Translations under genes and position numbers: made by a program
NCBI RefSeq assembly: GCF_023656545.1
Contig: NZ_JAMOKF010000002.1
Location: 1 to 64,000, forward strand
Reading direction: 5' to 3'
DNA: 64,000 bases
Source of the DNA: Micromonospora phytophila
Lineage (GTDB): Bacteria; Actinomycetota; Actinomycetes; Mycobacteriales; Micromonosporaceae
Part shown: positions 1 to 64,000 of the stretch, piece after piece
Layout: each line of letters begins with the position of its first letter
How positions within the stretch are numbered: position 1 is the first letter of the stretch
Notes under the pieces: generated by a model
Told to the model about the DNA's origin: nothing
Database searches by the model: none
The model's input: the letters and a program-made list of their open reading frames with translations, nothing else

Positions 1-2479
1 AGGGTCGGGCGCCCATCCGGTCGGCGGCGGCTCGGGCCGCCTCGAAGCCCGTTACCGCGTCGTTCCAGCGCTGCTGCGCGGCGTCGACGGCGGCCAGCCA
101 GTGGTCGACCGGGCCGCCGATGTCGCAGCCGAACATCGCGGCCATCCACTGGCCGCGATGGGGGTCCAGCGCCTCGCGCGCCTCGGCGCAGCGGCGTGGA
201 TCGCCGGTCGCGGCGGCGACCTGCGCGCGGAGCCGCAGCCACAGTGGCGACACCGGCCGGGGGTACGCCGTGCCGGCGGCCTCGATGCCGGCGGTCAGCC
301 GTACGGTCGCCTCGTCGTCGCCGCGTTCCACGGCGGTGATCGCCCGGAGGAGCTCCAGGTAGGGGTGGCCGGTCGGGTCCAGCCCGTCGAGCAGCGCGCC
401 GGCCTCGGCGAAGCGGCCCTGCAGGAGCAGCCACGACCAGCGCAGGTGGTGGCCCATGAACGCATGGTCGGAGTGTTCCCACTCGCCGAGGTCGGTGAGC
501 TCGGCGAACAACTCGTCGGCTGCGGCGAAGTCGCCCCGAAAGGCGGCGATGATGCCGCCGTCGATGGCCGCTCCCATCCGGTGGCGGGCGATGTCGCTCT
601 CCCGGCACCCGGTGACGAAGGCGTCGAGCTCGTGCAGGTAGCGCGGGTCGCCGAGTTCCAGCAGCGCAACCCAGCGCAGCGAGGTCGCCCACAGCTCGGT
701 CTCCCGGTCGCCGCTGCGCCGGGCCACCTCGCGGATCTCGGCGGTGAGCGCGGCCCGTTCGGCGGCCGTGCCCAGCCCCCACGTGGTGTCGTGGCGGGCC
801 CAGAGGCTGAAGCTGAGCGCCTCGTCGTCCTGACCGCGGCGGGCGAGCGTCTCGGAGGCGGTGATGAGGTCGGCGACGAGCGTGCTGACCGGCACGGCGT
901 CGACGGGTTCGCCGAGAAGGCGGCGGTGCGCCTCGCGCAGCAACTCCTCCGTTTCGGCGGATCGCCCGGAGGTGGTCTGGTGGTGGCGGTGGACGCTGAT
1001 CGCCACCCGGGCCAGCACCGCCGGCTCGTCGAGGTCGAGCGCCAGCGCGGCGGCCTGGGCGAGCAACTGGCGGGCTTCCTCGCGGTCGCCGCAGTAGTGC
1101 AGCAGATGGACGAGTTCCACCATGATCTTGGCCCGTTGCGCCTGGTCCTCGGAGACGTCCAGCGCGCGGCGCAGGTGGACCGTCGCCTCCTCCATCGCCA
1201 GCCGGCCGCCGGCCTCCCGGGCGGCGGCGACCAGCAGGTCCGCGGAGCGCGACGGGTCGAGGGCGCTGCCGGCGAGCCAGGCGTGGCGGGCCAGGTCGGC
1301 GGGGATCAGCCGCTCCGCGAGCGACGCCGATGGGTCGACCGCCCGGACGACCGCGGCGTGGCGGGCCCGACGGTCGTCGTCGGGGAGCCCGTCGTAGAGC
1401 GTCTCCCGGACCAGGTCGTGGACGAACGCGAACCGGCCGCCGCCGCGGGAGACCACCAGCCGGGCGGTCACCGCGTGGTCGAGGAGCCGGTCGACCTGCG
1501 CCGCGGGCGTGGCCGCGCACGCGGCGAGGACCAGTCGATGGAACTCCCGGCCCAGCACGGCGGCGACGGTGAGCGCCTCGACCACCGCCGCAGGCAACTG
1601 GTCGAGCCGCCGCCGCACCGCCTCCCGTACGCCGGGGGCGATGGTGGTGACGAGACCGTCGGTGCGCCACAGCCGGGCGGCCTGTTCGACGAAGAACGGA
1701 TTGCCGCCGGTGCGCCGGTGCACCTCGTCGAGGAGTTCGGCGTCGGGTGCACGGCCGGCGGTGCGGGTCATCAGCGCGCCCACCTCGGCGCGCGACAGGC
1801 CGGTGAGCGTGACCATGGTCGCCTTCGCCACCAGCGGCATCAGCAGCGGACGCAGCGGATGGTCGTCCGACTCGGCCTCCGCGTCTCTGTAGGTGCCGAG
1901 CAGCAGCAGGCGTTCGAACCAGGTGTGCTGGGCGGCGAACTGCAACAGTCGCATCGAGGCGGGGTCGGCCCAGTGCAGGTCGTCGAGGACCACCACGACC
2001 GGACGGCGCTGCGAGACCGCGACCAGCGCGGTCGTCACCGCGTCGTAGATCGCGAAAGCCTCCTCGCCGCCGTCGCGGTCGCCGGCGCGGCCACCGCCGC
2101 CGCCGTCATCGTCGCCGCCGGCCGCGGGGTCCGTCGCAGGGCGGGTCGTCTCGCCGAGCAGGGTCGCGAGACCCGATTCGGCAGCCTCCCACGCCAGCGC
2201 CCAGTCGTCCGGCGAGCGCCGCAGCGCGCGCAGCACCTGCACCCACGGCCAGTAGCCGGGTGCGCTGTCGGAATCCCAGCAGGCCGCGCCGAGCACCAGC
2301 GCACCCCGCTGGCGGGCCTCCTCGGCCACCGCCGTCACGAGTGTCGTCTTGCCGATGCCCGGCTCACCGGTGACGAGGACCAGGCCGCCGTGGCTGGCGG
2401 TCGCCCGCTCCACCTCGGCGCGCAGCAGACCGGCGGGGTGGTCCCGCCCGATGAGCGTCTCGCCGTATCGCGGATCCAT
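1..2479 (-). CDS. STAND/AAA ATPase, LuxR-type regulator-like, 3' end outside window
   Basis: The reading frame runs leftward from an ATG at 2479 and stays open to the window edge, so at least 826 residues are present and the C-terminus is missing. A P-loop GEPGIGKTTLV lies near residue 40, and a Walker B-like VVVVLDDLHWAD follows; DDLHWAD is typical of the AAA_16 domain of large LuxR (LAL) or adenylyl-cyclase-like ATPases. The remainder is Ala/Leu/Arg-rich helical repeat sequence resembling TPR arrays. The likely role is a signal-dependent regulator, with a DNA-binding or other effector domain expected in the missing part. The C-terminal domain, and hence the exact class, cannot be seen. Confidence 0.75.
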   Translation of the reverse strand, partial: MDPRYGETLIGRDHPAGLLRAEVERATASHGGLVLVTGEPGIGKTTLVTAVAEEARQRGALVLGAACWDSDSAPGYWPWVQVLRALRRSPDDWALAWEAAESGLATLLGETTRPATDPAAGGDDDGGGGGRAGDRDGGEEAFAIYDAVTTALVAVSQRRPVVVVLDDLHWADPASMRLLQFAAQHTWFERLLLLGTYRDAEAESDDHPLRPLLMPLVAKATMVTLTGLSRAEVGALMTRTAGRAPDAELLDEVHRRTGGNPFFVEQAARLWRTDGLVTTIAPGVREAVRRRLDQLPAAVVEALTVAAVLGREFHRLVLAACAATPAAQVDRLLDHAVTARLVVSRGGGRFAFVHDLVRETLYDGLPDDDRRARHAAVVRAVDPSASLAERLIPADLARHAWLAGSALDPSRSADLLVAAAREAGGRLAMEEATVHLRRALDVSEDQAQRAKIMVELVHLLHYCGDREEARQLLAQAAALALDLDEPAVLARVAISVHRHHQTTSGRSAETEELLREAHRRLLGEPVDAVPVSTLVADLITASETLARRGQDDEALSFSLWARHDTTWGLGTAAERAALTAEIREVARRSGDRETELWATSLRWVALLELGDPRYLHELDAFVTGCRESDIARHRMGAAIDGGIIAAFRGDFAAADELFAELTDLGEWEHSDHAFMGHHLRWSWLLLQGRFAEAGALLDGLDPTGHPYLELLRAITAVERGDDEATVRLTAGIEAAGTAYPRPVSPLWLRLRAQVAAATGDPRRCAEAREALDPHRGQWMAAMFGCDIGGPVDHWLAAVDAAQQRWNDAVTGFEAARAAADRMGARP

Positions 2480-2615
2480 GACCCCCGGACCGTAGCGGAA
2501 CCCTCCGACACCGTGCGACCGATCGACGTCGCGCGTACACCGGCTGACCCGGCGCGGCGGGCGGCGCCCCCGGCCCCGATGAATAGCCCCCCGGCGGACC
2601 GGGTACGCGCGGCGC

Positions 2616-2837
2616 ATGGGTAGCCACAAGGAGAACAAGCACGATCCCGGCGGCGAGTCGGCGCGCGCGGGACGGCATTCCGGCAGCGGCGCTCCGGGCC
2701 GGCAGGGCTCGGAGGTCGAGCGCTCACCGAAGCGCCGGCATCTGCGGGCGGCGACCGGGACGTCCGGCACCGAACGCGACCACGGCCGGTCGAAGCTCGC
2801 GCACGGGGACCGCGTACACCGCCAGGGCGGCTCCTGA
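2616..2837 (+). CDS. small hydrophilic hypothetical protein
   Basis: A 73-residue product rich in Gly, Arg, His, Ser and Glu, starting MGSHKENKHD and lacking any hydrophobic segment. It looks intrinsically disordered. Small proteins of this composition are common in actinomycetes and have no assigned function. It sits 39 nt upstream of the GYD-domain gene in the same orientation and could share its transcript. No clear Shine-Dalgarno sequence is visible, so it may not be a real gene. Confidence 0.45.
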   Translation: MGSHKENKHDPGGESARAGRHSGSGAPGRQGSEVERSPKRRHLRAATGTSGTERDHGRSKLAHGDRVHRQGGS

Positions 2838-2876
2838 GCCTGCCCGCACCCGGACACCTGGGAGGAGATGGTCGAC

Positions 2877-3197
2877 GTGGCGCGATTCCTGCTGATGTCG
2901 ACGTATACCGTCGACGGGGTGAAGGGGCTGGTCGACGATGGTGGCACGAAACGCGCCGACGTCGTCCGCACGATGATCGAGGACGCCGGCGGGCGGATGG
3001 AGTCGATGTACTTCGGGTTCGGCGAGGACGACACGTACGTGTTGTGCGAGCTGCCGGACCACAAGACGGCGGCGGGGCTGGCGATCGCCATCCGGGCGAA
3101 GGGCGGGCTGGACGTGCGCGTCACGCCGGTGCTGACGCCGGCGGAGGTCGACGAGGCGACCCGGGTGAAGGCGGAGTACCAGCCACCGGGGGCGTGA
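2877..3197 (+). CDS. GYD-domain protein
   Basis: About 106 residues of the GYD family, small ferredoxin-like alpha/beta proteins of unknown biochemical function. Visible hallmarks are the N-terminal beta-strand RFLLMSTYTVDGVKGL, the central stretch MESMYFGFGEDDTYVL and a conserved final helix region. A GGAGGAG ribosome-binding site at about 2861-2867 lies about 9 nt before the GTG at 2877, which gives the usual MARFLL start. The ATG at 2868 would sit too close to it. A strong hairpin follows the stop. Confidence 0.8.
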   Translation: MARFLLMSTYTVDGVKGLVDDGGTKRADVVRTMIEDAGGRMESMYFGFGEDDTYVLCELPDHKTAAGLAIAIRAKGGLDVRVTPVLTPAEVDEATRVKAEYQPPGA

Positions 3198-3263
3198 CCG
3201 GAGTCAGCGGCGGGGCTTGGCCCCCACCGCCATCACCTCGGAAGCTCGGTCGGCTCGGTGCCG

Positions 3264-3296
3264 GTCGAGCCGCCTCGCGAAGCGAAGCGGCTCGAC
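3264..3296. terminator. bidirectional hairpin terminator
   Basis: Perfect 10-bp arms GTCGAGCCGC and GCGGCTCGAC enclose an inner stem TCGC/GCGA with a GAA loop. It lies between two convergent genes (GYD protein on plus, secreted repeat protein on minus). There is no T-run, as is usual for actinomycete terminators. Confidence 0.75.
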
Positions 3297-3312
3297 CCAC
3301 CACCGTGGACGG

Positions 3313-4218
3313 TTACGCCGTCGCGCAGACGGCGTACGACGTGTTGGACCAGTTGCCGGCGAACGCGTCCTCCTCGTACGCCCCGGCGGTGTCGAGCGTC
3401 GGGGCCGCCGCAGCGCCACCGTTGGGGCGGAAGTCGTCGACGACCACCTCACCGGTCGCCCCGTTCAGCTCGAAGCCGGCGCCGGTGAGCACCTTCCCGA
3501 CCGGGCAGGACGCGGTGACACTGCGGAAGTCGACCGAGTTGTTGGCGCTCACCGCGCTGATGCGCACCAGGCCCGCCAGCGGGTTGGCGCAGATCGCGTA
3601 CGCGGTCGCGTCCCAGTTGAGGGCGGTGGCGTCCGCCTCGTAGGCGCCGACGTTGACCGAGGTCGGCGCTGCGGCGGGTCCGCCGTTGGGGCGGAAGTCA
3701 TCCACGACGGCCTCCCCGGTCACCCCGTTCAGCTCGTAGCCGGTGCCGGTCAGCACCTTGCCGGCGGGGCAGGCCGCGGTGATCGTGCGGAAGTTGTTGG
3801 AGTTGTTGACGCTGGTGGCGGAGATGCGCACCAGTCCCGCCACCGGGTTGGCGCAGATCGCGTACGCGGTCACCGACCAGATGCCGGCGAAGGCGTCCGC
3901 CTCGTAGGCGGTGACGGTGACGGCCGTCGGCACGACGGCGGGACCGCCGTTGGGGCGCAGGTCGTCGACGACCGCCTCGCCCAACGCCCCGTTCAGCTCG
4001 TAGCCGGTGCCGGTGAGCACCTTGCCGGCCGGGCAGACGGCGGTGACGGTGTGGAAGTCGTTGGAGTTCACGCCGCTGGTCGCCGAGACCCGCACCAGGC
4101 CGGGGACCGCGGCGGACGCCGGGCTCGCCGGGGCGACCACCGCGCCTGCGACCGCGAGACCGAGCACGAGTACGGACGCACGAGCGCCGAACCAGCGGGA
4201 ATCCTTCAGATCACGCAT
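3313..4218 (-). CDS. secreted protein built of three tandem 88-residue repeats
   Basis: A 301-residue protein with a classical Sec signal peptide: positive n-region, hydrophobic core at about residues 14-29, and an Ala-rich cleavage site ending ASA near residue 36. The mature part is three direct repeats (about residues 40-127, 128-215, 216-301), each opening GLVR(V/I)SA. Each carries a CP(A/V)GKVLTG core, ELNG, VVDD(L/F)RPNGG, and a closing AY(A)(I/V)CA. Two cysteines per repeat suggest one disulphide per unit outside the cell. I do not recognise an enzymatic motif; a structural or ligand-binding exported protein is plausible. A 3' fragment of a close relative lies at 11535-11640. Confidence 0.85.
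   Translation of the reverse strand: MRDLKDSRWFGARASVLVLGLAVAGAVVAPASPASAAVPGLVRVSATSGVNSNDFHTVTAVCPAGKVLTGTGYELNGALGEAVVDDLRPNGGPAVVPTAVTVTAYEADAFAGIWSVTAYAICANPVAGLVRISATSVNNSNNFRTITAACPAGKVLTGTGYELNGVTGEAVVDDFRPNGGPAAAPTSVNVGAYEADATALNWDATAYAICANPLAGLVRISAVSANNSVDFRSVTASCPVGKVLTGAGFELNGATGEVVVDDFRPNGGAAAAPTLDTAGAYEEDAFAGNWSNTSYAVCATA
3316..4101 (-). repeat. three tandem ~264-bp coding repeats
   Basis: In-frame direct repeats encoding the 88-, 88- and 86-residue units of the secreted protein. The units differ at scattered positions, so they are an old duplication or one maintained by partial conversion. Confidence 0.85.
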
Positions 4219-4494
4219 GTTCTCTCCCGTCTCTGGCCCGGCGACGGTGACGGGCGTCCAGCCAGGAGGCGATCGACCGTCATCGGCGCCGAGGCCGAAT
4301 CTGACAACGGATTCACGCTAGGTAGTCGCCCGACCAGGCAATATCTCCAACTTGACTACGTCGCGTAATCGACTCGACGCGGTAGCTGGTGCTGAACTGC
4401 GACTGGGCGGCGCTGGGGCTGCGACCGGATCCGGCGTCGGTCGGCCCGTCCACTGCGCGCCGGCTTGCCGACCCGGCCGCCGCGCGCCGACATT

Positions 4495-4578
4495 CCGACG
4501 CCGCGGTGCTGGCCGGAGCGCAGGTCGGCCAGCACGGCGGTGATCACCCGCTCCGCTTCGACCGCGGGCGGCACCTCC
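4495..4578 (-). pseudogene. fragment of the module SF1 helicase gene (5' part)
   Basis: This stretch matches 47818-47900, the 5' end of the intact helicase gene, at most positions by eye. Translated leftward it gives PPAVEAERVITAVLADLRSG, against PPAVQAERVITEVLADLRSG in the intact protein. Similarity fades towards the P-loop, which reads GVGMSARGGRVGKPA instead of a functional Walker A. No further helicase sequence follows. It is therefore a decayed 5' remnant of a second copy, lying between the secreted protein and the NACHT-like NTPase. Confidence 0.75.
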
Positions 4579-4631
4579 AGCCCAGCAGACACCGACCGCA
4601 CCTCCCGACACGGCATCTCCGGGACCTGACT

Positions 4632-4719
4632 GGCAATTCTCGGCTGTCTCACGCCCGCTCGCGCTCTCGGCGCAGCGCCAGCGTGCCGTCAGGGGGGCCG
4701 GCCGCCGCGAGAATTGCCG
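4632..4719. repeat. 11-bp inverted repeat with 66-bp spacer
   Basis: GGCAATTCTCG at 4632-4642 and its exact reverse complement at 4709-4719 lie upstream of the NTPase gene. They could be operator half-sites, element ends or chance. The rest of the 4219-4798 gap holds the helicase fragment at 4495-4578 and nothing else I can support. Confidence 0.4.
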
Positions 4720-4798
4720 GATCCGACGCTGGCCTGCGGAAACCGGCACTAGCGTTGGCGGGGAAGGGGAGCCAGGCGCCTCCGTCCGGTAGCCGACC

Positions 4799-7700
4799 AT
4801 GTCGATCATGGGGGTGTCCATGCGCGGGCCGAGACGTGGTGCGGTCTGGGTCGCTGGGCTGTGGCTACGCCAGCGCCGGCGCAGGTGGCGCACCCGACGC
4901 GAACGCCGGATCGAGCGAAGCCGCCGCCGACGGACGGACCAGCGCCCCGATCACCGGATGGACTGGCGGCACCACCGCGGGCTGCGGTGGGCGATCATCG
5001 GCACCGCCTCGATACTCGTGGTGTGGATCATCTACTCGCTGTTCCTGATGGTCCTCAACACCGAGCCCGGTTTCCTCAGGATGTCCCAGTGGTGCGCGGG
5101 AGAGCCGCCGAGGTCGTACTACTGCGGGCAGGTGGAGGGCTTCGTCAAGGGCCCGCTGGTCCTGGCGCTGGGCCTCGCGGTCTTCCTCTTCTGGCGGTAT
5201 CTCCGGGTCCGCCGCTGGTACGACCGCAATGCCCTGCGCAACCGCCGGATGGTGATACCCACCGCCGAACGCGACATCAGCCGCGTCGACGTCGTCGGTC
5301 GGGACGAACTGTGCGAACTGATGATCCAACGGCTGCGCGACGAGGGCAGCCGCCGTCCGCTGCTGCTGGTGGGCGGCATCGGCACCGGCAAGACGACCAC
5401 GCTGGTCCGCCTGGCGGAGATGCTGATGGCCACCAACGTGGTACCGATCGGCATCGACCTGCGCACCGTCACGGATCCGGAGAAGCTGAACTTCCACCAG
5501 CTCGCCCAGGCCCAGTTCGAGCGCACCATCGACACCCAGCTGCACGCCGCGGGCGAGGCCGACAAGATGTGGCGGCGGCTCTGGCTGGAGAACCGCATCG
5601 TGGTGCTCGCCGACGGCCTGGAGGAGGTGCTCGCCGACACCGCCCAGCCCGCCGACCGGGACAGCCTGCTGAGGGAGGCCGTCCGGGGTGCGGTTCGCGA
5701 GCGTCTCCCCCTGGTGGTCGCGTCGCGCCCCGCCGATCCGCTGCGCGGGCTGGATGCGCTGCTGGTGCAACTGGAGCCGCTCGCCCAGGGCGCCGCCCTG
5801 GAGTATGTGCAGAGCCACAGCCGCCGCTCGGACGCGGGACAGCGGTCGGACCGCATCGTCGGGCTGGTCAGGGACGCCGACGTCGCCGACTCACCGTTCT
5901 ACCTGCGGATCATCGGCCAGCTCCACGAGGTCGACCGCCTCGACCGGGTGGAGCCGGCGGGCCAGGACAGATCCGCGCTGCGGTGGAGCCTGCTGGAGGA
6001 GTGGTACGACGCCACCGTCGCCGGGGACCTGTACGAGGACTACGGCATGCCGCAGACCGAACGAGCCGACGCGATCGAGGTGCTCTCCGCGCTTGCCTGC
6101 ATCGGGTTGCGCGACAACCAGCCGTCGGTGCGCACCACCGAACTTACCGGCGCCAACGGCAAGGAGGACGCCGGCCGCCAGTGGATCCTGGCCGAGCTCC
6201 GGGCCCGGCTGCACAAGCTCAGCGCCGACAACCCGCAGGACATCGGGCTCGCCGAGACCACCGGGGACGCGCTGAACATCGTGGTGAAGCGGCAGGACGG
6301 GGTGCGCTTCCAGAACGGGGTGATCCAGGCGTACCTCGGCTCGCGCTTCCTCACCGCCGCCCTGCGCGACGACGCCTTCCTCGAGCGCGCCTTCACCCGC
6401 CACCACGGGCCCGGACGGGAGCTGCTCTCGGCCCTCACTTTCTACAGCCGCAGCGGCGGGGTGTTCGAACGGCTGGACGGGCGGCGCAAGCCCCCCGCCC
6501 CTGAAGGAACGCTGCGCCGCCTCGGTGACGTCATCCGGCAGACCGCGGGACTCCGCACGGACGACGTCCAGGACGCGGAGGTCACCCGGAACCGGTCGAT
6601 CACCCTGGTACGGCGGCTGTATGAGGCGGCAACCGAAACGCGGAACCGCACGCGGGCGCTGGAGATGTTCGCGGCCGCGCTGGAGATGGACGCCGCTACC
6701 GGGCACACGGTGCACCGGCAACTGGCCGACGCCATCCGGGATGCCTGGCCCCGCTACCAGGGGGACGGCTCGGTCACCGACCGCCCCCTCGAAGACGCCA
6801 AGATCGCCATCGTGCACCGGTACGGCGACGCCGCCCGGCAGCTCAGGGACCGGCCCCCGGAGGCCACCGGGCGCCGGAGGCAGCAGCCCGAGGCGCAGTA
6901 CCGGCAGCTGTTCCAGATGATGGCTGACGAGTCCTCGTACCTGCCCCGGCTGAGCGCGGCCCGCGAGATCGCCAGCGGCGGCAACGCGGCCGTCCGCGCG
7001 CTGCGCGACCTGCTCGACGCGCCGGCCGAGGCGGCCGACGCCACGGGCCGGGAACGCCTGGAGGAGCTGCGGACCTGGATCGCGCCGCCGCTGTTCCTCT
7101 TCGCCGAGTGCGAGCACGCCCCCGACGAACCGGACTGGCTCGGCGTGGCCCGGGAGAGCATGCGGCGTTGGGTGCACCGCCTGGCCACCGACGCCTCGGA
7201 CGGAGCCCGCGTCTACGAACTCACGCTCGCGCAGGGCTTCCGGCTGGCGGCCAACTGCCGCACGTACCCGGCGCACCGCAGCATCCTGATCGAGGAAGCC
7301 GAGAAGGCGTTGCGGCACTCCCGCTTCTGGTACTCGCACCTGGTGCTCATCCAGGCCCTCACCCTGCTGGCCCTGCCCCGGGATCCCGGTGAGACGTTGC
7401 GCGAGCGGGGTCACGGTTCGGACCCGCGCGGGCTGGTCAACTTCTGGACCTCGATCGCCGGGGGCGGGCACCGCGCCCCGCAACCCGGCAGCGGTACGGC
7501 CCACCCGCTCGTCCTCGAGGTAGCGGACCTGTGCGTCGAGGCGCTCCTCGACCGCCATCCGGAACGGCACTGCTGGGCGGACGAGCGGGAGATCGTCGGG
7601 CGGGTGGGGGCGGTCAGCCCTGACCCCGCCGTCCGCCGGCTCCAGAACTCCTGGCTGCCGCCGTCGCACGGCTGGGGGGTGCTGCAACCACGGGCCCAAC

Positions 7701-8104
7701 GGCTGCTGGCCGACGTGATGCTGCTGCTCAACCTCGCCGACCGGGGAGAGGACAATTCGGAGCGGGCGCGTCGGCTCAGCCGGGCCAGCCGGGCCGAACT
7801 GCCCCCGTGCCTCACCATCGACCGCAGCGCCATGCGGGTCACCCTGAGCCGCCGCCAGGCCCACGACGTCCAACCGGGCTCCACCTGCATCGACGACTGC
7901 CCGTTCCGGCTGTGCCCGCTGCCGCCGAAGGGGGACGAGTTGCCGTACCAGATGGACGAGGTTTTCTGCGCCCACCAGATCGACCTCGTCGGGCGCTGGT
8001 TCCGGTCGCCGGGGCGGGCGGACTGGCAGGCGGTCAACCGGGAGGATCTGCGGACGTTCTGGCGGGAGATGTCCGAGCGGATGGCACCTGCCTGGCGGAA
8101 GTGA
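4799..8104 (+). CDS. membrane-anchored NACHT/STAND-like NTPase
   Basis: An 1101-residue protein. A very basic N-terminus is followed by two membrane segments (about residues 64-86 and 118-137). An NTPase domain follows, with Walker A GGIGTGKTTT near residue 192 and Walker B-like IVVLADGLEE near 266-278. The region after it is a long helical array with many Arg/Leu/Ala heptads. The C-terminus contains a cysteine cluster (CIDDC, FRLC, then FCAHQ, from about residue 1030) that could bind zinc. Such architecture fits STAND sensors, some of which act in phage defence: a repeat domain senses a trigger, the NTPase oligomerises, and here the membrane part may be the effector. That function is inferred. 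Downstream ATGs at 4808 and 4820 are alternative starts. Confidence 0.8.
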   Translation: MSIMGVSMRGPRRGAVWVAGLWLRQRRRRWRTRRERRIERSRRRRTDQRPDHRMDWRHHRGLRWAIIGTASILVVWIIYSLFLMVLNTEPGFLRMSQWCAGEPPRSYYCGQVEGFVKGPLVLALGLAVFLFWRYLRVRRWYDRNALRNRRMVIPTAERDISRVDVVGRDELCELMIQRLRDEGSRRPLLLVGGIGTGKTTTLVRLAEMLMATNVVPIGIDLRTVTDPEKLNFHQLAQAQFERTIDTQLHAAGEADKMWRRLWLENRIVVLADGLEEVLADTAQPADRDSLLREAVRGAVRERLPLVVASRPADPLRGLDALLVQLEPLAQGAALEYVQSHSRRSDAGQRSDRIVGLVRDADVADSPFYLRIIGQLHEVDRLDRVEPAGQDRSALRWSLLEEWYDATVAGDLYEDYGMPQTERADAIEVLSALACIGLRDNQPSVRTTELTGANGKEDAGRQWILAELRARLHKLSADNPQDIGLAETTGDALNIVVKRQDGVRFQNGVIQAYLGSRFLTAALRDDAFLERAFTRHHGPGRELLSALTFYSRSGGVFERLDGRRKPPAPEGTLRRLGDVIRQTAGLRTDDVQDAEVTRNRSITLVRRLYEAATETRNRTRALEMFAAALEMDAATGHTVHRQLADAIRDAWPRYQGDGSVTDRPLEDAKIAIVHRYGDAARQLRDRPPEATGRRRQQPEAQYRQLFQMMADESSYLPRLSAAREIASGGNAAVRALRDLLDAPAEAADATGRERLEELRTWIAPPLFLFAECEHAPDEPDWLGVARESMRRWVHRLATDASDGARVYELTLAQGFRLAANCRTYPAHRSILIEEAEKALRHSRFWYSHLVLIQALTLLALPRDPGETLRERGHGSDPRGLVNFWTSIAGGGHRAPQPGSGTAHPLVLEVADLCVEALLDRHPERHCWADEREIVGRVGAVSPDPAVRRLQNSWLPPSHGWGVLQPRAQRLLADVMLLLNLADRGEDNSERARRLSRASRAELPPCLTIDRSAMRVTLSRRQAHDVQPGSTCIDDCPFRLCPLPPKGDELPYQMDEVFCAHQIDLVGRWFRSPGRADWQAVNREDLRTFWREMSERMAPAWRK

Positions 8105-8501
8105 GCGGCGCTGCCAGGGGGCCGCTCGCCCGGGCTCGACCTGGGCCGACAGCGACGAGGCGCCAGCCGACGGGCTGATGTCGCGCGGCATCCTCCCGGC
8201 TCGTCTGGTGCCGCACGGGCTGACATCGACCGGAGCGGTCGCTGTCGAGCTGAATCGTCTGCGACATCACCGGTCGATGTTGCTCGTCGTCGCCGCCACC
8301 GACTAGCCAGCAGGCAGGACAGGGCCCGATAGTCGCGCTCGGTCGCTGCCGCTTCAGGCACGGCGGCACAACCCACAGGGAAACTCTGTACACGTTGCCG
8401 CCACGTATAGCGGATTTCCTTGTCAAGGTCCCGCGCAGGCCCAGGGCGAACCACGCCCTGGAGGCCGCCCATCCGCGGCGATGGTCGTCGGGTGCGCCGG
8501 T
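8105..8501. other. intergenic region with an 11-bp inverted repeat
   Basis: No gene is supported in this convergent gap. It contains ACATCGACCGG at 8223-8233 and its exact reverse complement at 8270-8280 with a 36-nt spacer, placed where a terminator between the two convergent genes would be expected. A minus-strand open frame crossing the gap has poor codon bias and overlaps the NTPase end. Confidence 0.4.
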
Positions 8502-10010
8502 TCAGGCGTACGTCAGGGCGAGCCGGCGGTGCTCGGCGTCGTCGGTGCGCTCGGCCAGCGCGCGCAACTCCGACGATGCGGTGGCGGTGTTGCGTGCGCA
8601 CCAGGCGTGCATCAGGACGGTGGCGGTGTCCGGCGGGCTCCCGGTGGCGGTGGCGACCACCACCTCCGCGGTCTCCTCGAGCAGTTGCTGGATGGTCGGC
8701 ACGGTCACGCCCTGCTCACGCAGGTGCCCGGCGAGCAGACCGAGGCCCAAGGGGGTCAGTGCGGCGGCAGCGACGTTCTTCTCGATCGCGCCGAGCCTGG
8801 CCAACTGGTCAAGCAGGCGGTCCGTGTCGTTGTCGGCGGACTGGCGCCAGCCTCGCTCCTGCTCCTCGGTGCCGGGGTAGAACCCCAGTCCGTCGCAGGC
8901 CGCCTGGTAGGCGAGCTGCCGCAGCTCGTCGAGTTTCAGAGGTTCCGGCGCGATGAACAGCGCCATGGTCACGGCGAACCCGGCATCGTCGAACCGCCAC
9001 CGCAGGACTGACTCGGCCCACCCACCGCCGCAGACCGCCTCGCCGAGGTCGAACAATGCGGTGAACGCCCGACGGGACAGCGCGAGCGGGTCCGCCAGCA
9101 CCTTCGCCGCGCTCTTGACCGGCACCAGCCGCCCCTTCACCACCCGTACGACGCGGGCGGCCCGGGCCCAGGCGACCAGCACGGTGAGTACATACAGCTC
9201 GTCGCTGCTGCGCGTGGCGAAGACCCGGTCGCCGATCATCGGGTCGACGATGTCGCCGGTGTCGAGCACCGTGACGAGTTCCCGCGCGTCGGCCAGCCGC
9301 AGCCGGCCGGTGGTGGTCAGCGTCCGCCCATCACCGAGCCACTGCAGGAGTTCCCGCAGCCGGCGTACGACAACCGACTCGGCGGCCAGCCCGCGGAGCG
9401 TGTCGTCGTCGGGCACAGCCACCAGCGGTAGCGGCGGATGCCGGTCGGGATCCTCGCCGAGCAGGTGGTTGGCCATCACCTGGTTCAGCAGGTCCTTGTC
9501 GACGGCGACGCGACCGGCGTGCAGGTCGGCGATGAACCGCTCGGCGGCCACCTGATCGCCGGGGTCGATACCCTCGTCCAGCATCCGGGTGGTCCAGAAC
9601 TTCGCGAGCCCGTACCGGCTCTGGTCCGCCATCGCGTCGGCGAACGGCGCGGCGAGCTTGTCCAGGGCGGCGTGCAGCAGTTGCCGGTCGGCGCAGCGCC
9701 GGTCGGCGAGGTCCTGGTCGAAGAGGAAGTCGACGAACGCGCCCACGGTCGGCACGACGGAGGCCCACTGGTCCGGCGGCAACGTCACCTTGCGGGGAAA
9801 CCAGTCGAGCAGGGCCTCTTCGACATCCTCGGGCTGCCATCGTCCGAGCAGGCCGTCACCGTCGGACCAGCGGTGGTCGAGCAGCGCCTCGATGACGAAC
9901 AGGTCGACCGGCCGGCGATGCCGTCGGGCCCAACGGTCGAACCGCCGCATCAGCCGCTGGCGGGCGGAGAAGAAGAGGTCGTCCGGTGCCGAGGTGTAGA
10001 CCATCCGCAT
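8502..10010 (-). CDS. hypothetical protein, about 500 residues
   Basis: A soluble Leu/Ala/Arg/Asp-rich protein whose best start is one of two ATGs (10010 or 10004); an upstream GTG at 10049 is also open. The central part, with GRLRLADARELVTVLDTGD and a later VPVKSAAKVL segment, resembles large uncharacterised actinobacterial proteins with winged-helix-like modules. I cannot name a domain. No signal peptide, membrane segment or catalytic motif is visible. It is oriented like the downstream membrane protein but separated from it by about 70 nt of intergenic sequence and is probably transcribed alone. Confidence 0.65.
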   Translation of the reverse strand: MRMVYTSAPDDLFFSARQRLMRRFDRWARRHRRPVDLFVIEALLDHRWSDGDGLLGRWQPEDVEEALLDWFPRKVTLPPDQWASVVPTVGAFVDFLFDQDLADRRCADRQLLHAALDKLAAPFADAMADQSRYGLAKFWTTRMLDEGIDPGDQVAAERFIADLHAGRVAVDKDLLNQVMANHLLGEDPDRHPPLPLVAVPDDDTLRGLAAESVVVRRLRELLQWLGDGRTLTTTGRLRLADARELVTVLDTGDIVDPMIGDRVFATRSSDELYVLTVLVAWARAARVVRVVKGRLVPVKSAAKVLADPLALSRRAFTALFDLGEAVCGGGWAESVLRWRFDDAGFAVTMALFIAPEPLKLDELRQLAYQAACDGLGFYPGTEEQERGWRQSADNDTDRLLDQLARLGAIEKNVAAAALTPLGLGLLAGHLREQGVTVPTIQQLLEETAEVVVATATGSPPDTATVLMHAWCARNTATASSELRALAERTDDAEHRRLALTYA

Positions 10011-10116
10011 GACGGCCGACTCTACCGGCAGAGCCGCCGCGGCTGTCACCGCGGAAGGATCGCCATACCAGCGCCGGCAGACGGTATCCGCGGCGGCACT
10101 CGCCGACCTCGGCTGG

Positions 10117-11448
10117 CTAGCGGAGCAGGTGCCCGACGAGGCTGTCCGGGTCGCTAGCGCCGATCGCCGTCAGTGCCACCGCGAGCAACAGTCCGATGAT
10201 GGTGGCAAGGCCGCCGAGCAGCAGCACCGCCCGTTCGAGGCCGGTGGTCGCCCGGATGAGCAGCGTCGAGAGCCGGCCCGGCTGCTGGGCGGCCGGTTCC
10301 ACGGCAGGGGCACCCCGGTCGTCGAAGGCGGCGACCGCGCCGGCCAGCTCGGTGAGCAGCTCGGGCCGAGCCGGCCCGGCGAGCACCCCGAGGGTCAGCG
10401 TGAGCACCCGGGTCAACGGCTCCGGCAACTCCCGGGCCAGTGCCCGCTCGCTGAGCAAATGCGTCTGCATCGCTGCCGCGCTGGCCCGCAGCGACGTGGC
10501 GACCGGGTGCGGCGTGAAGCCGCGTCGCTGCCGGGCATCGACCCGTCGAGCCACTTCGGTCAGTCCCTCGGCGACCCCGCTGAGCCGCTGCCGGGTCGCC
10601 CCGAGAGGGTCGGGCAGGCCGTCGACGAGCCGTTCAGCCAGTTCGGGGCGGACCGGCGGCTCGGGTGCGAGCAGGCCGGCGATCGCCACCGCCGTCGTGC
10701 TCACTGCCTGTCGCCGCCGCAGCGCCCGCGCCGTCGCCCGGACGGCGAGCGCCGTCGGCAGGATGAAAAGCGCCATGTAACCGAGCCCGACGAGCGGGGA
10801 GATGTCCAGCCCCGGCGGGTCACTCGACTCCTCCGGCGGCAGCGCGGGCAGATTGGCGGTGGCGACGAAGAGCAACAGCCACGGGTAGCAGAAGGCCAGT
10901 ACGGCGAGCCGCCCGGTCTGGGCATGCAGGTAGGCGTTGAACGCGATCCGGAGGCGTCCCTCGACGAGGGTGCCAGCGGGGAAGCTCAACCGGGGCAATG
11001 GGCCGCGGCGGTGTCGCTGCGGGTGGGCGAGGTATCCCAAACCGCGCACCCAGATGAGGACCGCGAAGGCCGCCCCGGCGAGCCCGGCGGAGACCGCAGC
11101 AGCATGCAGCCCCGCATCGAGGAGGCGGGTCTTCGAGGGCAGCGCGAGGGACAGCATCGCGGGAAGGGCCGCGCCGGCCATGAACCCCGTCCAGGGCACC
11201 ATGGCGAGGTACCCGGCGTCGTGCCACATGCGCACCAGGTGCGTCGGCAGGGAGTGGCCGGCATGGCGGGCGCAAGCATGCCGCAGGGCCGCAGCCAGGC
11301 CACGGCGACGGGCCAGTACGAATGACCGGTCCCCGAGAACCCGGGCGTACACCAGGCGGAACGTGCCCGTCGCGTACGCCGCCGCGATCATCAGCCAGAC
11401 GGCGATCAGCGGAAAGACCAGACCGACCATCGCCAGTACCTGAAGCAC
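10117..11448 (-). CDS. polytopic membrane protein, hypothetical
   Basis: About 443 residues with several hydrophobic segments: an N-terminal one (VLQVLAMVGLVFPLIAVWL), two near the first third (AGAALPAMLSLAL; AAAVSAGLAGAAFAVLIW), two central (LAVLAFCYPWLLLFVA; GLGYMALFILPTALAV) and a C-terminal one (AVLLLGGLATIIGLLLAVAL). The region between the central pair and the last is soluble and helical. I chose the GTG at 11448 because AAGG lies just upstream and the first membrane helix starts there; the open frame reaches a GTG at 11538 beside a pseudogene fragment. No family recognised. Confidence 0.65.
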   Translation of the reverse strand: MLQVLAMVGLVFPLIAVWLMIAAAYATGTFRLVYARVLGDRSFVLARRRGLAAALRHACARHAGHSLPTHLVRMWHDAGYLAMVPWTGFMAGAALPAMLSLALPSKTRLLDAGLHAAAVSAGLAGAAFAVLIWVRGLGYLAHPQRHRRGPLPRLSFPAGTLVEGRLRIAFNAYLHAQTGRLAVLAFCYPWLLLFVATANLPALPPEESSDPPGLDISPLVGLGYMALFILPTALAVRATARALRRRQAVSTTAVAIAGLLAPEPPVRPELAERLVDGLPDPLGATRQRLSGVAEGLTEVARRVDARQRRGFTPHPVATSLRASAAAMQTHLLSERALARELPEPLTRVLTLTLGVLAGPARPELLTELAGAVAAFDDRGAPAVEPAAQQPGRLSTLLIRATTGLERAVLLLGGLATIIGLLLAVALTAIGASDPDSLVGHLLR

Positions 11449-11534
11449 AACGCCCTTGATAGCAACCTGGCGCTCGTGCAGGTCCGCCGGTCCCGCCGGG
11501 CAGCCGCCCCGCAGCTCCGGGGCAGCTGCACCAG

Positions 11535-11640
11535 CCACCGTGGACGGTTACGCTGTCTCGCAGACCGCGTATGACGTGTTGTACCAGTTGCCGGCGAAGG
11601 CGTCCGCCTCGTACGCGCTCACGGTGACGGCCGTCGGGCC
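11535..11640 (-). pseudogene. 3' fragment of a secreted repeat-protein gene
   Basis: The stretch matches 3299-3400, the 3' end of the secreted repeat protein gene, at about nine positions in ten over the first 80 nt, including sequence beyond the stop codon. Read leftward it ends SYAVCETA and a TAA at 11548-11550, against SYAVCATA in the intact gene. Similarity stops abruptly at 11640 with no start codon or signal peptide, so this is a truncated paralogue. Confidence 0.85.
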
Positions 11641-11693
11641 AATTCGTCGGCAACTTCGCTCAGGTAGGCGTAGACCTTGGCGGGTTCGAGGCC
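11641..11693 (-). pseudogene. fragment of a DivIVA-like coding sequence
   Basis: Immediately next to the secreted-protein fragment, the same strand reads GLEPAKVYAYLSEVADE. This resembles GLDPAQVHDYVNRLADE in the intact small protein at 25446-25709. A stop codon (TGA) directly precedes it and it joins the other remnant at 11640/11641, so neither end is intact. The remaining 11694-11740 shows nothing recognisable. Confidence 0.6.
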
Positions 11694-11740
11694 TCATCGA
11701 GTGCGCGGCTCGGTGGCGGCGGCTGGCCCGCGGACAGCCC

Positions 11741-12511
11741 CTACTGCGGTACGCAGGTCACCAGGGTTTTGAGGCGAGCGAACTCATGCGGCGCGAGGTT
11801 CGCGACGGCGGCGAACTCCTCCACGCTGCCGAACCCACGGCGCACCTGCCGTTCGGCCACCACCCGCTGCGCGCGCTCCGGATCAAAGTGAGCAAGAGCG
11901 GCGAGCTGTTCGAGCGTGGCCGCGTTGACATCCACGACCCCTGGGCGCGCGGCGACCGGCGGTTGCGGCGACGGCTGAGTGGGCGCGGACGCCACCGGGG
12001 CCGCGACACCGGAGTAGGCGCCGGGCTGCGGCAACACCTCGTCGACGGCGGGCGGAGCGGATGTGGGCAGGGAAGGCGGCCCTGCCTGAGCTGGCGGGTA
12101 TGGGCTGCCGGGCGAATCGGGCGGCGGTGCCTGGGGCCGGGCGTACCAGGGAACGTGGCCGGCCCGCCAGCGCAGCCACGACGAGTTGATCAGGCAGCCG
12201 TGCAGGATGCTCGTCACCCACATCGCCATGAGCGCAACCGTTGCCACCGTACTCAGGATGCCCGTCTTGTCCGACTCGCCGATGGTGGCGAAGAGCGTCC
12301 AACCGACCACCAGGTAGACGATGCCAGCGATCCACCAGGCCGGGCGCCGGGAGCGCACCCCGATGTAGAGGAATCCGGCCCCGGCGAGGAACCCGCAGCC
12401 GGCGACGGGCAGCAGCAGCCAGAGGCTGTGCCGGATCCGCCAGCCGAGGCTCGCTCCCGGGCTCGGGGGCACCGGTGGAGGCTGCCATCCTCCGTCAGCC
12501 ACGCTCGACAT
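11741..12511 (-). CDS. membrane protein with C-terminal helix-hairpin-helix domain
   Basis: A 256-residue protein with about three hydrophobic segments in residues 28-105 (LWLLLPVAGCGFLAGAGFLYI; AGIVYLVVGWTLFAT; VATVALMAMWVTSILHGCLI). A Pro/Ala-rich linker follows to about residue 190. The C-terminal domain starts VVDVNAATLEQLAAL and ends LVTCVPQ. VNAATxxxLxxL is the ComEA/helix-hairpin-helix signature, but the loop Gly pattern is poorly kept, so DNA binding is uncertain. A GGAGG site precedes the ATG at 12511, which overlaps the end of a short upstream frame by 17 nt. Confidence 0.75.
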   Translation of the reverse strand: MSSVADGGWQPPPVPPSPGASLGWRIRHSLWLLLPVAGCGFLAGAGFLYIGVRSRRPAWWIAGIVYLVVGWTLFATIGESDKTGILSTVATVALMAMWVTSILHGCLINSSWLRWRAGHVPWYARPQAPPPDSPGSPYPPAQAGPPSLPTSAPPAVDEVLPQPGAYSGVAAPVASAPTQPSPQPPVAARPGVVDVNAATLEQLAALAHFDPERAQRVVAERQVRRGFGSVEEFAAVANLAPHEFARLKTLVTCVPQ

Positions 12512-12632
12512 CTCGCTCCTCCTGCAGGCAGTGCATGCGCACCTTGGCGCTCGCGTCTCGACCGTTCAGCGGGCTCTGCGCCACCGTCACGGCGGCTACG
12601 GCCAGCGGTAGGAGGATCAGCGGGACGCTCAC
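12495..12632 (-). CDS. small single-pass membrane peptide
   Basis: A 45-codon frame beginning GTG at 12632, with one hydrophobic segment (PLILLPLAVAAVTVA) and a charged tail ending EERDVERG. Its codons are strongly GC3-biased after the GTG and not before it. Its end overlaps the start of the helix-hairpin-helix membrane protein, which suggests translational coupling. No family is recognised; small size keeps confidence low. Confidence 0.4.
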   Translation of the reverse strand: MSVPLILLPLAVAAVTVAQSPLNGRDASAKVRMHCLQEERDVERG

Positions 12633-13120
12633 CGCGCCCCGTCGATCATGCCGCCCACCAGAACTTGATGATCTTCCACCAGGGCGGGCAGCGACACATC
12701 GCCGGGGCGGATCGCGCAGGTGGACGGAACGGCGGGTCCGGGCCAGCCACCCGGTCCGATCTTGGCCTTGCCGACGCTCCAACCGCTGAATCTGATCTTG
12801 TGGCCGGTCAACGGTCTCGGTAAGCTCGCCCGCCGCGACACCGCGAACGCCTCCAGCGCACCCCGTCGCCTGAAGACCTGCTGCCTGTGACCCATGCTGA
12901 TCGTCCTCGTCCATGGACCCGACCGGTCGTCCGCAGCGCCGAAAGGTTGAGCGGGCAAACATGCGCTCGACCGAGCGACAGAACCCTTGACCGACCGTAC
13001 GGTCAGGGGATCTTGAGCGCACCTGCTGAACCGGCCTGAACGTCCTCGGCTCTGCGCGACGAGGGTCGAGTTGTCGCAGGGAGGCGCTACGGTGCGCGCC
13101 AGGTCAGCGGGAGGTCCAGG
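12633..13120. promoter_or_regulatory. divergent intergenic region upstream of the HelD-like gene
   Basis: A perfect 12-bp palindrome GACCGTACGGTC at 12993-13004 has the form of a TetR-family operator, and CGACCGGTCG at 12920-12929 is a second short palindrome. A TTGACC at 12987-12992 could be a -35 element. Overlapping minus-strand frames ending at 12629 and 12495 cross the left part, but codon bias does not clearly favour any of them, so I call no gene upstream of 12632. Confidence 0.4.
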
Positions 13121-15472
13121 ATGGATGCGGTCTCGGCAGAGTTGAGTCGCGAGCAGAACTACTTCGACGCGGCTTGGGACCACCGGGAGCGCATGCGTAC
13201 GACTCTGGGTCTCGCCGCAGGCGCTGCCGCCAACAGCGGCGCCGCCGCGAGGATCAGGCAGGACACCCAAGCACGGCTCGAACGCATAGGCGGATCGGAC
13301 GAACCGGTCGCCTTCGGCCGGATGGATTACGAGGACGGCGAAGTCTTCTACATCGGCCATCACGCGATCTTTGATGACCACGCTGAGCTGCTCGTCATGA
13401 ACTGGCAGGCGCCTGCCGCCGCCCGCTACTACGAGGCAAGTCACGCCGAGCCGTTCGGGCTGCGGCTCAAGCGCAATTTCGAGTGCTCGAGCAACACGAT
13501 CAAGTCGTTCAGCGACACGGTGTTCGCCCAATTGGCCGCTGACGTCGCCGAGCTGGAGGCGCACGAGGAGGTCGACGACGCGCTCCTCGCAGACCTCAAC
13601 AGCAACCGCACCGGCACGATGCAGGACATCGTCCGGACGATCCAGGCAGCGCAGTTCGATCTCATCCGCGCCCCGATCGACCAACTGATGGTCATCCAGG
13701 GCGGGCCGGGCACCGGGAAGACAGCAGTTGCGCTGCACCGAGTCTCGTGGCTGCTGTTCAACAATCAGGGCCGGCTCTCCGCCCAGGATGTGCTCATCAT
13801 CGGGCCGAGCCCCACCTTCACGCGCTACACCCGCACGGTGCTGCCCAGCCTGGGTGATACGAGCATCGAGCAACGCGACATCAACCAGCTGCATCCACCG
13901 GTGAAACGCCATCGCCAAGAAGAACACGACGTCGTGAAGCTGAAGGGCGACGACAGGATGGCGGGGCTCGTGCGGCGGGCGCTCTACGCCCGGGTCGGGC
14001 CGCCCGAGGGACAGCACTGGGTCGAGGCGCAGATCGAGGGCCGCCCCGTACCGATCGCCGCCGAGGAGCTCAAACCGCTGATCATGCGGTGCCGTGCCAG
14101 CGCCGGCACATACTCCGAGCGCCGGCACCTGTTCCGGGACCTGCTGACCGACCTCGTCTCCCCCCGGGTCCGCGTGAACCCGCAACGACTGCGGACGGCA
14201 CTCGATCCCGTCATGGACCGGCTCTGGCCGTCGTTCACCGCCGCATCGTTCCTGCGTGAGCTCTACGGCTCCCGCGACAGACTGATGGCGGCGGCAGGCG
14301 ACGAATTCACGGCCCGGGAGGTGTCACTGTTGCACCGGCGGCCCGCCGATCGGCTCTCGGAAGAAACGTGGAGCGACGCCGACCTCGCGGTGCTCGACGA
14401 GGCCGAGCACCTGATCAACAGCGTGGAGGCCCGTTTCACGCACATCGTCGTCGACGAGGCCCAGGACCTCTCCCCCATGCAACTGCGAGCCATCGCCCGC
14501 CGCTCCGCCAACGGGTCCATGACCATCGTCGGAGACATCGCCCAGTCGACCGGCCACTGGGCGCGCGACGACTGGGACGAGCTCCTCGATCACCTACCCG
14601 CCGACCTTCCCCAGGTCCGCGAGGAACTGCGTTACGGCTACCGCGTACCTCGACAGGTCTTCGAACTTGCGGCCCAGCTCCTGCCCCTCGCCGCACCCAC
14701 TGTGCAGGCACCGCAGATCGTGCGGGACGGTCCGGCCGAACCTCTCATCCACCGAATCGACGGGGACGACCGCGCGGCGGAGGCCGTCCGCGTCGCGATG
14801 GGGCACGCCGCCCACGGCCGCTCCGTAGCCATCATCTGCCCCACTTCCTGCCGCCCCGACACCGAACGAGAGCTGAAGGCCAAAGACGTGGCCTGGCGTG
14901 CCGCGTCCGCCGGTGAGCTCGGCCCAGGAATCAACCTGGTCGGTCCGCAGGAAGCCAAGGGCCTCGAGTTCGACGCGGTCGTCGTCATGGAGCCGGAAGA
15001 CATCGTCGCCGAGGACGACCGGGGCCACCGCTTGCTGTACGTCGCACTGACCAGAACAACGAGGTATCTCGACATCGTCTGCGTCGGAGACCCGCTCGCG
15101 ATGAACGACGACGACGGCGAATCGGGCGAACCGACGACGGACGGCGAATTCTTCGCTGCGGGAACCGGCGATGCGGAGGACGGGTCGGAGTTCGAACCGG
15201 ACCCGTGGGGAGAAGTCCTCGACGAGTTGCTCGGTTCGAAGTCGGACACAGCCGACGGGTCAGTTGCGGAGGAGGTCAACGGCGGCCCGCACGTCGGTCC
15301 GCGCGCAGTGGTCGAGCCTTTCCACGCCCCGCCACCGCGAGGACACGTCTCTCAGCGGTTCGTCGACCTGGCGGCGGAGGAGGTGGTCGCACTACTCCGC
15401 GAAACTGTCGCGCCGAATTTATGGAAGTCCGTACTAGCCAGAGCGGGCGAGATCCTCGACGCAGAGGGCTGA
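13121..15472 (+). CDS. HelD-type UvrD-family ATPase (RNA polymerase-recycling, HelR-like)
   Basis: A 783-residue superfamily 1 protein. It opens with the HelD-type coiled region (LSREQNYFDAAWDHRERM), then FGRMDYEDGEVFYIGHHAIF and NWQAPAAARYYEA. Walker A GGPGTGKTAVALHR lies near residue 191, VVDEAQDLSPMQL near 443, and a motif VI-like ALTRTTRYLDIV near 641. HelD proteins bind RNA polymerase rather than DNA and release stalled complexes; actinobacterial HelR members help tolerate rifamycins. An unusual acidic Gly/Asp/Glu-rich stretch lies at about residues 670-740. The start has a GGAGGT site 9-10 nt upstream. Whether it has a defence role or is merely adjacent cannot be told. Confidence 0.85.
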   Translation: MDAVSAELSREQNYFDAAWDHRERMRTTLGLAAGAAANSGAAARIRQDTQARLERIGGSDEPVAFGRMDYEDGEVFYIGHHAIFDDHAELLVMNWQAPAAARYYEASHAEPFGLRLKRNFECSSNTIKSFSDTVFAQLAADVAELEAHEEVDDALLADLNSNRTGTMQDIVRTIQAAQFDLIRAPIDQLMVIQGGPGTGKTAVALHRVSWLLFNNQGRLSAQDVLIIGPSPTFTRYTRTVLPSLGDTSIEQRDINQLHPPVKRHRQEEHDVVKLKGDDRMAGLVRRALYARVGPPEGQHWVEAQIEGRPVPIAAEELKPLIMRCRASAGTYSERRHLFRDLLTDLVSPRVRVNPQRLRTALDPVMDRLWPSFTAASFLRELYGSRDRLMAAAGDEFTAREVSLLHRRPADRLSEETWSDADLAVLDEAEHLINSVEARFTHIVVDEAQDLSPMQLRAIARRSANGSMTIVGDIAQSTGHWARDDWDELLDHLPADLPQVREELRYGYRVPRQVFELAAQLLPLAAPTVQAPQIVRDGPAEPLIHRIDGDDRAAEAVRVAMGHAAHGRSVAIICPTSCRPDTERELKAKDVAWRAASAGELGPGINLVGPQEAKGLEFDAVVVMEPEDIVAEDDRGHRLLYVALTRTTRYLDIVCVGDPLAMNDDDGESGEPTTDGEFFAAGTGDAEDGSEFEPDPWGEVLDELLGSKSDTADGSVAEEVNGGPHVGPRAVVEPFHAPPPRGHVSQRFVDLAAEEVVALLRETVAPNLWKSVLARAGEILDAEG

Positions 15473-15603
15473 TCCACGGCCTCGTGAAGATCGGTCCAAC
15501 CATCCGACCAGCGGGGGCGGCACGCGATGGGATTGACCGGCGGTTCGGGAACAGCCCCGGCCAAGGGCAGCGTCCGCCGACCAGGCCCGATACGGTCGGC
15601 GAC

Positions 15604-16572
15604 ATGACGACAGTGGACACGACAAACGGCCTACCCGCGTTGGGCAAGCTCGACAGCGTCGAGGTTCGCGACGTCTGGAAGCACGAGGCGCACACCTTCA
15701 CGCCGTGGCTGCTCGCCAACGCCGAGGTCCTCGGTGAGGTGCTGGGAATGGACTTGGCACTCTCGGCCGCGGAGCACCCGGTGGGTGGCTTTTCGCTGGA
15801 CCTCATCGGCATCGACGAGGCGACCAACGAGACGGTCATCATCGAGAACCAGCTGGAGAGAACGGACCACAACCATCTGGGCCAACTCCTCACCTACGCG
15901 GGCGGGACCGACCCGGTGAACGTGGTGTGGATCGCGACCAGCTTCCGGGAGGAGCATCGCGCGGCCCTGGACTGGTTGAACACCAGGACCGATGAGAACA
16001 CCCGCTTCTTCGGCATCGAGATCAGCGCCGTACGGATCGGGCAGTCCGTTCCCGCACCGCTCATGCGCTTGGTCGTGCAGCCCAACGACTGGGGCAAGAG
16101 GGTAAGGGCGAGCACCCACGACGCCACGGCGAGCGGCCGCAACCAGGCCTACCAGTCGTTCTGGACGATGTTGCTGGCGGCTATCCAGCAGCGCCAGCTC
16201 CAGTGGACGACCTCAACCAAGGGGTACCCGCAGAACTGGTACTCGTTGCCGAGCGGTATGAGCGGGGTGTCCTACGCCTGCACGTTCAGTCGCTCCGGGT
16301 TGTCCAGCGAGATCTTCTTCCAGCACCCCGATCCGGCCGTAAATGACACTCGCTTCGCGGCGGCACAATCGAAGCTCGAACCGGCATACCCGGCGACCCT
16401 GTCCTTCGAACCACTGACCGGCAGGAAGGGGTGCCGCATCGCCGAATACCGAAAAGGCGACATCGTGAACACCGACGAGTGGAACGACTACGTCGAGTGG
16501 TTCATCGCTGCTCAGCTTCGCCTCCGCCAGGCGGTGGCCGCCGCTGGCGGTTTGCCCTCCCTCATTTCCTAG
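15604..16572 (+). CDS. DUF4268-domain PD-(D/E)XK-like protein
   Basis: A 322-residue protein starting at the ATG at 15604; the frame is open further upstream but that part overlaps the HelD gene out of frame. The N-terminal half carries a nuclease-fold pattern: FSLDLIG with Asp66, then VIIENQLE with Glu81 and Gln83, then HLGQLLTYAG. This E-x-Q variant replaces the usual E-x-K. The C-terminal half (from NQAYQSFWTMLLAAI) matches the DUF4268 pattern. Members are scattered among restriction and defence loci; nuclease activity is inferred only. It is followed after 18 nt by a second nuclease-like gene in the same orientation. Confidence 0.75.
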   Translation: MTTVDTTNGLPALGKLDSVEVRDVWKHEAHTFTPWLLANAEVLGEVLGMDLALSAAEHPVGGFSLDLIGIDEATNETVIIENQLERTDHNHLGQLLTYAGGTDPVNVVWIATSFREEHRAALDWLNTRTDENTRFFGIEISAVRIGQSVPAPLMRLVVQPNDWGKRVRASTHDATASGRNQAYQSFWTMLLAAIQQRQLQWTTSTKGYPQNWYSLPSGMSGVSYACTFSRSGLSSEIFFQHPDPAVNDTRFAAAQSKLEPAYPATLSFEPLTGRKGCRIAEYRKGDIVNTDEWNDYVEWFIAAQLRLRQAVAAAGGLPSLIS

Positions 16573-16590
16573 CCACGCCAAGGAAGACGC

Positions 16591-17640
16591 ATGCCGCTGT
16601 ACGAGATCCATGGGGACCGGCTACGCCGGCATGACGCCGCGCGGTTCGCGGCTCTCGGCATCTACGAGCGCAACGATCTGCAGCAGCTTCTCCGCGACGA
16701 CATCGCTGTGCTCAGTCCAGATTTGCTCGTCATCGCCGAGGAATTCGGGAACTGGGAGGACTCCCGGCGTCGCATCGACCTACTCGCGGTGGACAAAGCC
16801 GGACACCTGGTGGTCATCGAGCTGAAGCGTACCGACGACGGTGGCCACATGGAGCTGCAAGCTCTGCGGTACGCCGCGATGGTGTCCGCGATGAGCTTCG
16901 ACGAGGTTGTCGCCGCCTTTGAGGTGCACCTGTCGAAGGTACGACCGGATGCGGATGTCGACGCGCGGACCGAGCTCATCAGCTGGCTGGACCTGAGCGA
17001 CAGCGACGACGCGCCCATCATCTCCTCCGACGTGCGGATCCTGCTCGTCTCGGCGGACTTCGGCCGGGAACTCACCACCGCGGTGCTGTGGCTGAACCGC
17101 TTCGAGGGCATGGACGTGCGTTGTGTCCGGCTGATCCCCTACGAGATCGACGGGCGGGTCCTACTGGACATCCAGCAGGTCATCCCGCTCCCCGAGGCCG
17201 CCGATTATCAGATCCGAGTGGGCCGGAAGGTCACCGAACAGGAGCGGCGCAGCACCGACGGCCGGGACTGGACGCGCTACCACATCATCGTCGACGGCCA
17301 GCTCCTGCCGGACGAGAACAAGCGCCGTACGGTGCGGCTGATGATCGAGAAGTTGGTAGATCGCGGGGTGACTGCCGCGGCCATCGGGAAGGTCCTCACT
17401 CCCGGGCGCTTCCGGCCACTCGAGGGAGAGCACCACAGTGACGAAGAGGTCCAGGCCGCGCTGGCTGAGCAGTACCCCGGGGTGGAGGTCAGCCGCTGGT
17501 TCACCGGTCAGGCGCTGGTCGAGGACGGCAGGACCTGGGTGGTCCGCAAAATGTGGGGACGCAACACCGAGCCAACCCTCTCTGCCCTGCGGGACGCATT
17601 CCCCGCGGCCGGAGTCAGCTTCCAGCGAGCAAACCCTTGA
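16591..17640 (+). CDS. NucS-like PD-(D/E)XK nuclease-domain protein
   Basis: A 349-residue protein. The N-terminal 110 residues hold a well-kept PD-(D/E)XK core: RRIDLLAVD (Asp63), LVVIELKR (Glu77, Lys79) and Gln90-x3-Tyr94 in LQALRYAA. This resembles the endonuclease domain of NucS/EndoMS-type proteins and of DUF91-like families. The C-terminal 200 residues are a helical domain of unknown role (IRVGRKVTEQERRSTDGRDW onward). It lies 18 nt after the DUF4268 gene and 40 nt before the next gene, consistent with one operon. Confidence 0.75.
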   Translation: MPLYEIHGDRLRRHDAARFAALGIYERNDLQQLLRDDIAVLSPDLLVIAEEFGNWEDSRRRIDLLAVDKAGHLVVIELKRTDDGGHMELQALRYAAMVSAMSFDEVVAAFEVHLSKVRPDADVDARTELISWLDLSDSDDAPIISSDVRILLVSADFGRELTTAVLWLNRFEGMDVRCVRLIPYEIDGRVLLDIQQVIPLPEAADYQIRVGRKVTEQERRSTDGRDWTRYHIIVDGQLLPDENKRRTVRLMIEKLVDRGVTAAAIGKVLTPGRFRPLEGEHHSDEEVQAALAEQYPGVEVSRWFTGQALVEDGRTWVVRKMWGRNTEPTLSALRDAFPAAGVSFQRANP

Positions 17641-17680
17641 TCCGGCTGCGGACAAGGGCGCAGGCAGGAGGAACCGCCAG

Positions 17681-18358
17681 ATGACGCCAGAAGTTCCTCC
17701 AATTCAGGTCGCCGGTCGAATCATCGAAGATCCTCTCATCCCCTTCACCGCTTACTGTCAGCGGAACGGCGGCACCATCCGCAACTACGACTGGCTTGCC
17801 GGCTCGAGCTCGGTTCTGACGCCCCAGCTCATCAAGGCCACCAGGTCTCCATGGATGGGCAGCAGGATCAGTCGCACGCAGGAGCTGCACCTGCTCGACT
17901 TGAGCGAGACCGCCCCTTGGTCAGATGTCGCCGGCGATGCCCACCTGAAAGACGCTGAACCAGTAGAGGCTGAGGGTCTCTACGCCCGCGCTGTGCGTCT
18001 CTACCAACACTTCTACCACCCTCGCGTGAGGGGCATCGCCGTTGCCAAGGTGAGCAAGTCGCTGTACCTCATGCGTCCAGCGCTGTTCCCTATCCTCGAC
18101 AGTCGCCTGCTTAACCTGTACCGGGAGTCAGCGGAGCAGGCGGCACGAGACCTGGGGTGGCTGCAGGGGCGCCAGGCCCCGCCACGGCGTGCCTACTGGG
18201 CGGCGTACCGGCTTGATGTGGTTCGGGCCAGGGACGGGCTCGCGATCCTTCGTGAGGTCGCTGGCCGGCACCAGGATCCGCTTGTTGTCGTGGCAGCGAG
18301 CCGCCTCACCGACGTGCGGATCATGGATATTCTTGCGTGGTCTTTAGACCAGCCCTGA
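17681..18358 (+). CDS. hypothetical protein, third gene of nuclease operon
   Basis: A 225-residue product. The ATG at 17681 follows a CAGGAGGAACC ribosome-binding site, so the longer open frame upstream is discarded. Visible features are a basic and aromatic middle section (VRLYQHFYHPRVRGIAVAKV) and a conserved-looking KSLYLMRPALFPILDSRLL helix pair. This resembles actinobacterial DUF6308-type proteins, but I hold that assignment loosely. No catalytic motif is clear. It ends convergently with the GHKL ATPase gene. Confidence 0.65.
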   Translation: MTPEVPPIQVAGRIIEDPLIPFTAYCQRNGGTIRNYDWLAGSSSVLTPQLIKATRSPWMGSRISRTQELHLLDLSETAPWSDVAGDAHLKDAEPVEAEGLYARAVRLYQHFYHPRVRGIAVAKVSKSLYLMRPALFPILDSRLLNLYRESAEQAARDLGWLQGRQAPPRRAYWAAYRLDVVRARDGLAILREVAGRHQDPLVVVAASRLTDVRIMDILAWSLDQP

Positions 18359-18408
18359 TTGCCGCAGGAGCCCTCACCCGTTAACAACTATCGACTGACG
18401 ATTGCCTG

Positions 18409-21400
18409 CTACCCCCGCAGTGCGACGTCATCGGTCCGGATCATCTCCTGCAGGTCGAGCAGGTGCTTCTCCGTGTAGCCAATCGTCACAGGCTCGCCGC
18501 AGAGCTCGACCCGCAGGCTGTTGCCGAGCCCACCCTCCACACTCGTCCTCCATTGCTGGATCTGCGACAGAAGTTCCTCGGATCGGACCTCGCCGTAAAG
18601 GAATTTGCTGGCGCAGGTCGGACAGAGGCACAGCGTGTTTCCCGGGCGACCGATCCAAGCGGCAGCCGTGTGCGAGACAAGGTGAATAACTTCGAAGTAG
18701 GGCACCCCGTCTCGCTTTGGAAAAGTCGCGGTGCAGACCTGACAGCGGCCGGCGTACTGCTCGAGCAGGAACTGGCGGACGGCGGGATCCTTCCCGTCCC
18801 AGACCTTGCGCCCGATGACGCGGAACCGGTCCTGCGGCGTGGGCTCGTCCGCCAGGCCTTCCCGGATGTCGTCCCGGGTCCGCTGCCGACGGACCGCAGG
18901 GGCTACCACTCGCTCGCCGGCGGCCAGCCGGCCATCCTCCGACTCGCCGTGCTCTGCGGGCTTGTCGAACGCATCTTCCACAGCAGCGGCGTACGCCTCG
19001 GGACTGAGACCGGTGCCGGCCGTAGCCTCGCCGCCGTCCTGATCCTTGTGCTCGCGGCGTTGACGCCACTGGTTCAGTTCGGCGATCACATCCGGGTTGT
19101 CGGCTACGAAGCGCAGCGTCTCCACCGGAACGTTCAGTTCTGCGCTCACCTGCACGATCGCGGACGAGACCATGCCGAGCACGTCGGCAAGGGCCTGGCT
19201 GGATTCGAAGTCGTCAGGTAGATCGTCCAGCGAAAGCTTGGCCGGCTCCATAAACTCGCCCGCGCCCGTCGAGAGCCACGCGTGAGAGACGGCGAGTTCC
19301 AGGGCCTTGGACATCGTCTCGACGGACTTGCTGTTCGAGTAGTCCTGCCGGCCTGCGGACTCCAGGATTCCTCGCAGCCGGCTCGCGTACGGCAGCAGCA
19401 GCCGATTCCACACGTACGCCGATCGCCGGCGATCAGGATGAGTCACGGCAGCTTCGAGGCCAGCGAAGCGTAGGTTCGGGTCGAACCCGTGCAGTCCGCG
19501 GCTGTGGTCGCCCCAGTCGGCGCGGAGGACGACGTGCCCGAGTGGGTTAGGCGGCGACGACAGCACCCGGACCGCCTGCGCCACCCCGAGAACGCTGAGC
19601 TCCTGTTGGTAAGGCCGATAGCGCTCGTGCAGAAACCAGCAGTGCGGGCTTGGCAGGAAGTAGTGCTCCAGATCCTCCTCCGACCAGTAGGCGACGGCGG
19701 GAGACCGAAACGAAAAGGCCGAAGCATGTGCTGGACGGCACTGCAGGAACGGCGTGCCGCGTAGCACCTCGACCAAGGTGTCCCTGCGTCTCCTCGTCGC
19801 AGCCTGCATGGCGCGGAAGATCTTCGCTAGATCGTCGTCGTGCTGCTCGTCGGCGATGGCACTGGACGGATTGCCGTACTTCGGCACGACGTACTCGAGA
19901 ACCTCGTCCACGGCGTCGGGCTCGGACAGGCCCAGTTCTTCGAGGAAGGCCCGCGCCTCTGAATTGGCAGCGACCTCCGCCCGCACCGTCGGGAAGCTCG
20001 ACGACACCGGGCCGGGCAGGTACGCCTGGGGACGTCCGTCGGCATCGAATGGCACCACCTGTCGACCGTCGTTTAGCCGGATCAGCGGTAGCTCCCGCGC
20101 GGGTCCCGGCCGGTTCCACGGCGGCCGCGGCCTGCGCCACAGTGCGGGGCTCTGGGCGAGAAATCGGTACAGCTGAACGAGCCACGCGTCCTCAGCTGAC
20201 TCCAGAAACGTCCTGTCGAGTTGGTCGACGAGCCACTCGGCGTCGAGCTCGTCGATGTCCACGACGTCGTGGAGGTAGTCCCACAGGTCGCGATTCCGCT
20301 CCCGGGTGAGCCGCACCGGCTGCCATTGCAGCGGCTCGCCCGTCCCCTCCAGCGCACCGAGTTGCTCCGGCGTCAACAACTCACGCAGCCCTGCGCTCCG
20401 CGCAAGACGCATCCGTGTGGCGGGAGCGTGTCCCAACGGTCCGGCGACCGGCAGAAGCGGTCGAGTCCGCACAGCCTCGAGAAGTGCGTCGAACAACGGC
20501 CGCAACAGGGAACCTTCGGGGAAATCCACCGCCGTGATGGGCAGGACGTCGAGCACGTCGATCCCAAGACGCCCCTTACGGCGCAGCTCCTCGAGAGCCT
20601 CGATCAGCAGGTGGCCGGCTTCCACGATGACTCGGGCGTTGTCCGGATCCCGCTCCGGGATGTTGTCCCGTGCCGGGGTCGTTCGCAGCGGCGCCTGCAA
20701 CAGGAACCCCAGGCCGCTCGGCTTGTCGGTGGGGAAGTACACGACCAGTGGCGCGTGGGGGATGCGTTCGACGGGAGCATATGGCGCCCCACTCGTCCGC
20801 TTGAAGGCCATCTCGACTCGCCGGCCGGGGTGCCCGATGCTGTCCAAACTTCGGCGGAAGACCTCCCAGTACTGGTGGTTGATCACCCGATCGTTCTGCC
20901 AAGCCACCAGCTCCACGTCCGACGACAACTCGCCGCGCTCCAGCCGGGTGAAGGTGACCGCTCCGCTGCCTCCCACCACCGTGACCCGCCTGACGTGCTG
21001 AAGGAACAGCAGAGTCACCGGATCAAACCTCGTCAGACCGCTGCCGATCTCGGAGTACGCCCGCTCGCTCGGCACATCCTCACGGTCGAAGGGGAACTCG
21101 AACCGGGTAAGGCGTTCGGGCCGGTCCAGCGGGGCGGCGGTGGCCTCGGGGCGGACGTAGTGGCGGATGCGGAAATGCTCAGCGCCGGAGTGCACCACGG
21201 GCGCCAGGGTGTAGGCGTAGACAGACTTGAAGCCGATGCCGAATTTGCCGATGCTGGTCAGCTCGCTGGATTTGGTGGAGGCGTCAACCCCGCAGATACC
21301 CCGGACGTCCCGCTCGTTGAACGGGCGGCCGTCGTGCTCGACGACGAGTCGGTCCGGGTGCAGGGTGAACGTGACATGCGACGCCCGAGCATCCTCGGCG

Positions 21401-21528
21401 TTCTGAAGCAGCTCAAGGATGAAATGAGTGCGGTCGGCGTACAGCCGTTGCAGAAAGTCCAGGTGGCGGGTGCCCTCGCCGTACTCCCGGATGTTGTCCT
21501 CGCGGATGCGGGTGTAGTCACTCGGCAT
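18409..21528 (-). CDS. GHKL (sacsin/Hsp90-like) ATPase with C-terminal HNH-like zinc domain
   Basis: A 1039-residue protein. The N-terminus is a sacsin-type GHKL ATPase: ILELLQNAEDA (Glu39, Asn43) as the N-box, EHDGRPF as the G1 box, and SIGKFGIGFKSVY as the G2 box. The centre is long and unrecognised. The C-terminus, from about residue 915, holds CQVC, then FEVIHLVSH and GNTLCLCPTCASKF. This is the layout of an HNH endonuclease, except that the histidine usual after the last cysteine is alanine. It may therefore be a zinc-stabilised binding domain or an altered nuclease. Its start overlaps the end of the SNF2-type helicase gene by 11 nt, so the two proteins are probably made together and act together. 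Confidence 0.8.
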   Translation of the reverse strand: MPSDYTRIREDNIREYGEGTRHLDFLQRLYADRTHFILELLQNAEDARASHVTFTLHPDRLVVEHDGRPFNERDVRGICGVDASTKSSELTSIGKFGIGFKSVYAYTLAPVVHSGAEHFRIRHYVRPEATAAPLDRPERLTRFEFPFDREDVPSERAYSEIGSGLTRFDPVTLLFLQHVRRVTVVGGSGAVTFTRLERGELSSDVELVAWQNDRVINHQYWEVFRRSLDSIGHPGRRVEMAFKRTSGAPYAPVERIPHAPLVVYFPTDKPSGLGFLLQAPLRTTPARDNIPERDPDNARVIVEAGHLLIEALEELRRKGRLGIDVLDVLPITAVDFPEGSLLRPLFDALLEAVRTRPLLPVAGPLGHAPATRMRLARSAGLRELLTPEQLGALEGTGEPLQWQPVRLTRERNRDLWDYLHDVVDIDELDAEWLVDQLDRTFLESAEDAWLVQLYRFLAQSPALWRRPRPPWNRPGPARELPLIRLNDGRQVVPFDADGRPQAYLPGPVSSSFPTVRAEVAANSEARAFLEELGLSEPDAVDEVLEYVVPKYGNPSSAIADEQHDDDLAKIFRAMQAATRRRRDTLVEVLRGTPFLQCRPAHASAFSFRSPAVAYWSEEDLEHYFLPSPHCWFLHERYRPYQQELSVLGVAQAVRVLSSPPNPLGHVVLRADWGDHSRGLHGFDPNLRFAGLEAAVTHPDRRRSAYVWNRLLLPYASRLRGILESAGRQDYSNSKSVETMSKALELAVSHAWLSTGAGEFMEPAKLSLDDLPDDFESSQALADVLGMVSSAIVQVSAELNVPVETLRFVADNPDVIAELNQWRQRREHKDQDGGEATAGTGLSPEAYAAAVEDAFDKPAEHGESEDGRLAAGERVVAPAVRRQRTRDDIREGLADEPTPQDRFRVIGRKVWDGKDPAVRQFLLEQYAGRCQVCTATFPKRDGVPYFEVIHLVSHTAAAWIGRPGNTLCLCPTCASKFLYGEVRSEELLSQIQQWRTSVEGGLGNSLRVELCGEPVTIGYTEKHLLDLQEMIRTDDVALRG

Positions 21529-24500
21529 GGCTGATCGTCAGCACTCCCTCTGCGATCCGATGGCTGACGATGTCGACCCTGCGGCGTTCCTCCAGCTGCG
21601 CATGGCGCTGCTCGAACTTCCGGACGGCGCGGGCTCGTTGTCCCGTCAGCATCGTCCGGATTCGAGGCTCGGTCTCGCCGGTGAGGCGGTCGTCGATTCG
21701 CCGCAGGCCTCGCTGGTGGTGGGCTTCTAGGCTTCCGGTTCGGCGGGCCAGCAACACCTGGTTGAGGGCGTGAGCGTCCCTCGCGGCGTCTCGGCGGCGA
21801 TGCTCGGCGTAACGGTCAAGTGCCGCTCCCGCCTCCCGGAGGTCGGCGGCGGGTCCGGCCTCCCCGGGCAGCGCGTTGGCGAGCAGCGCGAAGAGGCGGC
21901 GCTCCACGAGCCGGTTGGCCGTCAGCCGGGTTGCGTCCACGACGAACGACACGGTGCGGAACTCCGGCCGCACCGCGATCGTCTCCCAGGTGTCACAGGC
22001 AAAGACGTAGCGGCCTTCCGGCAGATCCGTATCGATGACGCGAAGCTGCGCGCGCAGCTGCTGGTCCTGAGCGGGGGCGAGGGCAGACACCGCGAGGCGA
22101 ACGAGCGGATGGGTGGCGGTCAAGAAGGTGATCGACCGATCCCGGCTGGCTGCCTCGTCGGAGAAGGTCAGCCGCAGGCCGCTGTCCTTCCCGTTGAGCC
22201 AGTGGCGCAGCTGCTGGACGGGCCGGCCGCCGCCGAGCCTCGCCTCGTTCCGGCTGATGGCGTCGAGCAGTTCTGACCGAGCGGACTGAGGCAGTCGGAG
22301 CCGCAGCTCGTCCTCGGACAGCCGGTCCAGGTGCCCGGAGAGAGGGGGCCGTGTCAGGTACGCGCGGACCAGTTCCTCCAGCTGCTGTTCGGTGACCGCC
22401 CGGCCCTCTTCGACGAGGGCGTCGAGGTCCTGGGTGAGGCTGTCGTCCAAGCCAAGCAGGTCCTGGCTCGCGTCCTCGACGCCTCGGGTCTCGGCGACCA
22501 GCCGGACGGCGTTGTCGGCGAGCTGTCGAGCCCGCTCCTCCATCTGCTCGGGCGTCAGGTCCGGGCTGGTGGCGATGGCCGCCAGGTCCTGCGTCATCTC
22601 GCCGAGCACACCTTCGAGGTCACCGACGGTGTCCCGGAAGAGGTCCAGCCGGTCCCAGCAGCGGTAGAACACCCGCTCCTCGACGGTGTCGGGGGTCACG
22701 AAGTTGAGGATCAGCACCTTCGGGCTGCGCTGCCCAAACCGGTCGATGCGGCCGATGCGCTGCTCGATCCGCATCGGGTTCCAGGGGATGTCGTAGTTGA
22801 CGAGCCGATCACAGAACTCGTAGTCGAGGCCCTCGCAGCCGACCTCGCTGGAGAGCAGGACGTCGATGGCCTCCGCATCTCCGCGGTCGAGGCGGAACCG
22901 GTCGCGCAAGCGCTGCCGGTCGGGCTCGGCCACTCGCCCGGTGACGACCCCGACGCGGACGCCGGCCGCCGTCAGGTGCTCGGCGAGGTAATCGAGGGTG
23001 CCGAGGAAGAACGAGAAGACCAGGAGCTTTCCGGGGCCATCCACCGCGCGGGCTTCGCGGACGGCCTGGAGGAGCCGCTGGAGTTTCGGATCGTCCGGCG
23101 GCAGTCGACGGGCCAGCTCACGGAGGTCCGGGTCCGTCGGAAGGGGAAGCCTCGGCGGAGCTTCGTCCGGATGGGCCTCGGGGGCGTCGGTCAGATCCGT
23201 GATGGCCGGCTCGCCGGCCGCCACGATGCGTCGAGCGAGGACGGGCAGGCAGCTCGACGCCTGACGCTCGAGAGTGTCGAGAATCAGGCGGACCACGACC
23301 GGGTTGTAGCGGGTGAGCAGCTGGTCGCGGCGGGCTTCCAGCAGGCGGTCGTAGAACTGGCGCTGCACCGGTGTGAACGGCACCGACACGGTGTGGGGCT
23401 CACGGATGGTGAACCCTCCGATGTCCCGTCGGCGGGTGCGGTTCACCAGTGGCGCGAGAGTGTTCAGCTCCTCGATCTCGCGCACGCAGCGGACCCGGTC
23501 GTCGGTGGTCAAGGTGGCTGCGTCCAGACGCCTGCGCACGTCGTCGTACCGGGGGTCGATCGCGATGGCCTGCCGGCCCCAGCTGGTGTACGCCGCGGTG
23601 TCCAGCGCCTTGAGCGCCTCCTTGGCGGCCTCGGGCGCACCGCTGCGCAGTGCCCGTACGGCGGCGTTGAGGTGTCGATTGGGCTCGACGACCTCGAAGA
23701 ACGTCTGCCGATCGGGAAACAGGTCCGGGCGGAGGAGGTTGAGCAGGGTGAACAGGTCCCGGGCCTGCGTCTGCACCGGTGTGGCCGAGAGCAGGACGAG
23801 GGCAGTGCTGATCTCGCTCAAGTACTCGGCGAGCTCGTGCGAGTTCGTGCCCGGCGTACGCAGATGGTGTGCCTCGTCGGCGATCACCAGGTCGAAGGCG
23901 GGCGGCGGGTCCAGCTCGCGCAGGCCCTTGTCCTTCTTCCGCTTGGCACCTCCCTTCAGGTATGCCGTGCGGGCGAAGAGCTCGTAGTGCACGATCGCCC
24001 GCCGGTACTCCTCGGGCCAGGCACCGTCAAGGTGGGCCTCGTTGAGGCAGTAGCGCAGGCTCGCCGAGTCGAGCACCCGGAAGTCCTCGTCGAAGCGGCG
24101 CATCTCCTCGCGCCACTTAACCGTGAGCGCCTTGGGGCAGAGGACCAGCACGTGGTCCAGCGGCTGGCGGGCAGCCAACTCCTTCATGATCAAGCCAGCT
24201 TCGATGGTCTTACCGACGCCGACGTCGTCAGCGATGAGCAGCCGCGGCTCGTCGGCGCGGGCGAGGCGCAGGAGCGGCCGGAACTGAAACGGCACGTACT
24301 TGATCCGCGCTGCCCGCAGCGAATAGACGTGATCGGTGAGCGGGTGGCTGAGCCGGGCAGCGACCAGGCGGGCTCGGAACTCCTCGGGAGACAGGCCGCC
24401 AGTCGTTGCCTCCTGTTGCGCCGCCGCGAGCACCAGCTGGTCCTCCGCGTACTCGCGCATGCTTCCGGCCTCATGGAAGACGCGATAGCGGCCGAACCCA

Positions 24501-24586
24501 TCGACGCTCTGAAGAATCTGGATGACCGGTCCGACTCGACTGGGGTCGGCTTGAACGGCAACGATGTCACCGACGTTGAATGCCAC
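21518..24586 (-). CDS. SNF2-type helicase-like ATPase
   Basis: About 1022 residues from a GTG at 24586 that gives VAFNVGDIVAVQADPSRVG, a beta-rich N-terminal domain. The open frame extends upstream into the GIY-YIG gene and that part is not protein-like. SF2 motifs are clear: ADDVGVGKTIEAG near residue 122, VIADEAHHLR near 234, LLSATPVQTQARDLF, and RIEQRIGRIDRFGQ near 614. It resembles HepA/RapA-like and DrmD-like translocases of defence islands. The tail (after residue 700) is helical and charged. It is paired with the GHKL ATPase gene downstream by overlap; the pair is likely an anti-phage unit, by inference. Confidence 0.85.
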   Translation of the reverse strand: MAFNVGDIVAVQADPSRVGPVIQILQSVDGFGRYRVFHEAGSMREYAEDQLVLAAAQQEATTGGLSPEEFRARLVAARLSHPLTDHVYSLRAARIKYVPFQFRPLLRLARADEPRLLIADDVGVGKTIEAGLIMKELAARQPLDHVLVLCPKALTVKWREEMRRFDEDFRVLDSASLRYCLNEAHLDGAWPEEYRRAIVHYELFARTAYLKGGAKRKKDKGLRELDPPPAFDLVIADEAHHLRTPGTNSHELAEYLSEISTALVLLSATPVQTQARDLFTLLNLLRPDLFPDRQTFFEVVEPNRHLNAAVRALRSGAPEAAKEALKALDTAAYTSWGRQAIAIDPRYDDVRRRLDAATLTTDDRVRCVREIEELNTLAPLVNRTRRRDIGGFTIREPHTVSVPFTPVQRQFYDRLLEARRDQLLTRYNPVVVRLILDTLERQASSCLPVLARRIVAAGEPAITDLTDAPEAHPDEAPPRLPLPTDPDLRELARRLPPDDPKLQRLLQAVREARAVDGPGKLLVFSFFLGTLDYLAEHLTAAGVRVGVVTGRVAEPDRQRLRDRFRLDRGDAEAIDVLLSSEVGCEGLDYEFCDRLVNYDIPWNPMRIEQRIGRIDRFGQRSPKVLILNFVTPDTVEERVFYRCWDRLDLFRDTVGDLEGVLGEMTQDLAAIATSPDLTPEQMEERARQLADNAVRLVAETRGVEDASQDLLGLDDSLTQDLDALVEEGRAVTEQQLEELVRAYLTRPPLSGHLDRLSEDELRLRLPQSARSELLDAISRNEARLGGGRPVQQLRHWLNGKDSGLRLTFSDEAASRDRSITFLTATHPLVRLAVSALAPAQDQQLRAQLRVIDTDLPEGRYVFACDTWETIAVRPEFRTVSFVVDATRLTANRLVERRLFALLANALPGEAGPAADLREAGAALDRYAEHRRRDAARDAHALNQVLLARRTGSLEAHHQRGLRRIDDRLTGETEPRIRTMLTGQRARAVRKFEQRHAQLEERRRVDIVSHRIAEGVLTISHAE

Positions 24587-24767
24587 GCGCGCCCCTCGAA
24601 CTCGCCCCACGCGACTGGCCCTCAACCGCAGCCTCGCCCGATGCGCAGAGCATAGGCACGCTTCGACAGTCTCGACGGACCCGCTCAGCCGTATGGAGAT
24701 CGATCTGCGCCGAAGGTCGGAAGACGGAGCCGATCCGGCCTGGGGCAGTCGCCCACGCGCCGCTCCG

Positions 24768-25175
24768 CTATTCGCCACCCTCGGCGTCACGTGGCTTCGG
24801 CACCTGCCGGTTGAACCGCGGCTTGAAGGCGACGACGAGGGCTTCCTTCGCACCCTCCGGGTTGTCGGTCTCCTGCCAGCGGACCTCGCACCGACCCAGC
24901 CAGCCGGCGATGTCGGCAGCCGACGCCGCGTTGCCCGGGGTGTCGAGGAGCTGTCCGACCTGGTCGTGCAGCACCGACGAGTCGCGGTTGCCGTTCAGGT
25001 GCTGCCGGAGGCGATCCCGCATGCCCCGCCTGGTCCGGCCGACGTAGATGACCACCCCGCCGTCGAGGACCACGTGCACGCCAGGGGCGCGGGGAGCGTC
25101 GGCGACAGTCTCCATGGTGTGCGGCTGGGGAGCCGTGAAGCCGGCCAGCAGGTCGTCGTGCGCGGTGTCGGGCAT
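24768..25175 (-). CDS. GIY-YIG nuclease-family protein
   Basis: About 135 residues from the ATG at 25175. The core reads GVHVVLDGGVVIYVGRT followed by RDRLRQHLNG, matching the GIY-YIG fold (GVH in place of GIY; IYVGRT as the YIG motif with the following Arg). A late Glu in GAKEALVVAFKPRFN fits the catalytic glutamate and the FNRQ end common in the family. It is a single small domain with no visible DNA-binding partner. It starts 10 nt after the preceding small gene and ends 181 nt before the SNF2-type gene. Confidence 0.7.
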   Translation of the reverse strand: MPDTAHDDLLAGFTAPQPHTMETVADAPRAPGVHVVLDGGVVIYVGRTRRGMRDRLRQHLNGNRDSSVLHDQVGQLLDTPGNAASAADIAGWLGRCEVRWQETDNPEGAKEALVVAFKPRFNRQVPKPRDAEGGE

Positions 25176-25185
25176 CCCCGGGACG

Positions 25186-25449
25186 CTACCGCCGTGGACC
25201 CTCATCCGCGGCCCCGCACGGGCCGTCGTGGTCGTCGCGGCGTCGGCAGCGGCCGGCCCCGTCGAGCTTGGCGTCACACCAGATTCGGGTCCGCAGGAAC
25301 TGGCGATCCTCCTCGCTGAGGGTGGTTTCGCCGAAGTCGATGGCGGTGACGTGACCGAGCGAGTCGCGTAGGGCTACGGCCAGGGTGATGGCCCCGTCGA
25401 GGTTGGTCAGGGTGGTGGGGAGGTGAATGATCCAGCGGGGTGCGGTCAT
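25186..25449 (-). CDS. small hypothetical protein
   Basis: An 87-residue product starting MTAPRWIIHLPTTLTNLD. It is beta-strand-like at first, with a charged and cysteine-containing tail (RIWCDAKLDG, RDDHDGPCG). Its ATG overlaps the stop of the DivIVA-like gene by 4 nt, so the two are translationally coupled. No function recognised. Confidence 0.6.
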   Translation of the reverse strand: MTAPRWIIHLPTTLTNLDGAITLAVALRDSLGHVTAIDFGETTLSEEDRQFLRTRIWCDAKLDGAGRCRRRDDHDGPCGAADEGPRR

Positions 25450-25709
25450 CGCTGCCACCGGCTGTTCGATGAAGGTGAATCTGTGTGGCGACAGCCGGTG
25501 TACCGAGACTGCCACTGCCGCAGCGCCTGGCGGATGCGTTCGGCCTCGGTGTTCGCCGTGGTCAGCTCGCGATGCAGACGCTCGAGTTCGTCGGCCAGCC
25601 GGTTGACGTAGTCGTGCACCTGGGCGGGGTCGAGGCCGCGCCAGCGGGTGTCGAAAGAGGCGATGCGGGCGTGGTGCGGGTGCAAGCGCTCTCCGGTCAC
25701 GTAGATCAT
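25446..25709 (-). CDS. small DivIVA-like coiled-coil protein
   Basis: An 87-residue protein starting MIYVTGERLHPHHARIASFD. It carries GLDPAQVHDYVNRLADELER, the DivIVA-domain pattern (R/GYdpxqVdxfl), followed by a coiled-coil. It is too short for a polar-growth DivIVA and is probably an accessory of the small-gene cluster. It is coupled to both neighbours by 4-nt ATGA overlaps. A diverged fragment of the same domain lies at 11641-11693. Confidence 0.7.
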   Translation of the reverse strand: MIYVTGERLHPHHARIASFDTRWRGLDPAQVHDYVNRLADELERLHRELTTANTEAERIRQALRQWQSRYTGCRHTDSPSSNSRWQR

Positions 25710-25960
25710 TGCTGCCGCGTCTCCTGCTCGGCGATCAGCGCGCGGATCTGCCGATCGGTGAGGCCGCGTTGGTCGAGGATTCGACGGCTCCAGCGGTGCA
25801 GGCGGCAGGGGTGGGGTGCGCGGTCGTTGCGACACCGCAGGCCGTCGGGCCACTGCTCGGCGGCCTGCACGGTGAAGGGTTTGACGGCAAAGGTGATGTC
25901 TTCGGCGGTGACGTGGGGCGGCAGGGGTAGTTCGCCGAGGATCTCGTCGGTCGAGTCCAT
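25706..25960 (-). CDS. small hypothetical protein, first of a coupled cluster
   Basis: An 84-residue product beginning MDSTDEILGELPLPPHVTAE, with a strong AAGGAGGG site just upstream that fixes the start at 25960. It contains CRNDRAPHPCRLHRWSRRIL (one Cys-x8-Cys pair) and a C-terminal RGLTDRQIRALIAEQE helix. It is first in a leftward cluster divergent from the XRE regulator, which probably controls it. Function unknown. Confidence 0.6.
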   Translation of the reverse strand: MDSTDEILGELPLPPHVTAEDITFAVKPFTVQAAEQWPDGLRCRNDRAPHPCRLHRWSRRILDQRGLTDRQIRALIAEQETRQQ

Positions 25961-26343
25961 GTCCCTCCTTAATCGGTTGGTGGCGGCGCCGAGGCGGGCG
26001 GGGTCGGTCGGTACGACCGCGCGTCCGTACCGACCGGAGCCCAGCACCCGCCCCGGGCCTCCATCGCAGGGTTGTGGATCAGTCAGGCAGGCCGTATGAC
26101 ATGCGCGAGGTAGCCGGTATGCACCGTTCGTATGCGGTGGTCTACCGACTGCTGACGCTTTCCAGATGGGCCCGGGGGTTGCCTTACAAGGCAGGGTCTG
26201 GCGGACCGACACCGATTGGCATGACGCTGCGAGGATCGTCGATATACGTGGTGCGTATACCGCGAGCCCGCGAAACGGTTTGAATGGTTAGGCTCGACGG
26301 AGCGCAATGGACACAGCCACCCCCGCGAACGGCGAGGTTGCCG
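25961..26343. promoter_or_regulatory. divergent control region with two palindromes
   Basis: No gene is supported here. TGCCTT-AC-AAGGCA lies at 26180-26193 and TATACG-TGGTG-CGTATA at 26243-26259. Both are perfect inverted repeats suited to a dimeric HTH regulator such as the adjacent XRE protein. The second also contains a possible extended -10 (TGCGTATAC) for the rightward gene. Confidence 0.5.
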
Positions 26344-27831
26344 GTGACACCTACGAACTGCCCACGCTGTGGGGGACGCTTGGCCCGGGACAACGACAGC
26401 GGGCGCTGCGCGCCCTGCCAGGCCGCCGAACGCGACCGGCTAAGCGCGCCCCCGGTGGTGCCGGCGTCATTCTGGGAACACGAGCCGGTGCGGATCGCAC
26501 TCGCGGAGCGGCACCTCGGGCGGGTGATCCGGGCGTACCGGCACCACCCGTACCACGGGCGGACGGCGTTGCCGCAGGCCGTGATAGCGGGATGGTTCAG
26601 CATCACGCAGGCGCAGCTGAGTCGTGTGGAAAAGGGGCCGCGACTGGTGCACCTTGATCGACTCACACACTGGGCGCGGCTCCTGCGCATCCCCGCCGAA
26701 CGCCTGTGGTTCACGCTCCCCGATTCGGATCAGGAAGCAGCCAACGGCGCGACGCAAGGAGATCAGCTTGCTTTTCGCGGCTCGGAGGGACGATCCGCCC
26801 ACGAACTTGGTCGGCAGGCTGACGAAGGGCGGCGTGCCTTGCTCGCCGGGATCGCGGCCGTCGCCGCCGGAGCGGGCCTGCTGGGCTGTGCTGACTCCAC
26901 ACGTCATCGGCGGATCGGTAGCGCCGACATCGTTCGCCTAAACGCCATCCTTGAGCTCTACCGATCAGTCGATTACGAGTGCGGCGGCGGACTCCTCTAC
27001 CGAGAGGTCGACCGATTCGCCCACGCGGTGTTCGCGCTGCTCGACTCGTCACACTCGGAAGCGTTGACGCCGGGACTGGTCGCCTCCGTCGCCGCCGCGC
27101 GGCAGTTGGCTGGCTGGACTGCTCTCGACGCGGGTCGACACCCGGATGCCCAGCGCCACTTCATGGCCGCGGAGCGGGCGGCTCAGACGGCCGGCCAGGC
27201 TCTACTACTGGCTCGAATTCGCTACTGCCAGGCCCGGCAGTTGCAGCATCAGAAGCAGAATCGGGACGCGCTGGCCACACTGCAGCTTGCCCGCGCCCAG
27301 CTCGGGGCGGCGGGGACGCCGGGAGTGGCAGCCATGCTGTTCGGTGCGGAGGCCGCTTCGCTCGCCGCGCTCGGCAACCGGCCGGCCGCCCTGTCGGCGC
27401 TCGGCAGGGCGAGCGAGGAGTTCGACCGCATTATCGCGGACCGGGAACCGGAGTGGATGCGCTTCTACGACCGAGGCGAGTTGCTGGCGCAGTACGGCCG
27501 CGTCTACCGGGACTTCGCTCGGAATGACCGGAAGTACGCCGCCGAGGCGGTGCACTGGGTGGACGAAGCCGTGGCGGCACTCGGTCCGCAAAACGTCCGC
27601 AGCGCTCTGCTGAACAAGATCGGCCTGTGTAGTGCCCTGTTCCTCGCCGACGAGCCGCAACGGGCCTTGCCCGTGGGCGCCCATGTAGTCAAGCACGCCG
27701 GGAGACTCAGCTCCCGAAGGGTCATCGACCGCGTCCGGAACCTGCGGCGAGACCTCGCCCAGCACCACAGGAATCCTGAGGTCGCAGACTTCGCGCGCGT
27801 CGTCGCCACCATCGCGCCTACTGCCGCATGA
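26344..27831 (+). CDS. XRE-family regulator with zinc ribbon and TPR-like repeats
   Basis: About 495 residues from the GTG at 26344, preceded by GCGAGG; an in-frame ATG at 26284 has no ribosome-binding site. The N-terminus holds CPRCGG and CAPC, a zinc ribbon. An XRE helix-turn-helix follows (ALPQAVIAGWFSITQAQLSR, then VEKG). A hydrophobic Ala-rich linker comes next (GIAAVAAGAGLLGC), and the rest is TPR-like helical repeats with many Ala/Leu pairs. This layout is common in actinomycete regulators controlling adjacent small-gene clusters. It probably binds the palindromes in the divergent region. It overlaps the next gene by 4 nt. Confidence 0.75.
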   Translation: MTPTNCPRCGGRLARDNDSGRCAPCQAAERDRLSAPPVVPASFWEHEPVRIALAERHLGRVIRAYRHHPYHGRTALPQAVIAGWFSITQAQLSRVEKGPRLVHLDRLTHWARLLRIPAERLWFTLPDSDQEAANGATQGDQLAFRGSEGRSAHELGRQADEGRRALLAGIAAVAAGAGLLGCADSTRHRRIGSADIVRLNAILELYRSVDYECGGGLLYREVDRFAHAVFALLDSSHSEALTPGLVASVAAARQLAGWTALDAGRHPDAQRHFMAAERAAQTAGQALLLARIRYCQARQLQHQKQNRDALATLQLARAQLGAAGTPGVAAMLFGAEAASLAALGNRPAALSALGRASEEFDRIIADREPEWMRFYDRGELLAQYGRVYRDFARNDRKYAAEAVHWVDEAVAALGPQNVRSALLNKIGLCSALFLADEPQRALPVGAHVVKHAGRLSSRRVIDRVRNLRRDLAQHHRNPEVADFARVVATIAPTAA

Positions 27832-28757
27832 GTGAGACGGGCCGCTTCACGCAAGCGGCGATGACGGCTGCCTTGCACCAGATCGCCGATGACCTGAGGG
27901 TGCCGGCAGACGACGCACATCTGCTGCGGCTGACCAACAATGCGGTCTTCGCTCTCCCTGCCGCGGGGATCGTCATCCGGATCGCCCGCTCACATCGGCT
28001 CCACGACCGCGTACCCAAAGTTGTTCAGCTCGCGCAGTGGTTCGCCCAGGTCGACGCCCCGACCATCCGACTCGCACCGGGCCTCGGGCGGCCGGTACAA
28101 GTAGGTGATCTGATGGCCTCAACCTGGCAGTACGTGCCGCCGACAGTGCCGGCACCAAGCGTTGAGGATCTTGGCCGGGCGCTGCGAGAGTTCCATGCCC
28201 TTGGCGCTCCGCCGTTTCCGCTGCCCTCGTGGGACCCGGTCGGAGACGCTCGCCGGCGACTCGCCGATGCGGAAGGGCTCGCCGAAAACGACCGCGACTA
28301 CCTGCTCGACTGGTGCAACCGCCTCGAACCACGAGTCAGCTACCTCAGGCAGCATGCGGCAGGAGGACTTGTTCACGGCGATGCCCACGTAGGCAACCTG
28401 CTACGCGCACCATCGGGTCGTATCCTGCTCTGCGACTTCGATGCCACGTGTGTCGGCCCCTGGCAGGTCGACCTCGCCGCGGTCGCAGTCGGTGAAGTTC
28501 GCTTCGGTCGGGCCGGATCACACGGAGCGCTGGCAGCCGCATACGGCCACGACGTCACCACCGACCCGGACTGGCCACTACTACGTGACGCACGCGAGCT
28601 AAAGATGATCGCGGCTGCCGCACCGCTCCTAGCCAGCTCGGCGAACGTGGTGGGTGAATTTGCGACCCGACTCCTGTCAATCAGGAACAACAATCCTCAC
28701 GCCCGGTGGACACCCTTCGCCGAGCTGACACAGCCAACGGCCATCGGCGGACGGTGA
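27828..28757 (+). CDS. aminoglycoside phosphotransferase-family kinase
   Basis: A 309-residue protein with the APH/choline-kinase fold. The Brenner motif LVHGDAHVGNLL lies near residue 181 and the DFD-type metal motif LLCDFDAT near 200, with an N-lobe phosphate-loop region (LLRLTNNAVFALPAAG) at about 30. It phosphorylates a small hydroxyl- or amino-bearing substrate; nothing indicates drug resistance specifically. Its ATG overlaps the stop of the XRE regulator, so the two form an operon. It ends convergently 21 nt from the BREX helicase gene. Confidence 0.8.
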   Translation: MSETGRFTQAAMTAALHQIADDLRVPADDAHLLRLTNNAVFALPAAGIVIRIARSHRLHDRVPKVVQLAQWFAQVDAPTIRLAPGLGRPVQVGDLMASTWQYVPPTVPAPSVEDLGRALREFHALGAPPFPLPSWDPVGDARRRLADAEGLAENDRDYLLDWCNRLEPRVSYLRQHAAGGLVHGDAHVGNLLRAPSGRILLCDFDATCVGPWQVDLAAVAVGEVRFGRAGSHGALAAAYGHDVTTDPDWPLLRDARELKMIAAAAPLLASSANVVGEFATRLLSIRNNNPHARWTPFAELTQPTAIGGR

Positions 28758-28778
28758 AACTCCTGCTCTTTGACAAGA

Positions 28779-31553
28779 TTAGAAGCAGAATCCTGCTGCG
28801 GGGCGACGAGCTGCAGGACTGCGTGCAACCTCCTCGAAGCGCGAGTGCAAACGAAGCAGCACCTCGGCGTCGAGGGCGGCGTAGGTCACCTGGCTCTCGG
28901 TGAGAGGTCGCCGGGTCCAATCCCCGGCCTGCTCCCTCTTATCGAGCTCCACGCCGAGCTCACGCGCGCAGACGTCGCGAAGGCTGTGGCCACTAGCGGC
29001 GCGGCGGAGCCGGCGCGACACGTCGCGCGTATCCAGCACGGCATCCAGGGCGAAACCGTGCCGGCCGAGGACTTCGCGCTCGAATGAGGCGTAGTGGATC
29101 AGCTTCGTCGTCTCGGCGCTCGCGAACAACCGGCCGAGAGGCTCCAAATCGGGAAGCTCGAGCGCGTCGATGAGGTAGGTCGCTTCCCGACCCGCCACCT
29201 GAATCAGGCAGAGCGTGCGATTCGCGAGTGTGGTTTCGACGTCGAGGCCTACGACGGGTTCGGACACCAACGCGGCGACCGCTGCCTCGAGCTGCGGCTG
29301 CGTGCGCACCCAGAGCAGCGGTCGACCATTCTCTCGACGCAGGAGGGGCAGGTCCGCGAGGGTCCCCTCGAACTGGGCGATGCGCTCCGCGTCGCCACGG
29401 GTTAGCGTCCGAACGCCATCAGGCAAGCGAGCTAGACTGGTTTCGGTCCCCGAAAGCCACCGCCAGGCACCTCCGACGTCGAGCAGGTAGCCGGCGACTA
29501 CCTCGCGCTCGACCCACGGCGGCATCAGCGGTTGGAACTTGCTGAGGCGATAGCTCGGGAGCGATTCGCCGACCTGTGACCAGAGGCGGTGGTTCTCCCA
29601 GAATTCGGGCTCCGCCAGCTTGGTGAGCGCATCCCGGAACCGGCGCCTATCAATATCCTCACCCCGCACCTTGATCAAGAAGTTGTCAGGGATGACCTTC
29701 CAATCTCCCCCGACCGCTTCGAGCGCGTATCGAAGCGTCGCATTGATGCGCCCTCCGGCGAAGGTCCACCAGCGAATCTCCCCCTCGTCGAACTCGATGC
29801 CTCCGCGCTGGGAGTCGATGATTTCGCGCATGGAATCGCGATGCTCGGCGAGCACCGCCCACGCCGCGTCGTCGAGGTAGGGAAAGCGCTCATCGCTCAG
29901 GAGCACCGACAGAATGCGCTGGCAGACGTCGAAGCCGAGGAACTGCGGAAGAAAGCCGCCCCACGTGGGCTGGCGTCCACGGGGGGCCGCTTCGACGACC
30001 ACGCGGCGATCCTCGTGCCGCACTTGAAGGACGGCCCATGCGCGTCCCCCGAGCAGGAAGCTGCTGACGCCATCGACGAGTCGGTCGACGAAGGCCTGGT
30101 TCAACGAGCCGAGAGGCTGGCCGCCGGCGGTTTGTACCGTGTAGGTTTGCGGGCTTGAGAAGACCGCAAAGAGCTCCATGAAGTTCTTGCGCCCGAAACG
30201 GCGTTCCGCTTTCGGCCCGAGGACCAGCCGGCCCCCTACGAGCCGTAATGCGCCGTCGCGTACCATCCATTTCAGTAGACGATCATATTCGGCCCGGTGA
30301 ATGCCCTGGAAGTCCGATACGCCCGCCAGGTGCTCCCAGGCGTCGTCGGCGGCGATCCCGTCACTCGCCAGCGCCATAGCAAGCAGCTGGTGGATAAGCA
30401 CCGGCCAGCAGCGACGCTCTACCTCGACCGCTTCGACCCAGCCGGCCTTGGCCAGCTCGACCAAGGCGATGGCCTGCAGTACGCCCTCGGTCGTCTGACA
30501 GAAGAACGTGGTGTTGGCTGCTTGCCCCGCTCGCCGCCCCGTTCGCCCCATGCGCTGCAGGAACGAACTCACGGTGTCAGGCGCTTCCGCCTGCAGGACC
30601 CGATCGAGGTCGCCGACGTCGATGCCCAGCTCCAGGGTGGAGGTGCACACGATGCAGGCGTCGCTGCCGTGATGAAAGCGCTCCTCAGCGAGCTGGCGCT
30701 CTTCTCGAGACACTGCGCTGTGGTGGACGAACACGGCGGTGCCGTCGCGCCTCATGTACTCGGCGACCGCCTCCGTGGTGGAGCGGGACTGGCAGAAGAA
30801 CAGGCTCTTCTGCCCCGTCGCGACGCGCGCCGCGTCACGGGAAAGCTCTGCGAGATTCCGGCGATGGGCAACCAGGACCTGCCGACGCCCCGGTTGCTTC
30901 GGAGGGCTGACCACGCGTCCCGGCCGATTCGATGTGCCCTGGAGCCATGTGAGAATCGCCTCTGGGTTGCCAACGGTCGCGGACAGCCCCACGCGCTGGA
31001 CGTCATGCTTGGAGATGCGCGCCAGGCGTTCGAGCACGCTCATCAAGTGGGCGCCCCGGTCGGAACCTGCCAACGCGTGGACCTCATCGATGACCACGGT
31101 CCGCAGATCGGCGAAGAGCTTGTTCTCGTCCACACGCGGCGACACCAGCATCACTTCGAGCGATTCCGGCGTCGTCATCAGGAGCTCGGCAGGTTCCCTG
31201 AGAAACTGACGGCGGGGGTGGTCCGGCGTGTCGCCGTGCCATACGAAGCGCCGTAGGCCGACCATCTCGGTGTAGAGCCCGAGTCGGTCAGCCTGGTTGT
31301 TCAGCAGCGCCTTGATGGGCGCGACGTAGAGTGCGCCTACCCCTTCCGGCTCGTTCTCGACCATTTGTGAAAGGGTCGGGAACATCGACGCTTCGGTCTT
31401 GCCGCCGGCGGTGGGTGCCAAGATGACCGCGTTGTCGCCAGCAAGCAGCGCCTCGCCCGCCTCTTCCTGCACCGGACGCAGGCTCGACCAACCGAGCCGG
31501 GAAACGATCGCCTGTTGCAGGCGCGGTGCGAAGCGGGCAAAGACGCTCACCAC
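28779..31553 (-). CDS. brxHI: BREX type 6 Lhr-like helicase with C-terminal 3'-5' exonuclease domain
   Basis: A 924-residue protein, last gene of the BREX operon. The N-terminus is an Lhr-like SF2 helicase: LAPTAGGKTEA near residue 48, VVIDEVHALAG near 155, LSATVGNPEA and QRMGRTGRR. The C-terminal 170 residues form a DEDD exonuclease of the RNase D/WRN type: GLDVETT near 768, IHYASFEREVL, LDTRDVSRRL and TYAALDAEVLLRLH, with the Asp-x-Glu, middle Asp and Y-x3-D all visible. It overlaps brxD by 7 nt. In BREX the helicase is thought to help during host methylation or phage exclusion; its exact role is not settled. Confidence 0.9.
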   Translation of the reverse strand: MVSVFARFAPRLQQAIVSRLGWSSLRPVQEEAGEALLAGDNAVILAPTAGGKTEASMFPTLSQMVENEPEGVGALYVAPIKALLNNQADRLGLYTEMVGLRRFVWHGDTPDHPRRQFLREPAELLMTTPESLEVMLVSPRVDENKLFADLRTVVIDEVHALAGSDRGAHLMSVLERLARISKHDVQRVGLSATVGNPEAILTWLQGTSNRPGRVVSPPKQPGRRQVLVAHRRNLAELSRDAARVATGQKSLFFCQSRSTTEAVAEYMRRDGTAVFVHHSAVSREERQLAEERFHHGSDACIVCTSTLELGIDVGDLDRVLQAEAPDTVSSFLQRMGRTGRRAGQAANTTFFCQTTEGVLQAIALVELAKAGWVEAVEVERRCWPVLIHQLLAMALASDGIAADDAWEHLAGVSDFQGIHRAEYDRLLKWMVRDGALRLVGGRLVLGPKAERRFGRKNFMELFAVFSSPQTYTVQTAGGQPLGSLNQAFVDRLVDGVSSFLLGGRAWAVLQVRHEDRRVVVEAAPRGRQPTWGGFLPQFLGFDVCQRILSVLLSDERFPYLDDAAWAVLAEHRDSMREIIDSQRGGIEFDEGEIRWWTFAGGRINATLRYALEAVGGDWKVIPDNFLIKVRGEDIDRRRFRDALTKLAEPEFWENHRLWSQVGESLPSYRLSKFQPLMPPWVEREVVAGYLLDVGGAWRWLSGTETSLARLPDGVRTLTRGDAERIAQFEGTLADLPLLRRENGRPLLWVRTQPQLEAAVAALVSEPVVGLDVETTLANRTLCLIQVAGREATYLIDALELPDLEPLGRLFASAETTKLIHYASFEREVLGRHGFALDAVLDTRDVSRRLRRAASGHSLRDVCARELGVELDKREQAGDWTRRPLTESQVTYAALDAEVLLRLHSRFEEVARSPAARRPAAGFCF

Positions 31554-32872
31554 ACATCCTCGGTCGGCACCAACCCGTCCGCCTCGTCATCGAGGTCGAC
31601 GAGGCGAGCACCGGAAAGGACATACTGCTCCTCGGTGCTGAGCTCCTTGGCCTGAAACCCGTGCTCAGACATGGGCTCGTAGTCCGCATGTTCCTCGACC
31701 AGGTCGAGCTGGGTGACGAACTCGCGCAGGAACTGGCGCGGCACCACGCCGACGTCACCCTTGAAGCCCGCGGTCACCTCCGCCACCAGCCGCTCCACGA
31801 AGGCCGTGCTGATCTTCTGGTCGAGGCGGCCACGGTCCGACGTGGGGAATAGCTCCCGAAGACGAAGGGCGACCGACCGAAGCCGATCGGCGTCGAAGGG
31901 GACGAGCTCGAGCTGGGCCTGTCGCAAGCTAGCGAAGCGGCCCTGCTTCAGGAAACGGATCCGGTCGTGAAGCGGCGCGAGGCCAGCGACGCCATGCCGC
32001 GTGTCGAAGAATTCCGGCGTGCCCGTGAAGACCCACGCCATGCCGGGATAGCTGCCCGCTGCGTCGGCAATCTGCCGAATCCCGTTCAGCGACTTGTGCC
32101 GCGAATCCGAACGCATGCGGAGGATGGTTTCGGCCTCGTCGATGACGATGATGAGCCCCGCGTAACCGGCAGCCTTCACGATCTCGAGCACTCCCCGCAG
32201 GTAGTCGAGGGCATCGCGGCTCTCAATGTCCCCCTTGATGCCGGCGGCCTTCTTGGCCGATGCGGCGACGTTGCCGCTGCCGCACAGCCAGGAGATGAGA
32301 GCTCCTGCCTCCGCGACTTCTCCCTTCTGCTTCAGCTCGAAGATGGTCTGAATGACGCGAACGAAGTCCTGGGGCGCTTGACCGCCCGTCATGGCCGCGA
32401 GGTCTTCGGCGAGGCGCTTCTGCACCTTGGCGTCGAAGGCTGGGTCCGAGTCGTCCTCTCCGGCCGCGACGAGGCTTTCCTCCACGCGGCCGATCCACCG
32501 GTCGAGGACGTCGCTCAGGGCTCCTCGTGAGCATGACGCGGTCCCGAGCTCCGTCAGCACCTTGCGATACACATCGTCGAAGCGGTGGAACTTTAGATCA
32601 TTGTCGGAGACCACGACGAAGCTGGTCGCGAACCCCCGAGCCTGCGCATCCAGCAGCGCGAGGCGCGCCATGAAGGTTTTGCCGCAACCGTAGCCGCCGC
32701 GGAGGAACTTGACGGTGCCCTCGCCGCTCCTCGCGAAGTCGAGCTGTCGATGCAGTTCTCCGCGTTGCTTTTCGATGCCGACGGCGAACGCGTCGATACC
32801 CCGCTCGGGCACGAGGCCTTTGCGTAGCGACTCGAAGACGTGCTCGACGTCCTTCTGGGTCAGAATGCTCAT
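31547..32872 (-). CDS. brxD: BREX ATP-binding protein BrxD
   Basis: A 441-residue P-loop ATPase of the DUF2791 type. Walker A is LRGGYGCGKTFMAR near residue 61 and Walker B GLIIVIDEAETIL near 244. AWVFTGTPEFFD and a DRIRFL motif follow, as in ORC/Cdc6-like BrxD proteins. The start (MSILTQKDVEHVFESL) is fixed by a 4-nt overlap with pglZ. BrxD is present in BREX types 2 and 6, usually just before the Lhr-like helicase, as here. Confidence 0.92.
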   Translation of the reverse strand: MSILTQKDVEHVFESLRKGLVPERGIDAFAVGIEKQRGELHRQLDFARSGEGTVKFLRGGYGCGKTFMARLALLDAQARGFATSFVVVSDNDLKFHRFDDVYRKVLTELGTASCSRGALSDVLDRWIGRVEESLVAAGEDDSDPAFDAKVQKRLAEDLAAMTGGQAPQDFVRVIQTIFELKQKGEVAEAGALISWLCGSGNVAASAKKAAGIKGDIESRDALDYLRGVLEIVKAAGYAGLIIVIDEAETILRMRSDSRHKSLNGIRQIADAAGSYPGMAWVFTGTPEFFDTRHGVAGLAPLHDRIRFLKQGRFASLRQAQLELVPFDADRLRSVALRLRELFPTSDRGRLDQKISTAFVERLVAEVTAGFKGDVGVVPRQFLREFVTQLDLVEEHADYEPMSEHGFQAKELSTEEQYVLSGARLVDLDDEADGLVPTEDVW

Positions 32873-35792
32873 CCGCTTCCCTCACGTACGTATCGCTTCA
32901 CTCCGGCCACGACGGCGATGCGCACGTCGAAGGGGGCCTTCTGGGCATACGCCTCGAACTGGATGGCGAAGCGCCGCAGGCCACGCGGGCCGCCCAGCAT
33001 CGCGGCGGCCTCGTTCTCCGTGACCGTGCCGTGCGCCGCCAAGTGCTCGAACACCTGCCGGACCCCCGACTCGGGGAACTGCTCGAGCCAGCTCGCACTG
33101 CTCGCCCCGACGCTCGCTGCTGGTGCGGGCGGTGGTGACGATGGCCCCCGCGTCGCCGTGACCGCGAAGCGCGCATCCGGTACGCACGGCACCACGTCCG
33201 CCACAGCGCTCGGGTGGTGGATCTCGATGAGCGCACGCGCGTCGACGGCTCCGGAGAGTCGGAAGAAGAGCTCGAAGCGTTCACCGACGGTCGCGACGAC
33301 CATGCCGCCCGCGATCCGCGCCTTGCCGCGGGTCTGGCAAAGCTCGACCTGCACGCCCTCGGCGTCAGGGACGCGCAGCGCGAGCTCGACATCCCTTGGA
33401 CTTCCGAAGTCCAACGACCGCTGCGCGAGGACCTCGACCTTGGCTTCGATGCAGTGCATCCCACCCACGCCCTCGCTGGCCTCGGCTTTTATGCCGTACT
33501 GCACACTGCTCCCGCCGGCCGCCGTGCGATGCAGCACGGTCAGCACCGGTATGACGCGCTCCTGCAAGCTGTTGCCGCCGTGGACAAAACTCATGGACCG
33601 CCGACCGGTATCGAAGACCGCCGTGGTCTCCGGGAACATCACGTGCCCGTTCACCCCCTCGTAGCGGAGGTCCGCCAGCGCGACCCTGACCTCTCCCGCG
33701 TGATCCGCCGCCACCGGCGAGAAGACATGCCTTCGTTTTGGATCGATGCGACGACCATGGGCCTGGGCGGATGCGGCACTGTCGTCCAGCAAGAGAAAGC
33801 CGTGGTCGCTGGTGAAGACGAAACGACGCACGCCCGCGTCTCGAAGCAGACGCCAAGCGGCGCGCAGCTTCTGCATGACGTGGTCGAACACGGCGGGGCC
33901 GACGCCTTTCTCGCCGGCGTTGTCGATCTCCTGGCTGTGGACGACGACCAGGCGTGCCTGGGCGACCGAGCGCTTGAGCGAGGTGCTGTCGCGGCTGACC
34001 ACCTCTTCGAGGGTGAGCCATGGACACGTGCCACCGCCGACCCGGTCGTGGATGGCACGCTTGCGGGTTTCGGGGTCAGACACACGAAACTCGCCTGTCT
34101 GAAAGCCCTGAATCCCCCCGGTGTCGCTCGCCATTGAAACGCGCAGACGCCCGTTCTTTTCGACAGGCGCGAGCACGTTCATGCCCACCTCAGTCACGGT
34201 GGGGAGCTCGGCAAGCCGGGGTTTGAGCAGCACGGTGGTGGCCGGGGTGCCTTCCATCTGGCGGTAGAGCTCCTCGCCCATCTCGAACCGCAGGGCGTCG
34301 ACGACGAAGTATGCGGTCGTTCCGGCTTCCTGGGTCAGCGGCTTGACCACCTCATCGAAGAGCGTCCGCTGCTGTTGCGAAGCGCCTGTGAGGAAGCCAT
34401 GTGCCTTGCAGAGCGCATTGAATTCGCGCGCCCAGGCATCGGCCCACACGCGCCAGGCACGGCGCATCCCGTCGAGGCGCGTCCGCAGGGTCTCGAACTC
34501 GGGCAGCTGCGGGTAAAGCAAGGCCACCCGCCGTTGCTCGAGCTGCCGATGCGCTTGATCGGCGGCGGCGCCGCGCTGGACGTAGACGCTCACGGCGGCT
34601 TCCAGGCCGCTGCCAGCGCTGGTGCTGACCCCCAATCGCTCGCCCGCACGCGCGATGGCCTGACCGAGACGGGCCGCGTCGCGGACGAGCTGCCAGGCGG
34701 ACTGTCTCGTGGGATCGTCTCGAAGCCAGAACGAGGCGCTTGTGGGCTTGGTGTCCACGCGCAGCTCGGCCCACTCGGCAGCGAGGTCATAGTTCGCGCG
34801 CTCGAGGGCTGCCAACGCAGCCTTGAGGACTTTGTCCTCTTCGAACCGGAACGTGTCGATCTTGCCGAGGTCTTCGGCCCGGGCCGCCTCGACCTCATCG
34901 GCGAGCAATGCCTCGGTCTCATCTGCCGTCCGCTGGTAAAAGCCCGCGTGGCGCTCCCGGAGGTGGGCCGCGACGGCGCGGCAGCTCTCGATGACCGGGC
35001 GCGGCAGGTCCGCGGCGTGGGCGAGATGTGTGTCAACGGGCGCGCGGTTCAGGTCGTCCACATACTCCACGCAGAGCGCCCAGCTTGCTGCGGCGAACGC
35101 TACATCCTCGGCGCGCGGTCGCGAGGGCGGAAGCGTGGTATCGCGCCAGTAGCCCGGGAGGCCGACCCACGCCGCGAGACGTTCCCAGAGGGCATCCTCG
35201 TCGTCGAGTTGGCGTATGCGTTCCGCGACGAATCCCCCGGTGAGCAGATCGTCGAAAACGGCCGTTGGTTTCATCGCCCGGAGCTGTGCTGCGGTGCCGC
35301 CTTCGGCGTCGTCCATCAGTGCACTCAGCCAAGCGTCGGCCCCCGCGAGCGTCATGTCGGGCTGCGCCTTGAACGAGGCGATCTGATCGGGGCGCACCCG
35401 TCCCGCGGCGGCCTCGGTAATGAGGGTGTCGAGCGCCTTCCGGTACCGCACGCCGGCCGCGTAGAGCTCGAAGAGCGGTGTGCTGCGCACGGTCTCCTCG
35501 GTGAAGCCCGGCAGGTGGATGACCAGCGGCACCTTCTCGGTTCCGGCAGCGACCCCGTCAAGCGCCATCATCAGCGACAGGTGGCTGCCTCGGAAGGCGT
35601 GGACCTCGTAGGGCAGCGCCCCGGAGCCACGCAGTGCCCTGAGGCGGTCGACGAACCCTCCGTAGTGCCCAGTCTGGTCAAGCCACACGACCACGCCCTG
35701 CCGGCGCACCCACGAGCGCAGGTCCGCCTCGAGGCTCGCGGACACAGGGCCGCCGAGCTCTGCGGTCGATGGCTGTGGTGCTGCTGCCGTCG

Positions 35793-35796
<4 letters not shown>
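32869..35796 (-). CDS. pglZ: BREX phosphatase-fold protein PglZ
   Basis: A 975-residue alkaline phosphatase-superfamily protein, one of the two hallmarks of BREX. Metal-site motifs are VVDALRFEMGEE near residue 499 and VFTSDHGFLLLDD near 662, with an HGGNSLQERVIP segment typical of PglZ near 740. The N-terminal third (WVRRQGVVVWLDQTGHYGGF) and the C-terminal winged-helix-like segment are also family features. PglZ forms complexes with other BREX subunits and is required for both methylation and phage exclusion. It overlaps both neighbours by 4 nt. Confidence 0.93.
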
Positions 35797-40103
<4,307 letters not shown>

Positions 40104-40119
40104 GGTCGTCGTCCTCCGG

Positions 40120-43748
<3,629 letters not shown>

Positions 43749-43752
<4 letters not shown>

Positions 43753-44387
43753 GGATAGATCCGAGGCCGGTAGTCGTTGTCCGGATTGAGAATGCCCATA
43801 AACGAGAGCCCCGTCGGACCTCGTCGTTCGCCCGGATAGAGCAGGACAACCGGCACATTTCGCGTCCTGCCGTCGAGGTGACGAAGAAGGGCTGATGATC
43901 GAATGAAGGGATACAGCGCCCCAGCGCGCCCGATGAGGGCCACCGTCCGGTCAATGGTGTCCTGGTGCTTGTCGGCGTACTCGCAGATCAGGCGGCTGCA
44001 GTCCGCCGCGATCCCGTCCGGCCCTTCGATGAGGGGCGAGAGCTTCGACTTCAGGTAGTTCAACCCGCGCTCCGGTTCGATGCCGGCCATGCGCTCTTCC
44101 ATCTGCACGACGCGGTCGACCCACTCCAAGCCCTGCGCTCTGACACGCTCGAGAAGGAGCGTTTGGAGGCTGATCGAGATGACCATCCAGCCGTTCGCAA
44201 CGATGTCTGTAGTCAAGCGCTGCACTTCGGCACGGAGCTTGAACTCATCGGGCGGGTCGTACTGCATGATCGCGAAGCGGTAGTTGCGCATTGTGCTGAT
44301 GCGCGGGCCGTCCTCGTGGATGAGATCTCGGCGCAGCGCGGCGAACGCCTCTTGTAGGGAAGTCTGTTGGAACAGGGGAAGGCTCAC
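43749..44387 (-). CDS. brxB: BREX protein BrxB
   Basis: A 212-residue DUF1788-type protein. Recognisable features are the N-terminal MRNYRFAIMQYDPPDEFKLR and the C-terminal VPVVLLYPGERRGPTGLSFM and LNPDNDYRPRIYP, which match the usual end of BrxB (FMG, then YR.kI). No catalytic motif is known. Four-nt overlaps couple it to brxA upstream and brxC downstream. Confidence 0.92.
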
Positions 44388-45169
44388 AGTGCGGCTCCAG
44401 CCAGGCGGGACTCGTCACTGCGTAGGTTGACGTCGGCCCACATCCGCAGGTCGCGATGCCTCCAGCCGAAGTCGATGAGGTCGCCCTGCCGCATGAAAGC
44501 GAGCCCAGGGAGCCCGCGCAAGCGCTCCTCAAGGATGGAGCCCTCCAGGCCGACCGAACTCGTGTACGGGTTGTCGAGGAGACTTCCCTCAAACTCCGTC
44601 TCACGCAGCAAGTACATGAGGTATTCGAGCGCTTCATCGGGCACGCGCGGCAGACCAATGGGGCGAGGGTCGCGGTTCGTGGTGACCAAACCAGCCGAGT
44701 ACGCCGCGGAGAGCAGCTTGCTGGCGAACTGGATGCGCATCGACATCGTCCAGCGGCCGGGCCTTTGCTGTCCGACCCAGGCGACGACGAGATCGCGAGT
44801 CACCTCGGGCCGGTGCCCAGAGCGACGCTCCACCAGATAGGCGCCCGTGAAGCGCCGATAGAGAGGGTCGGTGAGTTGCAGGTGCCAGTGGCAGATGGCT
44901 CTGCGTGTTTCCGGCGACATGTGTTGCCAGCTGTGGAGGGCGGCGAGCGCAGACGGAAACACACCGAATCGGGCACGCATGTTAGTGAGAAGCACCTCGA
45001 CGCGCGCCAGACTCCGAGCGCCAAACCAGTACTCGTCGAAGGCCCGCTGGGCATTCACGTTGGTAGTCTCGTCGGCGTGAGTCCAGAAGGCGCGCGAGTC
45101 ATCGAGCTCGAGGGCACACTTCGAGAGGCGCGTGTGCACCTCCGTCGCCTCTCGTTGGCGGCCCGTCAT
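44384..45169 (-). CDS. brxA: BREX protein BrxA (NusB-like, DUF1819)
   Basis: A 261-residue, mostly helical protein of the DUF1819/BrxA family. It has the family's size, the central YRRFTGAYLVERR and WTMSMRIQFASKLLSAAYSAGL segments, and its place before brxB. BrxA folds like the RNA-binding protein NusB and can bind DNA in studied systems. Its start overlaps the brxE stop by 4 nt. Confidence 0.9.
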   Translation of the reverse strand: MTGRQREATEVHTRLSKCALELDDSRAFWTHADETTNVNAQRAFDEYWFGARSLARVEVLLTNMRARFGVFPSALAALHSWQHMSPETRRAICHWHLQLTDPLYRRFTGAYLVERRSGHRPEVTRDLVVAWVGQQRPGRWTMSMRIQFASKLLSAAYSAGLVTTNRDPRPIGLPRVPDEALEYLMYLLRETEFEGSLLDNPYTSSVGLEGSILEERLRGLPGLAFMRQGDLIDFGWRHRDLRMWADVNLRSDESRLAGAAL

Positions 45170-45774
45170 GATGCTCTCATGTAGTGGGGAAGCGGGTAGG
45201 TATCGGCCGCTGGGGCAAGCCCGGCGACGAGCTTCCGCACGCGTAGATCCAGAGCGATCGGAGGGCTCCCCTTAAGTCGCCGTCCGATCGGTGAAGCCGC
45301 CGCATCAGCCTCACCATGTCCCATGACCCAGTCCCAGAACTGATCCCGGCACCAGCCGTCACTGACAATCGTCAGGCCCGGTAGCGCCTCGTCCGGCGCG
45401 CGGCCCGAGCGCTTCAGATCCTGGAAGCGCTCGTCGATTCGCTCGTCCAGCTCGAAGCCCAGACTGAAGAGTGAGACGACTCGGTCTGGGTCGTGGTCCT
45501 GGCGCCGTAACTCCGCGTCCTTCCTGCAGGCAGCCTCTCTCGCCCCCTGAAGCACGGCCCAGCGCCACGTGCCGGGCAACAGCCGGCGGAACAGATCCTC
45601 GCCGCCGTACTCAGAAACCAGGTCGGAGCGCCACCAACCAAGCCGGCGTTCTTCCCCGGTCTCGCCGGCCCACGCCACCACGAGCTGCGAGGTAAGCGCC
45701 GTGTCAATGTCCGACATCGGATGTGGTGTTCGTTCGCTCCGGATCGGGACATCCTCGACATCGAACATGCTCAT
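45166..45774 (-). CDS. brxE: BREX type 6 protein BrxE
   Basis: A 202-residue protein starting MSMFDVEDVPIRSERTP at 45774, where ATGA overlaps the stop of the HTH leader gene. It carries the WRWAVLQGAREAACRKDAE and FSLGFELDERIDER segments expected of BrxE, which is found only in type 6 BREX. Its position as first core gene, directly before brxA, confirms the type. Biochemical role unknown. Confidence 0.88.
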   Translation of the reverse strand: MSMFDVEDVPIRSERTPHPMSDIDTALTSQLVVAWAGETGEERRLGWWRSDLVSEYGGEDLFRRLLPGTWRWAVLQGAREAACRKDAELRRQDHDPDRVVSLFSLGFELDERIDERFQDLKRSGRAPDEALPGLTIVSDGWCRDQFWDWVMGHGEADAAASPIGRRLKGSPPIALDLRVRKLVAGLAPAADTYPLPHYMRAS

Positions 45775-45977
45775 GGCGCGACCTTCTCGTTGTCCGACTC
45801 GGCCGCTCCACCAGCCTCGATCCAGGCGTCGACCTGCGAGAGCTTGAACTTCCACAACCGGCCCACCCGGTGCGCGGGGAGGGACTTTGACTCGATCCAG
45901 CGGTAGACCGTGTCCTTGGCGATGCCAAGGTGCTTCGCGACCTCTTCCACCGATACCCAGGGCTCATGCTCGTGCAT
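45771..45977 (-). CDS. excisionase/MerR-like helix-turn-helix protein, BREX leader gene
   Basis: A 68-residue protein, MHEHEPWVSVEEVAKHLGIA onward, with a complete HTH_17 domain: VAKHLGIAKDTVYRWIESK, then LPAHRVGRLWKFKLSQVDAWI. A GGGAGCC site precedes the ATG at 45977. It is the first gene of the BREX operon and its stop overlaps brxE. It may regulate BREX expression by binding its own promoter, or it may be a relic of the mobile element that brought the cassette. Confidence 0.82.
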   Translation of the reverse strand: MHEHEPWVSVEEVAKHLGIAKDTVYRWIESKSLPAHRVGRLWKFKLSQVDAWIEAGGAAESDNEKVAP

Positions 45978-46114
45978 TGTCCGGCTCCCACAGGTCGTAA
46001 GACGCGGCTCCCGCTCGCGCCCTCGTCGGACGCGGCAAGAAGGTATCACGATCATCAGGGAGCGTTGAAGCTCGGCCCAGATCGACGAGACTCTGCCAGA
46101 CTCGGTCAGAACAT

Positions 46115-46533
46115 CTTGGCCTCTCCGGACGTCGGCCAGGAATATCGCGGTCGCGACGGCTTCTCGCTGGCAGAAGAGCACCAGTCATCGCGATGCACAC
46201 CCGGGGGGCCCAGTGCAGCAGCAGCTTGCGTGTGTGCGGCGTGACACCGTTCCAGTTGTTCGCCGGCCACCGCTCGACAGCACGCCGAATGTCGTTGATC
46301 AGCGAGTTCGTTTCCCGCCGTTCCCCGGTGATATCGAAGTCGAACACCTGCTGGACCCCGCCCCTGCGGCCCTTCTTGCTGACCGACACGGGGATGAAGG
46401 ACTCGCTCGGGCGGCGCCCGGGCAGGAGCTTCCCGGTCTGGCCGTACTCGCCGACCTCGAAGTACTGCGCGGGTGGGCAGTAGAGCGAATTGATGATCAG
46501 GTTGCTTAGAACCGCGACGGAGGGGCTGGTCAT
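46115..46533 (-). pseudogene. 5' fragment of a BPTD_3080-like restriction helicase gene, frameshifted
   Basis: From an ATG at 46533, the frame reads NLIINSLYCPPAQYF, then GRRPSESFIPVSVSKKG and NSLINDIRRAVERW, then GVTPHTRKLLLHWA. This is the characteristic N-terminus of large DEAD/DEAH restriction-type proteins (BPTD_3080 or type III Res-like). Near 46185 the homology jumps to another frame, VLFCQREAVATAIFLADVRR, which is the next conserved block of the same family. Nothing beyond it remains: the P-loop and all helicase and nuclease parts are missing, and the BREX leader gene begins about 140 nt further on. 45978-46114 shows nothing recognisable, nor does 46534-46582. Confidence 0.75.
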
Positions 46534-46582
46534 ATCAACCTTCGGTCGGGTGTTTCAGGCCGGCAGACGAGTCGGGCAGCGG

Positions 46583-47929
46583 TCAACGAGCCGGAACGCG
46601 GCGACGGGACAGGTGTGCCAGCACGGCTTGGTTCGCCTCCCAGCCGTCGGGGAACTTCACCGGCACATTGATATGGACCGGCTCGGTCGAAGGGTGAGCG
46701 TCGAGTAGCTCGGGAATCCCGGCACGAGCCACCACGACGCAGGCCTGGCGGTGCCGGGACGTCAGCACGCAGAGCCGCCCCGACTCCAGATGGAACGCGG
46801 TCGCATCGCGCCGCCCCGACAGCGGATGCAGCACGATCGTCACGTCGTACTCCCGACCCTGGAGCCGGTTGGCGGTATCGACGGTAATGGCCGCTCCGGC
46901 CTCGCCAAGCTGCGCGCGGATAGCCGCCACCTGGTCCCGGTGCGCGGCTCCGATAGCGATCCGCTCCGCGGTAACCGGCGCTCCCCCCGGTTCGCGCTCC
47001 GAGGCCGCGACCGCTCCCCGCTCCAACACCCGCCGCGCCAGGGCCGCACATGCCGCAGCCGCCTCCGCGTCAGTCCTTAGCGTGTGCCGGGCCGGCAGCT
47101 CATAGAGCGCCCACCCAGTCGCCGCCGCCGTCTCCACGGCCGCATCGACCGGCCCATGCCCGAACCCAGCCGTAGTGAACGACAGTGACCTCTCACCAGC
47201 GGTTGTGCCAGCCTGGAACCCGGTGAAGGGGTAGAACGCTTGGGCCACCACCGGTGCTGCCGAGGGAGGCAGTCGCCACGACACTGGCAGCCGGTGCACC
47301 GGCAGGTCGGGGTTGTGCCGCAGCAGCGCCGCCACCGCGGACTGCATCGGGTCCCAGGTCAGCCCGGTCCACCGCTCGGTGTCGACGATGGAGAACGGGT
47401 CGAGCTGACCGGGATCACCGACGAACAGGGCCTGCTCGAACCGGCCGGCCACGCGCAGCAGCGCGTCCGACCGCATCTGGTACGCCTCGTCGACGATCGC
47501 CCACGGCCAGCAGCCCTCGGACACCATGGCCCACTTCGCTGCCGTACCGATGATGACGGACGGACCACCGAGGTCCGCGACCTTGGCGGCGACCCGGACC
47601 GTGGCGTACTGCTTGATCCGCTCAGTCGCGGCGTAGTCGGTCGCGGAGAGCCGCCCGATGTGCAGCTCCGGCGCCTTCTGCGCCAGCCGGTCGATCAGAT
47701 CGTCGACCTGCTCGTTGGTCTGCGCGATCACGATCAGCGGCTCGCCGGAGCGGGCCAGTTCGGCAGCGGCACGGACGACGAGGGTCGACTTGCCGGCCCC
47801 GGGAGGCGAGTCGACCACGACGCCGCGGTGCAGGCCGGAACGCAGGTCGGCCAGCACCTCGGTGATGACGCGCTCGGCCTGAACCGCCGGCGGGTCCACC
47901 GGCGCGTCGGGCAGGAGCAGGGTGGTCAT
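46583..47929 (-). CDS. superfamily 1 (UPF1-like) DNA/RNA helicase
   Basis: A 448-residue helicase starting MTTLLLPDAPVDPPAVQAER; an in-frame GTG at 47938 overlapping the previous stop is an alternative. Motifs: DSPPGAGKSTLVV (Lys47), WAIVDEAYQM near residue 146, LFVGDPGQLDPF as motif III, TVDTANRLQGREYDVTIV as motif V and LTSRHRQACVVVAR as motif VI. It is short for the family, lacking obvious accessory domains, so it probably works in a complex. It is the last gene of the leftward operon. A decayed copy of its 5' end lies at 4495-4578. Confidence 0.82.
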   Translation of the reverse strand: MTTLLLPDAPVDPPAVQAERVITEVLADLRSGLHRGVVVDSPPGAGKSTLVVRAAAELARSGEPLIVIAQTNEQVDDLIDRLAQKAPELHIGRLSATDYAATERIKQYATVRVAAKVADLGGPSVIIGTAAKWAMVSEGCWPWAIVDEAYQMRSDALLRVAGRFEQALFVGDPGQLDPFSIVDTERWTGLTWDPMQSAVAALLRHNPDLPVHRLPVSWRLPPSAAPVVAQAFYPFTGFQAGTTAGERSLSFTTAGFGHGPVDAAVETAAATGWALYELPARHTLRTDAEAAAACAALARRVLERGAVAASEREPGGAPVTAERIAIGAAHRDQVAAIRAQLGEAGAAITVDTANRLQGREYDVTIVLHPLSGRRDATAFHLESGRLCVLTSRHRQACVVVARAGIPELLDAHPSTEPVHINVPVKFPDGWEANQAVLAHLSRRRVPAR

Positions 47930-47934
47930 GGTGC

Positions 47935-50271
47935 TCACCGCCGTGCCGCGGTGTCGAAGTCGAACTGCCGCAGTCGGTGCCGGGCGATGTCGAGCTCGTG
48001 GGGCGTGAAGAGCGACTCGTACTCGTCCTTGACCACCAGGGCCTCCACCGTGAGGTCGAGTCGCCCCCGCTCCCACAGCGCCGCGAACCCGTCGGACACC
48101 ACCGGGCTGCCGAGCAGCTTCTTGGCGGTGGCGAGCCCACCGTGCTCCGCGACCATGCCAAGGAAGTAGGTGGCGTTGTAGCCAGCCTCGCGCCGCGCCG
48201 CCTCGTACACCCCGCGCATCGCCCGCTCGAAGTCCGCGACCGTCCCCTGACCGCCACCGGCCTGGGCCGGCAAAACCGGCGCATCCTCCGAACCGTTGGT
48301 CGTCTCGACGTCGGCGTCCAGCTCCTCGACGAGCGGCTCAGCGTCGGCGAGACCCGCCGCCTGCTCGTTGCGCCGGGCGACATAACCGCGCAGGGCGTCA
48401 ACCGAGGTGAAGACCTCGTAGCCGAGCTCCTCCATCCGAGCCAGCTCCGGGTTGGCGTCCAGCTCCAGCACGACCGGGTTACCCAGCCCCGGCTGCAGGC
48501 CGTCCGGCCAGTACGCCTCCGCGACGCCCAGCAGACGACCGGTGGCGGGGTCGGCGATCTCACTGTCGAGGGCTGGCTCGGCGCAGCCCGCGGCGGTCAG
48601 CTCCTCGATGAGGGCCTTCACCTGCCCCGCGCGGACGTCGTCGACCTCCTCGGCGACCACGACCACCGGCCGCAGCGGCTCGGCGGCCTGCTTCGTGCCG
48701 TTCCGGAGGCCGGCGAGGAAGCCGTTAGCGGCGTTGGCCAGCAGCTCTCGGCGGGCGGCCAGGAAGTCCAGGTAGCAATCGGGACGCCAGAGCTGCGGAT
48801 CGGTCGGGATCCACTGGGATTCGAGCGCGCCCGGGTGCTTCTGCTCGGTCTCGGCGAAGTAGTCCTCCGGCGGCCGCTTGCCGATCGCCAGGTTGGTCTG
48901 CTGGGTCAGGAACGAGAAATTGGCAACGGCGTTGACCTCGGACCGACCGTAGCCGTGCTTGTAGAGCAGCGCCTTGGGGAAGATGTGGTGCACCTGCAGC
49001 GAGGTGAGGTGGCCCAGCATCTCGCTCTTGAGTTCCAGGCCCGAGCCGAAGTCACGGGCGCCGAGCACCCGGGTGAGCAGGTAGAGCAGGGGGTAGAAGC
49101 GGGAGCCGCGGCCGAAGCCCTCGAAGTCCTGGCCGTCAATCACCAGGTTGCCGCCGCGCCAGCGGGTCAGGCTGGTGATCAGGCCGTCGATGCCGCTGCG
49201 GGCGACCGTGTCGTAGTCCTGGGTCAGGATCGTCTCAGTGGAGCCGGCGAAGCGTCCCCACAGGGCGGCGTGGATGTACCAGAAGAGCATCCGGTCGCGC
49301 TGGGTGGCGTCGGTGAACGTGCCGCCGTTGAGGTGCAGGAAGCGGGAGACCACCGGGAAGGCGTAGCGGCCCATCAGCACCCGGTCGTGGTCCAGGCCGA
49401 GCCGGCCGGAGATCACATCGAGGAAGCCGCTGATGTAGCGCTCGCTGGAGGTGAGCGCCTGTGCGAAGTCGCCCGAGCCGACTCCCTCCAGGGACTCGAA
49501 CTGCGCCCGGCCCGTCGCTACCGCGTTGACGTTGCGCAGCAGCCAGTCAAGGTTGAACTGGAATCCGGCGGTCGACCAGGTGCCAAGGTGCTTGCGCATC
49601 GTCGAGCGGGCCTCGGGCCAGTCGGCGCAGATCTTCGCCAGTGCCAGGTCACCCTTGGAGAGCTTGGTGCCGCCCGAGTTGACCCGGTTGAAGATGTCGA
49701 CGACGACCTCGACACCCTTGTCCGCGCCGGTGATCTTCTCCTGGTGGAACTCGCGCTCGAGGATGTTGCGCAGCCGGATGAGCCGCCCCATGTACGTCGC
49801 GAAGTGCGGCATGGTGTCCGGGTGCGCCGTCAGGTTGCCGATCTGCGGTTCGATGCCGTCGATGAAAAGCTCGGTGACGTCGACCCAGGTGGGGTCGTCC
49901 CTCATCTTCGCCGGCGCGTAGAACTCGAAGGTCTCCTCCTCGACGTTGAACCGCAGGCCGGTGAAGGCGGCCGGGTCACCCTCGAAGAACGCCGGCGGCT
50001 TGCCACGGACCACCCCGTAGAGGGAGGTGATCCGCTGCTGCCCGTCGAGGAGCAGCTGCTTCACGCCACCGCCGACGTGGTCGCTGCCCCGGACCGAGCC
50101 GTGGTCGGCTTCCGTCTCCCACACCAGCAGCCCGCCGACGGGGAAGCCGAGGTAGAGCGAGCGCATTAGGCCGCGTACCTGATCCCGGTTCCATACGTAG
50201 CCGCGCTGAAACTCGGGCAGCAGCACGGTGCCGGAATCAATCTGGTCGAGGATCGTGCCCAACTTGCTCAT
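47935..50271 (-). CDS. DUF262/HNH protein (GmrSD-like), extended
   Basis: A 778-residue protein. The N-terminal DUF262 domain carries LLPEFQRGYVWNRDQV at residues 18-31 and LLLDGQQRITSLY at 73-85; the DGQQR motif is the nucleotide-dependent site of GmrS, BrxU and SspE. An HNH-type block LQVHHIFPKALL lies near residue 427, as in DUF1524 nuclease domains. About 200 further residues follow (TVADFERAMRGVYEAARREA and LATAKKLL) that GmrSD-type proteins usually lack. Family knowledge suggests a modification-dependent DNA nuclease. A GGGGGAG site precedes the ATG, 63 nt after the upstream gene. Confidence 0.8.
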   Translation of the reverse strand: MSKLGTILDQIDSGTVLLPEFQRGYVWNRDQVRGLMRSLYLGFPVGGLLVWETEADHGSVRGSDHVGGGVKQLLLDGQQRITSLYGVVRGKPPAFFEGDPAAFTGLRFNVEEETFEFYAPAKMRDDPTWVDVTELFIDGIEPQIGNLTAHPDTMPHFATYMGRLIRLRNILEREFHQEKITGADKGVEVVVDIFNRVNSGGTKLSKGDLALAKICADWPEARSTMRKHLGTWSTAGFQFNLDWLLRNVNAVATGRAQFESLEGVGSGDFAQALTSSERYISGFLDVISGRLGLDHDRVLMGRYAFPVVSRFLHLNGGTFTDATQRDRMLFWYIHAALWGRFAGSTETILTQDYDTVARSGIDGLITSLTRWRGGNLVIDGQDFEGFGRGSRFYPLLYLLTRVLGARDFGSGLELKSEMLGHLTSLQVHHIFPKALLYKHGYGRSEVNAVANFSFLTQQTNLAIGKRPPEDYFAETEQKHPGALESQWIPTDPQLWRPDCYLDFLAARRELLANAANGFLAGLRNGTKQAAEPLRPVVVVAEEVDDVRAGQVKALIEELTAAGCAEPALDSEIADPATGRLLGVAEAYWPDGLQPGLGNPVVLELDANPELARMEELGYEVFTSVDALRGYVARRNEQAAGLADAEPLVEELDADVETTNGSEDAPVLPAQAGGGQGTVADFERAMRGVYEAARREAGYNATYFLGMVAEHGGLATAKKLLGSPVVSDGFAALWERGRLDLTVEALVVKDEYESLFTPHELDIARHRLRQFDFDTAARR

Positions 50272-50334
50272 GTCAGCTCCCCCACGGATCTGAACGTTTG
50301 GTCATCGAGTGCTGGTGTGGCGGGCGGGAGTAGA

Positions 50335-51849
50335 TCACGACCACTCCTCGCGGGCGTCCTCGGCGGTCGGTGCGCTGTCCTCGTACGGCGCCGGCGGGCC
50401 GCCGTGAGTCCACGGCGTCTCCTCCCGAGACGGGAAGGCTCCCGGCGGCATGAAGGAGTCACTGAGCGTGGTGTAGCAGATCCTCTTCCCCACCTCCGGC
50501 ACAGTGCCGGGGGCCGGGGTGAGCGAGCGCCCCATCCCGCCGGTCAGCTCCAACACGACCCCGGTCGTCCCGTCGTCGCGCTGAGCCACCGACATCACCC
50601 GCGCTTTCTGCCCGTTGGGTTGCTCGGGCGAGAACAGCGTCGTGCCCGGTGTGACCAGCACCGGGTCGCCGGTGGTCACCGCGATCCACGGCCGCAGCGC
50701 GCGCCGCTTCCCGCTGTCGTCAATCCGCGTCGGGTGGGCGGCGGTCACCTCCCCAACGAACGCCTCACCGGTGAGCCGGTAGTCGGCCATCACCATCGGG
50801 TCGTCGTAGGCCCGCTGTACGTCGTACGAGGTCAGCGCCCGCTCCATGCGGTGCAGCTTCCGGGCCGCGACGACAGCTCCGTCACGGCGCGGCTGCGGGA
50901 ACCCGCCCTCGTCGAGGTACGCGGTGAAGTTGGTGAAGGCGTCCCGGTCTTCCGCCCAGCGTTTGGGCACGTGCGCTCCGGCAGGCAGGTCCTGCAGCAG
51001 CGAGATGGCCTGCCACATCTGTCGCCAGGTCGGCTCGAGCTGCGAGCGCAGGATGTCCTCCAGCTCGTCGCGGCGCCGGGCCACCTGCGAGTCGGTGGCC
51101 ACCGCCCGGTCGTAAGCGGCCATGGCCGGGGCCAGCACCTCGTTGTCGAAGGTCGGGTCGGTGGCCGGACCGGCCGGCGGCCAGGTCACCGGATCCTCGG
51201 CCGCGGCGGCCGCTTCGGCGCCGGTCATGCCCGGCGGGGGCGCAATCCAGGCCAGAAACGCGGCCAGCTGAGCGTCCTCGAGCGGGCTCTGCCCGGTGGC
51301 CCAGTGCATCGACAGCGCCTGCGTCATCGCCACCAGCGCCGACGAGCCCGGGTGCTCGGCGCGCTCGAAGAAATACGTGAGCCACCGCCCGAGCAGCGGG
51401 ACCGACGGGTCGACCGGGTAGTCACCGTCGGTGCGGCGGAACCGGGTGGATCGGCCGAAGAGCCGGGTGAAGCCGACGCCGCCGGGGTTCGGCACGAGCA
51501 GCTGCGGCGCGTCGGCGTACCGGTGGCGTACGTCCTTGCCCTTGTTCGTCCGCACCTCTTCTATATCGCTGCGGAAGCTATCGATGTAACAGACGAGGAT
51601 GTTCGCCAGCTCGGCGGCGAAGGCGAAGCGCTGGTCGCGGTTCCGGGGCTGCGGCACGATCAGCAGCGTCGCGTCGTCCGGGTCATCGCCCACCATCGCC
51701 GCGAGCGGCGCGTTGGCCTCGCCGGCCATGGTGAGCGGGATGAAGACGAGGGGCCGCTCGGCGAGGTGCACGTGGCGGACGGTGGTGATGCGCTGGGCGA
51801 CGCCTTCGACGACGGCCTCGGCCCTTGCCAGGGTCGTCAGGGTGCTCAT
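50335..51849 (-). CDS. hypothetical module protein, 504 residues
   Basis: An unrecognised soluble protein. The N-terminal third is alpha/beta (RPLVFIPLTMAGEANAPL, LLIVPQPRNRDQR). The centre is helical, and the C-terminal part is beta-rich (AVTTGDPVLVTPGTTLFSPE, TGVVLELTGGMGRSL). Its ATG overlaps the stop of the Cas4-like nuclease gene by 4 nt, so its product is tied to that protein. No catalytic motif is visible. It could be a structural or recognition subunit of the candidate system. Confidence 0.7.
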   Translation of the reverse strand: MSTLTTLARAEAVVEGVAQRITTVRHVHLAERPLVFIPLTMAGEANAPLAAMVGDDPDDATLLIVPQPRNRDQRFAFAAELANILVCYIDSFRSDIEEVRTNKGKDVRHRYADAPQLLVPNPGGVGFTRLFGRSTRFRRTDGDYPVDPSVPLLGRWLTYFFERAEHPGSSALVAMTQALSMHWATGQSPLEDAQLAAFLAWIAPPPGMTGAEAAAAAEDPVTWPPAGPATDPTFDNEVLAPAMAAYDRAVATDSQVARRRDELEDILRSQLEPTWRQMWQAISLLQDLPAGAHVPKRWAEDRDAFTNFTAYLDEGGFPQPRRDGAVVAARKLHRMERALTSYDVQRAYDDPMVMADYRLTGEAFVGEVTAAHPTRIDDSGKRRALRPWIAVTTGDPVLVTPGTTLFSPEQPNGQKARVMSVAQRDDGTTGVVLELTGGMGRSLTPAPGTVPEVGKRICYTTLSDSFMPPGAFPSREETPWTHGGPPAPYEDSAPTAEDAREEWS

Positions 51850-52976
51850 CCGGCTACCCCGCTCATCAGCTCAGCCCGCAACCGCGCGGCGGCGCGTAGC
51901 AGCTCGGCGGCTTCCTGCTGATCGTCGGCCGGGGCGAGCTGGTTGCGCGCGATGGCGAGTGCCGTTTCCACCCGCTCGATGCCGCCCATCTCGTCCCGCG
52001 CGGATTTGCCCAGCGCCGCCGTGCAGCCTCGGGCCTCGTGCCGGCAGAAGTACGCGAGCTCGCAGCTGGCCAGGCACTCCGGCGAGTACCGGGCCTCAAC
52101 GGCTTCGAGGGCGGCGACCAGCGCGGCCGGCGAGCGGGTGGGCACCCCGTTGTCGTCGGGCGCGAAGTCGAAGCTGAGGGTGGCCGGCAGGTCAGCGAGC
52201 AGCGCGTCGATCCGGGTCATTCGGGACAGCTGCCGACGCAGCACGGCGAGCTGCTTGCGGACGTCGATCCGGACCGCCATCGGCTGGTTGGAGAAGTCGC
52301 GGGGGCAGACCAGCACGACGTCGTGCGAGACGATCTCCGGGTCGAACCCGGCCTCGCCGAGCAGCTCGCGCATGGCCAGCACGTAGACGGCCGCCTGGAT
52401 CGCCGCGGACGCCACCTTGCCCGAGTCGGCCTGCCCGTCGATGACCGCGAACGACTTGATCTCCACGACGTGGAACTGCCCGTCGTGCTGAAAAGCGATC
52501 AGGTCCGGCTCCAGGTAAGCCTGCTGACCGGCGACCTCGAGCCGCAGCAGCGGGTGGTCGAAGAGCGTGCCGGCCCCCTCGGCCTGGGCGGCGGCCCGGG
52601 TGAGCAGGGCACGCGAGCGGGCGTACCGGAGATCCTGGCTCTCGCGGCCGGCGACCGACTCCAGGTCGTCGTACGAGACCTCGGGGATCTCGAGGTCGAG
52701 CCGCTCCCGCAGCAGCCGCAGCAGCTCGGCGCAGCCGTTGGCCTTCACCTGCGCCTCGAAGGCGTTGCCGCGGGTGATCGCGAACCGCGACTGGCCGAAG
52801 CGGGCCGGGTAGTCGACGTAGGCGGCCAGCCGCTGCTTGTCGACGCCGGCGCAGTCGAGCACTGCCCGGCGGGCGCAGCCCGGGTTGGTGGTCAGGGCGG
52901 CGATGGTCCGGGCGTTGTGCCGGCTGGCGGCGCCCCCACCGCGAATCGCGGCCAGGCGCTGGCCAACGTTGGTCAT
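51846..52976 (-). CDS. Cas4/RecB-like Fe-S nuclease
   Basis: A 376-residue PD-(D/E)XK nuclease of the RecB/Cas4 type. Active-site residues are Asp158 (LEPDLI), Glu172 and Lys174 (VVEIKSF), and the RecB motif IV Gln194-x3-Tyr198 in AIQAAVYVL. Cysteines flank the core: Cys34 and Cys42 near the N-terminus and Cys301, Cys305, Cys311, Cys318 near the C-terminus. This pattern fits the 4Fe-4S cluster of Cas4 and AddB nucleases. Coupled by 4-nt overlaps to genes on both sides, it is the most likely DNA-degrading enzyme of the leftward operon. No cas1/cas2 or CRISPR array is present, so it is not an adaptation Cas4. Confidence 0.82.
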   Translation of the reverse strand: MTNVGQRLAAIRGGGAASRHNARTIAALTTNPGCARRAVLDCAGVDKQRLAAYVDYPARFGQSRFAITRGNAFEAQVKANGCAELLRLLRERLDLEIPEVSYDDLESVAGRESQDLRYARSRALLTRAAAQAEGAGTLFDHPLLRLEVAGQQAYLEPDLIAFQHDGQFHVVEIKSFAVIDGQADSGKVASAAIQAAVYVLAMRELLGEAGFDPEIVSHDVVLVCPRDFSNQPMAVRIDVRKQLAVLRRQLSRMTRIDALLADLPATLSFDFAPDDNGVPTRSPAALVAALEAVEARYSPECLASCELAYFCRHEARGCTAALGKSARDEMGGIERVETALAIARNQLAPADDQQEAAELLRAAARLRAELMSGVAG

Positions 52977-53782
52977 GCCGTCCCCCTGAGTACGCGCAGC
53001 TTGCTACCGAAGAGCTGCTCGGCCTCGTCCATCTGCCGGCGGGCACGCTCGGCCGCCGCTTCCCGCTGCGACTGGTCGGCCGCCACGTGCACGTCGAGTT
53101 CGGCCTGGGCGGCCTTGATGACGGTCGCTGCGTCTACCGCCCCGTGTGGTTCGGCTGCTCCCGGGATGGTGGTGCCGAACCGCCAGAGCAGCCGGGTAAC
53201 GCCCGAATCTTCCTCAGGCATCCTGCTCGCCCGTTCCGCGACCTTGATGGCGGCTGTCAGAAAGTCGACACGTAGGCTCAGCGGCCCGATGATGCGCCGC
53301 TCGAGTGGCCAGGTGGAGATGGCGAGCAGGCCCCGAGCCGGGGCCAGGTGCTCGGCGGTGAGCGCGGAGCAGAGGTAGTACGGCCGGGAGTGCCGGGCCG
53401 TCCGGAAGGATCGCTCCTCGTCCCGACGCAGGTGGGTGAGCTTGCTCGCCGCGATCCCGGTGGCACTCGCGCCGTAGAACGCGGCGTGGACCTCGGCGAT
53501 CAGCTTCGGCGCGGCCGGCACCGACAGCAGGGTGAGCGCGTGGTGGACCTGTTCGCGTATCGGCACCAGCGGCGCTTCCAGCTTCGCCGGCTCGGTGTTG
53601 ACCTCGACCTCGTCGGCGAGCTCAGTCAGGGCCTGCTCCCATTTCCGTTCGGCGGTGCGCAGCTCAGCCCGCATCGCCTTGGCTCGGGCGGGGTCGCGGG
53701 CAATCACCGCCCGACGGACTGCTGCTCGCAGGTCTTCGATCCGGCGCTCGAGGTTCTCTATGGACTCGGCCACGGAAGGCAT
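52973..53782 (-). CDS. hypothetical coiled-coil protein, first of the leftward operon
   Basis: A 269-residue product from the ATG at 53782 (MPSVAESIENLERRIEDLRA). There are coiled-coil heptads at about residues 5-60 and again near the C-terminus (QREAAAERARRQMDEAEQLF). The middle is helical with PLVPIREQVHHALTLL and RRIIGPLSLRVDF. A TTG further upstream at 53809 is open, but an ATG close to the promoter is more likely. No domain recognised. It overlaps the Cas4-like gene by 4 nt. Confidence 0.7.
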   Translation of the reverse strand: MPSVAESIENLERRIEDLRAAVRRAVIARDPARAKAMRAELRTAERKWEQALTELADEVEVNTEPAKLEAPLVPIREQVHHALTLLSVPAAPKLIAEVHAAFYGASATGIAASKLTHLRRDEERSFRTARHSRPYYLCSALTAEHLAPARGLLAISTWPLERRIIGPLSLRVDFLTAAIKVAERASRMPEEDSGVTRLLWRFGTTIPGAAEPHGAVDAATVIKAAQAELDVHVAADQSQREAAAERARRQMDEAEQLFGSKLRVLRGTA

Positions 53783-53875
53783 GGTACAAGTTCCAGTGTT
53801 TTCCAGCAATCCCCCGCGAGCGGGTTGTTTGTTGACGCAACAATACTTAGCGTCGTGCCTGGAAGGGAGACCCGT
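53783..53875. promoter_or_regulatory. divergent promoter with TTGTTG-ACG-CAACAA operator
   Basis: This 93-bp gap separates the starts of the two operons of the candidate defence module. A perfect 15-bp palindrome with 6-bp arms lies at 53829-53843, near its centre and surrounded by the AT-richest stretch in the neighbourhood. GTTGAC inside it could serve as a -35 element for the rightward operon. The palindrome suits a dimeric repressor or activator that would control both directions at once. No regulator gene is found in either operon. Confidence 0.6.
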
Positions 53876-56338
53876 ATGGCCCCGGACCAGTCCCTACTCG
53901 ACCAGGTTTTTGACCGGTTGGCCGAGGACAACGTCGTCGACGACGTCGTGGATCTTGTGCTCGCCGCATACGTCGGGGACGACCAGCTCGCCGCCGTCCT
54001 CGCCGGAGAGCCAGTCGATCTGCCAGAGCGAGACCCCTCCACTCGGCCGCGTCCACAGCCGCTCTACCTGGAGTCCATCACCGTCGCGGGTTTCCGGGGC
54101 GTCGGTCCACAGCAGAGTCTCCGGTTGCAGCCGCACGCGGGCCTTACCCTCGTCGTCGGTCGAAACGGCTCCGGCAAGTCGAGCTATGCGGAGGCCATCG
54201 AGCTCGCCCTCACCGGTGACAGCGCGCGCTGGGCCGACCGCAACAGCGTTTTCAAAGACGGCTGGCGCAACCTGCACTGCGGCTCGCCCTGCGAGATCGA
54301 GGTCGTGCTCCGGGCCGAAGGAGCCGCGAAACCCATTCGAGTACGCCGTTCCTGGCGCGATGATTACACCGAGGCGCATCAAGGGGTCGGCCACGTCCTG
54401 GCAGATGACGGGAACCGCTACGCGGACACCGCGGAACTGGGGTGGCAGCAGCCCCTCGAGGCCTACCGTCCGTTCCTCACCGCGAGCGACCTCGCTCGGC
54501 TCGTCACCTCCACGCCCAGCGGGCTCTTCGACGCCATGGCCCCGATCCTCGGCATGGACCCGATCGTCGAGGCCGACAAACGGCTGATGCGAATGCGCAA
54601 GGATCTGAGTGACCAGGTCTCGGCCGTCAAGACGGCGCGCGAGGCGCTGCGTACCGCGCTCGTCGGCGTCGACGACCAGCGAGCGCAGGCGGCGGTCGCG
54701 CTCCTCGCGAAGCGGGCTCCCGACCTCGAAGCACTCGACCAGCTGCTCGCCGACGCCGGTAGCGACACCAACGACCCGGTCGCCGTCGCGGCCCGCCGCC
54801 TAGTCGCCGTCGCGCTGCCAGACGCGGCATACGCCACCGAGGTGGCCGATGAACTCACCGCAGCGGCGGCGCACGTCGCCGACCTTTCCGCCACCCGCGC
54901 CGGCACGGCCGAGCAGGCAGCACAGCTGCTCCGGATGGCGGTCACATTTCACGACGAACACGGCGACCGCCCGTGCCCCGTCTGCGGCACCGGCACCCTG
55001 AACGCCGCCTGGCGCACTCGCGCCGGCGACACGATCCATCAGATCCAGCGCGAAACCGTCGCTGTCGAGGAGGGGCACCGGCGGCTCCAGGAGGCGCAGG
55101 CCCGCGCCGCGCGCCTGCTCGACCTGGACCGGCGAATCAGTACCGACGACCTCGAGGCGTTGGCCAGCGCGCTCGACCAGCCCGATGTGGTGAAGCGGTT
55201 CCGCGCGAAAGCGGACGACCTGCGCTCCGCCGCAGCCCAGCTCTCCCCCGACCAGCTCGCCGCGCACCTCCGCGCCAGCTATCCGCCGCTGCTCGAGGCG
55301 TTCACCGAACTGCAGGACGAGACGAGCGCCTGGCTGCGGCAGCGCCACGACGCCTGGCGCGAGCATGCCGTCTCTCTGCAGGACTGGCTGAACCGGGCAC
55401 GGATCGGCGTGCAGAACGACGCGAAGCTCAAGCGAGTCACCGCCGCCCGAGACTGGCTGAAGACCGCCATCGCCACGCTGCGAGACCAGCGGTTCGAACC
55501 CTTCGCCCAACGCTCGCAGGAAATCTGGGACGAGCTCCGCCAGGAGAGCAACGTCGAGCTAAGCGGGATGCGGCTCGACGGCACCAACACCCGCCGCAAA
55601 ATCTCCTTCCCCGCCCGGGTCGACGGCACCACCACCTCCGCGATGGCCGTCATGAGCCAGGGCGAGCTCCAAGCCCTCGGCCTCTCGGTGTTCCTGCCCC
55701 GCGCCTGCGCCGACGACAGCCCGTTCCGGTTCCTCATCATCGACGACCCGGTCCAGAGCATGGACCCGTCGAAGGTCGACGGCCTGGCCCAGGTGCTCGC
55801 CAGCCTGGCCCAGACCCGGCAGGTCGTGGTCTTCACCCACGACAACCGGCTGCCCGAGGCGGTACGCCGGCTGCGCATCGAGGCCACCATCTGGGCGGTC
55901 ACCCGACGCGACGAGTCGGTGGTGGAGATCCGCAAGAACAGCGACCCGATCGAGCGGTACCTCAACGACGCCACCTCGATCCTCAAGGCCGAGGAGCTGG
56001 CCGACAACGCCCGCTACCCCCTGGTGTCCGGCTTCTGCCGCTCGGCCCTGGAGGCGGCATGCCACGAGCGGATCCGGCGCGAGCGCATCGCCCGCGGCGA
56101 GCGCCACGGCGAGGTCGAAGAGCTCATCGAGAAGGCGCTGACGCTCAACCAGGTGACCGCACTGGCTCTCCTCGGCGACATGCACCAGGGCGGCAAGGTG
56201 CTCGGCAGAATCAACCAGTTCGGCAGGTGGGCCGGTGACGCGTTCCAGGCCTGCAAGCAGGGCGTACATGGACCGGGCACGTTCGATCTTGAGGTGCTGG
56301 TCCGGGATGCGCGTCGACTCGCGGAGAACCTCCGATGA
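53876..56338 (+). CDS. SMC/Rad50-like ABC ATPase
   Basis: An 820-residue protein from the ATG at 53876 behind GGAAGGGAG. Walker A VVGRNGSGKSS is at residues 94-102, and a zinc-hook-like CPVC at about 366 sits between coiled-coil arms. The ABC signature-like MSQGELQALGL is near 592, with Walker B FLIIDDPVQSMDP near 620 and the H-loop VVFTHDNRLPEA. This is the plan of Rad50/SbcC/RecN ATPases that clamp DNA. The last about 110 residues are helical and resemble a HEPN-type helical bundle. Upstream in-frame sequence is ignored because it overlaps the divergent gene. It is probably the DNA-sensing motor of the system. Confidence 0.85.
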   Translation: MAPDQSLLDQVFDRLAEDNVVDDVVDLVLAAYVGDDQLAAVLAGEPVDLPERDPSTRPRPQPLYLESITVAGFRGVGPQQSLRLQPHAGLTLVVGRNGSGKSSYAEAIELALTGDSARWADRNSVFKDGWRNLHCGSPCEIEVVLRAEGAAKPIRVRRSWRDDYTEAHQGVGHVLADDGNRYADTAELGWQQPLEAYRPFLTASDLARLVTSTPSGLFDAMAPILGMDPIVEADKRLMRMRKDLSDQVSAVKTAREALRTALVGVDDQRAQAAVALLAKRAPDLEALDQLLADAGSDTNDPVAVAARRLVAVALPDAAYATEVADELTAAAAHVADLSATRAGTAEQAAQLLRMAVTFHDEHGDRPCPVCGTGTLNAAWRTRAGDTIHQIQRETVAVEEGHRRLQEAQARAARLLDLDRRISTDDLEALASALDQPDVVKRFRAKADDLRSAAAQLSPDQLAAHLRASYPPLLEAFTELQDETSAWLRQRHDAWREHAVSLQDWLNRARIGVQNDAKLKRVTAARDWLKTAIATLRDQRFEPFAQRSQEIWDELRQESNVELSGMRLDGTNTRRKISFPARVDGTTTSAMAVMSQGELQALGLSVFLPRACADDSPFRFLIIDDPVQSMDPSKVDGLAQVLASLAQTRQVVVFTHDNRLPEAVRRLRIEATIWAVTRRDESVVEIRKNSDPIERYLNDATSILKAEELADNARYPLVSGFCRSALEAACHERIRRERIARGERHGEVEELIEKALTLNQVTALALLGDMHQGGKVLGRINQFGRWAGDAFQACKQGVHGPGTFDLEVLVRDARRLAENLR

Positions 56339-56751
56339 CCGCCGGCCCGCTGGTGACGATGCCGCAGAGTTGCCTGGACGCCGCAGATCAACTGCTGTCC
56401 AGCGTCGTACGAGGTACCCGCGGCGCCTGGCCGCGCGCCTGCGCCTGGCTGCTCCGGCTCGCCCTCGAGGCCGCCATGGACGACTACTGGCGGCGCTGCC
56501 ACCCCGAGGTGTTGCCGATGCGCGCCCGCTCGCCGCAATTCCTGATCCTCGACCGCTACGCTGGCCGGCGCATCGCCGCACGGGCCGGATATACCTGGTC
56601 GGCGCTGTCCCGCGCCGGCCACCACCACTGCTACGAGCTCGGTCTCACGGCAGGGGAACTGCGCCGGCTGCGGGCGATGGTGGCGACAATCATCAGCGAC
56701 CTCGCTGCCGAGCAGGTCGTGCGGCGACGGGGGGTCGATGAGGATGCTTGA
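56335..56751 (+). CDS. small HEPN-like helical protein
   Basis: A 138-residue, all-helical product overlapping the ABC ATPase gene by 4 nt and the next gene by 14 nt. LLRLALEAAMDDYWRRC forms one long helix, and SALSRAGHHHCYEL contains Arg93-x4-His98, the R-x4-6-H signature of HEPN ribonucleases. The last helix is LRRLRAMVATIISDL. HEPN toxins are common effectors beside ATPases in defence loci, so RNA cleavage is a reasonable hypothesis, but the motif is short and could be coincidental. Confidence 0.6.
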   Translation: MTAGPLVTMPQSCLDAADQLLSSVVRGTRGAWPRACAWLLRLALEAAMDDYWRRCHPEVLPMRARSPQFLILDRYAGRRIAARAGYTWSALSRAGHHHCYELGLTAGELRRLRAMVATIISDLAAEQVVRRRGVDEDA

Positions 56752-59700
56752 CGTGGAGCGCCTGCGCCGTGTGGCAGCGGCTGCGGACCGCTGGGCCAAG
56801 TCGCTGATCGACACCTCCGGCAACAACAGGCTGCTGTACTACCGGGATCTCAAGGCAGGGACCCTCGCCCTGGCCGCGGCCGACCCGACGGCGGTCATGC
56901 AGCTGCTCTCCGGCAAGCCGCAGACCCTCGGCCAGCTCTTTTCGTCTCAGGAATCGCGTGCGGACGCGCAGCGCCGCCTTCGGAATATCCGGGCCAAGAT
57001 GCGGGAGCTGTCCGAGGAGCGCGGCCTCGACGCCGGCTACGTCGTCACCGGCATGGCCACCTGGCGTGAGCCGGACCGCACGCCCCGCGCACCGGTGATC
57101 ATGCATCCGCTGCAGATCGACGCGACGAGCGCTACCGAGACCGACTTCCGGCTACGGGTCGAGGCCTCGCCCATCGTCAACCCGGTGCTGCTGTTCAAGC
57201 TGGCCCGCGACTATGGCGTAACCATCACCGAGGACGAGTTGCTGGCCGAGCTACCCGAGGCCGGCTTCGCGCCGGGCGCGCTGCTCAGCCGACTCAATCG
57301 GGCGGCATCGCGGGTACCGGAGTTCGTGGCTGCCTCGACGCAGGTCGTCGGCACCTTTCTCTACGAGAAGCTGCCGATGGTGCAGGACATCGAGAAGAAC
57401 GGCGACCTACTGGCCGCCAGCGACGTCATCGCCGCGCTTGCTGGCGACGTCGCGGCCGGCACTTCGTTGGCCTCGCCGGTCTCGGTCACTGCCTCAACAC
57501 CAGACACCGTCCCGCTCAGCGACGAATTCCTAGTGTTGGATGCCGACTCGTCGCAGAGTTACGCGATCAACGCGGTCGTCGCCGGCCAGCATCTCGTCAT
57601 CAAGGGCCCGCCGGGCACCGGCAAGAGCCAGACGATCGCGAACATCATCGCCGCACTCGCCGCGCGCGGACGCACCACGCTCTTCGTCGCCGAGAAGCGG
57701 GCCGCCATTGACGCGGTGCTCAACCGCCTCACGTCCGTCGACCTGGACGACCTTGTCATCAACCTGCACGGCGGCGGAACCAGCCGACGCGAGCTTGCCC
57801 AGGCGCTGGGCAGCCGGTTGCAACGCATCGCGCAGGAGCGGCAGCCGCAGCTGCACGACCTCGGCCGGCAATTGCTCGCCCGGCGGGAGCAGCTCGTCGC
57901 CCACGACAACATGCTGCACCGGCGGCACGCGCCGTGGGACATGTCGGCGTACGAAATCCAGGAGCGGCTGATCATGCTCGGGGCCGGCGCCCGCACGGCG
58001 TTCCGTTGGCGGGCGCCGATGATCCAACGGCTGGACCCGGCCATGGCCGAGCAGCTCTGGCGGGCCGTGGGCGAGCTGGCGCGTCTTGGCGCCTTCGACG
58101 GCTCTATGCCGTCCAGCCCGTGGCAGGCCGCGACCGTCGAGGCGACGGCGGCAGTGCCGGAGGTCATGGCGGCGGCTGGGCAAGCGGCGTACGAGATCCT
58201 TCCCGAAGCTCAGCAGCTGCTACGCACGCTGACTGGTGAGTGCGGGTTGCGACCCCCGCAGACTCGGACGGCCTGGCGGGACCTGCTCGCCCTCGTCCAT
58301 GACGTAACTGGGTCGCTGGACCGCTTCGCACCGGCGGTGTTCGCCGGTGATCTCGACCGCTGGATCGCCGCTACCGCCGACCGGCGCGGCCGGAAGTCGG
58401 CCACGGTGTCGCTCGGTTGGCTGGACCGGCGGGCGGCGTTGAAGGAGGTCCGCGCCCTGTGGGTCGGCCCAGACAAGCCCGCCCGGAAGGATCTGCACGC
58501 CGGGCTGCTCGCCGTGGCCGACCAACGGGACCGCTGGCAGCGGTGCTGCCAGAACGGCAGCCAGCCGCGCAGGGCCGAGTGCCTACCGGCGGCGCTTGCC
58601 AACGCGGATCACCTGGATCGGTCGCTGGCTGTGCTGGAAGCGGTTCTGCCCGCCACATTCACCGATGCTCCGGAACGGCTTCAGCAACAGCTTTCCGCCC
58701 TGGCCAGTGACCAGTTGGGGTTGCAGCGGGTGGCCCGGCACAACGAGCTGCGGACGGCACTGCTGGGGTGGAACCTGCACGCGCTGCTGGCCGAGCTGGC
58801 GGAGCGCCGGGCCGGTGCCGCCGAGGCCGAGCAGTTGCTGGAGTACGCCTGGCTGCACTCGATCCTCGATCACATCGCGCTCACCGATGCCCGCTACGCG
58901 GGGCTGAACGCCGAGCTACTGACGGCGGCGGTGACCGACTTTCAGCGGGCCGATCACCAGCACATCGAAGCGACTCCCGGTCGAATCCGCCGCGCCGCGG
59001 CGGCTCACCTGGTCGCCACGCTCGATGCCAACCCGGAGCAACAACAACTCGTCCGTAAGGAGGCCGTGAAGAAGGCCCGGCATTTGCCCGTACGGGAGCT
59101 GTTCCGGGCGGCGCCGGAGGTGCTGCTGGCCGTCAAGCCCTGCTGGGCGATGAGCCCGCTACTGGTGAGCCAGGTGCTACCGGCGCAGCGCCTCTTCGAC
59201 GTCGTCATCTTTGACGAGGCGAGCCAGGTCGAGCCGGTCGACGGCATCACTTCGATCATGCGCGGCCGGCAGGTCGTGGTCGCCGGCGACGAGCACCAGC
59301 TGCCGCCGACCCGGTTCTTCGACAGCGGCGATGATGACTCCGCCGCTGACGAAGACGGCGAGAGCGCGCTGACCGACGACGTGGAGTCGCTGCTTCAGGC
59401 CTTCGCCACCGCGCTCCCGCTGTCGCAGAACAAGCACCTCGCCTGGCACTACCGCAGCCGGGACGAGCGACTGATTGCCTTCTCCAACCTGCACATCTAC
59501 GCGCCGAACGGCAACGAGCTGGTCACCTTCCCGGGCGCCGCCACGGAGGGCTGCCTGACCCACGTCCTGGTCGACAACAACCCGGTCGGCTACGGCGCGG
59601 GCGACCGGGTGAGCGCCGAGGTGGACCGGGTGGTTGAGCTGATCCTGGAGCACTCGGAGAAGCGCCCGGACGAGTCGCTGGGCGTCATCACCATGGGCAT

Positions 59701-60739
59701 CAAGCACGCCGAGCGGATCGAGGCTGCCCTTCGTCGTGCACTGATCGACCGGGGCGGCTTCGACGAGTTCTTCCAGGAGGGGAGCGAGGAGTCTTTCTTC
59801 GTCAAGAGCATTGAACGGGTGCAGGGTGACGAGCGGGACGCGATCATCCTGTCCGTTGGCTACGGCAAGGGCCCGGACGGCCGGATGCTCTACCGATTCG
59901 GGCCGATCAACAACAACGGTGGCCACCGGCGCCTCAACGTGGCGGTCACCCGGGCACGGCAGCGCGCCACGGTGGTCAGCTCGTTCAGCGCTCGCGACCT
60001 TGACCCGAACAAGCTCAACGCCCTTGGCGCCAAGCTGCTGCGCAGCTACCTGGAGTACGCCGAGAGCCAGGGCGAGCGGCTCTCCACCGTCGGCACCGCG
60101 CCCACGCTCAATCCCTTCGAAGCGGACGTGCGGGACTGGCTGACGGCAGCCGGAATTCCACTCGTCGCCCAGTACGGCGCCAGTGGCTACCGGATCGACT
60201 TCGCTGCCCAGCACCCCGATCGGCCCGGCGAGATGGTGTTGGCTATCGAGGCGGACGGGGCGACCTACCACTCGTCGCCGACTGCCCGCGACCGCGACCG
60301 GCTGCGACAGGAACACCTCGAACGGCTCGGCTGGCGCTTCCACCGCATCTGGTCCACCGCCTGGTTCCGAGACCGGGACCAGGAGGTCACGCGAGTGAGG
60401 GCCGCCTATGACGCAGCCGTCGCCGAGGCGAGCCGGCCGGCGGCGGTAAAGCGGCCGGTCGTGAAGCCGCGGTCGGAGAGCGTCCCTCGGTCGTCCACCG
60501 AACCAGTTCGCAGCATGCCGAAGCCCCTGCTCTATCCGGGTGCCCCCATCACCGAGTACAGCCGACGTCAACTCGCCACCTTGGTGGCGTGGATCAACAG
60601 CGACGGCTGCCTGCGTACCGAGGAGCAGATCATCACAGAGGCGATGCAGGAGCTGGGCTTCCGCCGGCGGGGCCAGCGCATCAATGCTGCCATCCGGCTC
60701 GCAATTCAGGATGCTCGGCCAACTGGGACGGCTCGGTAG
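56738..60739 (+). CDS. UPF1-like SF1 helicase with C-terminal Vsr/DUF559-like nuclease domain
   Basis: A 1333-residue protein. The N-terminus (LIDTSGNNRLLYYRDLK) resembles the DUF4011-type lead of large defence helicases. Walker A IKGPPGTGKSQT is near residue 290 and motif II VVIFDEASQVEP near 822. GDEHQLPPT is motif III, ERVQGDERDAIILS near 1027 is motif V and VAVTRARQRATVV near 1068 is motif VI. A Vsr/DUF559-like endonuclease fold follows: YRIDFAAQ near 1152, LAIEADGATYH near 1170, and RLGWRFHRIWSTAWF. A short DUF3320-like helical tail (APITEYSRRQLATLVAWI) ends the protein. It would unwind nucleic acid and cut it. Confidence 0.85.
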   Translation: MRMLDVERLRRVAAAADRWAKSLIDTSGNNRLLYYRDLKAGTLALAAADPTAVMQLLSGKPQTLGQLFSSQESRADAQRRLRNIRAKMRELSEERGLDAGYVVTGMATWREPDRTPRAPVIMHPLQIDATSATETDFRLRVEASPIVNPVLLFKLARDYGVTITEDELLAELPEAGFAPGALLSRLNRAASRVPEFVAASTQVVGTFLYEKLPMVQDIEKNGDLLAASDVIAALAGDVAAGTSLASPVSVTASTPDTVPLSDEFLVLDADSSQSYAINAVVAGQHLVIKGPPGTGKSQTIANIIAALAARGRTTLFVAEKRAAIDAVLNRLTSVDLDDLVINLHGGGTSRRELAQALGSRLQRIAQERQPQLHDLGRQLLARREQLVAHDNMLHRRHAPWDMSAYEIQERLIMLGAGARTAFRWRAPMIQRLDPAMAEQLWRAVGELARLGAFDGSMPSSPWQAATVEATAAVPEVMAAAGQAAYEILPEAQQLLRTLTGECGLRPPQTRTAWRDLLALVHDVTGSLDRFAPAVFAGDLDRWIAATADRRGRKSATVSLGWLDRRAALKEVRALWVGPDKPARKDLHAGLLAVADQRDRWQRCCQNGSQPRRAECLPAALANADHLDRSLAVLEAVLPATFTDAPERLQQQLSALASDQLGLQRVARHNELRTALLGWNLHALLAELAERRAGAAEAEQLLEYAWLHSILDHIALTDARYAGLNAELLTAAVTDFQRADHQHIEATPGRIRRAAAAHLVATLDANPEQQQLVRKEAVKKARHLPVRELFRAAPEVLLAVKPCWAMSPLLVSQVLPAQRLFDVVIFDEASQVEPVDGITSIMRGRQVVVAGDEHQLPPTRFFDSGDDDSAADEDGESALTDDVESLLQAFATALPLSQNKHLAWHYRSRDERLIAFSNLHIYAPNGNELVTFPGAATEGCLTHVLVDNNPVGYGAGDRVSAEVDRVVELILEHSEKRPDESLGVITMGIKHAERIEAALRRALIDRGGFDEFFQEGSEESFFVKSIERVQGDERDAIILSVGYGKGPDGRMLYRFGPINNNGGHRRLNVAVTRARQRATVVSSFSARDLDPNKLNALGAKLLRSYLEYAESQGERLSTVGTAPTLNPFEADVRDWLTAAGIPLVAQYGASGYRIDFAAQHPDRPGEMVLAIEADGATYHSSPTARDRDRLRQEHLERLGWRFHRIWSTAWFRDRDQEVTRVRAAYDAAVAEASRPAAVKRPVVKPRSESVPRSSTEPVRSMPKPLLYPGAPITEYSRRQLATLVAWINSDGCLRTEEQIITEAMQELGFRRRGQRINAAIRLAIQDARPTGTAR

Positions 60740-60839
60740 CGCTGAGGAGCGACGCGGAGATGTGGTGAGGGGGACCTGGTCGACCTGCCTGCGCTTGGAG
60801 CGGCTTCCGCGACAGCCGCTGACGCCTCACCCAGAATGA

Positions 60840-61139
60840 CTATGCCGCATCCGCGTTCGGCGCGAACCTGACATCCAGCTTCATATCAAGTGCTCGGGCG
60901 AGTCGTTCGAGAACGGGCAGCGTTGGCACCGTGCCGCCCGCTTCGAAGCGAGCAACGGCCGACTGCGTCATGCAGGCGGCCTGGGCGAGCTGAGTCTGGC
61001 TCCAGCCATTGCCCTCACGCAGCTCGCGCACCGTCTGACCCAGCTCAAAGGCAATCCGGGCAGCCTCGTAGGCCTCGACAGCGCCCGGCTCCGTCATTCG
61101 CCGCTCGCGCAGGTCGTTCCAATCAGTGCGATCACTCAT
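60840..61139 (-). CDS. XRE-family antitoxin (HigA-like)
   Basis: A 99-residue protein with a complete HTH_3 domain: LGQTVRELREGNGWSQTQLA, QAACMTQSAVARFEAGG and LPVLERLARALDMKL. Its ATG overlaps the stop of the toxin gene by 4 nt, so the order is toxin then antitoxin, as in HigBA loci. The helix before the HTH (MTEPGAVEAYEAARIAF) is typical of such antitoxins. It likely represses the pair through the palindrome at 61487-61504. Confidence 0.85.
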   Translation of the reverse strand: MSDRTDWNDLRERRMTEPGAVEAYEAARIAFELGQTVRELREGNGWSQTQLAQAACMTQSAVARFEAGGTVPTLPVLERLARALDMKLDVRFAPNADAA

Positions 61140-61489
61140 CGCTCTGCCCCCTCATTCACGGTGTGCCGTTCAACCACGCAACGCTCGAGCGCCCTGCGCG
61201 CCCGCTCGACCTCTCGGTCCTCCCGCATCCGGGTCTTGCGGAACACGGTGAGCAGGATGATCCTCCAGTCGGAGGCTATCCAGTAGGTCACACGTACCGC
61301 GTCGCGCTCCAGGTAGAACCGCAGCTCCCGCAGCTTGCCATCGAGTTGCTTGGTGTGCGGTTCGCCTAGCAACACCCCTCGACTGGCAAGGAGATCGATG
61401 TAGAAGGCGGCTCTCGCGAAGTAGGCGCTCGGCAACCCCTCCAGCCATTCTCGAACTTCTGGTTCCAGCTCAACGCTACCCCAGGTCAT
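61136..61489 (-). CDS. RelE/HigB-like toxin
   Basis: A 117-residue protein of the phage-derived Gp49/HigB type. GELEPEVREWL-like opening (VELEPEVREWLEGL), a central KQLDGKLRELRFYLERDAVR strand-turn-strand, WRIILLTVFRKTR, and a charged EVERARRALERCVV helix all fit the family. The toxin would cleave mRNA at the ribosome. Its start codon lies inside an inverted repeat. Translationally coupled to the antitoxin gene. Confidence 0.85.
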   Translation of the reverse strand: MTWGSVELEPEVREWLEGLPSAYFARAAFYIDLLASRGVLLGEPHTKQLDGKLRELRFYLERDAVRVTYWIASDWRIILLTVFRKTRMREDREVERARRALERCVVERHTVNEGAER

Positions 61490-61504
61490 AGCATCAATGC
61501 TATG
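61487..61504. promoter_or_regulatory. palindrome over the toxin start codon
   Basis: CATAGCA-TCAA-TGCTATG, a perfect inverted repeat with 7-bp arms. The right-to-left reading includes the toxin ATG (61489). It may be the operator of the toxin-antitoxin pair or an mRNA hairpin that limits toxin translation. Confidence 0.55.
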
Positions 61505-61595
61505 ACTTTGGGGTCTCGTCGGAGCGATCCATCACCCCGCGTGTCGTCTGGTTTCGGGGCAGCGTGGCACGGTGCGAACTGGTTAGCTCTCCGGC

Positions 61596-64000
61596 GTGAC
61601 GGATCTTGAGCGGGGCATCTACGAGCACCTCATCACTCAGCAGCTCGCCGAGCGTCTCCAGCACGTCGACCCCGCCTTGATTCAGCACGAAAAGCTCAAT
61701 CCGGCCGACGCTCACGACGTCCTCGCCCGGCACATCTCCACCCTGACCCGCCGGGCGCTGCTCGCCGTCCCCAGCGGCGACGACAAGCTCGCCCGCCAAG
61801 TCGAGGTGGCTAACCGAATCGCCGAAAGTATCGCCCTGATCGAGCCCCGCGCAGTCGGCGCCGATGACCAGGTCACCGACGCCAAGCACCTGCTCCACGC
61901 CATCGCCGCCCCGCCGACGTCGCCCGCCACCGCCACGTTCCCGGCCCGCCCCACCACCCCGCTCGCCACCGGCGCACTGTTGGTCAACGGCCGCCACCAG
62001 CCGCGGATCGGGCACGAGATCACCCACGAGATGGCCTCCGCCGACGAGGTGGACCTGCTCTGCGCGTTCATCAAATGGCACGGCCTACGCATCGTCGAGC
62101 CGGCCATCCGGGAGCTGGTCGGGCGCGGCGGCCGGCTGCGGGTGATCACCACGACGTATATGGGCGCGACTGATCAGCGGGCTGTGGACCGGCTCGCCGA
62201 GTTGGGCGCCGAGGTCAAGGTTTCCTACGAGACGAGGACCACCCGGTTGCACGCAAAGGCGTGGTTGTTCCGCCGGGGCAACGGCACCACCACCGCATAC
62301 GTCGGTTCGTCGAACCTGTCGAAGACCGCGCTGGTCGACGGCGTGGAGTGGAACGTCCGCGTGTCCAACCTGGAGCAGCCGCCCGTCATCGACACCTTCT
62401 CCGCGACGTTCGAGGACTACTGGAACGACCCGGCGTTCGAGGCGTACGACCCGGCGAAGGACGGCGAGCGGCTGGGCCACGCACTGCGTGGGGAGCGCCC
62501 CGACGAGGCGCCGACCGAGATCGCGAACCTGGACGTCCGCCCATACGGCTATCAGCGGGAGATCCTGGCCGACCTGGACGCCGAGCGGGTGGTGCACGGC
62601 CGATGGCGGAACCTCGTGGTGATGGCGACCGGCACCGGCAAGACAGTGGTCGCCGCCCTGGATTACCGCCGGCTGCACCGTGCCGGCACGGTCGACTCAC
62701 TGCTCTTCGTCGCTCACCAGGAGCAGATCCTGCGGCAGAGCCGCTCGACCTTCCGGCAGGTGATGGGGAACGGCAGCTTCGGCGAGACCCTGGTCGGCGG
62801 CGCCAAGCCGAACGAGTGGAAGCACGTCTTCGCCTCGATCCAGTCGCTGCACCGGCAGGAGATCGACCCAGACCGGTTCGACATGGTGATCGTCGACGAG
62901 TTCCATCATGCCGAAGCGCCGACGTACGCGCGGCTGCTGGAGCGGCTGAAGCCGCGCGTACTCCTGGGGCTGACGGCGACTCCCGACCGGGCCGACGGCG
63001 GCGACGTGCGGCGGTGGTTCGACGGCCACGCCGCCGTGGAGCTGCACCTGTGGGAGGCGCTGGAGCGGCAACTGTTGGCGCCGTTCCAGTATTTCGGGGT
63101 GCACGACGACGTGGACCTGTCGCACCTGCGGTGGAAGCGCGGGCAGGGGTACGACCCGGCGGAGTTGGACGGCCTGTACACCGGCAACCACGCGCGGGCG
63201 CGGATGGTGCTGCGGGCGGTACGGGACACCGTCGACGCCGACCGGATGAGGGCGCTCGGATTCTGCGTGAGCATTGGGCACGCCGAGTTCATGGCGGACT
63301 GGTTCACCAAGCACGGCGTACCGTCGGCGGCGGTGACCTCGCGGGCGGACCGCGCAGCGCGGGACGGGCTGCTGCGGGACTTCAAGGCCGGCAAGCTGCG
63401 CGTGCTATTCACGGTCGACCTGTTCAACGAGGGTATCGACCTGCCGATGGTCGACACGATCCTGATGCTGCGGCCCACCGAGAGCGCGACGATCTTCCTG
63501 CAGCAGCTCGGCCGTGGCCTGCGCTTGGACGACGACAAGCCGTGCCTGACGGTGCTGGACTTCATCGGCGGGCAGAATGCGAACTTCCGCTTCGACCTGC
63601 GCTGGCGGGCGCTGACCGGGGTGAGCCGGCGGGCCGTGGAGGCGGCCGTGCGGGATGACTTCCCGTCGCTGCCGAGTGGCTGCCACGTCGGGCTGGACCG
63701 TGTGGCGAAGGAGGTCGTGCTTGCCAACCTGCGCTCAGCGCTGCCGACGTCGAAGAACGGCCTGGTCGGCGAGCTGCGGCAGCTCGGCGACGGCAGCCTG
63801 GCGGAGTTCCTGGGGGAAACCGGCCTGGAGATCGAGGACGTCTACCGGTCGGCGAGCATCGGGGGCTGGGTCGGGCTGCGGCGCCTCGCGGGCATCGAGA
63901 CCTCGACCGCCGGGCCGGACGACCGCGAGCTCGGCCGGGCCATCGGGCGGATGCTGCACATCGACGACGTGAACCGGCTGGACCTGCTGGCCCGGGTTGC
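61596..64000 (+). CDS. PLD-nuclease/SF2 helicase (DUF3427-type), 3' end outside window
   Basis: At least 801 residues from a GTG at 61596 (MTDLERGIYEHLITQQLAER), open to the window end. A single phospholipase D nuclease motif, RLHAKAWLF with YVGSSNLSKTAL, lies near residues 217-240. An SF2 helicase follows: VVMATGTGKTVVAA near 343, MVIVDEFHHAEAP near 434, LLGLTATPDRADGGD, FTVDLFNEGIDLPM and QQLGRGLRLDDDK near 636. The DUF3427-type tail is cut off. A PLD plus helicase plus DUF3427 protein is a known restriction-like family of defence islands; it would move on DNA and cleave it. Confidence 0.88.
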   Translation, partial: MTDLERGIYEHLITQQLAERLQHVDPALIQHEKLNPADAHDVLARHISTLTRRALLAVPSGDDKLARQVEVANRIAESIALIEPRAVGADDQVTDAKHLLHAIAAPPTSPATATFPARPTTPLATGALLVNGRHQPRIGHEITHEMASADEVDLLCAFIKWHGLRIVEPAIRELVGRGGRLRVITTTYMGATDQRAVDRLAELGAEVKVSYETRTTRLHAKAWLFRRGNGTTTAYVGSSNLSKTALVDGVEWNVRVSNLEQPPVIDTFSATFEDYWNDPAFEAYDPAKDGERLGHALRGERPDEAPTEIANLDVRPYGYQREILADLDAERVVHGRWRNLVVMATGTGKTVVAALDYRRLHRAGTVDSLLFVAHQEQILRQSRSTFRQVMGNGSFGETLVGGAKPNEWKHVFASIQSLHRQEIDPDRFDMVIVDEFHHAEAPTYARLLERLKPRVLLGLTATPDRADGGDVRRWFDGHAAVELHLWEALERQLLAPFQYFGVHDDVDLSHLRWKRGQGYDPAELDGLYTGNHARARMVLRAVRDTVDADRMRALGFCVSIGHAEFMADWFTKHGVPSAAVTSRADRAARDGLLRDFKAGKLRVLFTVDLFNEGIDLPMVDTILMLRPTESATIFLQQLGRGLRLDDDKPCLTVLDFIGGQNANFRFDLRWRALTGVSRRAVEAAVRDDFPSLPSGCHVGLDRVAKEVVLANLRSALPTSKNGLVGELRQLGDGSLAEFLGETGLEIEDVYRSASIGGWVGLRRLAGIETSTAGPDDRELGRAIGRMLHIDDVNRLDLLARV

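Follow-up and report, generated by a model that had tools for sequence, protein, structure and literature searches.

What would a SNF2-type helicase and a GHKL ATPase, encoded by overlapping genes in Micromonospora phytophila, do together? The genes lie in a 64,000-nucleotide stretch of DNA (contig NZ_JAMOKF010000002.1, positions 1 to 64,000), which we call the window throughout. Our answer, to which we assign a probability of about 0.5 from the sequence comparisons below, is that they may be the two core genes of a mobile defense module, in which a RapA/DrmD-like translocase and a GHKL ATPase joined to a dead HNH domain would act by trapping DNA.

The gene pair and its C-terminal zinc domain

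A sequence-only reading of the window had described an 11-nt overlap between two large genes, a SNF2-type helicase, and a sacsin-like ATPase joined to a zinc domain, and all three descriptions are correct. The helicase and GHKL genes overlap by exactly 11 nt on the minus strand (Table 1). The helicase motifs DVGVGKT, DEAH, and QRIGRIDR are all intact, Pfam assigns SNF2-rel_dom (3.2e-20) and Helicase_C (5.5e-16), and the match to solved structures is RapA (2.8e-36). The PADLOC DrmD model also matches (1.3e-126), with helicase residues 1–906 on model positions 1–901 of 1040. The mechanical ORF of the helicase reaches 24853, but similarity to a Chloroflexota helicase starts only at 24586, and the relative in genome G1191 has a stop about 11 codons upstream of the matching point, so we placed the start at the GTG at 24586. 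Two AlphaFold models, made from six-row alignments, are of low confidence (mean pLDDT 52.6 and 44.0).

Table 1. Positions in the window of the gene pair, its domains, and flanking genes
Feature	Coordinates	Strand	Details
SNF2 (SF2) helicase, RapA/DrmD-like	21518..24586	−	1022 aa, GTG start
GHKL ATPase (sacsin-type) + degenerate HNH zinc domain	18409..21528	−	1039 aa, ATG start
GHKL ATP-binding domain, residues 26–117	21178..21453	−	E39, N43, D46, G94–K101 motif; sacsin structure match
Degenerate HNH zinc domain, residues 900–1034	18427..18831	−	C929, C932, C969, C972, Asn964, invariant His1022
Ala973 codon	18610..18612	−	opposite H262 of 6ghc_A
GIY-YIG-like small protein, upstream	24768..25277	−	conserved part from ~25181; GIY_YIG_2 24.9 bits, cut-off 22.4 (Pfam)
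BREX type 6 cluster, island neighbor, outside pair	28779..46533	−	NCBIfam, PADLOC, Pfam
PDC-S11 candidate-defense pair, two genes, other flank, outside pair	15205..17640	+	PADLOC 1.2e-105, 9.8e-129

The GHKL protein is assigned to the sacsin type because it passes a curated cut-off (NCBIfam P_loop_sacsin, 94.6 bits against 50) and carries the N-box and G2 motifs; the residues E39, N43, D46, and G94-x-F96-G97-x-G99-F100-K101 are invariant in all 15 aligned GHKL proteins, the window's own included. Pfam SACS matches at 1.7e-15, and residues 26–117 match solved sacsin at 3.7e-5. The PADLOC label TmtA, which we take to stand for Tiamat, matches residues 26–461 (9.7e-50), and in PADLOC 2.0.0 such matches are confined to the first 461–555 residues of the GHKL protein and cover parts of the models rather than the whole, the best stretches being model positions 68–509 of 1486 and 35–578 of 1302.

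The C-terminal zinc domain aligns with the HNH domain of the EcoKMcrA nuclease (6ghc_A, E 1e-4), whose residues H238, H239, N253, H262, and H266 are given here in the numbering of the 6ghc chain. In colicin nucleases, the first and the last two HNH histidines bind metal and the second is the base. In the window protein three of these four histidine positions are lost (H238 to Ile948, H262 to Ala973, H266 to Leu977), while H239 is kept as His949 and N253 as Asn964. The sequence-only reading had singled out the alanine; it does sit at the H262 position, but it is not the sole loss, since H238 and H266 are gone too. We compared 19 rows, which are not 19 independent events because five are from close Micromonospora and three from rhizobia, with further near relatives among them, and which also count one truncated locus (L064). 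The zinc ligands C929, C932, and C969 are present in every row, and position 972 is Cys in 17 and His in two. At the metal-ligand positions 948, 973, and 977, however, His occurs in 0/19, 1/19, and 0/19 rows, the base position 949 is His in only six (otherwise E, Q, N, S, R, or Y), and no row has the full catalytic set. Position 973 is Ala in 12 rows, T in three, and C, H, Y, or L in one each, so alanine is the majority residue, and by this alignment the rule in the C-terminal domain is the loss of the catalytic metal site rather than alanine itself. We rejected a sequencing oddity as the source of Ala973, the same residue being the majority in independent genomes. As a control, three other Chloroflexota proteins that are weak hits of the C-terminal profile keep the paired histidines, and their 10–17 kb loci contain no SNF2- or GHKL-profile match. 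Asn964 is kept in 17/19 rows. His1022 (19/19) and His978 (13/19) are also conserved; we assign them no role, and they leave room for another active site.

Spread of the pair and its neighbors

Co-conservation had been set beforehand as a test of the pairing. In all 18 loci that show the C-terminal domain and have a readable flank, the helicase gene is adjacent and on the same strand. Two loci stand outside this count, L064 and L016 (genome G147), where the contig ends before the C-terminal domain and the helicase is adjacent. The 18 loci span Actinomycetota, rhizobial plasmids (Alphaproteobacteria), Chloroflexota, a methanogen plasmid, and an unassigned gut contig, and at this level of comparison they show that the two genes travel together. 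The helicase family also occurs without the GHKL/HNH-like partner: no GHKL or C-terminal-domain partner lies in the stretch read for four of seven Chloroflexota helicase matches (E ≤ 1e-120), nor in that read for the Sphingobium, Leptolyngbya, and Cyanobacterium plasmid helicases. Two genomes, G1154 and G800, are absent among the matches listed for the C-terminal profile search (not drawn or below threshold), and viral contigs searched with the gut protein gave no relative.

The pair is present in 8 of 160 Micromonospora species, is plasmid-borne in rhizobia and a methanogen, and frequently lies beside defense genes, a pattern that suggests a mobile accessory system. Defense genes, among them BREX of three types, R-M, and Lamassu, occur in the read flank of 10/18 loci, a raw count in which the PADLOC flank scans left out five loci (M. 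sicca, G777, G1154, G800, and G1387) and the window scan comprised 17 proteins rather than all of its ORFs. BREX genes of three types lie within about 20 kb in 4/18 loci, whose flanks are of unequal length. In the window, the type 6 cluster is about 4 kb from the pair and holds BrxHI, BrxD, PglZ-6, PglX, BrxC, BrxB, and a weak match to BrxA, along with upstream ORFs that matched nothing (NCBIfam BREX_PglZ_6 1268 bits and BREX_BrxD 529 bits; PADLOC BrxHI, PglX, and BrxC; Pfam BrxB, with BrxA below cut-off). In G335, PglW/PglX/BrxC-PglY/BrxD/BrxHI lie about 4 kb upstream, and in G1229 PglZ/BrxL lie about 17–20 kb upstream; PglW is characteristic of BREX type 2 and BrxL of type 1. The gut contig L063 has PglX and PglZ, with the helicase frame opening about 20 nt past the PglZ stop. 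Several other loci carry type I R-M, Lamassu, an ABC-three-component system, a Mokosh-like protein, or annotated R-M genes; the G1191 and G1514 flanks gave weak or helicase-type PADLOC matches only, and the one G1200 ORF scanned with PADLOC gave none.

The suggestion of a two-gene defense unit draws its support for defense only from the neighborhood, and "two-gene" has to be qualified, since a GIY-YIG homologue lies upstream of the helicase in the window and likewise in M. sicca, G335, G1191, and M. musae, the remaining four close loci from Micromonospora. It is possibly an accessory gene of these loci only. At E 1e-3 the stretches retrieved for G1189, G1200, G1229, the rhizobia, Chloroflexota, and the archaeon contained no GIY-YIG match, and the genes upstream of the rhizobial helicases (176–184 aa) and of the archaeal helicase have no Pfam family. 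Small genes further upstream of the GIY-YIG gene are also syntenic.

Covariation and exchange of the GHKL part

We compared protein distances among 10 representatives, a set that omits close relatives as well as L064, G1387, and the S16 protein described below. Helicase distances correlate with those of the C-terminal domain at r 0.875 (p 0.0001) and with those of the GHKL part at r 0.466 (p 0.004), pairwise distances that are not independent of one another. The partial correlation of helicase and C-terminal domain given GHKL is 0.84, while that of GHKL and C-terminal domain given the helicase is 0.07. With eight representatives, a sliding window places the switch in correlation near residue 800, and the helicase–C-terminal r stays at 0.89–0.95 when any one is left out. 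Without G1154 the helicase–GHKL r goes from 0.49 up to 0.74, and the contrast between the two correlations therefore depends in large part on this one genome. By these distances the C-terminal domain is shown to track the helicase, not the GHKL part to which it is joined.

The trees bear on the same genome. Both the helicase tree and the C-terminal tree group G1154 with the rhizobia, G1200, G1229, and G1514 (support 100 and 99.8), although inner branches of the C-terminal tree are weakly supported (values including 37–44) and two of its branches are very long. The GHKL core rejects this grouping at p-AU 0.026, a modest value from quick tree searches for a group picked after the distance tables had been seen. 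In G777, a Chloroflexota MAG, a duplicated ribosomal-S16 domain stands in place of the GHKL ATPase, on a single contig. The GHKL core of G1154 and the S16 domain of G777 show, as far as sequences can, that the GHKL part is exchangeable. DNA nicking and cruciform binding have been reported for E. coli bS16.

The helicases of G1154 and the gut contig have an N-terminal extension in common (31.9% over 113 aa) with an R-x4-H motif and N after the R. The same motif, with N after R, is given for HEPN RNases in the accessible part of one source (PMC3710099). A search of solved structures with the extension gave a best match of only E 0.64, and judged by eye it may be HEPN-like.

A proposed trapping mechanism, its rivals, and known systems

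In the module we propose, the pseudo-HNH domain would be a socket that binds the helicase, or DNA held by the helicase, and the GHKL part would be an ATP-gated dimerizing clamp, by analogy with MORC/paraMORC ATPases beside SF2 helicases and with the GHKL head of VcSduA. With the helicase moving along invading DNA, the clamp would close on it (a step we infer from that analogy), trapping phage or plasmid DNA and blocking its replication or transcription. Any cutting would fall to another part, such as the GIY-YIG protein in Micromonospora, the S16 head in G777, the HEPN-like extension of the G1154 and gut helicases, or neighboring BREX or R-M systems. Antiviral function and mechanism are both inferred from these features. 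A more specific version, tentative and on balance doubtful, is that the dead nuclease domain is a general socket for interchangeable heads on a RapA-like translocase, usually a sacsin/Hsp90-type clamp but a duplicated S16 in one Chloroflexota MAG; an HEPN-like helicase extension would be optional, the module of the gut bacterium would sit inside a BREX operon directly after pglZ, and trapping might be joined by optional nicking or RNA cleavage.

Could the pair instead be an accessory part of BREX, replacing BrxL or another helicase, rather than independent? The four BREX-linked loci favor this, but the other read flanks lack BREX genes and several hold other systems, and the BREX types differ among loci, as expected if the pair merely lives in defense islands; we regard this as unlikely. 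Quite unlikely is a helicase–nuclease restriction unit in which the C-terminal domain still cuts DNA through a rearranged active site, with Asn964, His978, and His1022 as one example. The conservation of these residues and the nearest solved relative, the restriction enzyme EcoKMcrA, speak for it, while the near-complete absence of His at the ligand positions, the rarity of the base His, and the paired His kept by the three control relatives speak against; a nuclease of the HNH kind as the main reading we rejected on the counts over the 19 rows.

A three-gene system in Micromonospora, with the GIY-YIG nuclease as effector, the helicase as motor, and the GHKL protein as switch, would account for the homologue's presence in 5/5 close loci. 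We consider it very unlikely, because the homologue is missing from the more distant stretches listed above, is broken into two reading frames in M. musae, and lies about 0.9 kb off the helicase in G1191, and plain linkage may explain its placement given the syntenic small genes beyond it. We give very little weight to housekeeping DNA repair or transcription recycling by a RapA-like enzyme and a chaperone; the helicase does resemble RapA, and sacsin is described as a chaperone in the part of the source available (PMC3710099), but the sporadic occurrence, the plasmids, and the defense neighbors argue otherwise.

If the trapping module is right, there would be a physical partner, with an interface open to testing, for sacsin-type bacterial GHKL ATPases (Tiamat-like), and a restriction nuclease domain would have been turned into an adaptor. 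It would also raise the question of whether, in some operons, the pair takes the place of a BREX component.

No named system was found to match. No PADLOC, NCBIfam, or Pfam model spans the pair, and the literature matches listed contained no such pairing of a helicase with a sacsin-type GHKL protein and, for the TmtA label, nothing relevant. Tiamat has the same kind of N-terminal GHKL region, but its TmtA models are 1063–1782 aa long and match in their N-terminal part only. It is a single-gene system, and we know of no SNF2 partner or degenerate HNH domain in it. Since the helicase is conserved in 18/18 loci, Tiamat-like working of the GHKL protein by itself is disfavored, and we rejected Tiamat plus a chance neighbor. 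Tiamat is one of the systems whose mechanism is given as unknown in the available part of PMC10482375.

DrmD of DISARM is the closest PADLOC helicase family, but the window helicase scores 311.8 bits with the NCBIfam DrmD model, below its cut-off of 610. The PADLOC families listed for the 17 scanned window proteins include neither DrmB nor DrmC, and the only DrmA-model match listed is the SNF2 protein itself. In G1189 the pair coexists with a much closer DrmD match (1282 bits) 11–14 kb away, and a DISARM remnant was therefore rejected. BrxHII, the BR system, and ArmA of ARMADA are likewise RapA-like SNF2 defense helicases, but their partners, in the accessible parts of the sources, are PglX-type methylases, PglZ, or YprA helicases rather than a sacsin-type ATPase (PMC12839542, PMC12458937). 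EcoKMcrA shares a homologous HNH domain and zinc Cys pattern and differs in its catalytic metal site, lost in this family of C-terminal domains.

VcSduA, a Shedu protein with measured phage protection, is a modular defense protein with an N-terminal GHKL head, modeled as a dimer whose middle domain resembles a clamp; unlike the window protein it ends in a PD-(D/E)xK nuclease predicted to be active, and the available part of the paper mentions no helicase partner (PMC12137116). There is a parallel in gene order with MORC/paraMORC R-M operons, where, in the portion of Iyer et al. (2008) available, GHKL ATPases with a MORC-specific motif (GhXhhpXXRhl) in the S5 domain stand beside SF2 (SWI2/SNF2) helicases, often with HNH nucleases, and DNA looping is proposed (PMC2292703). 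The window protein differs in that its GHKL part is sacsin-type (Pfam, NCBIfam), its HNH domain is fused and degenerate, and its unit has no methylase. We read the C-terminal domain as an adaptor that couples exchangeable heads to the helicase and the pair as a variant of helicase–GHKL defense units, and if this is correct Hsp90-like clamps would be tied to RapA-like helicases in defense as MORC proteins are to SF2 helicases.

Genes of the pair and their conservation

The sequence-only reading had described an SNF2 helicase gene that overlaps by 11 nt a gene for a sacsin-like GHKL ATPase, and both points are borne out: in window coordinates the two minus-strand genes share 11 nt, and the product of 18409-21528 begins with a sacsin-type GHKL ATPase whose motifs are kept. 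These motifs (E39/N43/D46 and G94-K101) are invariant among 15 aligned GHKL proteins. At the other end of the protein, sequence alignment identifies the HNH domain of EcoKMcrA as a relative of the C-terminal domain.

With the window's genome counted each time, the GHKL query has matches in 8 of 160 species of Micromonospora; the order gives 4 of 397 genomes and the phylum 3 of 396, two of these last three being without the C-terminal domain. The helicase profile at E <= 1e-120 is matched in 7 of 400 Chloroflexota, and a partner with the C-terminal domain adjoins in three of them (G777, G1154 and G800). Plasmid searches gave further loci in two Rhizobium, an Ensifer and Methanomethylovorans hollandica, and a search of a phage collection gave two unannotated gut scaffolds. 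The C-terminal-domain profile alone is matched in 3 of 316 genomes of the class (the window's genome, G1387 and G1514) and in 4 of 321 Chloroflexota, namely G777 and three with ordinary HNH proteins.

A two-gene unit had been suggested, and the genes are conserved together: a same-strand helicase adjoins the C-terminal-domain gene in all 18 loci with a readable flank. The helicase comes first everywhere except in G800, where the order is reversed, and the junction ranges from the 11-nt overlap of Micromonospora to a 5-nt gap in M. hollandica (eight loci measured). In four GHKL relatives that lack the C-terminal domain, from Chryseobacterium, Sulfuricurvum, G453 and G766, the stretch read contains no helicase of this kind; it is short in two of them (contigs of 6.6 kb for G453 and 3.6 kb for G766). 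No GHKL/C-terminal-domain partner lies beside the helicase in the stretches of genomes G1002, G810, G854 and G1157, and the plasmid helicases of Sphingobium, Leptolyngbya and Cyanobacterium are likewise partnerless in the stretch read; the helicase family extends beyond the pair. The Chloroflexota genome G1157 carries two neighbouring SNF2 genes of this wider family (L037:3372-10713), without a GHKL match.

The head on the C-terminal domain is GHKL in 17 of the 18 loci and ribosomal protein S16 in one. In the latter, on a single Chloroflexota MAG contig, the helicase of G777 is followed by a 413-aa gene (L007:7251-8492) in which S16 (Pfam 5.8e-24) replaces the GHKL part and is fused to the degenerate HNH domain. 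The same genome encodes a separate ordinary S16 with clear likeness, by eye, to the fused one. According to a review, E. coli bS16 has DNase activity and binds cruciform DNA (PMC10931766).

The helicases of G1154 and of gut scaffold L063 have an N-terminal extension in common (31.9% identity over 113 aa, E 2e-16; L063:9356-9920 and, on the minus strand of the G1154 locus, L032 near 12010-11500), with the motif R-N-x-W-A-H (RNDWAH, RNRWAH). In the HEPN RNase signature given in PMC3710099, R-x4-6-H, the R is followed by N, D or H. A search of solved structures with the extension returned no convincing match, and some of the helicases may thus carry a HEPN effector, a lead that comes from the motif by eye.

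The degenerate HNH domain and its link to the helicase

In the alignment with 6ghc_A, the solved EcoKMcrA chain, residues H238, H239, N253, H262 and H266 correspond to Ile948, His949, Asn964, Ala973 and Leu977 of the window protein. The alanine that had been noted at an HNH histidine position is thus confirmed, with Ala973 opposite H262; as to whether Ala is the rule there, it is the majority residue (12 of 19 rows, with Thr in three and Cys, His, Tyr and Leu in one each) and is not universal. His occurs at neither 948 nor 977 in any of the 19 rows. Position 949 is His in six, the rest being Glu and Gln in four each, Asn in two and Ser, Arg and Tyr in one each, and position 964 is Asn in 17. 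The zinc-site residues C929, C932 and C969 are present in 19 of 19 rows, and position 972 holds 17 Cys and 2 His. Because of these counts, the rule across the C-terminal domains is, on alignment, the predicted loss of the catalytic metal site rather than Ala, with the functions of the HNH histidines presumably the same as in colicin nucleases. As a control, the weak matches to the C-terminal-domain profile in Chloroflexota G939, G897 and G859 retain the paired His, and SNF2- and GHKL-profile searches of these loci were without match.

Two further observations concern this end of the protein. His1022 is found in 19 of 19 rows, and position 978 is His in 13 and Tyr in the window; both positions lie in the degenerate domain (18427-18831). 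The GHKL frame of G1229 (L050:7714-12501) runs about 360 aa past the HNH-like domain and there contains two CSCG motifs.

Over 10 representatives, the helicase was compared by pairwise distances with each part of the GHKL protein: r is 0.875 (p 0.0001) for helicase and C-terminal domain, and 0.466 (p 0.004) for helicase and GHKL residues 5-800. Partial r in the same set is 0.84 for helicase and C-terminal domain given GHKL, 0.19 for helicase and GHKL given the C-terminal domain, and 0.07 for GHKL and C-terminal domain given the helicase. Among 8 representatives, a window sliding along the GHKL protein gave r with the helicase of 0.17-0.62 through residues 721-850, 0.75 at 761-890 and 0.91-0.94 from 801-930 onward. 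Leave-one-out values for helicase and C-terminal domain were always 0.89-0.95, and this r exceeded that of helicase and GHKL in 300 of 300 bootstraps (8 representatives in both). Removal of G1154 raises the helicase-GHKL r from 0.49 to 0.74 in these 8, and therefore much of the contrast depends on G1154. Trees place G1154 with the rhizobia, G1200, G1229 and G1514 at support 100 for the helicase and 99.8 for the C-terminal domain, and the GHKL-core tree rejects this grouping at p-AU 0.026, for a group chosen after the distance tables, with quick tree searches and weak inner branches in the C-terminal tree. The trees concur with the distances in indicating that the C-terminal domain follows the helicase.

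Neighbourhoods of the pair

Defence genes lie near the pair in 10 of the 18 loci, as a raw count; PADLOC scans covered 13 of the loci, and three of these gave no or only weak matches. M. sicca and M. musae have homologues of one or both PDC-S11 genes next to the gene for the GHKL protein; the stretch of Micromonospora G335 gave no PDC-S11 match.

Features of the window and flanks of the pair in other loci
Locus	Feature	Coordinates	Strand	Remark
Window	SNF2 helicase gene	21518-24586	minus	intact ATPase motifs; RapA/DrmD-like
Window	GHKL-protein gene	18409-21528	minus	sacsin-type GHKL ATPase at start, HNH-related domain at end
Window	BREX type 6 cluster	28779-46533	minus	one flank of pair
Window	PDC-S11 candidate pair (DUF4268 protein, NucS-like protein)	15205-17640	plus	PADLOC; other flank
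Window	HelR/HelD-like RNA polymerase recycling motor	13121-15472	plus	340 bits against curated cut-off 1100; just outside PDC-S11
Window	SMC-like ATPase, then DUF4011/AAA helicase with MTES_1575 nuclease domain	53348-60739	plus	island content
Window	GmrSD_N protein	47935-50271	minus	island content
Window	small DivIVA-like and 168-aa proteins	25446-26212	minus	upstream of GIY-YIG gene; syntenic in M. musae, G335, G1191
M. musae	type I R-M			flank
G335	PglW, PglX, BrxC/PglY, BrxD, BrxHI; ZacB			upstream; ZacB downstream
G1189	Leo genes; close DrmD match			downstream; DrmD match 11-14 kb upstream
G1229	PglZ and BrxL			~17-20 kb upstream
Rhizobium BT03	Lamassu genes			flank
R. bangladeshense	ABC-three-component system			flank
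Ensifer	Mokosh-like protein			flank
M. hollandica	annotated methyltransferase, helicase, restriction endonuclease; GajB-like helicase			flank
Gut scaffold L063	PglX and PglZ			helicase frame starts ~20 nt past PglZ stop; contig end ~0.7 kb beyond GHKL gene

Several flanking genes deserve a separate word. BrxHI of the window's BREX cluster has a C-terminal match to RNase D-like 3'-5' exonucleases (rnd, 4.4e-23, residues 748-908), which lies below the curated cut-off. Upstream in Micromonospora G1191 there is a second protein (L066:6885-7859, minus) with likeness, by eye, to GIY-YIG proteins. Gut scaffold L063 (MT835838.1) is labelled Bacteriophage sp. in GenBank and its content reads as a bacterial BREX island, laid out as a PglX broken up by other genes, PglZ and then the pair. 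In all three rhizobial loci, the helicase start is overlapped by a gene of 176-184 aa (L017:8283-8837, L018:8297-8827, L019:8294-8824) that is sigma-factor-like by eye and has no Pfam match.

Proposed action and comparison with known systems

A two-gene defence unit without a name had been suggested, and no single PADLOC 2.0.0, NCBIfam 20.0 or Pfam model spans the pair; the nearest are TmtA, for the N-terminal part only of the GHKL protein, and DrmD, for the helicase. No description of the pair was recognised among the literature matches listed, which came from papers available without subscription. Because no model covers the pair and no description was recognised, we call it a new form among helicase plus GHKL defence units.

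Linkage, ATPase motifs, HNH degeneration and co-variation are demonstrated here at the level of sequence comparison. We propose that the helicase would act on invading DNA, that the GHKL clamp would then close on the DNA and that the C-terminal domain would couple the clamp to the helicase; the two structure predictions were of too low quality to bear on this proposal. Such action would resemble that proposed for MORC/paraMORC GHKL proteins that neighbour SF2 helicases (PMC2292703). VcSduA is a Shedu protein whose GHKL head is modelled as a clamp-like dimer and for which phage protection was measured; it shows that GHKL heads serve in defence (PMC12137116). In VcSduA, the partner of the GHKL head is a nuclease predicted to be active (PMC12137116).
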